Positions 1 to 64,000 of a stretch of DNA of 64,000 bases are shown in pieces. Source of the stretch: Eucommia ulmoides (Eukaryota > Streptophyta > Magnoliopsida > Garryales > Eucommiaceae); NCBI GenBank assembly GCA_016647705.1, contig JAENRU010000084.1:141001-205000 (forward strand), written 5' to 3'. The notes under the pieces are model-generated. The model searched no databases and was not told where the DNA came from. It saw nothing but the letters and a program-made list of their open reading frames with translations. Each line of letters begins with the position of its first letter. The first letter of the stretch is position 1. Made by a program: the position numbers and the translations under genes.

Positions 1-1472
1 GAATAGACATATTTACCCTTACATATATAGGAAGAAATCATAATTCTCCATTTTATTTTTGAATTTTCAACCTAGCTTATTCTTCCTTCTTTCCCACTCT
101 CAACTGAACAGCCACCGTACCCATCTCTTGCCACCATCCGTCTTCATCTCCATCGCCATCATTGGCTTCCTCCATTTGATGATGCCATCGCTGACTGCGC
201 TCTACTCATCCTTCATCTTCCCCCACTGTGCTGGCCGACGTGCCGCGCTCCTCTTGCTCCATTAAATGACGACGATGACGATGCATATGATCTGCTCGTT
301 GTTTGTCTTCCTCTACCTTGCTTGTCGTGCTCACCGTTGCCACCGATGCTCATATTGGTCTATCCGATGCCGCCAGCCCACTGTTGTCGCTGCCTTTTCT
401 CTATTCGTTGTCTTCTTCCTCAACCCCTCTCTCTCTCTCTCAGATTTGAAAAATTCCATATTAGGATTTTTTAGATCTAGAAAGTTCCAAATCTGAGAAT
501 TTTAGATCTAGATTTTTCCGGATTTGTTCGTTCATGTGAATGTTCTAATTGGTCGTCGTGAATTTCAGATCAGTCAATGTTCACGTGATTTTATAATGAT
601 TTTTGTGAAGTTTTTGTTTATAATTAGTGCTTGTTTTTGTTCATCTTAGTTTTTTTAATGTTCTTTAATTTGTTTTTTGCGAATATTTGCATCGTTTTTC
701 AAATTTGTTTTGATTTTGTTGGTTTTTTTTTTTTTAATATTTTTTATTTTGGTTGAGTTTTTGTGCTCATTTCATTCTGAATATTATTTTTGTTGATTTC
801 TCAATAAATATTCATGTCGATTTGGTTTTTAGTGAATGTTCGTTGTCGTTTGGTGAATGTTTATATTTCCTTTCTCTTAAGTGAATGTTAACATGGTTAA
901 GTGAAAATGTTGACACTGGTTGTTTTTCTTGGATCTTAGTTTTTCTCTATTTTTTTTTATTTGGTTTAATTGGCTTTTTCTAAATGTTCATGCCGATTTT
1001 TTTTTTTTTTTTTTTTTTTTGTAGATCTTAGGGTTGTTTTTTTTTTTTTTTTTTTTTTTTAATGTTTTTGATTTGTTGTTTTTAGATTTATTTTTTCAAA
1101 TTATAGTGTGAATGATCATAACACAAAGAACATGAATGTTCTATTCTCGTTGATTTTCGGAATATATGAAAAGATTGTAAAACAAAAGAACGTATGTAGA
1201 TAACAAAAATGTAATTTGTTCACATAAAAAATGTGAATATTCACAATAGAACCATCAGTGTTAAAATGTATTAAGATGTTTAAAAATAGCAAATAAAAAT
1301 GTGAATGTTCATGGCCACATATATTTTAAGTAAATTATGAAGAAAAGAAATATATGGTCAAAGAACCAAAAATTATTCTCTAAAACACATATGAGGGCCA
1401 AAAAATTTATTATAGTAATATAGGTCTATTTTATAATTTGTATATCTCTAGAGGGCTCAATAATAAAATTCC
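1..1472. mobile_element. TIR element T1, copy 1 (left end outside window)
   Basis: This is the right-hand part of a ~1.7 kb non-autonomous TIR transposon seen three times in the window (also 11267-17234 and 42367-51268). Base 1 corresponds to about 42485 in copy 3, so the left end lies outside the window. The right end, AGGGCTCAATAATAAAATTCC (1452-1472), is an imperfect inverse of the left end GGTTATTATTATTTAGCCCT of the other copies. It is followed by ATGTATTA (1473-1480), a degenerate form of the 8-bp target duplication ATATATTA. The first ~450 bases are GC- and CT-rich and exon-like, with short open frames; the rest is T-rich and intron-like. No transposase is present. The 8-bp duplication would suit hAT, but the superfamily is unresolved. 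Confidence 0.6.
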
Positions 1473-1480
1473 ATGTATTA

Positions 1481-2582
1481 CTAATATTATTAGTTTAAAG
1501 AATCACGAAATATATTACTAATATCTACCCAAAACAAACGTAGAATGATTGAGAAATCTTTCGGCCTTAAATTTTATATTTTTGTTTTGTTTTGATTTTT
1601 TGTTTGTAATTTTAAATAAATGTAAATTTCTAATAAATTATATTTAGTTTTTGATTGAAGAAACTAAATATTTATATAATTTTCATTTTGTATACCAATT
1701 TCTCTATTTTTTTTTTTATATAATTCATAACAAGCTATAAATGCAACTCGCAAATAAATGCAACAAGCTTTTAATTTTTTGTGAACAAAATTTTCTCCGC
1801 CATGTCATAATTATAAGATCTATTATGTGACTTCTTGGGACAAATTTGAAAGAAAAAATATTTAATTTACTTTTTTTTTCCCTTTATATTATAGTAGTTT
1901 GTTTTTTTTAAATACCACAATTATTGGTTAGGTATTTGCAGAATAAAAATTGATTATTTTTTTTCTTCAATCGAGTAGATATCAACACATATCTCTGTTT
2001 TTCCCGTTTCATACCTATCCACACCAAGGTCAACATGTTACCGGGGCAGAAGAAATCTACATGAATTGTTTTTGAATTATTCAACTTGGAAATATAAACT
2101 TTTACCTTCATTAATATTTAATTAAAATTCATCATCTCAATTGACCATGTATCCCCAATATTTGTGATCCAGAAAACAAAAAATAACTATGTCCACTCCA
2201 AAATAATAATAATAATAATAATGCAAATCAGAAATACATTTGACCAGATTATGCACTTTGATTTTCAAAAGAAAGAAATAAAGGAAGTTTCGGTCGGATC
2301 CGCCTTCGGGTTTTCCACGAAAAACTCGTGCTTTCCACTTTGTTGTCATTTGTTTTTATCTTGATCAATATCTGTGGGTATTAAAATTAGTAAATCGAAA
2401 AATAAAATCTAATTAATTGTTGAAATTTCTCAACACTATGTTGTACATTAAGTTATATATGTAATTTCAATACTCCAATCAAATTACGAATTTGATCCCC
2501 TTAGAACATCTTTCTTGTTTAAATGATGAATTGCTCAATCCAATATCCCTAAAATCAGTCACAATGTGGTTCACAAATTATA
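1481..2582. repeat. Tandem repeat unit U1, unit 1
   Basis: First of two adjacent diverged copies of a ~1.1 kb sequence. Both copies start with a ...TATTAGTTTAAAGAATC-like stretch and end with ...GGTTCACAAAATATATTA. The same pair recurs at 17243-18528/18529-27952 and 51277-52080/52081-53450. The end of a further copy lies upstream of each GLP gene, just before T1. Around 2300-2440 it contains sequence close to the end of the Copia LTR at 29330-29440 (a 'TATCTGTGGGTATTAAAAT' stretch). No gene is recognised here; the short ORFs are not conserved in a coding way. Confidence 0.65.
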
Positions 2583-2800
2583 TTACTACTATTATTTATT
2601 AAAAGAATCTCAAAATATATTACCAATATCTACACAGACGTAGAATGATTGAGAAGCCGTCTAGCCTTAAAGTTCATATTTTTCTATGCTGTGAATTACC
2701 ACAAAGTACTGTTGTAACTTTCCATGTACCAATAAATACCAATTAGTTAAAATTGAACCAAAAGCTCCCATCCTAATCATTTTTTGAACTGATTAGTCTC

Positions 2801-2832
<32 letters not shown>

Positions 2833-3965
2833 GTACATGTTAAATTACCAATTTGCCCCTATTCATTTTAACCCTACCATCTCTTCCAAACTCACATTCT
2901 CTCTTCCGTCCCCACCAATTCCCCCGTCTACATTGCCACCGCTTCACCGGCAACGAACACCCTCCCCCTCTATGTCACCTCCTCGTCGCACTCCCTCATT
3001 GAGCGCTTGAAGCTTTCCTACAAGATCCAAGAACACCTTCAGCTCTGCCACATTTAACTGCCCGTCCTCTAAAATTCATCGTCGGCCAAAACCCTAGCCT
3101 TCTAGATCGTTCGGTTCCAGATCCACGACTTGTTTGATGCTCGACCGGACAATTAGGTGTGCTCCAATCAGGTGCATTTAACATGTACGATTCGTGTGAT
3201 GCTCGGCTGGACATATTCATTTTTCGCCGTACTTCGTCACCATTTGATTGTCCCATGATTATCCCAGAAGTTATCTCTCATGTTTGGATTGAGTATTATA
3301 TTCAACATGCACAATTTTTTGGTTTTTATTGCAGACAGTCATTTGGATTGATTAGAAGTTTAGGGATGAAAGTGTAACCCTATATATATTGATTAGAATT
3401 AAAACTTAGAGTATTAATGGTCCTAATTGGATAAGGGGATTATTGTTAGTATTTTAGTTAAATAGATAAATTTTAATTTTTCATAAATCAAAAATTTATT
3501 AATCCAATGAAAGCCTCCTTAATTGGTATAATCAAGTGTATTTTATATATTTGATATTATCTACTTATATATGTGAATTTTGAGGATTGATTATGAACTT
3601 AAAATTGTTTGAGCTATGTGATTAGTTTTGTTTGGTTGTATAGAAAAATTAAATAAACTTTATTAGTAGCTTAATTAAATTACATGTGAACCTAAATTTT
3701 GTTAAGTGGCTCGAATTGAATTGAATTAAAAGTGCATGATCATCGGAAGACATTTATACACATGTCTAGGGTTATTACATATTTTTTGTGTTGCATCTGA
3801 GCCCATATAAAGTATACGCTTGTATGGGGCATTATTTATTTTGTTTTTATATATATATAATGCATGTTAAACATACTAAATAAGAAAACAATAAAATCTA
3901 AAATCCAAAATTTCTCAAAGCAAATATTAAGTTGAAAGCGGCAGTATATCAGATATGCATCTCCG
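2583..3965. repeat. Tandem repeat unit U2, unit 1, with exon-like GC-rich insert
   Basis: Second copy of the U repeat, near-identical to 52081-53450 over its full length. The interval 2875-3260 is unusually GC-rich and exon-like, and its counterpart is 52350-52740. In both copies a minus-strand frame of 86 codons is open (2996-3256 and 52476-52736). The plus-strand frame is open only in the later copy. I recognise no protein family, and the conservation may simply reflect recent duplication. Homology to unit 3 stops at about 3965, where Copia-derived sequence begins. Confidence 0.55.
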
Positions 3966-4019
3966 TGATATTCCACCAACGGATTTGTTTGTGTAGGGAT
4001 TCCATAAGAGCCTAAAGTC

Positions 4020-5960
4020 AATCATTAGCTATCGGGCTGGATCATGTCCTTGATTTAGACTAGAAGTAGAAAAACAAAATAGAGAGAGATTAAAATTCTA
4101 TGATTAGACCAAGGAGGTGAACACTTATTTATTTAGGATCATTCAAAGATCATTGTGTATTTTTCGGTAAACTCCTCTTGATAAATCATAATTTCAAGGC
4201 ATATCATAAAAGGAGAACGTCGAACCCTATTAGATATGGTCAAATTTTTATTGAGTCACACTAGCTAGCCCATTTTGGAAAATGCTCTCTTTGACTGTAG
4301 CATATTTACTAAATAAGGATCCAATTTTTTATTTTTTTTTCCAAACACATTATATGAGATATAGTGTGGGACTATGGGAGAAAGCTAATTCTCAAGTTGT
4401 TGATAATTGTTAGTCATATTCGTTACTAAGAAGTTAGATTTGAGGACTCACTATTGTAGGTTTGGAATGAACCTACAGAAACTATGGTACACCACTTTTA
4501 TCCATGAATTAAATAAAAGATAATATTTTGGAGAAATCATTTGTCAAAGCCTTCGACATTAACGAAAATTAGAAACGGACTAGGTCCGACAATAGTGTTT
4601 ATTGAGAACCTTTTATAGTAAATACATGTAGTATAAAAATTCTTTGTACGGATGTAGGATATCCATATTGTCTAATCGATGTATTAGATAAATCAATCAA
4701 GTTGATGTGGAGTTAATTCAGTGGGTGTTAACAGACTTACTAGTTACAAAGGATATGATGTTGGACATCATAAAGGAAAAATGACTATAAATTCATTGAC
4801 GGATTGTATGTACAACTAACTGAGTTTAGGCAAAGATGGAAAAATGAACATACACAAAGCGAGATTAATGATGATAGGGTCTTGCATCGTCAAGAAATTG
4901 ATACTGTATGGAACCTTGATGTCGATAACCATGCTAAGGACCGTCAAGATTTAAATAACAACATTTTAGACAAAATTTATATAAATCATCTAAAGGGATT
5001 TATACTGGTTAACAAAAAGCAATAAGTGTGCAAGTTGCAAATGTTCATTTATGGACTAAGAAATTACTTTCCTAATTCATAATATTCATTTTTGACAAGA
5101 CAATCAATGTTTTTGACTATGTTAAGAACAAGGAATGATCCAAGCGTGTACACTAACAGGATTTGATAAGCATAAATTTCTAAATTTATAGACAACATTC
5201 CAACCTCGGAATATTATCTCTTGTAATAGTATAACTTTCAATAAAGATTACCATAAGGATTTGGAAAGAGCTTTTTTAATACAAGGTAAAATGGTTTTTA
5301 AGATCGATCAAAGCATGCTTATTTTCCAAATCTCAGTACATCGAGTCAGCATGACAAATTGCTAATGAGTACCTTTACCAGTCCATCATGTTATTTTTAT
5401 TTTAGTAGTGTGAGTGGAAAAGACTTAAGAGATATAAAATGAGTAGGATTCCATATACATTGACAATTTAAAGTCTCATGTATTATGTGCTAGGTACTAG
5501 AATTGATATAAGACACGCTATTAGTTTGACTAATGGATATCAATTTCATTTGGACTAAGAGTATTGAATTATAAGAAAATATATCCTAAAGTACTTAAGA
5601 ACAAAGGGTAAATTTCTGTGATATGAAGAATGAGAACATTAGATTGATGAATTCATGGTATTGAATTTAAATGTTTACATGAATGACTTTTAGTTTTCTT
5701 TAGGATATTTTCATATCTTGATAGGTGAGGCCATTCGTGGGAGAGGTTATCAATAAGATTCAAAACTAATATAGGGACTAAGTTTATTACCGCATCCGAT
5801 GCAGTTTATAAAGTGTAGTTTAGAAGTTTTTTTAATAAACATGAGGCTAACGTTGAGTCACAATTCCTCAGTATTATGACAACTATTGGGTAAGGAACCT
5901 AGGTCTCGTCAATATCCAAACACTACCAGTGGTGCTTTCTGGTCATCATTGAAAGCTAAT
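4020..5960 (+). pseudogene. Degenerate Ty1/Copia pol (integrase, RT, RNase H remnants)
   Basis: Heavily decayed Copia polyprotein on the plus strand. Recognisable pieces come in the right order. At about 4208-4320 is an integrase segment (GERRTLLDMVKFLLSHT, then LTVAYLLNKDPI). At about 4930-5060 is a reverse-transcriptase segment (LDKIYINHLKGF, then VCKLQMFIYGLRNYF). At about 5475-5600 is the end of RT (SLMYYVLGTRIDIRHA, then KYLRTKGKFL). At about 5890-5925 is RNase H (GKEPRSRQ). Each piece is separated by stops and frameshifts. No gag is seen, so the element is 5'-truncated against the duplicated U2 block. It cannot encode a functional product. Confidence 0.75.
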
Positions 5961-6095
5961 ATATCTATTTGGAGATCAGTATGCCCAACGAACAACATGA
6001 CACATCTACTTAATTGGGTCCCTAACCCGACAGAAGTTACTTGGATAAAGTATATAATACTTTACCGGATTGGTTATAGTGCTAGTAGGAGATTG

Positions 6096-8330
6096 TTGGG
6101 GATAAACCCTCTAGACAATCCTAAATAGATTTATTTTTGTTAATAATCTCAAGTAACTAAATAATCAAAAGGAGAAAACTTGGTATTTCACCCGCCACCC
6201 AGATATTTTACATATCACCCTGTGTATATTATATAACTGTCAAGATAACTTGGTATTTGATTGAAATACCATAACTTTATAATAAGATTAAAAAGGAGTA
6301 ATATCAAAGACATTTGGTAATTGAATATCCTAACATGTTCCTAGTCCAAGGATTATTGATTGGTATTAATAATTCAGATAGATTGGTTTGTGGGTTATTT
6401 TTTCTATTGAGAATAGTAAATATAAAATCCATTAGTCTAAGAAACTGGAACAACCACAAGGGGGCTTATTAAGTGATAATGGGTTCCTGAATGTAACTAT
6501 ACCTAATATTCAATTTGGCTAATATTGCTTAAGGTCAAAATAGAATATCTGTATTGTAATCCTGCATGTGATATTTTGACTTGGTCTATTGTTTGTCAAG
6601 TTTATGCTCTCCTATACTTTGACAATACTACGTTTTATAATCTAGCAACGAGACTTCAAAGGTATTCATGGGTTTAGAGGGACACACATGTGTTAATTCG
6701 ATTATGCAAGAAAGGATCTATCACCCTTTTGCCAAAAGAGAATTGTCCTATGTGATCGAACTTGAATTACCTAAATCTTTCGCTAGATCAATATGACGAT
6801 TAGAATGAGATTGTAATTGGTATCATAAAGTACATCATGGATCAAGAACATATGATCTTACTAGGAGTTTTGACTTTATCTCGCCCTATTGGTTCTTCTA
6901 GGAATACAATGGTGAATTATTTACAAGTTCAGGGACCAATGTGCAATTAAAAAAAAAAAAAAAGTCTAGGGTTTTGATCTAGACTTTATTTATAAATAAG
7001 GACTATACTTCATTTTCACCTATGAGATCAAACAAGGCCGAATTTCGGCCGACCTTCTTCTCCCTCTCTTATATTGTCACACCCCCACCCTGGGCCCCTA
7101 TCGCCCGTGGCCGGGCGTGACGTCGACTCGATACTACCTGACAATTCAAAAAATGTACATGTATATTTGTCCGCATAATTAGTTCCAAGAATTGAACGTA
7201 TGATATAGTTTATTTTAACATATATATATATATATACACAAACACACATACATACACATATGTACATATATATGTATATATCCAAACACACAAAATCTAT
7301 TTTCTTGGGTCCCACTAATATAAATAAATATATATTGTTGTGGTGTTTCCTTGGGGGACCTGGTACGCAAAACAAGAGAGAAGGGTGAGGGTGTTGGGCA
7401 AAATACGGAAGGCAGAAAGGGAAGAAGACAAAAGAGAATTCCTATTAATTGTTAATTTATAATTTCAGGTAGAATTTCTAACTCTTTTAATATATGTATT
7501 TAATTTCCAAATTGTGCGAATTATGTTATTATTATTGTTGAATTTTAATTGTTAAATTCCATGAAATACTTATGATTATGTGAAAATTATGTGGAAATCA
7601 TGTCAATGTGTTTATTTTGTCCCGTTAATTAAATGCATATATTAGAGCGGTTGGAGTTCTACTAATCGTTGGCTCACAATCCCATAGTTTGATTGCAAGG
7701 TCGGAGAGAGCGAGACGACGATGAGAATTTTAGTTGAATTTCTATTTAAAATTGTAATAATTGTATTTATTATTTATTGTTGTAATTGCTAAATTCCATA
7801 ATTATAATTTTCGTTGTTGCATTGTAAATTAAGATATTTTTTTATTAAAACCAAATATTAAACTCTTGTCGCCATCGCATTATAAATTTTCCAAATTTGA
7901 TAGAATGAAAATTTGATTAATCGGTTTTAATGTTAATTTCTCCAAGGGGAGAAACCGTGTAGCGGCCCTGGGAAGCTGGGTCATTATATATGCTACCAAT
8001 TTGATTCTTACTACCACCTAAAATAAAATCAAATATATCCTAGACCTACTGATTTAGAATAATATTCTTAGAAAATCAATAGGCACCATTCAATGGAGTT
8101 CTTTGGGTGGATATCGGTAGAGACGAAATATTTGTAGCACTATTCAGATATTTTTGTGCTTGTGGGGATCTAATCTTGTAGCTATTCGAAGAGTCTTCTC
8201 AAATTAAGTCTCGAAAACTATCGGCTATGAGGATGAAGCACCGGAATAGGTATAAAGTTTAAATTTTATTTAATCTTTTTGTTTATTTATTCTTTCATAT
8301 TATCGCAGGCTCATTCAGTCTTAGAAAATT
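6096..8330 (+). mobile_element. Copia 3' LTR, interrupted by a nested insert
   Basis: The pol remnant is followed by a purine-rich GTAGGAGAT tract and then TGTTGGGG, the usual layout of a Copia polypurine tract and LTR start. Inside lies a promoter-like TTTATAAATAAGG at about 6985-6998, followed by a leader-like stretch with an inverted CCGAATTTCGG. The LTR appears to resume after the insert at 7076-7983 and to run to roughly 8330, where the duplicated GLP block begins. The right boundary and target duplication are not defined, since no second LTR is present for comparison. Confidence 0.5.
7076..7983 (+). mobile_element. Putative solo LTR nested in the Copia LTR
   Basis: A ~0.9 kb block starts TGTCACACCC, a common start for plant LTRs, and ends ...GCTGGGTCA. 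It is bordered on both sides by TTATAT (7070-7075 and 7984-7989). A 6-bp duplication is slightly longer than the usual 5 bp, so the limits are tentative. It includes a TA/CA-rich microsatellite at about 7206-7285. No coding region is recognised. The alternative is an unrelated DNA element; LTR status is inferred from the TG...CA ends and flanks only. Confidence 0.4.
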
Positions 8331-9259
8331 AGTTGTGAAACTACTTTTATTCAAAAAAATATATATTTCATTGAGTTCACACAAACATAATTCCCTTCAA
8401 TCATCAACCCCATCCAGTTGGGATTGTAGGACTACAATCGTTTGTCCAGCTCGGAGGGATAAGGTGGACCCAATAAGCCTTCTTTGCAATTTTTAAATTC
8501 CACTCATGTTGCATCAGTAGGTTTTGGATCATTCTGCTAGATGTGTTCGGGTTCTTTCAAAGGTGTTTTGGATCATAGTAACATGAGATGTTACTTCCGC
8601 CGTATCGAGTTGAATGATGTTATTACGATGAAGCTCCATAATCCTTTTTTTTTTTTTTTTTTTCACGGTAATTCCTCCACTAGGTGACTGATCAGCTGAT
8701 GGTAGGGCCCTTTGTTTGGTTAGTAGGACTCTAATACTCATTTATTTTCTCTGACTTATATTGATTCTTTGCAATTGTTTTTTCGCCCTTATACAAGAAC
8801 TATTGCTTTCCATAAAAGACTCAATTTTCGAATTTAACTAACTCCTGAATTCAAATGATCACTTACTCCATGATACAGCATATGTAAAAGTATCTACATT
8901 AACAAAAGCTTTGGAATAAATTAAGCCAAGATTTTCTATGAAATATCGATGAACAATGATTACATTCATTTATATTATGTGGCATTGTCGTTCATGACAC
9001 AAATAAATATTACTAGGATTGTTCTAAAAATAATAATAATTTGAAGTTATTAATCCAGAAGTAATGATATTAAAAATTAAATTTAAAATTAAATCCGTTT
9101 AAAAAATAAACCCTTACATATATGTAAGGAAGACTTCTCATCAAGACCACCAAGTGGGATCACATTAAGCAAATTATGTAGTAATAATTAATATTTTATG
9201 GGTAAAATAGCAACACCATAACTTATTTTTATTTTGAAAGAATCAAAAATCAGAAATCT

Positions 9260-10713
9260 CTAGTTCCCTTGGAAGGGTGCTTGAAGATCATCAATCACGT
9301 TCTTGTCAACTTGGAATGCCCTGGTCAAGACATAAGGAGAGATTGGTGGTGTCGACCCAAACACAGCGTTAGCAATGGTTATAACCCCTGGATTTTGGCT
9401 ACTTAGACTAGCAAAAGCCACTGCATTGGTCTTTCCGACATTGAATTGGAAGTGGATGAGCCCTATTGGGAAAACAAAGACATCTCCCTTTCTCAAGACT
9501 TTGGTAAAAAGGGTGTTAGTGTTATTCATATTGGAGGTGACAAAGCCAACATAGAGGGTGCCATCCATGACCACAAGGATTTCTGTGGCGCGAGGGTGTG
9601 TGTGGGGAGGGTTGAGGCCGTTGGGTGCAAAGTCGATGCGAGCAAAAGAGATGCCAAGAGTATTTAGTCCGGGGATTTGTTGAACATTTACCGGTGTCAC
9701 ATTTGAACCAACCCGGTTACTTGTGTTTCCAGGTTTGTCAAGTCTCGAATAATAGAAATCACTGGCATTCACAAGCATTGGATTCTTGCAGAGTTTTCCA
9801 TTGACGAAAACTGCATACACACATAAATAAACATTTAGAATAGATATATTACACATACATGTACATAATATTGCTCGAAAGATTTTAGTTGTCACTTGTC
9901 TCATTACTTTAAAATGATTTGTTACATGGTCTATAATTTAACTTTTAGGTGTTCTAAATGGTCATTGTCATGTTATCTTTGATTAAATAATTTGGGAATA
10001 GAGAAATATAGAAATCTACTCATATAAATAATATTATTCACGAAAATAGGATAATTTCGACAACCCAACCGTCTTAAGCAAAATAATTTATTTCATTTTC
10101 CAATGGGAATGAAGTTATAGAATAAATTAACCAATTTCACAATTAATGGTCTGGTATGTGGTAAAAAATAGTACCTAATAAATTTGTCGTACAAGAAGGA
10201 CCAATTTATTGCACTATTTTTCAAAAAAAAAAGAAAAAAAGTCAATAAATCAATACATGAATTGTCATAAATTAATGTCTAATGGTAAAATAAAACACTT
10301 AAATTACTTAGCTTACTATTAGCTTATATAATATTTTCTCGTATAGTCGAAATAAAATATAGTTTAAAAATTCTAATAAACTAAAACAACTATATGTCTC
10401 TTTGTTTCAAATAAACAAGATGTAAATCTTACGCAACGATAGCTAAATGAAGAAATATAAAAATAAATTTATAATTCTAATGTAATTCATTAAATTGAAT
10501 AATTTCGACGACCAAAAAGGTTTTTAGTAATTGAAATAGAAAAAATATATCAAAATTGCAAATTTATAGGGAAATTAATATGAGATTCATACCAACATTC
10601 TTGGGATCATCAATTGCAACACAGAAGTCTTGCAGAGGACTCGGGTCGGAAGCGTAGGCAATTTTAGAAGCCAATGCCAAGACAGATATAGCAAAGGTTA
10701 GGTAAATGGCCAT
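9260..10713 (-). CDS. Germin-like protein, subfamily 1 type (GLP-A), two exons
   Basis: Coding exons are complement(10593-10713) and complement(9260-9810), with a 782-bp GT...AG intron (phase 1). The product is 223 aa, normal for the family. Residues 1-21 form a hydrophobic signal peptide, so the protein is likely apoplastic. Cys31 and Cys48 fit the conserved N-terminal disulfide. Germin box 1 is at 105-117 ([13 protein letters not shown]) and box 2 at 149-164, with metal ligands His110, His112, Glu117 and His160 all present in a single cupin barrel. N-glycosylation sequons occur at Asn69, Asn77 and Asn136. Family members are Mn-binding cell-wall proteins, some with superoxide dismutase or oxalate oxidase activity; the enzyme activity here is unknown. 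The subfamily-1 assignment rests on overall resemblance to tandemly arrayed members of other eudicots. The start is the ATG after a short A-run, 67 bp below a TATA box. It looks intact, unlike the copy at 40306-41815. Confidence 0.93.
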
Positions 10714-10779
10714 TTTTTTTTTCTTAGAACATGATTTGAAGAAGCTTTGAAGTGAGAAATTTGGGAAGAACGGGTGACC

Positions 10780-10787
10780 TATTTATA
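10780..10787 (-). promoter_or_regulatory. TATA box of GLP-A
   Basis: On the minus strand the sequence reads TATAAATA, 67 bp upstream of the GLP-A start codon. The same box and spacing are kept in the duplicate gene (41882-41889), within a promoter that is otherwise highly similar between copies. Confidence 0.65.
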
Positions 10788-11587
10788 CATAAAACAATCC
10801 TTGATTTAGTCTGCCTTTTACCCGTTGCCTATTTTTTTAAACTTTGTTCCACACCCACCCCTGCCGCATGCATTTTGACTTAATCCATTTGTCAAATTCA
10901 TTTCCTCCAAAAAGAAATAAAAATAAAAATGGAAGATTAGAGGGATAATTGACTTTTACCCCTTCTACTGTCCGCTTGTATAACTAAACTTCCCTTTACT
11001 TTAACCCATACTTTACAAGGGAAAATTCACATAATGTTAGTACCTCCAAATTGAATTTAGTATTTAAAAAAATATTATAAATTTGAATTTTGTTTAAATT
11101 TTAGTTTAATGCATTATTATGTTGCACATTAGGTAATATATGTAATTTAATTACTTCAGCGAAATTGCAAACCTGATCTCCCTTAAAACATCTTTCTCGT
11201 TTAAATGATGAATTGCTCACTACAATAACCCTAAAATTAATACAACACGGTTCACAAAATATATTAAGGTTATTATTATTTAGCCCTTATTTTGGTTTCA
11301 TTTTCCTCCATAGTTTTTTTTTTTTTTTTTTCTTAATTATTATTTAGTCCTCCAACAAAACATGGTTAATTTTTACTCCTTGAGAGATACTGAATAGACA
11401 TATTTACCCTTTTTTTTAGCCCGCGCAATATGTTGTTTTAGATAAAAAAAAAAAAAGAAAAAAAAAGAAAAAAAAAAAAATTCGTATATATATATATTTT
11501 TACATCAAACCGAATATAATATATCACTTTAATTTATTTATTTATTTATTTTTATCGAAAATGAACTCTATTAATGAATTGGAAAAA

Positions 11588-12097
11588 TTACAATCTTAGG
11601 CGGGGAAGATCCTCTTGATCCTTACGAGCATAAGAAATTACGTCATGAATTAAGGGACTACCTATAGAAAATAACAAAGGGCTAGACAAAACAATGTTAG
11701 CCAAATTATCAGCATCAAAATTACATTCTCGATGAACATGAGAAATCTGAATGTTAATTGATAGAACCCAAATTGGGCTATCCTTCTTGATTGAATGAAC
11801 CAAGAATAGCGAATCGCTTTCCACCAGCAGAGAAAGCTGGCTTAGACGCAAAGCTTCCTGAATCCCCATGAACAACCTGCGGAACTCAGCTAGGAAACTT
11901 GAACTAATAGTAAGGGGAGAGAAGAAAGCCCAACTAACAGTTCCATTACTATCTTGAACAACACCACCACAAGAAGACGTCATGGTCTCCCTTTTCAAAG
12001 CACTATCTACATTAAGTTTGAAACTCCACTTGGGCGGACAGGTCCAACAACAAATCAGCAGCCGACGATGAATAACCTGCTTAATCGGACAGCCCAA
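11588..12097 (-). pseudogene. LINE RNase H domain remnant
   Basis: An open frame of 169 codons resembles the reverse-transcriptase-like/RNase H domain (RVT_3 type) at the end of plant LINE ORF2. It carries LNVDSA near the start, a GGVVQDSNG motif, an SFLAEFRRLFMGIQEAL helix and a C-terminal HVHRECNFDADNLAN motif. The usual glutamate of the AELxAL helix is kept in 'LAEF'. It is no longer joined in frame to the RT part upstream (12330-13830), so it is a fragment of a dead ORF2. Confidence 0.8.
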
Positions 12098-12329
12098 CAG
12101 AACCAGAGACTAAATCCCAAAAGAGGATGGAACTGACTTAGATTTAGTTAAAGGGCTCAACGCTTGAACCTAGTTCCTAATTTTGAAAATAATCTATTTA
12201 TCAGACATGGAAATATTATCATGGAGAACACGATTCCGATTTAACCATATCTCCCAACAAATCAGCGATGGGATCAATGCCCCTAATTTATGGAACTGAG
12301 AACTCCCTTTTAGTCTACTCCACCACAAC

Positions 12330-13830
12330 TTAATACGGTGTATTAAAGGTTGAGGAATAAAAAAAAAAAATTAAAAAATGAGCTAAAATATCACCAAACC
12401 TTTGAAGCAACCTCACTTTCCAAAAAAAGATGTTGGATATTTTCAGTGTAACGAAAGAAACAGCATCGACAGCCCAATACCAAAAACACTCCCATTTTTG
12501 AGATGATATCATTAACTGCAAGTTTGTTCTTCAAAAGCCGCCACATGAAAATCTTGATTTTCAAAGGAAATCCATACTCCAAAGATTATAATAAAGATCA
12601 ATCAGGATTACCTCACTGGTAATAGCCCTCTAAGAAGATTTAATGGAGAAGACTCCATTATTACTCGGAAGCCAAAAGAGAGAATCAGATTTTGATGACA
12701 ATACTTGGAAGAAGCCATCCAAGAAGTCCTGAGCATCATCTTCCAAATCTGGGGATATCCATTCCTTATCCTGTAAGCAAATTTTGACAAAAGACAATGA
12801 GTTGGTAAAATGGAGATCCTTAGCTAGGATACCAAGGCCCCAATCATCATGCCAAAAAGTAGGTAGCTCGCCATTGCCAACTTTCCATCTCGATAAATGC
12901 ATAAAAGTATTTTTCGCCGACAATATATCTTTCCAAATCTTAGAACTCTATGATCTGGCCACAATGATAACAGGAGATTATTAGTGTATTTGGAGCGCAT
13001 AAAATCACACCAGAGAGACTTTTCTTTTAGTAGTGACCAAATCTGTTTGAGAGAAAAAGTCAGTTTCATATCCTTTAGATTATGAAGACCAAGACCGCCG
13101 AAAGAAGTATCTTGACAGATTTTATGCTAAGCCATCCAGTGAATTTTCTTACTTGAATCTGAGTGGCCCCAAACAAAATTCGCAAACATGGATTTCATAT
13201 CCTCTAAAATGCTATTACGAACACAAGTGGATGCCAAAAGATAAAGAGAGAAGAAAGATAAAACATACTTTAGAAGAACAAGTTTACCTCTACTAGATAG
13301 AAGCTTAGCATTCCACCCATTGACTTTCTTAGACACTTTCTTGATAAGACCAACAAAGTCACTCGCTTTAAGATGACCATAGGTAAGGGGCACTTCAAGG
13401 TAAGTACAAGGAAAACTACCTTTACTAAAACCTGTAGAAAGACCAATAGCCAGACGACGCGCATTAGGACAGTTGTGATGCAAATAGAAATTACTTTTTG
13501 GAGCACTCACAAGTTGACCAGAGGACAATTGATACTCTTCAGGAACCTACATTAAATTTCTAATACTGCTAGAACCTCCGTTGCAAAAAATAAGGGTATC
13601 ATCTGCAAACATCAAATGAGAAACCAGAGGATTACATCTTTTAGTTACAAAAAGTTGAACCCGTCCATCTATCATGGAACGATAGATATTTCGATTAAGA
13701 ACCTCTTGAGCCAAGATAAACAGTAAAGGAGAAATAGGGTCGCCTTAATGTAATCCTCTAGACGCAGGAAACCAACCCTTATAGACCCCTTGAAACACTA
13801 CTGAGAAATAAGTCGAGTCAAAACAGCTAG
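12330..13830 (-). pseudogene. LINE reverse transcriptase (C-terminal part) and zf-RVT remnant
   Basis: Reading leftwards on the minus strand: a GDPISPLLFILAQEVL motif (about 13713-13744) preceded by an in-frame TAA (13745-13747), then the catalytic FADDTLIF motif (F-A-D-D at 13598-13609). After these come C-terminal RT sequence (13528-13127 and 13069-12630) and a zf-RVT-like segment with FPLKIKIFMWRLLKNKL (about 12582-12391). The pieces fall in different frames, with at least four breaks. Fingers and palm N-terminal motifs and the endonuclease are absent, so this is a partial, inactive ORF2. Confidence 0.82.
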
Positions 13831-13893
13831 AAGTAGCTGTGTTTTCTCCCCCCTCATATATTCGCAAATGGAACTTGGAGAACTTGAATTAGA

Positions 13894-15075
13894 TCATTTT
13901 CCCCAAACATTCATTAGATTATCTATCTGACCTGAAGCCAACTGGACTGTAACATCCATAACTGCTGAAGGTTTAACAACGACTAGATCTATAGCCGCCG
14001 AAGCTACTATTGCGTTGACCGGATCTGTAGCCCCTGAAGCTGCTGTTGCGTTGACCTTGTCTGCTGGAATAGGGTCAGAGGGTGAGGCCCCCTCCTCTGT
14101 AAAACCACTCTCATGAACAATATTCTGATTAACGTCGGAAGGATCAGAAGTAAGGGCTTGAATGGAAGAAACCTCCTTAGAAGAGGGTTGGGTTTTCCAC
14201 AAAGCCTTGTTATACCATTTTTTTGAGTTTTTGGACATTGTTTTACCTATATCCATTACATTACCTTTTTCGACTGTCTTCGTCAACAATTCTAGATTTT
14301 TTCGACGGCATATTTCCAAGGAATGACCCTGAATATTGCAAAAAGAACAAAAGGATAGGAGACGTTCGTAAACAACTTCCAGAGAGAATCCATCTTGCTT
14401 ACCAGTCCAAATTTTGGGCAGCAAATGCTTTGAGAGATTGACCTTAACACAAACTCTAGTGAAATTCAATCTCGTCAAGGTTAAAGTGGTGGAATCAATA
14501 GTAACAACCTTATCAATCATGCTTGCGATAACTTTAAAAATTTATGGAACAAAATAGTTAATTGGCAGTTTTGGAAATTGAATCCTAATTGGAAGAATTG
14601 AGGCATTGGTTCTCGAATTAAATGCTTTATTCCAATGAAAAATTTTATAGTAGAAACCCTTGATAACGTTTACCTCGCGGGATAGAATCTTGATCAGATC
14701 TTTATCGTCGAGGAAGTAAAGAAGAAACATTTTTGAATCAATCACACCCATGGAGTACTAATCGGAAAGGCTCCAGTTCCTAATCTCAGTCTGAATTTCT
14801 TCTAGTGCAAGGTAGCCAAACTGAAACTGGAGAACAACAGCGTTATCAGACAGAGCTTCTGATTGGGTCAACGTTGCTGCAGAGAAAGAAACGGCTAGCA
14901 TTTCATCTTTCGTGTAGGTACGTGAGTCCACCTCGATAAACAGAAGGCACACTGCACTCTGAAGAGTTGCTGCATAGGATCGGATGAAGCCTGTGTCTTG
15001 AGAAGGCTGTGGAAGCACCTTCAAGACATAAGACATGGCCGCAAACAAAACAGATCCCCGCAGAACAAAAATCAC
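13894..15075 (-). pseudogene. LINE ORF1 (DUF4283 / CCHC zinc-knuckle gag-like)
   Basis: A single reading frame of about 394 codons is broken by two in-frame stops (near 14758 and 14542). The C-terminal part has a zinc knuckle C-x2-C-x4-H-x4-C (CSFCNIQGHSLEIC). The upstream part resembles the DUF4283 RNA-binding region of plant LINE ORF1. After the knuckle comes a low-complexity Ala/Val/Asp-rich tail. In an active LINE this protein binds the element RNA. The two stops make this copy non-functional. It is followed after a short spacer by the truncated RT. Confidence 0.8.
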
Positions 15076-17242
15076 GCAGGGAAGTTATCTCCGCAAATCA
15101 CCACAATTGAACAGCCATCGCAAATCAAAAAACAAAATCGCAATCACCGCAAATCAGATCAACAGTTATCGCAAAACACATCAAACCTTCGTCGTAAGTC
15201 ACCGCAACTCACTGCAATCACCCTCAATCCAGTTAGTGATTGCGAATGAAAAATAGATCACCACAACGTAAGGAAACCGAGCAGAAATCGCCGGTGAAAT
15301 CTCGAAATCAGCGTTGTCGGAGAAGAAACAATCCCAAAATTTTGCCAATCAAATAATCGCCAAACAGATAAACTGATCAACGTCGCCTGATCAGAGAACA
15401 AAGAAGCAAAACACCACCGGTGTTTGACTGCCAAACTATGAGATCACGAAAGGAAATCGCCCGAAATTGAAATCGCTCGAGAAGGAACGAAGTCGCCGGT
15501 GAGATCTCAAAATAAAATCACTAGAAATCGAAAATTGCCGGAGAAGGAGCGCGTCTCCTGTAAGACAAAGCCGCCAATGAATAGCGACCGCAATGAAAAC
15601 ACCGCCGGTGGACGGTAAGCGTGAGCTGTCCAGACAAGCGACGACGACTAAAGAACTTACGGCACTAGGGTTATCAAAACTCAGAAAATTCATCATATTT
15701 ACCCTTACATATATAGGAAGAAATCGTAATTCTCCATTTTATTTTTCATTTTCAACCTATCTTATTCTTTCCTCTTTCTCTCTCTCGGCTGAATAGCCGC
15801 TGAACCCATCTCTTGCCACCATCATTCTTCTTCTTCATCACCATCATTGGCTTCCTCCATCTGATAATGTCACCGCCACCTATGCTCCGCTCGTCATTCA
15901 TCATCTTCTACTTTGCCCGCTGACATGTCATGCTCGTCTTGCTCCATCAAATGAAAACGATGACGATGCATGTGATCTTCTTGTTGTTCATCTTCGTCTA
16001 CCATGCTTGTTGTGCTCGCCGTTGCCACCGATGCTCATATTGGTCTATCCGATGCCACCGGCCCTCCGTTGCCGCTGCCTGTGCTCTGCTCGTTGTCTTC
16101 TTCCTCAACCTCCCTCCCTCTCTCTCTGATTTGGAAAATTCCAGATTAGGATTTTTTAGATCTAGAAAGTTCCAGATTTGAGAATTCCAAATATGGATTT
16201 TTCCAGATTTAGTCGTTCATGTGAATGTTCTAGTTGGTCGTCATGAATTTCAAATCTGTCAATGTTCATGTGATTTTCTAATTGATTTCGTGATGTTTTT
16301 GTTTATAATTGATGGGTTTTTTTTTTGTTCGTCTTAGTTTTTTTTAATGTTTTTTAATTTGTTTTTTGCAAATATTTGCATCGTTTTTTAGATTTGTTTT
16401 GATTTTGTTGGTCTTTTTTTTTTTTTTTTGTTGAGTTTTTGTGGTTATTTCATTCTGCATGTTCTTTTTGTTGATTTCTCAATAAATATTCATATCGATT
16501 GGGTTTTTAGTGAATGTTCATTGTGGTTTTGTGGATGTTGATATTGACTTTTAGTTTTCGGGGTGAATATGTCATTGTTGTTAGTGAATGTTCATATGGT
16601 TTGTGTTTTTGTTGACTTTGTATTTTTCTAAGTGAATGTTAACATGGTTAACTGAAAATGTTCACACTGGTTGTTTTTCATTGATCTTAGCATTTTTCAA
16701 ATTTTTTTATTCGGTTTGGTTTTTGCTAAATGTTCATACCGAGTTTATATTTTTTTTGTAGATCTTAGGGTTTGTTTTCAATGTGATTTTTTTTTCTTTG
16801 TTGTTTTTAGATTTATTTTTTCAAATTATAGTGTGAATTATCATAACACAGAACATGAATGTTCTATTCTTGTAGATTTTTTTAATATATGAAAAGAATA
16901 TAAAATAGAAGAACGTGTGTACATAATAAAAATGTAATTTGTTTACATAAAAAATGTGAACATTCACAACTGAACCATCAGTATTAAAATGTATTAAGAT
17001 ATTTAAAATTAGTAAATAAAAATGTGAATGTTCACGGCCACATGTATTTTACATAGTATATTTTATGTGAATAATGAAGAAAAAAATATATGGCCAAAGA
17101 GCAAAAACTTATTCTCTAAAACACATATGAGGGCTAAAAACCTTATTATAGTAGTATAGGTCTATTTTATAATTTGTATATCTCTAGAGGAGTCAAAAAT
17201 AAAATTCCAAATATTGACTAAATAATAAAATTCCATATATTA

Positions 17243-18528
17243 CTAATATTATTAGTTTAAAGAATCACGAAATATATTACTAATATCTACCCAAAACAAA
17301 CGTAATATGATTGAGAAATCTTTCAGCCTTAAATTTTATATTTTTGTTTTGTTTTGATTTTTAATTTATAATTTTGATTAAATGTAAATTTTAATAAATT
17401 ATATTTAGTTTTTGTTTAAAGAAACCAAAAATATTGATATAATTTTCATTTTCTATACCAATTTCTCTATTTTTATTTTTATTTTTCTCTTCGCATCTGC
17501 AATTATAATTCATAATAAGCTCTAAATGCAACTTGCAAATGAAAATATTGATAAATTATTTTTTGTAACTAATGCTTTTAATTTTTTGTAAACAAAATTT
17601 CCTCCGTCATGTCAAAATTATAAGATCTATTATCTGACTTCTTGGGACAAATTTGAAAAAAAATATTTAATTTACTTTTTTTTTCCTTGATATTATAGTA
17701 GTTTGTTTTTATTTAAATACCAAAAATATTGGTTAGGTATTTGCAGATTAAAAATTGATTTTTTCTTTTTTTTTCAATCAAGTAGATATCATCACATATC
17801 TTTGTTCTCGTTTCATATCTATCCACAACAAGATCAAAATGTTACCGGGGGCGAAGAAATCTACATGAATTGTTTTTGAATTATTCAACTTGGAAATACA
17901 GAATTTTACCTTCATTAGGAGTTTGTTAAAATTTATAATCTCAATTGACCATGTATCCCAAATATTTGAGATCCAGAAACAAACAATGACCATGTCCACT
18001 TCAAAATAATAATAATAATAATTACACTTTACCCCCTTCTAGTTTGGTTAATTTGCACTTATCCCCTGTAGTTTAAACATCGTCACTTACAACCCCTGTG
18101 GTCAGATTTTCAAACCATTTACCCCCTGATATAGGGGGGCTAAGTGCACCAAATATCTAACCATAGGGGGGGTGAGTGGCAATTTTCAAACCCACAAGGA
18201 AATAAGTGCAAATTGACTAAACCACAGAGGGTAAAGTGTAATTAACCCTAATAATAATAATGCAAATTAGAAATACATTTGACCCGATGATGCACTTTGA
18301 TTTTCAAAAGTAAGAAGTAAAGGAAGTTGAGGTTGGATCTGCCTTGGGGTTTTCCACGAAAAACTCGTGCTTTCCACTTTATTTTGTCATTTGTTTTTAT
18401 CTTGATTAATATCTGTGGGTATTAATTACGAATTTTGATCCCCTCAAAACATCTTTCTCGTTTAAATGATGAATTGCTCTATCCAATATCCCTAAAATTA
18501 GTCACAACGCGGTTCACAAAATATATTA
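17243..18528. repeat. Tandem repeat unit U1, unit 2
   Basis: Counterpart of 1481-2582 and 51277-52080. It ends with the shared GGTTCACAAAATATATTA (to 18528) and differs from the other copies mainly by the MITE at 18021-18249. No gene is seen. Confidence 0.65.
18021..18249. mobile_element. MITE with long terminal inverted repeats
   Basis: A ~230-bp insert lies within the (TAA)n tract of U1. Its two ends are inverted copies of each other over about 45 bp: the left begins TTACACTTTACCCCC and the right end, read in reverse complement, begins TTACACTTTACCCTC. Both continue with a ...TTAATTTGCACTTA-like stretch. The corresponding positions in the other copies (about 2205-2225 and 51690-51715) have only the (TAA)n tract, so this is a clean insertion. 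The duplication cannot be sized because the target is a microsatellite. No coding capacity. Confidence 0.75.
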
Positions 18529-18927
18529 CTACAATTATTAGTTAAGGGAATCTCAAAATATATTACCAATATTTACACAAACGTAGAATGATCGAGAAGT
18601 CTTCCGGCCTTAAATTTTATATGTTTTTATGCTTTGATTTTTTGTATATAATTTTAGTTAGATTTAAATTTCTCATTAAACTATATTTAGTTTTTATTTA
18701 AAGAAACTAATTATTTAGATAATTTGGATTTTCTATACCAATTTCTCTATTTGTTTTTCCCCTCCTCACATTTACAATTATAATTCATAATAAGCTCTAA
18801 ACATAAAAATATTAATAAATTATTTGTTGTGACTTATGTTTTTAATTTTTTTCATGCCAGCCACAAAATTTTCTCCGTCATATCAAAATTATTAGATCTA
18901 CTGTGTGGTTGCTTGGGACAAATTTGG

Positions 18928-18930
<3 letters not shown>

Positions 18931-18990
<60 letters not shown>
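18931..18990. repeat. (AT)n microsatellite over the Helitron 1 start
   Basis: About 30 uninterrupted AT dinucleotides run into the TTTATAAATCA that follows the 5' TCTA of this Helitron family. Expansion at the A/T insertion site seems to have overwritten the terminal TC. Confidence 0.85.
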
Positions 18991-18995
<5 letters not shown>

Positions 18996-19379
18996 AATCA
19001 GGACATATTTACATTTTGAGACATTTTGAGCCGTCAGATCGAATATCTGACGGCTGAGATTACATTTTTGAGAGATTTTATATTTGAGACATTTTAGGCC
19101 ATTGGATCGATATCCAACGAACAAAATTAAATGATACCAGTAGACATTTTTTGCCATCCGATCAGATTAGATCAATGGTTGATATTTTTTGATCATTTTT
19201 GACCGTGAGATCGTTTCGATCCAACGGTTGTGGTTGACTATTTTTTTTTTAAAATCTCTCAAGTCACAACACTATAGTTTCTCTATCTACAAATAAATCC
19301 CCCAAATCTCTCACAATCCCGCCAAAATCGCAACAGCCTAATTTGCTCTCTCAAATCTTTTATATAGCCATCTCCATTC

Positions 19380-20460
19380 CCAAAGCGTGAGCTCCACCTT
19401 ACCTCTTCAGATCATCCCAATCCTCACAATCCCAACCGCCGTCGCCGCTACTGCCAGAGCACCACCTTGCCGTCGCCATCTCCATCGCTGTCACCAGACA
19501 TCGCCATCTCCATCGCGCCATCAACGCTATTGTCGAACCATCTCCATCGCCAGAAATCGGTTGTCGCTCCTCCTTTCTCATTCTCTCCCTCGCTCCCGCT
19601 GCCGTCCCCATGTTATTGTAAACCTCAATCCCTTGATTTTTCCGTATCCCCTTCCTCTCGCCCCTAAGCTTCACCATTCAGCCCGTCTCTCACTCTTCCT
19701 CTATCCATTCAGCCATCACCGGAAATCATCGTCGTCGTAGCCCTCCTAACGTCGCCGCTACAGCCGGCGCATCGCCATCGTCGTTTCCTACGCAGCAACC
19801 CTCTTCGTTCAGTCTTCGATTGATCCAGTTTTCGCCGGCGGTAAGACTCCCTTCTCTCAGATCCAGGTCAATAATTGATTCATCACTTTTGTCTTATACA
19901 AACCGTCAAAATTAGGGCTACAACTGCTCTTTGAATTCATCCCTAATTCCCTATCGTTCTACAGTCTCCACTCTCTCAATCTCGCCGCCCTCGCTGCCGC
20001 TTCAATCCGCCGTCTTCACTGCCACGATTTCTTCTCTCTGCAAATCCCTCCGTCGCCATCACAGTCAGTGGTCCCGGCTTCTCTCTGTTGCGCCAACACT
20101 GGGGTTCCCTCTTCAGGCGAAGGGTTTGCTCATTTCATCTCTTTCAACCACCAGGTATGTCCTCCATCCCTCTCTCTCACGTTCTTTGTCTTCTCTTCGT
20201 TCAAGCAATTGCACAGCCGTCCCTCTCAACTCTATCTCTTTCTCACTCTTGGCAGAGGACTTCTCCAGCCCTTATGACGCCGGTGCAATGGTGGTCAGCG
20301 GTGGCTGGCGATGACGGTGAAGATTGGAGATGGTTTCTCTCGGTGGTCCATCTATGGCACGCTCCAGATCTCGCCTCTCCCTCGCCACAGGTTCGCCCTT
20401 CTCCCTCTCTTACCTCTGGTTCTAAACTTGAGCCAATGCAGTGGACTGAGAATTAGAAGA
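19380..20460 (+). other. Helitron 1 cargo: GC/CT-rich leader-like region
   Basis: A CT- and GC-rich stretch stands out from the AT-rich surroundings and has several overlapping open frames (for example 19387-19740 and 19931-20314). The translations are Ser/Pro/Arg/Leu-rich and low in complexity, and I recognise none. Composition and position after the Helitron 5' end suggest a captured 5' UTR and first-exon region. It may not encode protein. Confidence 0.35.
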
Positions 20461-22228
20461 TTATAAGAAAAAGAAAGGTGCTTACCGTGGGCGGATCTAC
20501 GGCGGTTGAGTTGTCGAGGCACTAGCGATGGTGATGGCAACAGATTGGCCGATCAATGGACGAACGAATACCGATCAATGGATAACAGAAAAATGAAACA
20601 CATACATTTTCTATTTTCAGAAAAATGAAACACAAAAATGTTCCATCATTATTGTAAAGGTAAGATGTCTATTTTCTTTATTTCTCTTAATCTTTTGCAG
20701 ATCTCTAATACAAATCAAACACATACATTGAATTTAATGGTTAGAATTGCTTTTGAGAAAATGAAGGGTCTAGAACTTGAGATTAAATCTTTGATTTGAT
20801 TGAGAATTAGTTTTTCACCCCTTTCCCTTTTTGTTGTCTCTTGAACATATTTTACCAAAGGTAAATCTCTCCCTCTAAAGCACAACACTTATATTAAAAT
20901 TTTACGATGCAAACATTGTATGATCCATTTGCAGTCAAACATAAATTTGTGTATATGGAATTTTAGCATAGCATTGTATTATTCCCTTTCTTGCAAAAAT
21001 ATTGTTTTACATTCCTTTTTTGAATTTCCCAAATTAATTGCCAACTTTCAATTTTCAACTAACATAATTCATTACTTTTTCCAAAATAACGAAATCTTTG
21101 CAAGCAGATATGTTATGTTCAATTTCTTCAGGTAATAACTTCACTTATGAAGCACATTACATGATAGTGGGTGGGCATAAGTTCATATTTTGTTTTACAT
21201 GTGACTTTTTTTGTTGTTGTTTATTTTTTTTCTTTTTTGCATTAATTAATTGAGTTATTTAGTTGTTTCTTAGATTTTTGATTAATTGAATTGTTTAGTT
21301 ATTTAGTAAATTTGGGTCTACTGATATTTGGTTATTGCCATTAGAGAACCATTTATACATAATTTTTCTTATTAAAGGGTAAATTTTCTTTTTCAATTTA
21401 AATAGATAAATCTCCTTTACTTCTCATTATTATTCTCTTATAAAAAATATTTTTTTTCCAAAATAAATCATCTTTACTTTTCAAAATAATGGATTTATTT
21501 TCTCAAAATAAATAATTTAATTTTTTGTTCCTATCTAAACGGTATGTTCATTTTTATGAATATTTCTATGAAGTTTGAGAAATTTGAAAATTACTTATTA
21601 TATCTATTTGCTCTATTATTGGTGTTTAATTTAATTTAGGGATACTTGAGAACAGATCCGAGTTGTTCCCATATTATTGTTTTTGCTGAAAGTTTTCTTG
21701 AGAACAGAAACAAAAATCCTAACAGAAACACATAGGTTGTGTTTTTTTATTCTTTTTTTTTTGTTCCATATACGTTTCCAAATTTCTGTTTCTGGTCCAT
21801 GTTGGTTAGACGAGCTGGTTTGCTTTGTTATTTTGAACCAAATTTCTGTTTCTGTTATTATGGGAAGTGGGAACAAAATAAATTTGCTTTTGTTTAGTTC
21901 CTAGATTTTAAGAACAAAATTAATTATGAAAATTGATAAAATTTGATCCCAAAAGTCTTTATCTTTTCAATATTTTCTAGGAAAAGAAGTATTAAAGTGG
22001 CATTTGTTCAGTGTTTCTGTTCCAAAAAAGTGTATACCGAAATCTTGGAACAATCTGCTCTTATTGTTTACTAACATTAGTTTTTCTTGAATTACCAGTT
22101 CATCATACACACACATACATCACTTTTTGCCACGAGGAGATTCTTCTCGCGGAATTTCTTTAGGAATTTGGTTTTATGACACAGATATTTAATCTCATTA
22201 CTTTTTTTATTATTATTATAATTTGCAG

Positions 22229-22647
22229 TCCAAGGAGGAATCCGATTATATAATCAATCTTTGCAAAGCCTCATATGCAAAAGTTAACAGTTGTCGATAG
22301 TGAAACTGGCAAGAGTAGAGATAGTAAGTGTGCATTTTCTACCTCTCATTCCTGCCATTTCGCTTGGATTTGGAACTTGAACCTCTAAGTCTGTATCGTT
22401 TCATCCCCTTTCATTTACGTAATTGCGTACTTTTGATATTCGACATTCCTATCTTATGCAGAGTCCAGACAAACTCTTTTAATCAATTATGTTTGTGTTA
22501 TCAATTATGTGTGTGTTTTCGTTTATTCTATTATTTTTTATCTCTTTCAATAATTAGTTTTTGTCCTAAATTATGTTCTCAAGTATTTTTGTGTTATTTA
22601 CAGGTTTGACCTCAAGTAGAGATCCAGAGAATCGCGAAATTGAGAAG
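22229..22647 (+). other. Helitron 1 cargo: two phase-compatible exon-like segments
   Basis: Segment 22229-22323 follows TTTGCAG and precedes GTAAGT. Segment 22604-22647 follows TTTACAG and precedes GTATAG. Joined at these sites they keep one frame open across the junction (…VVDSETGKSRDS + LTSSRDPENREIEK). An upstream TAA lies in the same frame of the first segment. I do not recognise the protein; the segments could be captured exons of a host gene. Splice-site quality is the main evidence. Confidence 0.4.
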
Positions 22648-23422
22648 GTATAGATTTAATTTGTGTTTCAATGTTTCCAGATTGTATTGGTTTCATGCAA
22701 TAATCTGAAATAGTTTTGAGTTTAGTTGTTTTAGGTAAATGAATTTCTTCTCTTGGATGGTGGTGTTTGTGTATATTGTATAGACAATTGGTTGCATCGT
22801 GTTTAGCTGTATTTAAGATCTTTTAATTTCATTCATGTTGAATTAATTTCTTCGATGAGTATTTTGCGTTTTTGTTCTCAATTTTTTTTACGAAATTCTT
22901 CAGTTTAGACAGAAGACTTTTATGTTTTTAATTGTCAAAAAGGTGATGTTTGTTTAGTATTTTTGTTCCAAGTGATTGTCGAAAAAAACGCTTTTAATAG
23001 GCAAACGGTACCTAAGAAGAAGTTTTGGAAAAAAGAATTTTTTAAATTTCTTTTTCTGTTTTGTCTGTTCCTAGAGTTCTAATTGCTCATTTTCTATGCA
23101 ATATTAGTTTTTGATTAGTTTGCTTGCTATAGATTCAATTAGTTTTTTGTTTTTAATATTTTATATTTTTGGTTGCTTAATTTCTGTGTAGTATTTTTTT
23201 TTTATTTAACCATAAAGTTTCTATATTTTTTTGTTCTTATAGGTTTACATAATCTTGCATTATCTTCATTGTGCCAATGTAGTTAAATGAAATAAGTTAA
23301 AGCTGTTTGACGAAGAACAAAATTTGTCGTAGAGTGAGTTGTTTTCCTATTTTACATTGCAAAGCCAAAGTTCTTTTTCTTTTTGTATTTGTTTATTTTG
23401 TTTTGGTTTAACTCACGTTTAA

Positions 23423-23760
23423 TTGTAGTATTATTTTAATAGCTGAATATCTACGTTATTGGATACGATTGCGGTGTATTTGTAATGTAAATTGTTTGTT
23501 GATGATAACATTTGAATGATAATTATTGTTGACTTTTTTTACTAAAACATGTGTAAAATGTTATATAAAATTGGAGATTATATTTGAAATGAATCCTCTT
23601 AAATTGCATTTTTCATTAGGAAGTCATGGTATTATTTTAATAGTCGAATATCTGTGTTATTGTATATTAATTGTGTTGTATTTGGAATATACATTGTTTG
23701 TTGGTGATGGTATTTAAATGTTAATTATTATCGATGTTTAATAAAACAGGTTTATTTTGC
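23423..23760 (+). repeat. Internal copies of the Helitron 3' subterminal sequence
   Basis: Two tandem stretches (from about 23423 and about 23630) begin TATTATTTTAATAG and continue like the ~180 bp preceding the true 3' end (27018-27180). A third copy lies at 25316-25475. Neither of these two includes the terminal hairpin and CTAG. Confidence 0.6.
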
Positions 23761-24724
23761 ATTTTAATATACCATATTTGTTATGCAAAAAAACCATCAT
23801 TATAATAGTAACGAGGTTTTTCTATTTTTATTTTTTTAAGGCAAAACATGATTTTCTGACCCTTCTGCAGGCTATCCCTTATAAAGTCCACTAATAGAAT
23901 TTAATTAACAGACAATTATAAAATTGTGGAGGTCCAGATTATAATTGTCATCAATTTGCCTTCCCATAACTTAAAATTTTGTTTGCTTTAGAATTAGTTT
24001 ACGTCGACTATCATATGGTATGATGGATTATGTTTTGACAGATGATTTTCTGTGATTGTGATTCATGATCGTCGAATCATTGTCTGTGGAGTTGGGATAT
24101 GAAATCGGTGATTGCACTTTATTTGTGATCAATGGCGTGAGATATGAAGGTTATCATCACTTGGCAAAGAACTCTTATCTTTGATTCTATATATTGGTTT
24201 TAGATCTGGGAGAGCATAGAAGTGGTTGAGACATATAATTTAATATCCAATTGACAACTTCTCTACCTTTTTTTTGTGTGTTCTATTTTGTTAGATTTTA
24301 CCATTTTTCGGGTTTATTTTGCATTTCAATATACCATATTTGTTTTTTCTCATAAATTTTTCTCATTTATTTGTTTTCTTAACATGTGGTATTTCGAAGT
24401 AGTTGGAGATTCAAGGTGTCCCATATCTGACACTTGATGGCAAACAATGACCGGTGGTTTCATGGTAATACTATTTGTTGCAGCGGTCTTTTGTTTAAAA
24501 ATTTCTGACAACCATTGTTATGGTAAAAAATATCCAGTAAATACATACAATTGTAGTCCAATCCTCTATTTGTTGATTTCTTTTGTTCGTTTGTTTTTTG
24601 TTTTTTTCCCCCTTTTGTGTCTTTGTACTGTCTTTTTAATTATTGAGAAGGGTCTATTGGTTTTCAACTTCGAAAAAGTAGGTTATTTTTATATTTTTTG
24701 ACAGTGTTCTAGATTTTTTTTTCC

Positions 24725-24895
24725 CGACGAGGTGGTTCCACACACCATCATCATAAACTCGGGGTTTCACGACAATGTGTTTTGGAAGAACATCAGGCAC
24801 ATCGTGAGGGAGGTAGACTACACGTTGACGTTATGGTCTGAAATGCTGGAGGGGGTGAGGCAGAACAACATGCAATTCAATTATAGAGGGGTGAT
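24725..24895 (+). pseudogene. Helitron 1 cargo: coding-like fragment, possibly hAT transposase
   Basis: A GC-richer island within AT-rich DNA is open for about 57 codons (VVPHTIIINSGFHDNVFWKN followed by IRHIVREVDYTLTLWSEML). The FW(K)x..IV....L pattern loosely resembles the region between DUF659 and the C-terminal dimerisation domain of plant hAT transposases, but the usual KPAMGYIYE motif is absent. I give only a weak family suggestion; it is a short fragment in any case. Confidence 0.3.
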
Positions 24896-25315
24896 TTCCA
24901 GAATTTTTTATTCTGCTCCCAGATTTTTTATTATATTTTTGGTGTGATGCGGTGCATGCAGTTGAATTAGAGGTACGATTTTTGAATTTTTTTATTTTGT
25001 TCCTAGATTTTTTTATTATGTTTTTGGTTCTCCTAGGCTTTTTTCGCATTGACTCCAAAGTTCAAGTGGTTATTGATTAAATACTTCTCTTTTTACTAAC
25101 AGATGAATGTCAAGCAAAAAATGATCACTTGGAAGTGCTTGCACACCAAACACTCTTTCATCTTCTCACAAGTTGCAAGGTTTCAAATGTTTATCAAGTA
25201 AGGTTTCAAAAAATAAAAAGTCATTATTAAATGATTAAGTGTGATCAACGATTGAATTTTAGGTTGTTGAGTACAAATTCGAAATGATTTTTGTTTTAAT
25301 CTTTTGAGTTGTGTG

Positions 25316-25475
25316 TAATATTATTTTAATAGCCAAATATATTTGTATAATAGATATATGTTATTTTGTTGGTGTTTAATGAAACATGTGTAGAATATTG
25401 TATAAATCGGAGAGAATATATCAATTTTTTTTAGGTTTAATTTTTATTTTCGCCTGTGCCACATATATAATATAT
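25316..25475 (+). repeat. Internal, hairpin-less Helitron 3' end copy
   Basis: Begins TATTATTTTAATAGCC and follows the genuine 3' terminal region (27018-27180) through TGTAGAATATTGTATAAAT to TTTCGCCTGTGCC, then diverges exactly where the second half of the terminal hairpin should be. It looks like a decayed or bypassed terminator from a nested or read-through Helitron. Confidence 0.6.
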
Positions 25476-26559
25476 TGCAATAGTATATAGGTTTTCTTGA
25501 TTGTAACTTGCACAGTCAAGAAAATGATTATTGTTTATGACATGATTGTGTTAGTTATTGTCGTGCTTCATTGTCATTGATCATGTTTGTTAATGTGTTT
25601 AAAATTTAGAATGTACTATAAATAAAGGGGATTATATCCAAATTTTTCATAACATATTTTTTTTAGTTTTTGTTCTGGTACCTGTTGAACAGTTACTTCT
25701 TGCCTGCTTCCTGTGTTTTTAGAAATATTATCATTTTTTTACTTATGCATTTAAATGAAATCTAATTATTTGTCATTTTTTTCTTTCTACGCAGTGATAA
25801 TTTTTTTACAAGATTATTAAAAGTGGAGTTATATTTGTAATATTTAGTGTAAATTCCAATTGTTTAGTATGCTCTAATGTCGTCTTTAATTTTTGGTTTG
25901 AGAGTCCATATTTAAGGTAATTTTTCCTAACCATGAGTTGACTTATTTATTTGTTTGTCTTAAATATGATTATAATTTATTTGTCCAGTTGATAATTATT
26001 ATGTTTGATTTTCACTAGACGATATACAAATATGTGCCACTTCAAATATTGAAGACAAATGGAGAAATATATGGCTTGACACAGTATAATTAAGGTGAGT
26101 TCCAGTAGCCTTGGGTGGTGGGCTCCAGTGTCCTGAGTGGTGGACTTATATTACTAAATTTATAATGTATATACATAGTTATTATTCGTCGTATTGTTAA
26201 ATTTCATATTGTAGATTATGGTCTTATTGTTGTATGATATGATTGTGTTCGTTGTTTTCGTACTTGATTGATATTGGTTATTTGTCAGTGTTGTGTTATA
26301 AAACAGGAGTTGATAATTTCGAATGTCATATAAATAGAGGGAGTTATGTCCATTTTTTTTTTTACATTAATTATTGATCGTCTTCAATATTTGAATAACT
26401 TTCAAATATTGGAATGTGTCGTATAAACAAAGTAAATTATGTCAATATTTTTAATTTTTTTAATGGTGCTTATTCGATAGAGAGCATGGTTGATTCATTG
26501 CCCAAACTAAAAGTGTTTATTCGATATGGAGCATGGCTGATTCATTATCTAAACTAAGC

Positions 26560-26790
26560 AATATGAATGATATACAAGTGCATCAAATGTCAACAGTAAT
26601 GTAAACATTGATAGTAATACTAAAAATTCAAATCTTGGAGGTTTATCTATGCGGAATATGACTGAAATTGGAAGTGGGATGAGTTCGAATAAAGATCCAT
26701 CTGGTTCGTTGTTCGATTTTGGATCAAAACGTGGTGTGTGTCACTTCAGGAATTATAACCTGTTTGAGAGACAGATAATTTGAGAATTTT
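26560..26790 (+). other. Helitron 1 cargo: unrecognised coding-like stretch
   Basis: A frame is open across 26580-26780 and reads Asn/Ser-rich, then NLGGLSMRNMTEIGSGMSS and SGSLFDFGSKRG. The composition is protein-like and unlike neighbouring AT-rich DNA. No family recognised. It lies just 5' of the ~1.1 kb that both Helitrons share at their 3' ends or within it, so it may be a relic of a captured gene. Confidence 0.3.
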
Positions 26791-27171
26791 CAAAATGCTA
26801 CAAAATCAAGTTGATCATCTATTAAAAAGGTGAATATCAAAAGTAGAAAGTATTTTTTCTTTATATAAGTTTTTAAACTCAACATGATATTAGTCCTAAG
26901 GGTTGTTTGGTTTGCAATTTCATTTCCAAAGTACTTGGAATATATATTAATAGGGTAATTTAATTAATTTTAAATAAAAAAAAAATTAAAGTAAGAGATA
27001 AAAAATTACAAATTGTGGTATTATTTTAATAGACAAATATCTAGGTTATTAGATAGTGATATTTAAATGTTTATTATTGTTGATTTTTAATAAAATATGT
27101 GTAGAATATTGTATAAATAGATGAGCTTATATTGGTTTCTTTTAATTTCAATTTTTTTTTTCGTTCGTGCC

Positions 27172-27193
27172 TTCAGGCACGGGTTATGCCCTA

Positions 27194-27194
<1 letters not shown>
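27172..27194 (+). other. Helitron 1 3' terminal hairpin and CTAG end
   Basis: CGTGCC-TTCA-GGCACG forms a 6-bp stem, extendable by G-T pairs. It is followed by GGTTATGCC and the terminal CTAG, then the target T. Helitron 2 carries the same structure with an 8-bp perfect stem. A hairpin 7-12 nt upstream of CTRR is the diagnostic Helitron 3' signal. Confidence 0.88.

Positions 27195-27239
<45 letters not shown>
27195..27239. repeat. (TA)n microsatellite at the Helitron 1 3' junction
   Basis: About 22 TA repeats start immediately after CTAG. Together with 18931-18990 they bracket the element, which suggests expansion of the A/T target dinucleotides after insertion. Confidence 0.85.
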
Positions 27240-27242
<3 letters not shown>

Positions 27243-27952
27243 ATTTACTTTTTTTCCTTGATATTATAGTAATTTTTTCCTTGATATTATATTAATTTGT
27301 TTTAATTTAAATACCACAAATATTGGTTAGGTATTTCTAAAAATAGAAATTGAAACAACTCCAGCAATATCTTTGTTGCTCTCGTTTCCATATCTATTCA
27401 CAACAAGACCAAAATGTTACCTGGGGAGAAGAATTCTACAAGAATTATTTTTGAATTATTCAACATAGAAATAAAAAAAATTTACATTAGTATTTAGTTA
27501 AAATTGGTAATGTCAATTGACCATGTCCCTTGACTTTGTGATCCCGAAGCAAACAATGACCTTGTCCATAATAATAATAATAGTAATGCAAATCAGAAAT
27601 ATATTTCAACATATGATGCACCAATATTTAAATGGCCTGAGATTTTTGAAAAATGCACTTAGGCCCAATTTTATTCGAATAGAATTATCACCTGGTCTTG
27701 ATTTTGAATCAACTAATTTTTTAGAGAATTAATTTTTATAAACATGGATAAAAAAAAAAAAAAAAAAATTAAAAAATAAAAAAAAAAAAAAAATGAACTC
27801 CAAAATAAAGGTATAGATTCAACTTTGAAAGTTCAAAAATGTGGTATATATTTGTAATTAAGTCTATTAAGTTTAAATTGGATTTAGTATTTTAAAAAAA
27901 AAAAATTATAAGTTTGAATTTTGTATAAATTTTAGTTTAATGCATTACTATG

Positions 27953-28563
27953 TGTTTGGAAGGTCCGGCCCATATGGGGTGGACCTAACCCAAAATCCAA
28001 TTGTACTTAACAAAAAGAGAAAGAAAAATAAAGTCACTTGGGCTTTAATTAAGAATGAAAAAAAGGAGGGGGACTTAATGTAATTAAAAAAACAAAACGA
28101 AAATAGGCAGTGCACAATAATTATAGGCAGCAGCTTTGGGTAAGGAATTGAGCAGACTATTTATTCTATGCGGCAGTGCATAGAGAGAAAAGGACGAAAA
28201 GTGAGAGAACCATTTCGGCTAGATGAGCGGACGGCGATTCAGATTCCAATTGGGTTAAAATTTCAGAGATTTGTCTTGGTGTCAAGTGCTTGGTTTCCAT
28301 CGGTCTTGATTTTTGGTGACCATCTTCCAATTGGTGATTTGGTATTTCTCTCTAAACCCGTATTTAGCATTTATTGTTGTATCTAACGTTTTTTTATGAT
28401 TTTTATGTGGTGATCCAATAGTTTTTATCTTGAAGGTGTGAATGATTGGAATTCCCTTATTTTGTGATAGTGGAAATTGCGATCGGACTTCAGTACAGTG
28501 ATTTTTTCCTCGCCTTGGGATTTTCTATGTAAAAACTGTTTGTCTCGCTTTATTTTATTATTT
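27953..28563 (+). mobile_element. Copia LTR (3' end deleted)
   Basis: TGTTTGGAAGG interrupts the U2 repeat and starts an LTR-like stretch. It ends with the GTGATTTTTTCCTCGCC...TTTTCTATGTAAA...TTTATTATTTGC region typical of the end of Copia LTRs. Compared with 29225-29440 and 29860-30062, the final ~130 bp (…TATCTGTAGGTATTAAAAT…CTCAACA) is missing and the sequence jumps into gag at TCATGTTATTAGGG. The likely cause is a deletion between short repeats. Confidence 0.65.
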
Positions 28564-29222
28564 GCTTCATGTTATTAGGGAAAGATTTATTTGTGTGATT
28601 TAAAATGGAAGATAATGGTAGAGCCATGGTAAAATTGATATCGACTAATTATACTATTTGAAAATCTAGAATGATAGTTATCCTTTATTATAAGGATTTG
28701 TATTTACTTTTAAAAGGTGATACAAGTAAACAAAGTGATAAAAGTAATGAATAATGGGAGATAATGCATAGAAAATTATTTGGTTACATTTGTCAATGGA
28801 TTGATCAAAGTGTATACCAACATATTATTAATTAAACCAAAACTGATAAATTGTGGAAAAGTTGTACGAACGGAAAACTGGATTGAATAAGGCAAATTTG
28901 ATTAAGAGAATTGTTTACTTAGCCTATCCGTATGGGCAAAATATATGGTCAAACACAGTCTCATTAATAAAGAGACTGGGAGGAAAGAGCAGAGCTAATC
29001 TAGAGGGGCGAAAGCACGGGTTACTGTATTGGGAAAAAGAAAAGCATGAATTCTCAAAAAAAATGTGTGGTTTGACAAATCGAGAGGTAGATCGAAGGGT
29101 AGAAATGATGCTTCCATTGCAACAAGTCATGACACCTGATCCAAGATTACAAATTCTTGAAAAGTGAACAACGTAAAGATCGAACTAACAAGGACAAAGA
29201 GGATAAAAAGATTAATGCAATT
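28564..29222 (+). pseudogene. Copia gag fragment
   Basis: In shifting frames this reads as the N-terminal gag of plant Copia elements: MEDNGRAMVKLISTNYTIWK with YYKDLYL (about 28603-28700), then DKLWKKLYERKTGLNKANL when read across a frame change (about 28845-28900). A 104-codon open frame follows (28853-29167). In intact relatives this region precedes a CCHC knuckle, which I do not see. The fragment runs straight into another LTR end at about 29225. Confidence 0.75.
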
Positions 29223-29224
29223 TT

Positions 29225-29440
29225 GTTTTAATGGCGATATTGCAATCGAACTTCAGTCCCGTGGTTTTTTCCCTACCTTCGAATTTTCTACATAAATATT
29301 GTATCTCCTGCTTTATTTTGTTATTTGCTTTTATCTTGGTTAATATCTGTAGGTATTAAAATTGATAATCCCATTTTAATGACAAAAAAAAGGAAAAATA
29401 AAATCTAGTTATTAGTGAATTTTCTCAACAAAGTAACATG
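29225..29440 (+). mobile_element. Copia LTR 3' part, second copy
   Basis: GCGATATTGCAATCGAACTT through CCGTGGTTTTTTCCC to ...TTTCTCAACA repeats the LTR end. It keeps the ~130 bp missing from the first copy and ends in CA before the next gag fragment. Confidence 0.65.
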
Positions 29441-29446
29441 AAGAGC

Positions 29447-29855
29447 TTCATGTTATTGGGGAAAGATTTGTTTGTGTGATTTAAAATGGAAGATAACAGT
29501 AGAGCCATGGTAAAATTGCTATCGACTAATTATGCTATTTGAAAATCTAGAATGATAGATATCATTTATTATAAGGATTTGTATTCACTTTTAAAAGGTG
29601 ATGCACGTAAACAAAGTGATAAAAGTAAGAGGGAAAGCACAGGTTACTGTATTGGGAAAAAGAACAAGCATGAATTCTCAAAAAAATGTGTGGTTAGACA
29701 AATTGAGAGGTAGATCGAAGGGTAGAAATTATGCTTTCATTGCAACAAGTGATGACACGTGATCCGAGATTACAAATTCTTGAAAAGTGAACAACGTAAA
29801 GATCGAACTAACGAGGACAAAGAGGATAAGAAGACTAATGCAATTTTTTGTTTTA
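29447..29855 (+). pseudogene. Copia gag fragment, second (deleted) copy
   Basis: Near-identical to 28568-28730 (…GTAGAGCCATGGTAAAATTG…), then jumps at GTAAGAGGG to sequence matching 29010-29222. About 250 bp of gag are therefore missing. It is followed by a third LTR end. Confidence 0.7.
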
Positions 29856-29857
29856 AT

Positions 29858-30105
29858 GGCGATATTGCGATCGGACTTCGGCCCTGTGATTTTTTCCCCG
29901 CCTTTGAATTTTCTACGTAAATATTGTATCTCCTGCTTTATTTTGTTATTTGCTTTTGTCTTGGTTAATATCTGTAGGTATTAAAATCGATAATCCTATT
30001 TTCATGATAAAAAAGGAGAAAAAATAAAATGTAATTATTAGTAAATTTGCTCAACAAAATGACATTAAGAGCTTCATGTTATTGGGAAAAGATTTAATTG
30101 TGTGA
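29858..30105 (+). mobile_element. Copia LTR 3' part, third copy, with start of gag
   Basis: The LTR end (29858-30062) is repeated again, followed by the first ~40 bp of the gag region (GCTTCATGTTATTGGG...). The sequence then switches to an unrelated host-gene fragment at about 30106-30118. This closes a tandem series of three LTR-end/gag units. Confidence 0.65.
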
Positions 30106-30117
30106 TTTAAAATATGT

Positions 30118-30646
30118 ATTTAGTGCCTATAACTCTTGATTGAACAGAGAGGACGAATAAACCTATAGTCGAATCCTTCTTCCTCCTCTTTTTATTCAAA
30201 ATTTGTTTTCTCAAATCGGTCGAACAGAGTTTTAGTGTCGGCCATTTAGACCAAGCACTTTGTACTTTCACACTCTTCTCTTTTGCGGCCTATGCCATCC
30301 AATTCACAGATTGTCTCTCATGATTGAACATGGTTAATAGCTTCTTGTTCGTGTGAAATGGGTAAGATTCAGCCAGTAATTTGAAAGCCGAGCCACAACT
30401 GACCGTGAAAACAAAGCCATACTCGTTTTCAGGGATGTTCAAATAATCCGCGATCCTTGTCTTTGTATCATGTTCGATCGTGCCTTTCTGAGCACCTTCG
30501 TGTAAAGCATGATTGCTCAGATTTGCACTTATTTTAGACAAACTGAAGGTGAATGAATCCTAATAATGAACTCTCTGAACAGAAGAAAACAACCCAAATC
30601 CCCAGTAGTCGAGGCACACCTTAGGGATAGAATCGGGGAGATTCTA
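30118..30646 (-). pseudogene. MOCOS-like PLP-dependent transferase fragment
   Basis: On the minus strand a fragment of about 175 codons closely resembles the plant molybdenum-cofactor-sulfurase-like/cysteine-desulfurase-fold PLP enzymes. Landmarks are KVCLDYWGFGLFS, ISANLSNHALH, KTRIADYLNIPENEYGFVFT, SAFKLLAESYPF, SAWSKWPTLKLCSTDLRKQ and GLFVLSVQSRV. Two in-frame stops break it, one after RVHY (expected Trp) and one after NWMA (expected Gln). Neither the lysine that binds PLP nor the C-terminal half is present. It reads without introns across the fragment. It is flanked by Copia pieces on both sides: the LTR at 30648-31106 abuts its 5' end directly. It is a dead fragment, either the gene remnant a Copia element landed in or a piece carried by retroelement rearrangement. 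Confidence 0.88.
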
Positions 30647-30647
30647 T

Positions 30648-31106
30648 TGATTATTTCTCATAATTATAATAAAACCGAATAGAATAATAATCGTAAATAT
30701 ACATGAATATTAGAACACAATAATAAAGAATGGTAATCGAATACATACCTGTTTGGGTCATCGCAGGAGATTGGATCTGTCGCAGCGGATTACTAACTAA
30801 GTCTTCCTCCCTATGATCAATATTATTGTTGTGGCGGCTCTTAATGGGAAGAAACTCTTAATCTAGATTAGGGAGGGGACCTAGTTATATATACTAGAGT
30901 TTCACGTTGGGCCCTCCCATAACAGGTTTCAACGAAACCCTAAACCTGCACTTGCCACTTAACTGGGCTTTTACATAAAAGCCACCACAGTCTAAATCAA
31001 AATATGATCACTAATTATTTGGGTTGTTTAAATAATAGATTATCCATTAACCTGTTTTTGTAAAATAATTAATTCAATTAATGTTAGTTCATAAAATATT
31101 CTAACA
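30648..31106 (-). mobile_element. Copia-type LTR with polypurine tract
   Basis: On the minus strand the sequence AAGTGGGAGAA (31107-31117) is a polypurine tract, followed by an LTR that starts TGTTAGAATA (31106) and ends ...AATCA (30648), 459 bp. It contains a TATATATA promoter-like stretch at about 30886. The LTR end abuts the MOCOS-like pseudogene, so that gene fragment is the flanking DNA at this end. No second LTR of this family is seen in the window. Confidence 0.7.
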
Positions 31107-31436
31107 TTCTCCCACTTGGGCTATATTAATTGAATAAATTTAAATTTGAAAATAAGACTCTCGGATTAATAACAGGAAAATTTATTTTTGGTGTGGCCAC
31201 ACCTTCTATTTAAAGAAATGATAGTTTATAAGTAGTATTTTAATAAACTTATTCGGTTCAACATGATCTTAATATTGGATTATGATAGTCTATATGTTAA
31301 TCTCAACAAATATAAGACTTTCATATTCACAAATACTTATAATCATATCGATATGAATCGTAAGCCTAGTAGTGTAGTAAGAAACCAATACCAACATGTG
31401 ATCATTATTAATATTCATTGTTCGTATCAGTTCTCA

Positions 31437-31640
31437 TTACAATTTCTCAACAAAATGAAATTGTAATTGCAGTTTCTCAACAAAATGAAATTGCTCAATT
31501 TCTCAACAAAATGAAATTGTTTAATTGTAATTTCTCAACAAAATAAAACTGCTACAATTTCTCAATAATATGAAATTACTAATTGCAGTTTCTCAACAAA
31601 ATGAAACTGCCGCAATTTCTCAACAATATGAAATTGCTTG
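31437..31640. repeat. Tandem ~30-bp repeats (TTTCTCAACAAAATGAAA type)
   Basis: About seven imperfect units share the core TTTCTCAACAAAATGAAA, alternating between AATTTCTCAACA and CAGTTTCTCAACA starts, with spacers of 3-12 bases. Unit sizes vary, so this is not a CRISPR array. It lies ~330 bp inside the Copia polypurine tract. Confidence 0.8.
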
Positions 31641-32380
31641 ACTGTAACAAGTCATCTGTCACTAACAACACATCACGAGATCTCAAAATAGTAATTAGTG
31701 ATAACTAAAAGTATACAACTGTAATTCTTAAGGCATAATATCTTAAGATACCATATTGTATAATCAATTCAAATAATATGATATGCGACAATATAATACG
31801 CAATAATGATGATCATCAAATGTATTTCAATTTTGTAAAACGCATAACAATAGTAGTCACAACGTAATCATCGAAATAAAGGGAAATACAAAAGCTCCCA
31901 CTAAAACAAAGAATGAAAAGACTAAATGACACCCATATTCATAACATATTCCTTGAACTCTACAGGTCTTAAACCTTGGTTTAGTATAATCGATTCAAAT
32001 AATATAATACGTAACAATACAATATACAATAATGATGATCATCAAATAGAATTTAATTTTTGCAAAATGCATAACAATAGTGGTCATAACATATCATGAA
32101 ATTAAAAAAAAAATAATAAGAAAACTCCCACTAAATTGGAGAATCAAAATACTCGAATATGTATAAACGACACAATATAAGAATCAATTGCATCATCATA
32201 AACTCTCATTTGGGTAGGATCTACAATAAAAAATTATTCTTTAAGCATGAAGATCAACAAAATAATGAAAACTTTATAGCATTAGTGATCAATGCTTACA
32301 CGACACAATCATCGAAATAAAGAAGATTATAAAGATTCTCATTAAATCAAGGAATCAATTTAGAATTTTATTATGGCGTT

Positions 32381-33990
32381 TGTACGCTCGAGGACTCACA
32401 ACCATCGTTCTCACGGTAATTGACTACTCGAAAGTATACGAGGTCTAGTTTTAATATAACAGATCTTGTAAGATCGGATATCGTGCCACTGGAATTGCAG
32501 GTAATTCGGTTGAGTATTGCGATTTAAATAGTTTCATATTATCTCAACTAATCAAATTTTGTTTGTTTTTTATTTAATATACTAAGACAAACGACAGCTA
32601 TAAAATTAGTTCTAATTACACTAATTATTTAAGTATTGATTTCTTTTACATAATGCATAATCGAAGTCATTAAGTTAGCTATAATGGTTTTCTATCTATT
32701 TCGACAATCTCTGTAACGATAACTCCTCCGCTACCTCTCCCGAGTGTAAGACGGGGGATTACACGATTTCGTGTTAACGAATAAGTCCCCTTCAACGCCT
32801 TTACGACCTAAGGTCGCGTGAGTCTTTAGCCAACGTTATGGATTGCATACGTTCTAACGCCCTCCCGAGTCGTTAGAATGTCACGTTGTATTTACCTTAG
32901 TCCGAATCCAGGGTTATCTCTCCCGAGTGTCAAACCCCATATTCTCGGTTTATCAATACAAGCATAATATCAAGAATAATAGTAAACACAATTGGATTTA
33001 GACAAACAACACATTAAAGTAACATTAATTCATTCAACTTAACAATTATATTATTTCAACTACACCTAAGTAACATTTAACTAATACTATAAGATCATAA
33101 CCATATACCATACAAAATAAGAAGGATTCAACATTCTTAGATATGAAAAAGTGATTACAAAGATAAAAACAAGAGAAAAATGATCAAATCTGGAAGTGAA
33201 ACGGTTCACTGTCGCTAATGATCGATCCGCAAGTGATCCTTCTTTGTCCAAATGATGAACCTCCTTCTTGATCTTCAAAATATAGCTTAAGAGCTCTCTA
33301 CTAGGGTTTGGGTTCTTCAACAACTGGTTTCAGACATGGGAAATGGGTATATATAGGCCTAGGGGTTCAAAAATATCTAAACAAATATTTTGGGTTGTTC
33401 TGCGAATTCCGCCTAAGCGGTAGAATCTTCGCCTAGGCGGAGTTTAAGTCGGTTAGAATTCTGCCTAGGCGATGGTTTCTTCGCTTAGGCGGAGGACTAA
33501 TTTCTTGGGCCCCTTTCTTTCTGACGGAATTCCGCCTAGGAAGTAGTTATTTCGCCTAGGCGGATTTATAGCAGTACAGCTCTTCCAGCAGTTCAGCACT
33601 TCTAGCGTTCTAATAGATTTCCGCCTAGGCGGTGGAAACTTCGCCTAGGCGAATTTCAATACTTTAGCCCTTGCAACCTTTTGACGGATTTCCGTTTAGG
33701 CGGTGGAAACTTCGCCTAGGTGAATTTTCAACTTTTCAGCATTTGCAACTTTCTGATGAATTTTCGCCTAGGCGGTGGATACTTCGCCTAGGCGGAATTG
33801 CGATGTTCTTTGAAACCTCATTTTTTCATCTTTTTGGCTACCTTTTTCTCCACCATTTCGCTCGGTTTGCCGATTATTTACGTCTCTACTCCTGACTAAT
33901 AAAAACAGCTAAAAAGATATTCAAACTTCAATAAAATACTCGAAAACTGGCAAATTTGTTTAGAATTAGATAGGTATTTTACACCTATCA
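32381..33990 (-). mobile_element. Solo LTR E1 (Ty3/Gypsy-like), 5-bp TSD GCGTT
   Basis: On the minus strand it starts TGATAGGTGT (33990) and ends ...GAGCGTACA (32381), 1610 bp. It is flanked by GCGTT at 32376-32380 and 33991-33995. A paralogue is at 46979-48661. Internal landmarks shared by both are two CTCTCCCGAGTGT-type motifs (about 32740 and 32920) and a series of CGCCTAGGCG palindromes. The TGATAGGTG start and terminal layout remind me of Tat/Ogre-type Gypsy LTRs, but no internal region is present to confirm the lineage. Confidence 0.82.
33408..33796. repeat. CGCCTAGGCG palindrome series in E1
   Basis: Twelve perfect or near-perfect copies of CGCCTAGGCG(G) occur in pairs about 20 bp apart, with pairs about 70 bp apart. 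A shorter, more decayed series occupies the matching part of E2 (48010-48440). These are the most GC-rich points of an AT-rich LTR. Confidence 0.8.
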
Positions 33991-34344
33991 GCGTTATTGT
34001 TGTTCACAGCAAAAAAAGAAATTATTTTCTCAAAAAATTGCAACTAGATCAATTATGGGTAATGGGGGTAAAATACTCAATTAAGTATATACAATATAAT
34101 ATAAGAATCAATTGTATTATTATAAACTCTCTTTTGGGCAAAGTCTACAATAAACAATTATTCTTTAATCACGAGAATCAACAAAATAAGAAAAAATTAC
34201 AGATTTAAAAATCCATTCCATTTTAGTAGATTGACTTTCAAATCTATATATTTTCTTCAAAATATAATGAAACAAATAATTTTTCCAAATTCATTCCCTT
34301 TGAGTAAACAAATTTATCAAATCATTTATTTCACATAATATCCT

Positions 34345-35115
34345 TATGCAATTAAATTAATTTGCGCAATAACCCCCTTTGGGTAGGTGAATGGACAAAT
34401 TAATCTGAAATTTTTCCATTAACAAAATAGGAACTCGAAAACTTGCAAACTATATTGGTTAAATCACTTTGGTAAAAAAATCTCAACAATTCCCAAGCAA
34501 ACGTTCCAAATTGTGATAAATCAAGTTATATTACCCAACAATTAAATTAGTCTGCACAATAACCCCTTTTGGGCAGGTGAATGCATAAATTAATCTAAAC
34601 ATTTTTCCATCAACAAAATAGAAACTCGAAAACTTGCAAACTATGTTGGTTAAATCACTTTGGTAAAATAACCTCAACAATTCACAAGCAAACGTTTCAA
34701 ATTGGGAAAAATTAAGTTACATTGCCTAACAATTAAATTAATCTGCACAATAACCCCTTTTGGGCAGATGAATGTACAAATTAATCTAAAAAAATTGCTA
34801 TCAACAAAATAGGAACTCGAAAATTTACAAACTATGTTGGTTAAATCACTCTAGTAAAATAACCTCAACAATTCACAAGCAAACGTTTCAAATTGAAAAA
34901 AATTAAGTTATATTGTTCAACAATTAAATTAATCTACACAGTAACCCCATTTGGGCAGGTAAATGCACACATTAATCTAAACATTTTCCCATCCACAAAA
35001 TAAGAACTCAAAAACTTACAAACTATATTGGTTAAATCACTTTGGTAAAATAACCTCAACAATTCACAAGTAACCATTTCAAAATGGGAAAATTAAACAA
35101 TATTGCCCAACAATT
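34345..35115. repeat. Four ~190-bp tandem repeats
   Basis: Units begin at about 34345, 34538, 34728 and 34918 with CAATTAAATTAATCTGCACA and share AATAACCCCTTTTGGGCAGG, AACTCGAAAACTTGCAAACT and CCTCAACAATTCACAAGC. A partial fifth start is near 35105. No ORF spans them. They look like an internal amplification in the non-coding part of a retroelement. Confidence 0.85.
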
Positions 35116-35596
35116 AACAGTGCATATTAGCGACATATATGCATATGATTAAAATAAGATGAAGTACATTACAAAATATATTTTCAGTGATCAACGAGCA
35201 ATTATAATTGCAAGAATTTAAATAACAATTTTACAACACTTTGAAACTAATTATTAAATTAGTCTCTATATAGAATAAATAAAATCAAGAGCTTGAAAAT
35301 TGTAAAACTATAATTAATCATAATTAGTGTTTTTATAGGCTCCTTAATATAAATTTCAAGGCCGAAAGTTGTAACTAAAAAAAAAAATCAGTTGGTTGAG
35401 ATATTAAATAGGGCCAAACACAAAATCAATATCTATATAATGAGCCCAAATCTGGATTCCTACCAAGATATTCTAGTCACAGTGATAGTATTTCCGATTC
35501 AAGACCTTCTTATATGTTCATGAATAATTTATCCATATTAGTAATTCCATTAGACTTGTTAATTAATAATTAATTAATGGCCCAATAGGTCTATTA

Positions 35597-35597
<1 letters not shown>

Positions 35598-35643
<46 letters not shown>
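35598..35643. repeat. (AT)n microsatellite
   Basis: About 23 AT repeats between GAATATAT and GACCCATT. Confidence 0.85.
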
Positions 35644-35646
<3 letters not shown>

Positions 35647-36099
35647 CCCATTAAATATTTTAATGCCCAGGTAATATAAGAATAAATCTATACAAAATTG
35701 TACACAAATAATTCAGTACTTTTTTTCATTCCAAAATGTAAATATATTGCCCCAAACATAGCCCAAATTTGGAAAATGAAAGATCTCATTTTCGTTAATG
35801 GAAGGTGTAGTAATAACCAAATTAGTTATTAACATCATACTTAAACCACTAAGAATCTTGAATACATATCATACATCTGATTATCTATGACCACTTCTCA
35901 ATGGTACTCTATTCAATTTAGCTTCCATCAAGTTATCAAAATAAAATAAGGATATAAATCTCTCAATCATGTCACTCATCATGTAAGTATTTCACAAATA
36001 CAACAAATAGAAAGATAAGGAATCGATCCACTTTAGGATTCCTAACCATCAATTACATGAATAAAATAGTCATATGGATAATAATCAAAACAACCAAAT

Positions 36100-39000
36100 T
36101 TACACAACCTCTAAACTTTAGGGGTTAATTGTGTAATTAACTCTTCTTACTAGTTTCAGTTCATTGCACTTCAGAAAATAATATATAAAGTTAACAAAAC
36201 ATCTTATACGTTTAAATTGAAACTACTTGAAATAAGTGAGATTCTAGTTAAATTTTTGGGGTACTTAGTGTTAAAATCCCTAACCCGAATTTCAATTTCC
36301 TCTGCCATACCACCTAAATGTCACCACCACCTCGTTGTCGCCCTTTTACTTTATCAAATGAACGTCGACTTTCTTATCAAGGGCAAGGTGGACTTTTGAC
36401 AAACTACTACGAACGGATATTGGGTAAAAACCCAACATCGACGTGGAATTCAGCACACCTAACATCAAATAAGAGTCTTAAAGTAGAAAACCCAATGGGT
36501 TTAACTCAGTCTCAAATAAAATCTTAGCTTAGGATTAAGTAACACAAGTGGTGTGGGATTCAATAAGGAATATTATCCCCAAAATAAAATAAACACACTG
36601 TTTATAACGCATTCTGTGAGCAATATGTAACTACCCAATCATCTAATCCGAATTAGGACTACATCTTCATGATCAATTAAAAAGTACTTAGGGTATGAAG
36701 AAGACTTTGGGATGTCTCCTCATGAGCCAAGATAATAAAACTGAAAGTATGAGTTGACTTCTTTGAGCCCTCATGTTTGCTCTTTAAAATAACAGAGACA
36801 AAATCCCTTTTTACACGAATAATAACTTATCGTAGTCTATTAATCATGTAACCAATCCAAGAAAGGGATATATGCATTATCCCTATAATGCTTACTCTAT
36901 CCATTTACAATTAATAAGAATTACTCAAGTAACGTGGAGTTTATTGTATATAAATAGCAATGAAGCAAGAAGGTGTATAAGAAATTAATGTCCAATTTCT
37001 CCTATAATTTCTATTATAAAAAATAAATACAATTATGTAAAATGAGGTAGCAATTAAAATAAATTGGAATTTATTCACCTTCTACTAGAAGATTAGGACT
37101 AATCAATAACTAATAGGTATATGCTCATCATCTATTTACAGCAACAAAACAACTTTCTCAAATATATCAATGTGTTGACTTATTAATGGCTAATTTTTGG
37201 CAGTTGGTCATATTTCATATTCCTCCATTTAACTTTCAGATTTGTACATTTCATATCCATTCATTTAACCTTAAGGTTTCTAGTAAGTGATTACGGTAGT
37301 ACAATGTAATTAAATGAAATTAGAGAGTACATAAAAAGAATCATAATATTACAACGTACTTAAATTACGATACCATAATTTTCTTTAGTATAAATCTGAA
37401 AATTAAATGGGACAATTAGAGATTATAACTAATTATTAAAATAATTTAATTACAATTGCTAACGTGACAATCAAAAATTATAACTGATTATTAAAAATAA
37501 TTCAATCATAACTGCTAAAATAATCCACAAAAAAAAAAAAAAAAAAATTGATATGCTCCAAGTGATATCAAGAAATAATTATTAGAAAAGTTAGGCAATT
37601 CACAATCAACCATAAAATAGAATTCCAATTCAATAGCAAAATTGTTTACTATCTAATTTTTATTTTATATTAACCAAAAAGGGAAAAACGCTAAATGATA
37701 TATAAAAAATCCAAGAATAAGAGATTTGGACAGTTAAAAAATAATAAGATATTTCAAGAAAAAATCAGTGATGAACTAAAGCACCATACACAAGCAAAAA
37801 TCATAAGGATGACATCAAAATCTAAATCGGTTACAATAGTTCTGCACAGAATAATTTGTCAAACTTATTTCTATTTCTGGAATACTTCAAAACGAAAATA
37901 TAATTCATATTCCATCATCTCATATTATTAGAAGTTCTCATATCATACTCCATTCAACCTAAAATCTAAGAAATTGGAACAACTGAAAATATTAAACTAG
38001 TTTTTTTTTTTTTTTTTGATTTAAAACTAATTAAGAGAGTACACATCAATAATTCTTAATCTAGGGAGAGTGAGTATAACAATATTATTTCAAATCATCC
38101 AATATAATTTCTGTGAAATTTTCAACAAAAAATAATGCCTAAAAATAATTTTAAGCTAATTAAATCATATAAAAAATAATAATTAGCTAACAATTATTTT
38201 TAATCCTCAAAAACTAAAATAACTTTTATAGAAAATTAGAGGATGAAAAAACAAGTGCACAGAAAAAAACAAGACCCAAAACGGGTCCCGGATGAGCCTC
38301 TACGCGACCCCACACGCGTGTGCATGCGAGTGGGATTGAACGGACCAGTTGGAGGTTGTCTTCAACCTCCAGCCGGGTCTGAACCAGGTTGTTTCGACTT
38401 GGTTTCGGCCCGCTTTTCTAAAACCCTAAAACCTCACCGTTTTCTCCAAAAAAAAATTATGGGTTTATGTAGATCTATGTTTTTCTAATACGTCTATAAC
38501 AATTAATTGAACAAAAAATAAGATAAATATCACCAAAAATCGAAAACAAGTAGCGGTTTTGAGCTTTCTCACTCCTCCATCGCCAAAAACTTAAAACTTG
38601 ATTTTAACCCATATTTCTACCGAATTTTATATGGGTTTGTACCTAATATTAATTAAAAATATTTATATGATGTTTAATTGTATTAAAACCGCGTATATAT
38701 CATTTAATTTTAAAAACTAATCTCGGTTTCACTAGGGTTTTGAAGTCGAAAATTAAACCACAAAATACTTTCTAATTACACAACCAAATAACATGTGTAA
38801 TATATGAAATTAAAGATTGAATCAAGAGGAATAAAAGTCCTAAGTTTTTACATTCAATAAAATAAAAAAAATACATGAAATCAAACTTCGAAATGAGGTT
38901 TCATTTTGCCAATTTTTTACCCTAATTCCAGAGCAAAAAAAAAATGAAAAAGAAATCATCTTAAAAGAGATTCTGAGAATCTATGCTTTCATTTCGAAAA

Positions 39001-40072
39001 TTCAAAAAACCTAGCTTAAAGTGATATTCACAATCAGATCGAAGAAAACCAAAATCAAACGGAGAGAAATTGATTTAGAGAAAGAAACACACAACTGGAA
39101 TTCAAGAAGAATCCAGGGTTCAGCCCGAGGCATCGAGCAAAATCAGTGGTCAACTACTGCATCTCAGTTACGCAACAGCACAATCGAGAAAAATCACATG
39201 ACCTAACGAATCGAAGACCGAAGATTCAAAAAATTAGCGAGAATTCGAACCCCATTAACGTACGATTAGAAGAAAATAAAAGGTCAACCAACAGAAATCT
39301 CAAACGCAAAAAAATAAAATAAAAAATAATAATAATAATCTAACCCAGATACACAAAAACAGGGCAAAAACAACATACACCAAAAAGAAAGCGAATGTAG
39401 CTGAAGAAATGGTTCCACGCAAACCAAACAAAACCCATAAATTGTAGAAATACATACATTCCACATTGAATGCTCATTTACTTCACTTGTGAATCCAAAG
39501 ACATACATACAAACATACATATATACCACTCCCCTCAAAAATATTGATTGATTGCCGACTCCATTGCGCTCTTTCTCTAACTTTCTCCCTCTCCAAAGTA
39601 TATGCCATTGACCCTATATGGCGATCCTTCCCCCAACCACCTCATCAATGTCTCTCGGGGTGGGCAAGGGAGGCACAAGCGGTGTAAGTGGAGGTGGCGA
39701 AGGTGGTGGCGTTAAGGGAGGCGGAGTTGCAAATGGATGTCGAGAGAAGGAACGCAATGGAGAAATGCAGGAAAAATGATGTTGTGAAAAAAGAAAAATA
39801 CAAGTTGGTCCCTAAATTCGGAATAACTTACAAATAGATCCTAATAAATTAGTTTGAATAAAAAGATGAAATTATCATTATTTTTAACTTGAAATGACCA
39901 AAATACCCTTACTTACATGTTAACCGTTAATGTTGACCTAACAAAAGAGTCAATTTGGAACGAAAATCAAATACGAAAGACCAAATGTGAGGGGCCAATT
40001 AAGCACCCGAACCATTTATCAGGAACCTAAAAGGTCAACATCCCTGGAAAAAAATAAAATAAAAAAAATTCT
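36100..40072. other. AT-rich interval without a recognisable gene
   Basis: Only short, unsupported ORFs. A GC-richer patch at 38260-38440 and leader-like sequence at 39540-39780 look like parts of retroelement UTRs or LTRs, but I find no matching second LTR, no gag or pol motif and no splice-linked exons. Poly-A and AAT tracts are scattered. It ends at about 40073, where the duplicated GLP block begins. Confidence 0.5.
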
Positions 40073-40305
40073 ATTGCATTCATGCAAACATAATTCCCTT
40101 CAATCATCACCCCCATCCAGTTGGGATTGTAGGACTACAATCGTTTGTCTAACTCGAAGGGATAAGGTAGACCCAATAAGCTTTCTTCGCAACTTTTAAA
40201 TTTCACCCATGCTACTTCAGTTGGTTTTGGATCATTCTGCTAGGTGTGTTCGGGTTCTTCCAAATGCTCAATTTTTGAATTTAACTAACTCCGAAATTCA
40301 AATGA

Positions 40306-41815
40306 TCACATACTCCATGATACAGCATATGTAAAAATATCTACTCTAACATAAGCTTTGGAATAAATTAAGGCATGATTTTCTATAAAAATAACATAAG
40401 CTTGAAGATCATCAATCACGTTCTTGTCAACTTGGAATGCCTTGGTCAGAACATAAGGAGAGATTGGGGGGGTCGACCCAAACACAGCATTGGCAATGGT
40501 TATGACCCCTGGATTTTGGCTACTTAGACTAGCAAAAGCCACTGCATTGATCTTTTCGACATTGAATTGGAAGTGGATGAGCCCTATTGGGAAAACAAAA
40601 ACATCTCCCTTTCTCAGGACTTCGGTAAAAAAGGTGTTAGTGTTATTCATATTGGAGGTGACAAAGACGACATAGAGGGCACCTTCCACGATCACGAGGA
40701 TTTCTGTGGCACGAGGGTGTGTGTGGGGAGGGTTGAGGCCGTTGGGTGCAAAGTCAATGCGAGCAAAAGAGATGCCGAGAGTGTTTAGCCCGGGGATTTG
40801 TTGAACATTTACCAGTGTCACATTTGAACCAACCAGGTTGCTTGTGTTTCTAGGTTTGTCAAGTCCCGAATAAGAAAAATCACGGGCATTCACAAGCATT
40901 GGATCCTTGCAGAGTTTTCCACTGATGAAAACTGCATACACACATAAAATCATTTAGAATATATATTACACATACATATTTATAATATTGCTCAAAAGAT
41001 TTTAGTTGTCACTTGTATCGTTGCTTAAAAATGACTTATTACATCTATAGTTTAACGATTAGGTGTTTTAAATGGTGATTGTCATGTTAACTTTGATTAA
41101 ATAATTTGGGAATAGAGAAATATATAAATCTACTCATGAAAATAATGTTATTCACGAAAATAAGATAATTTTGACAACCCAACCGTCTTAAGCAAAATAA
41201 TTTGTTTCATTTTTCATCAGGATTGAAGTTATAGAATAAACCAATTTCACAATTAATGGTCTTGTATGGGGTAAAAAATAGTACCAAAATAAATTTGTCG
41301 TATAGGAAGGACCAATTTATTGTACTATTTTTCAAAACAAATCAATAAATCAATACATGAATAGTCATAAACTAATGTTTGATGGTAAAATAAAAACATT
41401 TGAATTACTTAGCTTACTATTAGCTTATATAATATTTTCTCGTATATTTGAATTAAAAAATAGTTTAAAAATTCTAATAAACTAAAATAACTGTATGCCT
41501 CTTTATTTCGAAATAAATAAACAAGATGTAAATTTTATGCAAAGATAGCTAAATGAAGAAATAAAGAAATAAATTTATAATTATAAAGTAATTCATTAAA
41601 TCGAATAATTTAGATGACCGAACAGGTTTTTAGTAATTAAAATAGAAAAAAATAAATTGAAATTGCAAATTTACAGGGAAATTAATATGAGATTCCTACC
41701 AACATTCTTGGGATCATCAATTGCAACACAGAAGTCTTGCAGAGGACTCGGGTCAGAAGCGTAGGCCATTTTACATGCCAACGTGAAGACATATATAGCC
41801 AAGGTAAATGGCCAT
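40306..41815 (-). pseudogene. Germin-like protein GLP-B, probable pseudogene
   Basis: The ancestral layout matches GLP-A: exon 1 complement(41700-41815), intron with GT...AG borders, exon 2 complement(40306-40931). The cupin core is preserved, including [13 protein letters not shown] and the GLIHFQFN box, so all four metal ligands remain. Two lesions separate it from copy A. A 5-bp deletion in the signal-peptide region shifts the original frame to a TAA after 14 codons. A ~330-bp deletion replaces the last five codons and stop with about 30 codons read from former 3' flank. A downstream in-frame ATG (41769) could start a ~231-aa product without a signal peptide, which would not be secreted normally. 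The promoter TATA box is intact, so transcription is possible. I favour a pseudogene. Confidence 0.85.
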
Positions 41816-41881
41816 TTTTTTTTTCTTAGAATATGATTTGATGAAGCTTTGAAGTGAGAAATTTTGGAAGAAAGGGTGACC

Positions 41882-41889
41882 TATTTATA
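41882..41889 (-). promoter_or_regulatory. TATA box of GLP-B
   Basis: TATAAATA on the minus strand, 67 bp above the ancestral start codon, identical in sequence and placement to GLP-A. Confidence 0.6.
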
Positions 41890-42897
41890 CAAAAAACAAT
41901 CCTTGATTTAGTCTGCCTTTTACCCGTTGCCTATTTTTTAAAACTTTGTTCCACACCCACCCCCGCCGCATGCATTTTGACTTAATCCATTTGTCAATTG
42001 CATTTCTTTCAAAAAGAAATAAAAATAAAAATGGAAGATTAGAGGGATAATTGCCTTTTACCCCTTCTACTATTCCCTTGTATAACTTAACTCCCCTTTA
42101 CTTTAACCCATACTTTACAAGTGAAAATTAGCATAATGTTAGTACTTCCAAATTGAATTTAGTATTAAAAAATAATATAAGTTTGAATTTTGTTTAAATT
42201 TTAGTTTAAAGCATTACTATGTTGCACATTAGGTAATATATGTAATTTAATTACTCCAACAAAATTACAAACTTGATCTCCCTTAAAACATCTTTCTAGT
42301 TTAAATGATGAATTGCTCACCCCAATAACCCTAAAATTAATAAAACACGGTTCACAAAATATATTAGGGTTATTATTATTTAGCCCTTTTTTTAGTTTCT
42401 CTTTCTTCAATAGATTTTTTATTAAAACAATTATTATTTAGTCTTCTAACAAAGCATGGTCAATTTTTACTCCTTGAGAGATACTGAATAGACATATTTA
42501 CTCTTACATACATAAGAAGAAATCCTAATTTTCCATTTTATTTTTGCATTTTCAACCTAGCTTATTCTTTCCTCTTTCCGACTCTCAACTGAACAGCCAC
42601 CGAACCCATCTCTTGCCACCATCCGTCTTCATCTTTATCACCATCATTGGCTTCCTCCATTTGATGATGCTGTCGCCGCCTGCACTCTGCTCATCGTTCA
42701 TCTTCCTCCATTGTGCTCGCCGACGTGTCGTGCTCCTCTTGCTCCATTAAATGACGACGATAACGATGCGTGTGATCTGCTCGTTGTTCGTCTTCCTCTA
42801 CCATGCTTGTCGTGCTCGCCGTTGCCACCGATGCTCATATTGGTCCATCCGATGCCAGTGGCCCGCTGTTGCCGCTGCCTGTACTCTGCTCGTTGTC

Positions 42898-42934
<37 letters not shown>

Positions 42935-43749
42935 ATTTGGAAAATTCCATATTAGGATTTTTTAGATCTAGAAAGTTCTAGATCTGAGAATTCCAGATCT
43001 AGATTTTCAAGATTTGTTCGTTCATGTGAATGTTCTAATTGGTCGTCGTGAATTTCAGATCAGTCAATGTTCATGTGATTTTCTAATGATTTTTGTGAAG
43101 TTTTTGTTTATAATTAATGCTTTTTTTGTTCATCTTAGTTTTTTTAATGTTCTTTAATTTGTTTTTTGCGAATATTTGCATCGTTTTTCAGATTTGTTTT
43201 GATTTTGTTGTTTTTTTTTTTTGTTTTGGTTGAGCTTTTTCTCTTATTTCATTCTGAATGTTCTTTTTGTTGATTTCTCAATAAATATTCATGTCGATTT
43301 GGTTTTTAGTGGATGTTCCTTGTCGTTTGGTGAATGTTCATATTTCCTTTTTTTTTTTTTTTTTTTTTTTTAAGTGAATGTTAACATGGTTAAGTGAAAA
43401 TGTTTATACTAGTTGTTTTTCTTTTACCTTAGTTTTTCTCAATTTTTTTTTTATTTTTTTTTGGTTTAATTGGCTTTTTCTAAATGTTCATACCGATTTT
43501 ATTTTTGTAGATCTTAGGTTTTCTTTTTTTAATGTTTTTGATTTGTTGTTTTTAGATTTATTTTTTTGAAATTGTAGTGTGAATGATCATAACACACAAA
43601 GAACATGAATGTTCTATTCTTGTAGATTTTCTGAATATGTGAAAAGAAAGTAAAATAGAAGAATGTGTGTACATAACAAAAATGTAATTTGCTCACATAA
43701 AAAATGTGAATAATCACAACAAAACCATCAGTGTTAAAATGTATTAAGA

Positions 43750-43780
43750 CTAGGGCATAACCCGTGCCTGAAGGCACGGG
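43750..43780 (-). other. Helitron 2 3' hairpin and CTAG end
   Basis: On the minus strand an 8-bp stem (CCCGTGCC/GGCACGGG) with a TTCA loop, 7 nt from the terminal CTAG. Compared with Helitron 1 the stem is longer and uninterrupted. Confidence 0.9.
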
Positions 43781-46328
43781 CGACAAAAAAAAGAAAAAAA
43801 AAACCCTATAAAAACTGATATAACTTCCCCTGTTTATACAACATTTTACAATTGTTTTATTAAAATTCAACAATAATTGACATTTAAATATCAATATCTA
43901 ATAACACAGATATTCGGCTATTAAAATAATAGAACTACCAATCCAAATCTCATTAGTATTTATTTGTAGAGAATTTTTTTTTTTTGGTACATAAGTAACA
44001 ATTGAACATCAATAATCAATTATACAACAATAATAGCGAACAATCGGGTCCCACAATCAAATAAAAATTAAACAACGGTGAAAAACTAAAATCGATCACA
44101 AAGAAGCAATACTCCATCACAACATCCAGTGCAACTGAAGCTTACCAATATTGCTCTGCGATTAAGTGATTAATTGTATGGCATGAAGCCATCATGGAGA
44201 CATAATAATAAAATAACAACTGACAAATTCGGCCCACTCCCCTTCATGCTAAATTGTGATCGCTGAGAATATGGAATGAAAATTTGAAATATATAAAATT
44301 AATTCAAATGAAATTTTAAACCAAAAAGATTGATGATGATTGAACTATACCACCAATTTTTTATAATCCTTTAAGCTGAATGAGAATAACCACACCAACA
44401 ATGACCAAGAGTTACTTCCACCAAGATTATATTTTAAGCTTGGCATTGGTGGTTAGTCTTATTAGACTAATAACCACATCCAATTACTTTTCAAAGACCA
44501 AGTATTTTTACTTTTTAGTGTGAAAAATAACTTAAATTTTCAAAGTATGTAAAATTTTCAACTTTTTTTTCCAAATAAGCACAAAAATAACCACACAGCC
44601 AATAACTTGTATATAAAAATTTTGACATAACCCCCTTTGTTTATGCAACATTTTCAAATTTTGAACTCCTGTTTTCAAATTAACACAACTAATAACTTCC
44701 AAACACGATATTAACCAATACAACTATAACAAACAAAATAAACACCATCAAAGTTTCGAATGAACAGTAACACAAAAAAAATTAGGAATGAACAATAATA
44801 CATACTTTGTGATATGAATTTGACAAACACAACTAATAACAAAACAACCAATAACGAATAAATATAAACTTAATAAAATAACACCACCACCCAAGACACT
44901 TAAGCCCACCATCCAAGACTCCTAGAACTTACCTTAAACATATATTGTCAAACTATAGATTAGCTTCATTAGATTTTGAAATGTTTGGGATGTCACATGT
45001 ATGTATATTGGCCAATGAAAGACAAACACAATGCATGTCAATTGTACAAATAAATAAGTTACTCTAAAATTGCGGACAACTTGAATTAAATTAAAATGAA
45101 GCAATTACCTAATGATTGTACCCCCATCAATTTATCGTCATCTTATTTGGTCGACCTACCTAAATCCATAATAGAAATAAGATAAATCAATAATATATAT
45201 ACATCTATCTATTTAAATGTTGAAGTATTTTTAAATCATAATTAGTCCAAGCGCATAACTTTAAAAAAAAAAAAATTGCAATAAATGATTGGCAAAAAGA
45301 ATTCCGGAAAACTTTTTAATTCTCCAATTTTGTATAACAAAAAAACAATAAACAAATGATTAGCAAGTACTTAATCACAAATCCAAACAAAAAAAAAATT
45401 CATGTCTCATATCAAATAACGTAAATTAAACAAACTCTAGATAAACTATAAATCCATAGTCCTTGAAAATTGATACATCATTATAAATGAAAATAAAAAC
45501 GCCAACAATATCTTAGTTTTACCTCGGATTGAATGGTAGTTGTGTTTTTTATCCATGGCAATCAAATACATATCGTGAATTGCATAATAATTGATAAAAA
45601 ATAACTATTTAGGAATTAATATTGTGAGTTTCATTCGTCTAATGGAAAAAAATTAATAGAACAACGGGGCATAAGTGAGGACATTGATAGTGTGGTAAGA
45701 CATACCTAGTACAGGGTCCCCAATGCTCAAGAAAATTTGCCCAAACCATAAAAGTAATTGCTCATATAAACAAAATTCAACCATCATTGACAAAACAAAG
45801 TATGAAATCAATTGAAAATAGTTGAACGGGGAAGATCCATATAGAAAATTTAAATCAATAATAAATTTAAATAACCATCTCCGATTTCCCTAAAAAATTT
45901 AGAACTAATCATCAAATTCATCAAAGATTACGGGTAATTAATGCGGTAATGATGAATTGAGCTAAGGAGAGTGTTTTTATTCTCAAATTTAAGTTTTTGT
46001 AACAAAAAATAAAATTAGAATAGAAAAACAAATCTAGGAACAATCCTGTTTTGTTCCTAGAATTTAAAAGTATCAGGGAAAAGAACAGAAACACATTTTC
46101 CCCATATTTTTGTTTCCATTCCTAGATTTCTATTTGTGTTTCTAGAGAATGGAGAACAAAATCATGGAAAAGGAAAAAAAATCTCCCTATGTTACCAGAA
46201 TTTAGAACAACATTTCATGTTCCACCTGAATGGGCAACGTATCTAAAGAACTACCAATTAAAGAAAAAAATATACAAATCCCTAAGTCAAAACTACAACT
46301 ATAATCGGCTTGACCAATACAAATATAC

Positions 46329-46593
46329 CTGGATGATTTAACAAGAGATGTAGACGGAGACCTTGATGGCGATTGAGAAACAGATCGTGACTTGCTAGAA
46401 ATAGAATTAATAAATATATCAGACACTGGGAAAGATGTTTTTAGAGGGGAAAATGAACCCCAAAAGAAATCTGCTCTTACCCCCTATTCTTTTCTGGACT
46501 CCTGCTTCTGCTTCTACTCCTGCTCTTACTCCTACTACCGAGGCTGTGGCTCCGGCTCTGGCTCCTTGAAGGACTATCTTCGTATCTCCTTAC
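46329..46593 (-). pseudogene. Helitron cargo: two exons of an SR splicing factor RS domain
   Basis: Exon A, complement(46481-46593), follows GGGTTAG and ends before GTAAGA. It reads VRRYEDSPSRS, then LGSRSKSRSRSRSRSPEK. Exon B, complement(46329-46394), follows TTTCTAG and ends before GTATAT. It reads KSRSVSQSPSRSPSTSLVKS. Spliced together the frame is kept (exon A ends two bases into a Gly codon). Dense Arg-Ser repeats just after a VRxY(D/E) stretch are typical of the RS tail of plant ASF/SF2-like SR proteins, whose tails are also split into small exons. No RRM domain is present, so this is a captured fragment on the Helitron sense strand. The exact paralogue is not determined. Confidence 0.65.
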
Positions 46594-46978
46594 CTAACCC
46601 ATATATAAGTGCAGACATCCATTAGCAAAATCTCATTAAAATGGAAACTTAACAGTCGTTCAGCATTATATATAAGTAAACCTAAACAAAACAGAATGAA
46701 TTAGGGAATGTTTGTGCATAGTTGGCACAATTGTTTTCTGGTGTGAGATAATACAAACGGTATGTTACACAAAAGCATTCATGGATTTTCTTTTTATATC
46801 CTTGGGTTGCAGGTAGGATTGGAAATGGGCATGGATCTTTTTGGTTAACCATCAACTTCTCAATCAATCATATTACTTTTTTAATTTTTATTAATTTAAA
46901 GAAATTTATAACTATTTTCAATCAATCACACATCAATGCACTCTTTCTTCACTTTTCAAAAGTTTCAACTACTCACAT

Positions 46979-48661
46979 TGGTGCCGCAAATAATGCGCTG
47001 CCACTTTCACCCAAGCGTACGGATCAAGTTTTAGTATAATGGACCTTTCGGTTGGGTATCGTATCCACAGGGATTGGTGTTGTTACTATCAAATATCACG
47101 ATTGTCATAACCTGACTTTATCTAGGCGATAAAAATGGAATTTAATTTAATACTAATACTAAACTAAAATACTAATTAAGTTAACTATACTATAAATACT
47201 AATTTAAGATTGTTTAGGGGAGTATATTTCCTAGGGATTAACCTTATTTACTTAAATGCGTTTGATTTCATTTTAGTTAACATTAATGGCGTTTGGCGTA
47301 TCCGACAATATCGGTTCGTAAACTCCCTCGCCATCTCTTCCGAGTGTAAGACGGGAGAATACGTGACTTCGTGTCAACGCCGAAGTCCCCCTCAACATCT
47401 TAACGACTCTAGGTCACGTGAGTCTCGCCCCACCGTCATCGATTGCGCACTTTCTAACGCCCTCCCGGGTTGTTAGATTGTCGTGTTGTGTTAACCCTAA
47501 TCCGAATCCGAGGTTACCTCTCCCGAGTGTCAAACCCCGTATTCTCAATATATCTAAACAAACATATAATCATAGAAAACACGACAACACAATCAACATA
47601 TGAAGGACAACCAAGAACAAAACACAAATTCAACCAAAACTACATTTTCAGAAATAATACGTTAATCCCTATTACAATCCATGTTTAACTCATGGCCCTA
47701 ACCATTTATACAATGTAAAACAAGCTAAACATGCTCAACAACTACTAAAATGAAGAAAATAAAGAGAAGAAACGAGTGACTTAGCCTATATCCGAAAATT
47801 TGGCGCTAGAATCGTCAAACAATTGCTTTCCTCTTCATCCTCCATCTCAGGTTGAGAGCTCTCCCTCAAAAATCCTTAACCCTACTCCTAAAATATGGCC
47901 TAAGGCCTTAAGGGTTGAAGAGCGAGAAGAGAGGAAGAGAGAAGGGATTAAAAATATCCAAAGATCTCAAAATATCTCATAAATATCAAGGTTGTACTGT
48001 AGGATTTTCTCTTAGGCGAAGTTAAGTCGGTTAACTTTCTGCCAGAATTTTGCCTAGGCTAAGAAAACTTTGCCCAGGTGAAGTTATTGCAGGTTTCCAA
48101 TTTTGTTTTGGCTGTAAATTCTTCATCTGAACTCCAATTGAGATGATTCAAAAACCTGTGGAAAGCTAAGAAAGAGATATACAACTTCCATGTTTTGAGC
48201 ATTTCCAAAATTAGATTGCATCATAGTCCAAAATAGACTTAAAGTTACAACACCTGTACCGGCTTTGCAGGTTTGGTGACCGCCTAGGCGAAGAAGTAGG
48301 CGGTAGACTTGAAAATGTTTCTATTGGGATTTCCACCTAGGTAGAGGAATCTCCTGCCTAGGCGGTGGGCTGTCAGTAGCCTTTTGTCATTCTCAGCATC
48401 TTCACTACCTAGGCGGAGGTCTGGACGCCTAGGCGGTGGGCTTCCTTCATATTTTTGCCTCCTGGCTTGTTTATCCACCATAACTTCGACTCGCCTTTGG
48501 TTCGATCTCATCGTTTTCACTCTAGTTCCTATCTTTTTGCTCTACACACCTTATTTACACAAAAAGTATAAAAACATATTTAAACATATAAAAATAACTA
48601 TAAACGTACTCGAAAACTAACAAATTCGAATTGGAAATACGTAGGTAATTTACACCTATCA
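46979..48661 (-). mobile_element. Solo LTR E2 (Ty3/Gypsy-like), 5-bp TSD CACAT
   Basis: Same family as E1. On the minus strand it starts TGATAGGTGT (48661) and ends ...TTTGCGGCACCA (46979), 1683 bp, flanked by CACAT at 46974-46978 and 48662-48666. It shares the two TCTCCCGAGTGT-type blocks (about 47340 and 47520) and decayed CGCCTAGGCG palindromes (48010-48440). It sits inside Helitron 2, between the RPT6-like and SR-like exons, so it inserted after exon capture. Confidence 0.82.
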
Positions 48662-49273
48662 CACATCAAATAACTTCAACTTTTAATTTTTAAATATTAT
48701 TAATAAAGATCTTCTTTCAAGAAAAAATCTTAATCATACCAAATAAGTTTTTACAATTTTAAAAATCTGTATTAGAAAATACTTGAAAATTGATCTCTGA
48801 GTTCTAAACCAAACGATTCCTAAAGATCTCGGGATGAAATAGGGTTGGTGGAAGTACCCGAATGTAAGATCTAGTCCAAGGATTCCAGAATTCACTGTCA
48901 TCCAATTTTTGAATCTGAGCTACAAAAACAATGTCAGCTTTCAAAATTGAACTGAAAAGAAAGGGAGGAACTAAAACAATCAACAAAAGCATTCATATAA
49001 TACAGTAGGTTCCTGAATATCAACATCATACAAAATTATAGAATACGGAAAGATCAAGAAAAAGCATTCATATAGAATAGTACAGAGAGAGAGGAGGTGA
49101 TGATCAACAACCAATTACATGACATACCCTCTCTGTGACGGGAAACCTTAAAATACAACAAAATAATGTCTGCACCTAGGTGCAAAGTATGCAGAAATTA
49201 GATATGCATATATAGATATATGCATATTCATGGGTTTTGAAATTGAAATAAGGAACTTGTGTAGAGAATAAAC

Positions 49274-49331
49274 CTTAGGAATTGAGATCGTTGCGCTGGG
49301 CCTTAAGGCGTTGGAGATTGTGCATCTTCTG
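49274..49331 (-). pseudogene. Helitron cargo: RPT6-like proteasome ATPase exon fragment
   Basis: On the minus strand 18 codons read QKMHNLQRLKAQRNDLNS, followed by TAA at the position of the next codon and then GTTTATT. This strongly resembles the coiled-coil segment near the N-terminus of 26S proteasome regulatory ATPase RPT6 (consensus QK-HNL-RLEAQRNELNS). The stop could come from one substitution. The fragment is short, so identity rests on this single motif. No AAA domain is present. It is on the same strand as the neighbouring captured exons. Confidence 0.55.
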
Positions 49332-49941
49332 GCTTATTAAAGTTGACACAAAAGAAGCAATCCAGTGTCGGCTTGTGGTCACGACTTCTTGATAGTCATG
49401 ACTCAAGCATAAGCCCATGTTTAGATCCAAATAGAAATGGATTTAGCCAAATCAAGCTCAGTTTGGAAGCTATTATTTCCTAAATCAGAAACAAAAATCA
49501 ATTTCAAGGAGAATAGTGTTAGGGTTTCAAGGGAGACGGCGGAGGAGAGTTAAAAAGAGAGAGAGAGAGAGAGAGATAATCGTACCAAAGCGCGAGCATG
49601 TTTCACCTTGAGCCTCTGGGGAATAAAAACAAAAACATTTAGGTAAAACAGAAAAACAATAATTAGTACACACAGATAAAAATTATAGTTAGAAATTCAT
49701 GTTATTTTAGGTGTTTTGGTGAAGTATTTTGGGAGAAGATTTGATTCTGTTATGGGATCTCTGAAATTCATAAGTTAAAAATTCTTGGATTTTTTAAATT
49801 GGATTTTGGGAGGCAGGGGTGCTGTAAAATGACATTAAATCAATACAAATTGAATTTTGAAATATTTACTCAAGCACCGGATTTGCAAATGAAACAATGT
49901 AATTCCATATCCAAACACACTTCAAGAGAATGATTCAATAC

Positions 49942-50511
49942 CTTCATCTGTAACAGCATTTTCCCAACCTCCAAGTCCAGTAGCAAACTGCTTGAGAACA
50001 GCCTATTGTGACATTGAGAAAAGAAGGGGGAGGAGGGATAATCAGCGACAAACAACACAGAAGAAGGTTACAGGGGGAATGATTAAATAGATTTAACAAT
50101 TACCTAATTAGCATTCACAAAGATACAATTTAATATCTCAAAACTTGGATCAAACTATAACATGAACAAATCAAACACTTTTCTATAGAATTGATTACAG
50201 TAATAGTTGGAGCATTATTGAAGTATGAACACAACATACAATCCACGCACACAAAAATTGAAGATGAAACGATGCAATCAGAGTCAACGATGGATAGAAC
50301 AAACTGAATACCGGACATATGCATTCTAAAGATGAAGAAACCACAACTATTTTTTATCTACAACTCAGTGAATCGAATTAGGGCTTGTCCGCCTCTGTGT
50401 GTGTGTGAATGTGTGTGTGTGTGTGTGTAAGAGAGAGAAAAATTCATACCTGTTGTTGCTTGGCGACCTGCTCACTGAGCTTTGTTGCTTGCTTTTTGTT
50501 TGGGCTTCAAT
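49942..50511 (-). pseudogene. Helitron cargo: exons 1-2 of an SH3P-like (BAR/SH3) protein
   Basis: Exon 1, complement(50450-50511), reads KQATKLSEQVAKQQQ up to a GTATGA donor. Exon 2, complement(49942-50002), after a TTGTGACATTGAG-side CAATAG acceptor (minus strand), reads AVLKQFATGLGGWENAVTDE up to a GTATTG donor. Together they match the N-terminus of plant SH3-domain-containing proteins (SH3P1-3; BAR-type trafficking proteins), including the known exon break after the QQQ. The expected start codon is ATT (50509-50511) and the next few codons carry an indel. The rest of the BAR and SH3 domains is missing. Upstream lies GC-rich leader-like sequence (50520-50760). Confidence 0.75.
50399..50428. 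repeat. (GT)n microsatellite
   Basis: GT-rich tract in the intron after the SH3P-like exon 1. Confidence 0.8.
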
Positions 50512-51276
50512 GATGACGGTGAAGGAGTTTAGTGGCAGTGGTGGCGACGGCGGCAGCCTTCGAAGAGGAGGAAGACGGGGGAGAGAGTGAGCACGATGGT
50601 GGTCGTCGAGGCGTAATTGATCGGCGGGGATTGGTGGTCGTCAAGAGAGAGATGGCGAGAGAGGGAATGAGAGGGCCAGAAGCAAGAGAGTAAAGGCCGA
50701 GAGAGAGTATGTAGAAGAGGAATTCAGTATAATCCGAGAATAGAGAGAAAATTGCTAGATTTCGGGGCAGTTTGGGTAAAGGGGTGACGAGATTTTGGGT
50801 AACAATTATAAAAAAGTGTTGAGATTTTAGGGTGGTTGGGTAAATTTTAATCTTTGACCCTTAGATCTAATCCAATCTGATGGCTCAAAATATCTCTTGA
50901 TATCATTCAATCTCGGCCGTTGGATATTCGATCCAATGGCCCAAAATGTCTCAAAATGTAATCTCAGCCGTCAGATATTCGATCCGACGACTCAAAATGT
51001 CTCAAAATGTAAATATGTTGTGATTTATAAATAGATAGTTAAAAATAAAAAATAAAAATATGAATGTTCACGGCCACATATATTTTACAGAGTATATTTT
51101 ATGTAAATTATGAAGAAAAAAAATATATGGTCAAATAACAAAACATTATTCTCTAAAACACATATGAGCTAAAAACTTTATCATAATAATATAGTTCTAT
51201 TTTATAATTTGTATATCTCTAGAGGACTCAATAATAAAATTCCATATATTGTCAAATAATAAAATTCCATATATTA

Positions 51277-52080
51277 CTAATATTATTAGTTTAAAGAATC
51301 ACAAAATATATATGTGACTTCTTGGGACAAATTTGAAAGAAAAAATATTAATTTACTTTTTTTTTCCTTGATATTATAGTAGTTTTTTTTTTTTTTTTTA
51401 AATACCACAATTATTGGTTAGGTATTTGCAGAATAAAAATTGATTTTTGTTTTTTTTCTATCAAGTAGATATCAACACATATCTCTGTTTTTCTTGTTTC
51501 ATACCTATCCACAACAAGGTCAACATGTTACCGGGGGAGAAGAAATCTACATGAATTGTTTTTGAATTATTCAACTTGGAAATACAAACTTTTACCTTCA
51601 TTAATATTTAATTAAAAGTCATCATCTCAATTGACCATGTATCCCCAATATTTGTGATCCAGAAAACAAAAAATAACTATGTCCACTCCAAAATAATAAT
51701 AATAATAATAATAATGCAAATCAGAAATACATTTGACCAGATTATGCACTTTGATTTTCAAAAGAAAGAAATAAAGGAAGTTTCGGTTGGATTCGCCTTC
51801 GGGTTTTCCACGAAAAACTGGTGGTTTCCACTTTGTTTTGTCATTTCTTTTTGTCTTGATCAATATCTGTGAGTACAAAAATTAGTAAGTCGAAAAATAA
51901 AAACTAATTAATTGTTGAAATTTCTCAACACTATGTTGTACTTTAAGTTATATATGTAATTTCAATACTCTAATCAATTTACGAATTTGATCCCCTTAAA
52001 ACATCTTTCTTCTTTAAATGATGAATTGCTCAATCCAATATCCCTAAAATCAGTCACAACGCGGTTCACAAAATATATTA
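51277..52080. repeat. Tandem repeat unit U1, unit 3
   Basis: Counterpart of 1481-2582, with a ~310-bp deletion close to its start: at about 51308 the sequence jumps from CACAAAATATAT to GTGACTTCTTGGGAC. No gene. Confidence 0.65.
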
Positions 52081-53450
52081 CTACTATTATTAGTTAAAAG
52101 AATCTAGAAATATATTACCAATATCTACACAAACGTAGAATGATTGAGAAGGCGTCCGGCCTTAAAGATCATATTTTTTTTATGCTGTGAATTACCACAA
52201 AGTACTGTTTTAAATTTCCATGTACCAATAAATACCAATTAGTTAAAATTGAAAAAAAAAAACTCCCATCCTAATCATTTTTTGAACTGATTAGTCTCAT
52301 TTTAAAAAAATCTTACATGATAAATTACCAATTTGCCCCTATTCATTTTAACCCTACCATCTCTTCCAAACACACATTATCTCTTCCGTCCCCACCAATT
52401 CTCCCGTCTACATCACCGCCGCTTCACCGGCAACGAACACCCTCCCCCTCCGTGTCACCTCCTCGTCACACTCCCTTATCGAGCGCTTGAAGCTTTCCCA
52501 CAAGATCCAAGAGCACCTTCAGCTCTGCCGCATTTAACTGCACCTCCTCCGAAATTTATCGCCGGCCAAAACCCTAGCCTTCTAGATCGTTTGGTTCCAG
52601 ATCCACGACTTGTTTGATGCTCGGCTGGACAATTAGGTGTGTTCTGATCAGGTGCATTTAACATGTACGATTCATTTGATGCTTGGCCAGACATCTTTGT
52701 TTTCTGCCGTACTTCATCACCGTTAGATTGTCCCATGATTGCCCCAGAAGTTATCCCTCATGTTTGGATGGAGTATTATATTCAACAAGCACAATCTTTT
52801 GGTTTTTATTGCAGATAGTCATATCGATTGATTAGAAGTTTAGGGATGAAAGTGTAACCCTATATATATTGATTAGAATTAAAACTTAGATTATTAGTGG
52901 TCCTAATTGGATAAGGGGATTATTGTTACTATTTTAATTAAATAGATAAATTTTAATTTTTCATAAATCAAAAATTTATTTATCCAATGATAGCTTCCTT
53001 AATTGGTATAATCAAGTGTATTTTATATATTTGATATTATCTACTTATATATGTGAATTTTGAGAATTGATTCAGATCTTAAAATTGTTTGAGCTATGTG
53101 ATTAGTTTTGTTTGGTTGTATAGAAAAATTAAATAAACGTTATTTGTAGCTTAATTAAATTACATGTGAACCTAGATTTTGTTCAGTGGCTCAAATTGAA
53201 TTGAATTGAATTAAAAGTGCATGATCATCGGAAGACATTTATACACATGTCTAGGGTTATTACATATTTTTTGTGATGCATTTGATCCCATTAAGTATAT
53301 GCTTGTATGGGGCATTATTTATTTTGTTTATATATATATAATGCATGTTAAACATACTAAATACGAAAACAATAAAATCTAAAATCCAAAATTTCTCAAA
53401 GCAAATATGAAGTTGAAAGTGGCAGTATATCAGATATGCATCTCCATGAT
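52081..53450. repeat. Tandem repeat unit U2, unit 3, with exon-like insert
   Basis: Near-identical to 2583-3965, including the GC-rich exon-like part (52350-52740). There a plus-strand frame (52333-52617) and a minus-strand frame (52476-52736) are both open; neither product is recognised. Homology ends at GATATGCATCTCC (53450). Confidence 0.6.
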
Positions 53451-53454
53451 ATCT

Positions 53455-55393
53455 CAAAACTTCTAAAATTATATTTCAAATAACATGATTATCCCAACAA
53501 TTTTAAAGTCAAATCAAAATTAACATATTAACCAAAAGTTCTTAAAATAAAAATTTAAACAAATAATGATCCCTAATAATTTTAAAGTAGAATTTAAACG
53601 ACACATTAGACCCAAATATTTCTCTAAGTATAATGAAATTTACTTTAAAATATATACGTGCAAAATTGGGCTTTATAATCCTTCCCCATAAAAAAAAATT
53701 CGTCCTGAAATTTAATTATCTTAAATGAATAAATGATGCATATATACTACCCACTAGTTAGGAGAAAAATGAATGCTAATTCATATAATTACTTGATACA
53801 TATGTACTATTACTAGTCATGTAAAATGACACCAAACTCAAATTCCAAATCGATTTCACCACTCAACGACTTATCCTATGGTCTACTACTAACACAACAT
53901 TCTAACACCAAGTCTACAGAATCTGTAACCAAAATTATGATACCAAATGTAACGACACAAATTCCCAGAGTTTCCAGTCGGTTTCTCCTTTTTATTCTTA
54001 CGGAGAAATAGAGACAAAAGACAAACTACTCCATCACCACACTTCCGCTACGCCGCTATGATAATAAAATAATAATAGATGTGATATCAACTTGCTATTA
54101 CCCAACCAATGATAAATATAAACTAACTGTCAATGTACATAAATTTTATAATTCACTAACTCAATATTCAACTATACCTATCCAACTTTTCTATAACTCT
54201 ACAAATGTTTAAACCACTAATTACCAAAAACTGCCCTGACTGCCTCAAAAGCGGCACAACTTTCTGACCTCACCTAATACCAATAGTGGACTCGTCTCTA
54301 ACCGGAGTACCTAGAACAAAATATTTTATCAGTGTACTGTCTTCATAATATAAAAATAATTTATGGATCAAGCGTATTTATCAAACATTGTTTTTTAAAA
54401 TAGAAGGTAAATATAACCACATAATGAGCAAAAACAAAATCCCACAAATATCATTATGATAAAACAATTGAATTTAAGTCAACTGGTCAAATTACTTTGA
54501 TATATAACAAAATATGCTAATACTTCCTAGAACGGAATATAATCACACTAAATAGTATCAAAATTTACAAATATCATCAAGATATAGCAACTGAATAAAA
54601 ATCAACCAATCAAACCACTTTTGTATAATAAAATATCAGAAACATATTTTTCTACTAGCCATATGATCATTTTACCTCACGATTGGGAGTTATAATGGTA
54701 CTGTAACTTGTACAACTGTGCAATTTAAGATTGCCATCACTGTTAGGGTCTTTCATTATTTTCAATGGTAGGAGACAACAAATGGTATAAACCACCATAT
54801 CATAATGATAATTATCATTACCATTATTAACAACAACGTATATCAACTTTCTACAAGACTTGTCCCTCTATCAAGTCACAACACAACATCCTACAGGACA
54901 TGTCCTTCCGTTAGGACCACCAACATCCCACAGGACATGCTCTCCATTTGAAGTTATAAAACTGTTCATTTTAATAAAAAATTTCTTTTTGATAATTTGG
55001 TACGAAAATATAATGTGACAATTTACATAAAAGACATTACACTCACCTTGATATTTGCATTACTTACTACGTTACCGTCATAACACTTATGGGTCTGGCA
55101 TCGCCTGTGAACCTAACAGTGACAGGGCCTAAACTAAGAATTTATCTAAATAAATATGAAATGCAATGCGTGAAATGTGTGATACTAAAATAAAAAATTT
55201 CTCATTCTCAAATTTTCTTAATTATATAAAATTATTAAACGACCAGATTCTTAAGTCAATATTAACTATACAAAAAATTATTATAACAATAATTACAAAT
55301 TTTTTCTGATTAATAATATAATCTATGGAATAATATTAAACAATTGTTTTATAATATTTACTAGTTAACAAAATACTAAGAATTATCATTTTA
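53455..55393 (-). mobile_element. Internally deleted Gypsy-type LTR element
   Basis: On the minus strand a long LTR-like stretch ends ...TGTGTCGTTACA (53941), followed by TTTGGTATCA, which matches the tRNA-Met primer-site core TGGTATCA. About 250 bp later comes TTTCAGGACGAATTTTTTTTT then ATGGGGAAGG (about 53690), resembling the end of Gypsy pol and a polypurine tract. After that the second LTR begins and is cut at the U2 border. Essentially all of gag-pol is gone. The right LTR appears to be broken by the CACTA element at 55394. Inferred from these signals alone. Confidence 0.45.
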
Positions 55394-55410
55394 CACTACA
55401 AGAAAAAAGG

Positions 55411-55740
55411 CTTTTTATCACAGTTAAAAAACATGATAAAAAAGTTTTTATCACAGTTTTTAGTCCCAGAACAAACCGTGATAGTATGCGGTGTGATTAA
55501 AAGTATGTTTTTTATCACAGTTAAAAACCGATATGGTTAATTTTTTATCACAGTTAAAAATTGAGATGGTTAATCCATCTAATATCACGATTTTCAAATG
55601 TGATTAAAAGGGTTATATATATGTGGTCAAAGTAATAAACGTGATTATTTTGACGATATTTATCTCGCTTTTATATCAAACTGAGATATTTACTCTCTTT
55701 TCTATCACCTTTAATAATAAAACAATCACATTTAAAAATT
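55411..55740. repeat. CACTA subterminal repeats (TTTTTATCACAGTT)
   Basis: The motif TTTTTATCACAGTT occurs at least four times in the first ~170 bp, with weaker direct and inverted forms (ATCACGATTTTCA, AATCACATTT) to about 55740. In En/Spm-type elements such arrays bind the element's accessory transposase protein; that role here is inferred. Confidence 0.75.
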
Positions 55741-55789
55741 GTGATTGTCTCTCATATCTATATTAAAAAAAAAAATAACAAAATAACAA

Positions 55790-55790
<1 letters not shown>

Positions 55791-55846
<56 letters not shown>
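55791..55846. repeat. (AAT)n microsatellite
   Basis: About 18 AAT/TAA repeats in the non-coding left part of the CACTA element. Confidence 0.9.
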
Positions 55847-56514
55847 TTACCCACCATTTTATGAAAAATACTATAAAAAATTAACTAAAAAAATAATTTC
55901 ATATTACCCAAACAATTAAAATATTAATCACATAAGAATTCTACATCAACATGAAAAACACAGATAACAATAAAAATCATAAACTTAAATTTCTATAAGT
56001 ATAAATGTCTAAAATATAAAATTTCTATCAAATATAAAACTAATAAAACCAATCTACCAAAATCTCGGTCATAGAGCATCCAAAGGTGAAGTTTAGCTAA
56101 TTTTTGACAACGGTTGATCCAAAAAAGAAGTCCTGCATCTAGGAAAAAAAAACAGCAACTTAAAAAATACACTTGCATCTAAAATTACACCTAGGAAAAA
56201 ATAAACTTGCTAAAAACAGCTACAAAAAAAAATAAAATTACTTAGAGCTACGGAAGAAAAAAGAAAAAACCAGCTAAAAAAAGCTACAAAATAGACTTGT
56301 AGCTACAAAAAAAAAAAACAACTAGAAAAAGAACTTACAGTTACAAGAAACCAACTCAAACAATAAACTTGAAGATACAACAAAGAACTTACTAAAAAAA
56401 AACTTTAAAAATAAAAAACAAGCTCAAAAAACTTATTAAACTTTATTTTTAGCGCTGTTCAAGGACTTGCACTAACAATCTTATGCAGAAAAAACATATT
56501 TATAGTTAAACATT

Positions 56515-56785
56515 TCTGCCAAACAACTGTTTTGCTGTAAAACAGCAATGATTTTGCTGCAAAAACAGGCAAAACAGTGCTGTGCACTGCTGTTTTTGCA
56601 GCAAAACAGCACTGTTTTGCTGCGCACAGCACTGTTTGCTGCAAAAACAGCAAAACCAGCGTTGTTTTGCTGCAAAACCAGCGCTGTTTTGCTGCAAAAA
56701 CAGCGCTGTTTTGCAACGCACAACACTGTTTTGCTGTTTTTGCACCAAACCCATTGCTGTTTTACAGCAAAAACAACAAGATAGT
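56515..56785. repeat. Palindromic GCTGTTTTGCTGCAAAACAGC array
   Basis: About a dozen interleaved direct and inverted copies of a GCTGTTTTGC / GCAAAACAGC core, spaced 8-25 bp, in the 3' non-coding part of the CACTA element just beyond the stop of the Ulp1-like gene. It gives open but repetitive frames on both strands (Cys/Phe/Ala/Lys/Gln-rich), which are not real proteins. A transcript would fold into extended hairpins. Confidence 0.85.
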
Positions 56786-56872
56786 AACGGTTTCGCTGCA
56801 AATACAGCAACACAGCTTAAACGTCTTACAAATGAATTATATATTCAAGATAATGACATACCTTTTCTGCAA

Positions 56873-59800
56873 TCACATTTGTTTTGACATATATTTAATC
56901 CATTCAACTCTCAATTCGTCTAATTCTTCTTCAGAGTAGGCATTCTTCCCATTAAACTACAAAATTTATTCAAATGAGTTAGTGAAAAAAAAAAAATCGA
57001 GAGATGCAAAGTGCAAAATAAATAAAAAAAATCATAATATTTTCGAGGGATGCAAAGTACAAAATAAATTAAAAACAAACAACTTATCTCACATTTTCTC
57101 GGAAAATAATGCTCTTATCTCTAATAATATCTTTCATGAATCTCATTACATAGAAACCAGATTTCAGAGCCGAAGATTGTTGAGGACACTAAATATAACA
57201 AAATTTGATGAGAACTGGTGTAACAACTATACTATTATATATATACATATTTATTTTATAGATATATATTGAAAAACATGTTTATCACCTGAATGCACTT
57301 CCACGTTGGAGTTTTTTTTGTCCTTGTTTTGGTCCTTTCTAATGTTCTAAGACCACTACATAAAGATTATGTGAAAAAAAATAGAAAAAAACAAACTTAT
57401 AAACATAAAAAGTTATGAGGAAAAAATGCATAAATAGTTGCCTACATAAAAGGTCGTGTAAAAGAAACACGAAATACAATAAAATGACACTTACGTGTTT
57501 ATTATGAATTCAAGAGTTGTATTTACTTCACCTGAACAACAGGGATCAAAATAGAATACCGTTAGAATTGATAGGTCAATAGCCAACAATATCCAGCGTT
57601 CCCTGAAAAGTAAAAAATGAAAATTACAAACAATGAGATTCACAATTCATGAATATTCTAAAACTAAAAACTCGATACATCTAAATTATAAGAGACCTAC
57701 CCAATATCAAATGGAATAATGAATAATTGGTCAGGTCTTGAAGTCTCTAATCTTCGTGCAAGCATTCCTGATTTTTCACCACTACCCTTGGATCTTCCAT
57801 TGCTAATGGACAACGGACTAACACATCCAAATTTTTCATCCAATTTGCCCCTCTTAATAATTCCATATAGATAACTGAAATCAAATAGCAAAATCATAAT
57901 CTTTTGATAACTTACCAATCTAAAAACAAACATGATGAATTCACAATAAAAAACAAAACAATTTTTTTTTTTTTTTTTACCTCATGTATAGCATGATGCA
58001 TGTAGCCGATACTTTGTTAAACTCACAAAAATACTCTAAATCAGATTTAGTAAGTTGGAGTGTTATGCTCTCTCCAAATATTTCTTTTACCAATCGAATG
58101 TTTACAACTTCATCATTTTTTAAAAGATCTATATAATTTTCCACAAAAGAATTTATGCAATCTAAGTTACCATCACCATTCGTCTCTCTCGAAGGTACCT
58201 GTGACATAACAAATCCAATATCAACACTCAATTGTTAAAGAAATAATCGAATGGTTTAGAATTTAATAATACAGAAGTTTAATACCTCATCAATGACTAC
58301 TATAAGATTCTTAGGCCAAGCCACAAGAGACCCCTCAGCATCTATAACCTTGTACATCTCGTCATGTACAGGCATTGGAAGAATAGCATCTCTCTTAATT
58401 GCACAATCCACGGAAACACGCATATAGAAATCCCCTAATGGAACATTGTGTATCATTTCATTTGCTCCAATTGTATCATATACGGTGCCATGAGCAACAA
58501 TATTTTCGATTGAGTTCACTGCCAACTTACATGCTTTGCTCTAAAACATTCTCAAACAATTTATATTATTAAAAATAGCATAAAACAAGCATATGAAACA
58601 CAAACTAAAAGTAACAAGGTGTGAATTAATGAATTACCTTTCTCACGATCAGTCTTGGTGCATTTTCATCTCTTTTTGGAGTATCTTTTTCTTTTGACAC
58701 GGATTTAACAAGTGGTATTGAATAATTGTGTAAAGTGTTAGAGCTCACATTATCAGACTCATGCATTTGGCGACTACTGGCACCCTGTTGTTTCATTGCA
58801 TGAAGTTCTTCTTGCAATTGTAACAACATTGCCTCCATCGACTTTTGTTTTTCCTAAAACTCAGTTTTCTTTATCCTTTTAGGCATATGAAAATAGACAC
58901 TTGGTGTCACACGACCTCCCACTCCCCTCACCCGACCTGCATGCTCAGGAGTTTCCAACGCAATGATAAGAACATCATTACTACCTTGAGTTTTTAAACT
59001 TCCATCTTGAACCTCTTGTGTCAACTTATCCTGTGAGATTATTATCATACAAAATGATAAGCACAGATAAAGTCAATACAAATATTTTAAATAAGTGCAC
59101 GAAGTAATAGAAAATACTATTCTTTCAACAGTCATCCTCGTCACATCATCATATTCTCCATCTTTATTTTGTCGAGCTTTCTTCCAATAAAAACTTCTAT
59201 CCAAAATTTCATTCCCTTCTACGTTAGGTTGCTATAAGAAAAACATAATAATTTCAAGATATAAAATAAATATATTGCAAAAGATAAGAGCTATGAAATT
59301 GTTTCTTATTCAATTTATATTTATAAAAACTTACACATTCTTGTACAAGTCTAGCATAGCCTTTTCGACTTAACCGATGGTTATATATATTTTTTGCTCG
59401 TCTTTCTCTTTGAAGCTCACTTAATTTCTACAATGTAAAATTTAACACGTGTAGGCCAAACATCAAATACATAATGTGACAATATAAAAAATAGTATCTC
59501 CAATGCATAAAGAACAAATAAAAAAATGTACCTTAAATTCTTCCGTCAATCTCTTTCTAACAAATTTATTCCATTGGCGTTGTTTGATGCACTTATATTT
59601 TTTTGGTGGATGTTTGAGAGCAATGGGGTTAGCCTCAAATGGACGTACATAAGTACTGGTAAGGTACTTCTTGAATGTCCTCCATTTTTCTCCAATCGAA
59701 GATAAACACTTCTTTTTTGATTTTGGATCGATAACATAGCTTAACTAAAAACCATTCATATATAACATAATATGAAAAAGGAGCAAATTATACAAAAATT

Positions 59801-60100
59801 AAAAAGGGTTACCTCCACAGTACTCCATATGTCGTTTTTTAACTTTTGTGGTACCTTCTGCCATCGATCATACTTGATTGGAACCATATTACGAGCCAAT
59901 ACTCCAAGATAACTTGTGTACTCTATTGCAACTGTTCCTATTGGTACTCCATTTTCGTTATATTCAACTACTTTCCTCACACCGCAACTTCTATCTTTGG
60001 TTAACTTGGGCAAAAATGTTGCCCCTCTACCAGTATTTTTGGTAGCACTTGTTAATGATCCTTCTCCAACCTCATTATTGAAAGGTTGACATCGATCCAT
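56873..60100 (-). CDS. CACTA accessory protein: Transposase_24 / DUF8039 / Ulp1-like
   Basis: Multi-exon minus-strand gene. Exon 1 (60100-59813) and exon 2 (about 59746-59533) carry the Ptta/En-Spm Transposase_24 region (GRGATFLPKL, YTSYLGVLARNMVPIKYDRW, IDPKSKKKCLSSIGEKWRTFK, RRAKNIYNHRLSRKGYARL). A coiled Gln-rich segment follows (58838-58640). Then a DUF8039-like domain (about 58534-58286: LAVNSIENIVAHGTVY…DAILPMPVHDEMY…GSLVAWP). Finally a Ulp1-like C48 peptidase region (58231-56873) with MLYMRYLYGII, ERWILLAIDL…VFYFDP, SGFYVMRFMKDI and a C-terminal EEELDELRVEW. The expected catalytic His (H-W) is Arg (ERW) and the expected Cys (ECGYYVM) is Ser (KSGFYVM), so proteolysis is unlikely. Intermediate exon borders are approximate. 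It probably accompanies the TNP2 transposase upstream. Confidence 0.8.
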
Positions 60101-60373
60101 CTAATGAGATCACAATATAGAACAAATAGCAAGAAGAAACAAGTGTAACTATTAAACATTATTACTCAAATGTAACTAAACTACAAGTGACCCAATTTTA
60201 AAGTTAAAAACTTCGATTTCACATATTGACATTTGTTTCAACAAAAGTATTACCTTGCATAAAAATATGAAGAAATATAAAGGACAATTAAAAAGTAAAC
60301 AAATACGATAAGGTAGAAACCAAGCAATCCTGAAAGTAAAGCCTATTATTAATGAAGTATGACAATATATTGC

Positions 60374-63300
60374 CTATATCCATGTCCCCTCACATTCTGG
60401 TCGTACATAAAACGCATTGTTATTCCCCTCATCTTCATCGTTATCATCTTCTAGATCTATGGTATCAGCACTCGGAATTACTGGAGCGAGGCAATTGTGT
60501 TCAATACAACAATCATTCATCTTATCAACATCTTCATCATTTCGATAGTCTTTTCGAGGAGCAGTTAGCACGACTGACCATCTAGAATCAATTTGATCTC
60601 GAACATAAAAAACTTGTTTAGCTTGCGAAGCTAAAATGAAAGAGTCAGATTTATGGCCAATTCTATCGAGTTCCACTAAAGTGAAACCAAGATCATCTAC
60701 TTTAACTCCCTTCTTACTGTCAACCCAATCACATTTGAATACTGGAATCATAAACTTGTTATAGTCAAGTTTCCATATCTTAGTTATGACTCCATAATAA
60801 GACAAATCTACATAAACGGAATTTTTATCCTTTGCACTTGAAATATGCATTGTCGAAGCCACTAAACTCACTCCGCTATTCTGGGTGACTCGTGAATCAT
60901 CCCGATCCCTCGTGTGGAAATGACATCCATTAATGATGTATCCTTGGAACTTTATTACTTCGTATTGAGGTCCATTTGCTATCGACTTTAAGCTATCTGA
61001 GATATCATTTTCATTTTTGACCCACAAATATTGGCATACTTTATCCATTTTAGCAATAATAACGAACAATTAAAACTAAGAAGTAAACTAGTGTATACCT
61101 TTTTACGCAACCAATTACTAAAGGTGTTGTTGTGTTCAATTCGTAACCATTGTTGGTTTTTAGTGGGAAATTTTTGCTTCAACCAAGTCATATGCTTCCT
61201 GTAAATAATATGAAGTACCGAAAATTATTTTATATAGATATTTTGGTTAAAAAAATGAAAAAGTAAACAAGAGAATAAAGAGCATACTCAAGATACGGTT
61301 GAACATCGTTTGTGTTCTCCAGCACATATCGATGCGCTTGTTGCAACTGTTTCCGATCAACAGCAACGACAACACCACTTGATAAAGGCCTACCTATGTC
61401 TACATCATCCTCGACTATATTTCTATCTGATGGAATGCCAATGGTACCCATCCAGATAGATATGAATTACAAAACTCAACAGCTTCTTCTGCAATGTAAC
61501 ATTCTGCAATGCAACCTTCCGGACAATTACGATTTCGAACATAACCCTTAATAACTTTCATGAACCTTTCAAATGGATACATCCATCGAAAATAAACAGG
61601 ACCACATAGTTGGACTTCTCTAGTGAGATGTACTGTCAGATGAATCATGATGTCAAAGAACGACGGAAGAAAAAACTTCTCTAATTGGCATAATGTCGTA
61701 ACAACTTCTTTTTGCAGTTCATCTAGCTTTGACACATCCACCACCTTACTACATATGGCATTGAAGAAGAAACAAAATCTAATGATGGCATATCTCACAT
61801 GCTTGGACAACACAGATCTTAATGCAACTGGTAATATTTGTTGCATTAGTATATAGCAATCGTGAGATTTAAGGCCATAGAGTTTCAAATCTTCCATGGA
61901 CACACGATTCCGTAAATTTGAAGAGTAACCTTCTGAAACCTTGAGTTCTGACAAAGTCTTACAAACTCTTTTTTTCTCATCCCTCGATAACGTGTAACAA
62001 GCTACAGGTAGATATGTTCTGTTCGGCCCATATGTTGGTGCTAACTCGTCGCGTATTTTCATAGTTACAATGTCCTCCCGAGATTTGACTGTATCTTTCG
62101 TTTTTCCTGGAATGTTGAGCAATGTACCAAAGATGCTATCACATACATTTTTCTCAATATGCATAACATCAAGGATATGTCGAACATGCAAGTGTTGCCA
62201 ATATTCAAGGTCAAAAAATATAGATTTTTTGTTCCAACATGTACCAATATTTTTCGTGTCCGAGTTTCCATTCTTCTTTCCCCACATAGAAGGGATTCCT
62301 TCAACCTTACTCAATAGTTCGTCTCCCTTTAACGGGAAAGGTGGTGATCCAAATTCTTGTTTTCCATTAAATACATTTTTCTGCCTACGATAAGGATGAT
62401 GTCGCGGAAGAAATCTTCTATGGCCAGCATATGACATCTTCCTACTATGTTTTAATCTAACAGTAGATGTTTCTTCACCGCATATTGGACATGCAAGATA
62501 TCCCTTGACCCGACATCCACTCAAATTGCCATACGCAGGAAAATCATTAATTGTCCATAAAAGTACGGCCCTTAACATAAATGATTGCTTTTTATAAGCA
62601 TCGTAGGATTCGACTCCAACATCCCATAGAATTTTTAAATCATCAATCAACGGTGCAAGATAAACATCGATGTCTTTTCCTGGTTGTTTTGGCCCTGATA
62701 TTAGCAGTGATAGCATCATAAACTTCCTTTTCATGCATAACCACGGCGGAAGATTGTAGGTGACCAATATAACTGGCCAACAACTATATCTACTGCTCAG
62801 AGAACTATGTGGATTGATTCCAGCTGCTGAAAGGGCTAGTCGAAGGTTTCTTGGGTCTGTTGCGAAATCTGGCCACTTGTGATCTACCAACTTCCACGAA
62901 AGGGAATCTGCTGGATGACGTAGTTGGCCATCAACTATTCTTTCTTCAGCATGCCAGACTAACTCTTTGGCTATCTCCATCGACTGAAACATCCTTTTAA
63001 ACCGTGGGATAGGTGGAAAATACCATAACACCTTTTCCGGTACTCCTTCTCTTGTCTCAACAGAATTATGAGATTTTCTTTTCCATCTTGATTCACCACA
63101 TGTGGAACTAGTAATTGCATCCACATAATTTCCTCTGTACAACATGCAATCATTAGGACATGCATGAATCTTCTCATATTCCATGCCTAATGCAGTCAAC
63201 GTTTTCTTAGCCTCATAGGTTGATGGTGGGATTTCGTTATCGAGCGGTAGCATGTCCCTCAACAATGTCAATAGCTCAGAAAAGCCAGTATTAGACAACC

Positions 63301-63790
63301 CAAAACTTTCCTTTAGGTTATAAAGTTTTACCAATGCAGACAATTTTGTATACTTGGTACACCCTGGGTACAAAGCTTTTTCAGCATCTTCAACCAATTT
63401 ATGGAACGTATTAGGGTCTTCCATAAATTTATCGTGCGCTGCATAAACCATCTCAACTCCACCAACTTCGTCGTTTAAAGGAGAACTTCTAAATTGTTGA
63501 TGGACAAAATTATAGTCATTCATATCTGGATTTGCATTATTAGGAGTTGTATCATTAGGAGTCATTTCTCCATACCATATCCATACACGGATACTCTGAT
63601 CTATACCATTACAAAATAAGTGATTTCTTATATCTCGAACATGTTGGCTTATCAGGTTGCCACATTTTTTACATGGACACCGTATCCAATGAGGATCATT
63701 AGAATTTGTCACAGCAAAATCTAAAAAATATTCTACTCCTTCCCCATATTCTCTTGATCTTCTATCTTTGCACAACCATGATCTATCCAT
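60374..63790 (-). CDS. CACTA TNP2-type transposase (PF13963, TNP2, DUF4218, DUF4216), frameshifted
   Basis: Starts at ATG 63790 (MDRSWLCKDRRSREY), the usual start of the transposase-associated domain with its CPCKKC zinc motif. A long exon reaches 61415 with TNP2 hallmarks (WPVILVTYNLPPWLCMK, DIDVYLAPLIDDLK, LLWTINDFPAYGNLSG, KGYLACPICG, RHILDVMHIEKNVCDSI). The DUF4218 region follows (SYILMQQ-like, YFRWMYPFERFMKVIKGYVRN). Near 61448 the frame must shift by one base to continue as GTIGIPSDRN…GRPLSSG. An intron with GTATGC…TTACAG borders then leads to KHMTWLKQKF (61191) and a DUF4216 exon (to 60374; YGVITKIWKLDY, VFKCDWVD). The single-base break suggests this copy is inactive unless it is spliced out. 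Catalyses CACTA excision and integration in active relatives. Confidence 0.85.
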
Positions 63791-64000
63791 GATTAGACTG
63801 GAAAAAAAAATCATATGATATTGGTAAGAGATGAGAGTCAAAGGGAAAAGAAATTTGGGATTGGATTTGGGGAGAGGGGAACAGGAATTTAATACATAAG
63901 AAAAATTATGATGAACTGATTGGTTAAGAAGAATCACACACGTCATCAGTTCAACTGGTAATTTCACACTTCACATGTTTTCTCCGTCTTCAACCCCACC

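Follow-up and report, generated by a model that had tools for sequence, protein, structure and literature searches.

The window, i.e. the whole 64,000-nucleotide stretch of Eucommia ulmoides DNA analysed, contains a Helitron that carries, all sense on one strand as originally predicted, pieces of an SH3P gene and of an RPT6 proteasome ATPase gene together with two exons coding for RS repeats (Table 1). Comparison of the window copy with two empty paralogous sites delineated its bounds as A^TC...hairpin...CTAG^T, without any target duplication. The 5′ end reads TCTATT..., and the 3′ hairpin is followed by TTATGCCCTAG. The hairpin fold has an energy of −10.2 kcal/mol (z −4.39), which none of 200 shuffles equalled, and the combined hairpin and CTAG pattern was found 1,896 times in the 947 Mb of genome searched (at most two mismatches) versus not once for the reversed control. 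No open RepHel frame is apparent in the element, the only stop-to-stop frames of at least 110 aa touching it being 117 and 122 aa long, and the window was without match in an Rfam scan (gathering threshold) as well as in a tRNA scan. Insertion between A and T without duplication, the 5′ TC and the 3′ CTRR end with its hairpin are the features of non-autonomous plant Helitrons, of which the element is a textbook example; its assignment to the Helitrons in the original prediction was therefore correct. Pack-MULEs likewise hold fragments of several genes within one element, and the cargo as such would suit a Pack-MULE or another terminal-inverted-repeat element bearing gene pieces. However, this explanation is refuted by the absence of a target duplication in the empty-site comparison, the ends TCTATTTATA and GCCCTAG are not mutual inverted repeats, and its probability is practically nil.

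Table 1. Features of the Helitron and its empty sites, in window coordinates
Feature	Position	Strand	Basis or remark
Whole non-autonomous Helitron	43750..51035	minus	7,286 bp including nested insert; missing from two paralogous window segments
Empty insertion site, paralogous copy A	1276^1277		comparison within window
Empty insertion site, paralogous copy B	16999^17000		comparison within window
5′ terminus TC	51034..51035	minus	host A opposite T51036
3′ terminus CTAG	43750..43753	minus	host T on minus strand at 43749
3′ subterminal hairpin CCCGTGCC-TTCA-GGCACGGG	43761..43780	minus	fold
Repeated module adjoining SH3P, holds ATT	50496..50571	minus	also in L041 and L044
SH3P-derived segment	49676..50498	minus	gapped match of 85–86%, across introns as well, to SH3P gene on contig C8 (L021)
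SH3P exon 1 part	50498-50450	minus	then intron 1
SH3P exon 2 with 59-nt deletion	50002-49942	minus	then part of intron 2
Module with 30-nt mini-exon-like piece (49615-49586) between AG and GT	49438..49674	minus	common to L041, L043, L044
Candidate fusion junction of two Helitron lineages, 7-nt microhomology AAATCCA	49438..49444	minus	alignment of window, L016, L041, L043, L042, L045
RPT6 module: exon remnant 49333-49274 keeping its splice donor, followed by donor intron	49143..49444	minus	common to second Helitron lineage (L042, L044, L045)
Nested TG..CA insert, solo-LTR-like, 1,683 bp	46979..48661		5-bp duplication CACAT at 46974-46978 and 48662-48666
RS-repeat exon 1 (SR-like)	46481..46593	minus	splice donor GT; 5′ border less clear
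RS-repeat exon 2 (SR-like)	46329..46394	minus	bounded by AG and GT; phase fits that of exon 1
Module common to RPT6-carrying Helitron lineage	45647..46279	minus	sequence comparison

Among the other 15 copies fetched, 14 have no nested insert here and the fifteenth (L024) is deleted across the place; a relative of the insert sits elsewhere in L022. Comparison with L022 ruled out a boundary at 46937 with the duplication CACATCAA in favour of the limits given in Table 1.

The cargo had been described as exon pieces of three unrelated genes, and for two of them the source was found in the same genome. The match of the SH3P segment to a seemingly complete SH3P gene on C8 extends from exon 1 across intron 1 and exon 2 into intron 2, which bears out the predicted exons 1 and 2 with their splice borders. 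Searches of Pfam and PDB with the SH3P piece gave no meaningful match because it is only 35 aa long; its identity was resolved by the genome search. The RPT6-like ATPase fragment was confirmed by its best PDB match (8amz_J, E 6e-4), the nine others of the ten matches being 26S proteasome subunit 8, and by its donor, an RPT6 gene on contig C10 that is matched together with the following intron. Since both matches run into introns, capture occurred at the DNA level, and internal segments from intron-containing host genes are characteristic of gene-capturing Helitrons. For the third piece, a donor was sought by DNA (with the window copy and the L019 copy) and by protein, and every place that emerged belongs to the Helitron family or derives from it. 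One of them, L046 (C17:7246803), was rejected as SR donor, being an internal-deletion derivative of the family; C68:267712 is a similar place. The best Pfam match of RS-repeat exon 1 (E 0.96) is below significance. The two exons, phase-compatible as predicted, probably come from a third host gene; composition and splice sites fit an SR gene, which may have been their source.

Two details of the cargo called for another explanation than the one first given. The ATT upstream of the SH3P exons had been read as the SH3P start codon, but it is present in all 16 aligned copies and belongs to a repeated module, and the same ATTGAAGCCCAAACAG occurs in L044 where no SH3P is found; it is accordingly no decayed SH3P ATG. 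Module and SH3P join at CAG (50498-50496), which is CAA in the window copy. An unusual conservation of the 30-nt mini-exon-like piece was considered and dropped, as its divergence of 5.6% equals the average.

The prediction spoke of one Helitron, but at least 23 places in the genome hold all three pieces (26 of 50, 24 of 50 and 26 of 29 matches in three genome searches, the others being partial matches); this number is a lower bound because only 40 candidates were scored in each of the two larger searches. Six further places contain one or two pieces only, one of them being the SH3P donor itself. The alignment used below comprises 16 copies, namely the window copy and 15 of 20 loci drawn from the at least 23 places. 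Contig C68 holds six of the places with all three pieces, which descend from a single insertion that segmental duplication has multiplied: besides the window copy, five C68 copies were fetched, and all five share its 5′ host flank (95–98% over 100 bases) and three of them its 3′ host flank, while L009 and L011 end 146 bases short of the 3′ end and continue into other sequence. One might accordingly suppose that host segmental duplication moved the gene pieces as a block and that the Helitron label is incidental. Outside C68, this supposition is refuted by the different flanks of the 10 fetched copies, and the empty sites demonstrate an exact insertion; we regard it as extremely improbable. The family is represented by multiple copies with the same ends at unrelated sites, as expected for a Helitron. 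Several copies have altered 5′ ends, CTAG is altered in L012, L013, L015, L022 and L023, and L009 and L011 are without a 3′ end.

Whether the cargo is under selection was assessed from the divergence of 11 of the 16 aligned copies, the five other C68 copies being left out because they represent the same insertion as the window copy. Raw divergence of all five captured exons exceeds that of the whole element. After separation by base composition, the change from consensus is, however, nearly equal in exons and elsewhere, with 0.075 versus 0.071 at G/C sites and 0.013 versus 0.011 at A/T sites. Over all exons, 47 of 1171 third codon positions have changed versus 112 of 2384 first and second positions; in RS-repeat exon 1 the third position is the most changed (21/382 versus 14/393 and 19/393), with a chi-square P of 0.43. 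Within the limits of short exons and small counts, no purifying selection on the coding exons was thus detected by divergence. Splice dinucleotides are intact in 105 of 110 examined cases. Drift alone predicts that about 92% are left, i.e. nine losses compared to the five seen (binomial P 0.11, counting every copy as independent even though six come from C68), and a maintenance of splice sites is therefore not demonstrated. Preservation of splice borders had been predicted for the SH3P and SR pieces only; both keep them, but so does the RPT6 piece, whose donor GT persists in 15 of 16 copies.

These data bear on the most attractive interpretation of the locus, a functional exon-shuffled gene with a spliced chimeric mRNA encoding an SH3P-RPT6-RS peptide. 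The common orientation of the pieces, the largely intact splice dinucleotides and the compatible phases of the RS exons are in its favour, and the proposed exon-shuffled transcription unit survives in the weak sense that splice sites are present, not in that of sites kept beyond drift. However, the SH3P start codon is missing in all 16 copies, a 59-nt deletion relative to the donor exon shifts the phase of SH3P exon 2 in each of them, and the RPT6 piece ends with a stop as its last full codon in 14 of the 16 (TGA in 13, TAA in the window copy); the stop noted originally thus applies to most aligned copies, with CGA retained in two. Doubts about a translated full-length product were justified, and a functional chimeric protein, rejected for the lack of constraint on the exons, is very improbable. 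Exon divergence equals that of the rest after correction for base composition, the third position does not change faster and stops occur frequently; the cargo thus has the appearance of an unselected passenger. Alternatively, it might give rise to small RNAs silencing the Helitrons and, in part, the donors SH3P and RPT6; siRNA reservoirs of this kind are reported for maize in a review (PMC13317346). Perfect donor 21-mers found in any of the 16 copies amount to 14 of 48 for SH3P exon 1, 35 of 103 for exon 2 and 20 of 182 for the RPT6 exon, and the CGA to TGA changes would fit decay of methylated cytosines. In contrast, the window copy alone retains only 0, 1 and 6 of these 21-mers, respectively, and no sequence feature demands a role of small RNAs, which leaves this alternative unlikely.

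How, then, was the passenger cargo assembled? SH3P is found without RPT6 in one Helitron lineage, another has RPT6 twice but no SH3P, and the chimera unites the two; representatives of either parental lineage coexist in one genome with the fused family and its 7-nt junction. This constellation suggests that the chimera was fused from two older cargo-carrying Helitrons. Multi-gene Helitrons might in general arise beyond one-gene-at-a-time capture by such fusions, with rolling-circle replication switching templates where short homology exists, a generalization that we hold with slightly more doubt than trust. L044 could reflect a later loss of SH3P and not a state before its capture.

The spread of a non-autonomous element requires a partner. 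The genome search for RepHel yielded 739 first-look candidates, of which 150 were scored and all 150 exceeded the cut-off, many with frames of more than 1,100 aa. Pairing was analysed from C1 to C5:16.07 Mb, the range spanned by the 100 perfect 3′ ends that were listed, in which 29 of the 150 RepHel matches lie: in 12 of these 29, an identical 3′ end follows downstream on the same strand at less than 9 kb, whereas none has one upstream on that strand or on the other strand. Judged by matching 3′ ends, autonomous partners are present.

From these data we propose a scenario whose step order is suggested by five relatives (L041–L045), read in part. One Helitron lineage would have captured DNA from the SH3P gene on C8 and another from the RPT6 gene on C10. 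Both lineages would then have been joined by fusion at the 7-nt microhomology, and a further fusion or capture may have added the segment with the RS exons. The composite Helitron presumably spread by rolling-circle transposition, with autonomous relatives that share its 3′ end providing RepHel in trans, while on C68 segmental duplication would have multiplied it. Its cargo would be decaying neutrally without coding function. A multi-copy non-autonomous Helitron family built stepwise by lineage fusion, mobilized in trans and decaying neutrally is, in our judgement, very probably the correct description of the locus.

The way in which Helitrons gain several gene fragments is not settled, and a single genome that offers two of the donors, relatives with part of the cargo, a junction that can be read and empty sites makes the order of events directly testable. 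The locus also demonstrates, in numbers, that a suggestive exon-shuffled arrangement can be plain neutral cargo. It is a well-documented case of a known process, and neither a new gene nor a new kind of element is demonstrated by it. RepHel-encoding Helitrons of the same genome share the identical 3′ hairpin and CTAG end and differ by the RepHel frame itself, the window element offering only its two short frames. As in the maize Helitrons of PMC4528327, which yield chimeric, differentially spliced transcripts, exons of unrelated genes are intertwined in one element and splice sites are present; unlike those, the Eucommia Helitron is known from sequence alone. Maize gene-capturing Helitrons carry 0–12 gene fragments per element acquired by stepwise capture, according to Dong et al. 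2011 (PMC3288121), and the Eucommia element resembles them in being non-autonomous, in its CTAG 3′ end, in its several gene fragments, in their stepwise capture and in cargo pieces common to related elements. It differs from them in the plant, in the SH3P and RPT6 donors and in the join of two cargo-bearing lineages, which can be recognized here by a 7-nt microhomology.

The host segment around the studied Helitron occurs in three paralogous copies in the window, A (1-11411, in part), B (15694-18640) and C (40056-53452, in part), of which A and B are uninterrupted and C is interrupted. Their alignment delimits the insertion to 43750-51035, flanked by a host A on one side and a host T on the other with zero duplication. 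In minus-strand orientation the insert begins with TCTATTTATAAATC and terminates in the hairpin CCCGTGCCTTCAGGCACGGG followed by TTATGCCCTAG. These are Helitron ends, and the original prediction of a Helitron is thus borne out by the end sequences together with the empty paralogous copies A and B. The same segmental duplication (1-11411 / 15694-18640 / 40056-53452) contains two cupin (germin-like) frames on the minus strand, 9260-9937 and 40306-40953 (Pfam Cupin_1), and lies on the contig where the Helitron insertion also multiplied.

That contig, C68, belongs to a 947-Mb plant assembly, in which the SH3P segment gave 50 listed matches, 20 of them spanning the full 570 bases. Fifteen of the 20 fetched loci are copies of the studied Helitron. 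Most of the window element aligns collinearly with each of them, apart from deletions or inserts in some, at 84-97% identity by block (90-97% in most blocks). The internal insert of the window element is absent at that place in 14 of the 15; the remaining copy, L024, is deleted across it. The flanks differ in the 10 copies outside C68. On C68, the 5' flank of the window copy is present in all five other fetched copies (95-98% over 100 bases) and its 3' flank in three of the five. L009 and L011 on C68 stop 146 bases short of the 3' end, beyond which both run into one and the same foreign sequence; they therefore share a later rearrangement. We take the six C68 copies to descend from a single insertion through segmental duplication. 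Combining the rows of three genome searches, SH3P, RPT6 and RS pieces occur together at at least 23 places, two of which, both on C59, have just the first of the two RS exons. L020 and L046, which derive from the family by internal deletion, are joined across the gap at identical points (element positions 4573 and 5236); this suggests that a subfamily spread once the deletion had arisen.

The donor genes expected in this genome were found for SH3P and RPT6 and not for the RS exons. The SH3P gene on C8 (L021) is apparently complete, as an SH3P protein query matches it exon by exon; its joined exons match SH3 domains (best E 1.6e-10) and, with a score below the cut-off, the BAR domain (E 0.006). 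The Helitron match starts inside exon 1 and runs through intron 1 and exon 2 into part of intron 2. Two RPT6 genes were found, and the Helitron piece matches 191-205 bases of that on C10, intron included, versus just 70-73 bases of that on C14; the exon end position is identical in donor and Helitron. Since the matches extend into introns, the capture took place at the DNA level rather than by retroposition. DNA and protein searches of the genome revealed no RS-exon donor, nor did Pfam give a significant match. These exons have an RS-domain-like appearance and good splice borders, and their assignment to an SR protein gene is a reading of composition. A 30-nt AG|..|GT mini-exon-like piece (window 49586-49615, minus strand), for which no donor gene was found, shows average divergence among copies (5.6%).

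Helitron-type loci with other cargo have parts in common with the fused family. L041 contains the SH3P segment, bounded by almost identical donor breakpoints (L021 1200-2155) and with exon 2 undeleted, and the next module including the 30-nt piece; RPT6 and RS exons are absent. L042, L044 and L045 each have two copies of the RPT6 segment as well as the module of window 46279-45647, and lack the SH3P segment and RS exons in the fetched stretches. Of nine Helitron-type loci with other cargo scanned for the 3' end, six (L025-L028, L043, L045) show the hairpin and CTAG farther downstream in the correct orientation; the fetched stretches of L041, L042 and L044 gave none. As far as ...GGCTAAATCCA the fused family agrees with L041 and L043; from AAATCCATTT... 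onward it agrees with L042 and L045, and the two lineages overlap by 7 nt at the join. L044, which lacks SH3P, has both stretches bordering SH3P in the fused family, ca. 90 nt apart. The first of these contains ATTGAAGCCCAAACAG, whose ATT had been proposed as a decayed SH3P start codon; the stretch is therefore part of a different module, and CAG marks where this module meets SH3P. The SH3P exon-2 region also occurs alone in other Helitron-type loci, with a donor identity of 93-94% (L025, L026) or 88% (L028); L026 (4438-6582) has it three times, spaced ca. 920 bp apart.

Eleven copies that stem from separate insertions differ pairwise by 5.8% on average. The five captured exons diverge by 6.4-9.9% versus 4.7-6.6% for the captured introns measured, and are thus not conserved. 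The gap between exons and rest is largely base composition: at G/C sites, change from consensus is 0.075 in exons versus 0.071 outside them; at A/T sites the values are 0.013 and 0.011. Over the five exons together, codon position 3 is no faster (47/1171) than positions 1 and 2 (112/2384); only RS exon 1 peaks there (chi-square P 0.43).

Changes by codon position in the captured exons
Exon	Position 1	Position 2	Position 3	Sites per position
SH3P exon 1	14	4	13	165
SH3P exon 2	21	8	5	220
RPT6 exon	9	5	2	198
RS exon 2	5	13	6	206-216
RS exon 1	14	19	21	382-393

All 16 copies have ATT. As the final RPT6 codon, 13 of the 16 read TGA, two read CGA, and the window copy has TAA. Of 110 splice dinucleotides examined, 105 are intact, where drift at these rates would leave ca. 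101 (P 0.11). From these results we take the cargo to be a passenger that is not under selection. Perfect 21-mers are common to Helitron cargo and donor exons, so that small-RNA effects on the donor genes are possible.

Only two stop-to-stop frames of at least 110 aa (117 and 122 aa) touch the studied Helitron, which thus lacks an intact RepHel, the protein of autonomous Helitrons. The genome yielded 739 first-look RepHel candidates; all 150 that were scored exceeded the cut-off, and open frames of 1,162-1,199 aa are frequent among them. The 3'-end pattern has 1,896 genomic matches (up to 2 mismatches) versus 0 for the reversed control. In a sample of 100 listed perfect 3' ends and the 29 listed RepHel hits in the range they cover, 12 of the 29 are followed on their own strand by such an end at a distance below 9 kb; none has one upstream there, and none has one on the other strand within 9 kb. 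A natural inference is that the studied Helitron would be moved in trans by RepHel elements with matching 3' ends.

Further elements lie nearby. Another Helitron, located on the plus strand, has the same GCACGGGTTATGCCCTAG end (27177-27194), its 5' end perhaps near 19000, where a stretch resembles the studied Helitron's 5' region (78% over 216 bases, inverted). A solo-LTR-like TG..CA element with a 5-bp duplication and GCCTAGGCG-type repeats is found at 46979-48661 and 32702-33990, and in L022 (about 3636-5508) within the second RS exon. A transposon at 60374-63970 (minus strand), presumably CACTA-type, contains an 851-aa Transposase_21 frame (61415-63970) and DUF4216 (60374-61069).

Among the 15 top-ranked of 608 literature matches none combined Helitron with SH3P, and the composition SH3P, RPT6 and RS is probably undescribed. 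Gene-fragment-carrying Helitrons as a kind are well known: maize Helitrons reportedly have up to a dozen gene fragments, stepwise acquisition and related elements with common parts (PMC3288121), chimeric transcripts (PMC4528327) and, according to a recent review, captured pieces as siRNA reservoirs (PMC13317346). The present case is somewhat unusual in that a single genome lets one read the fused family and its junction, members of the two parental lineages, two donors and the empty sites.
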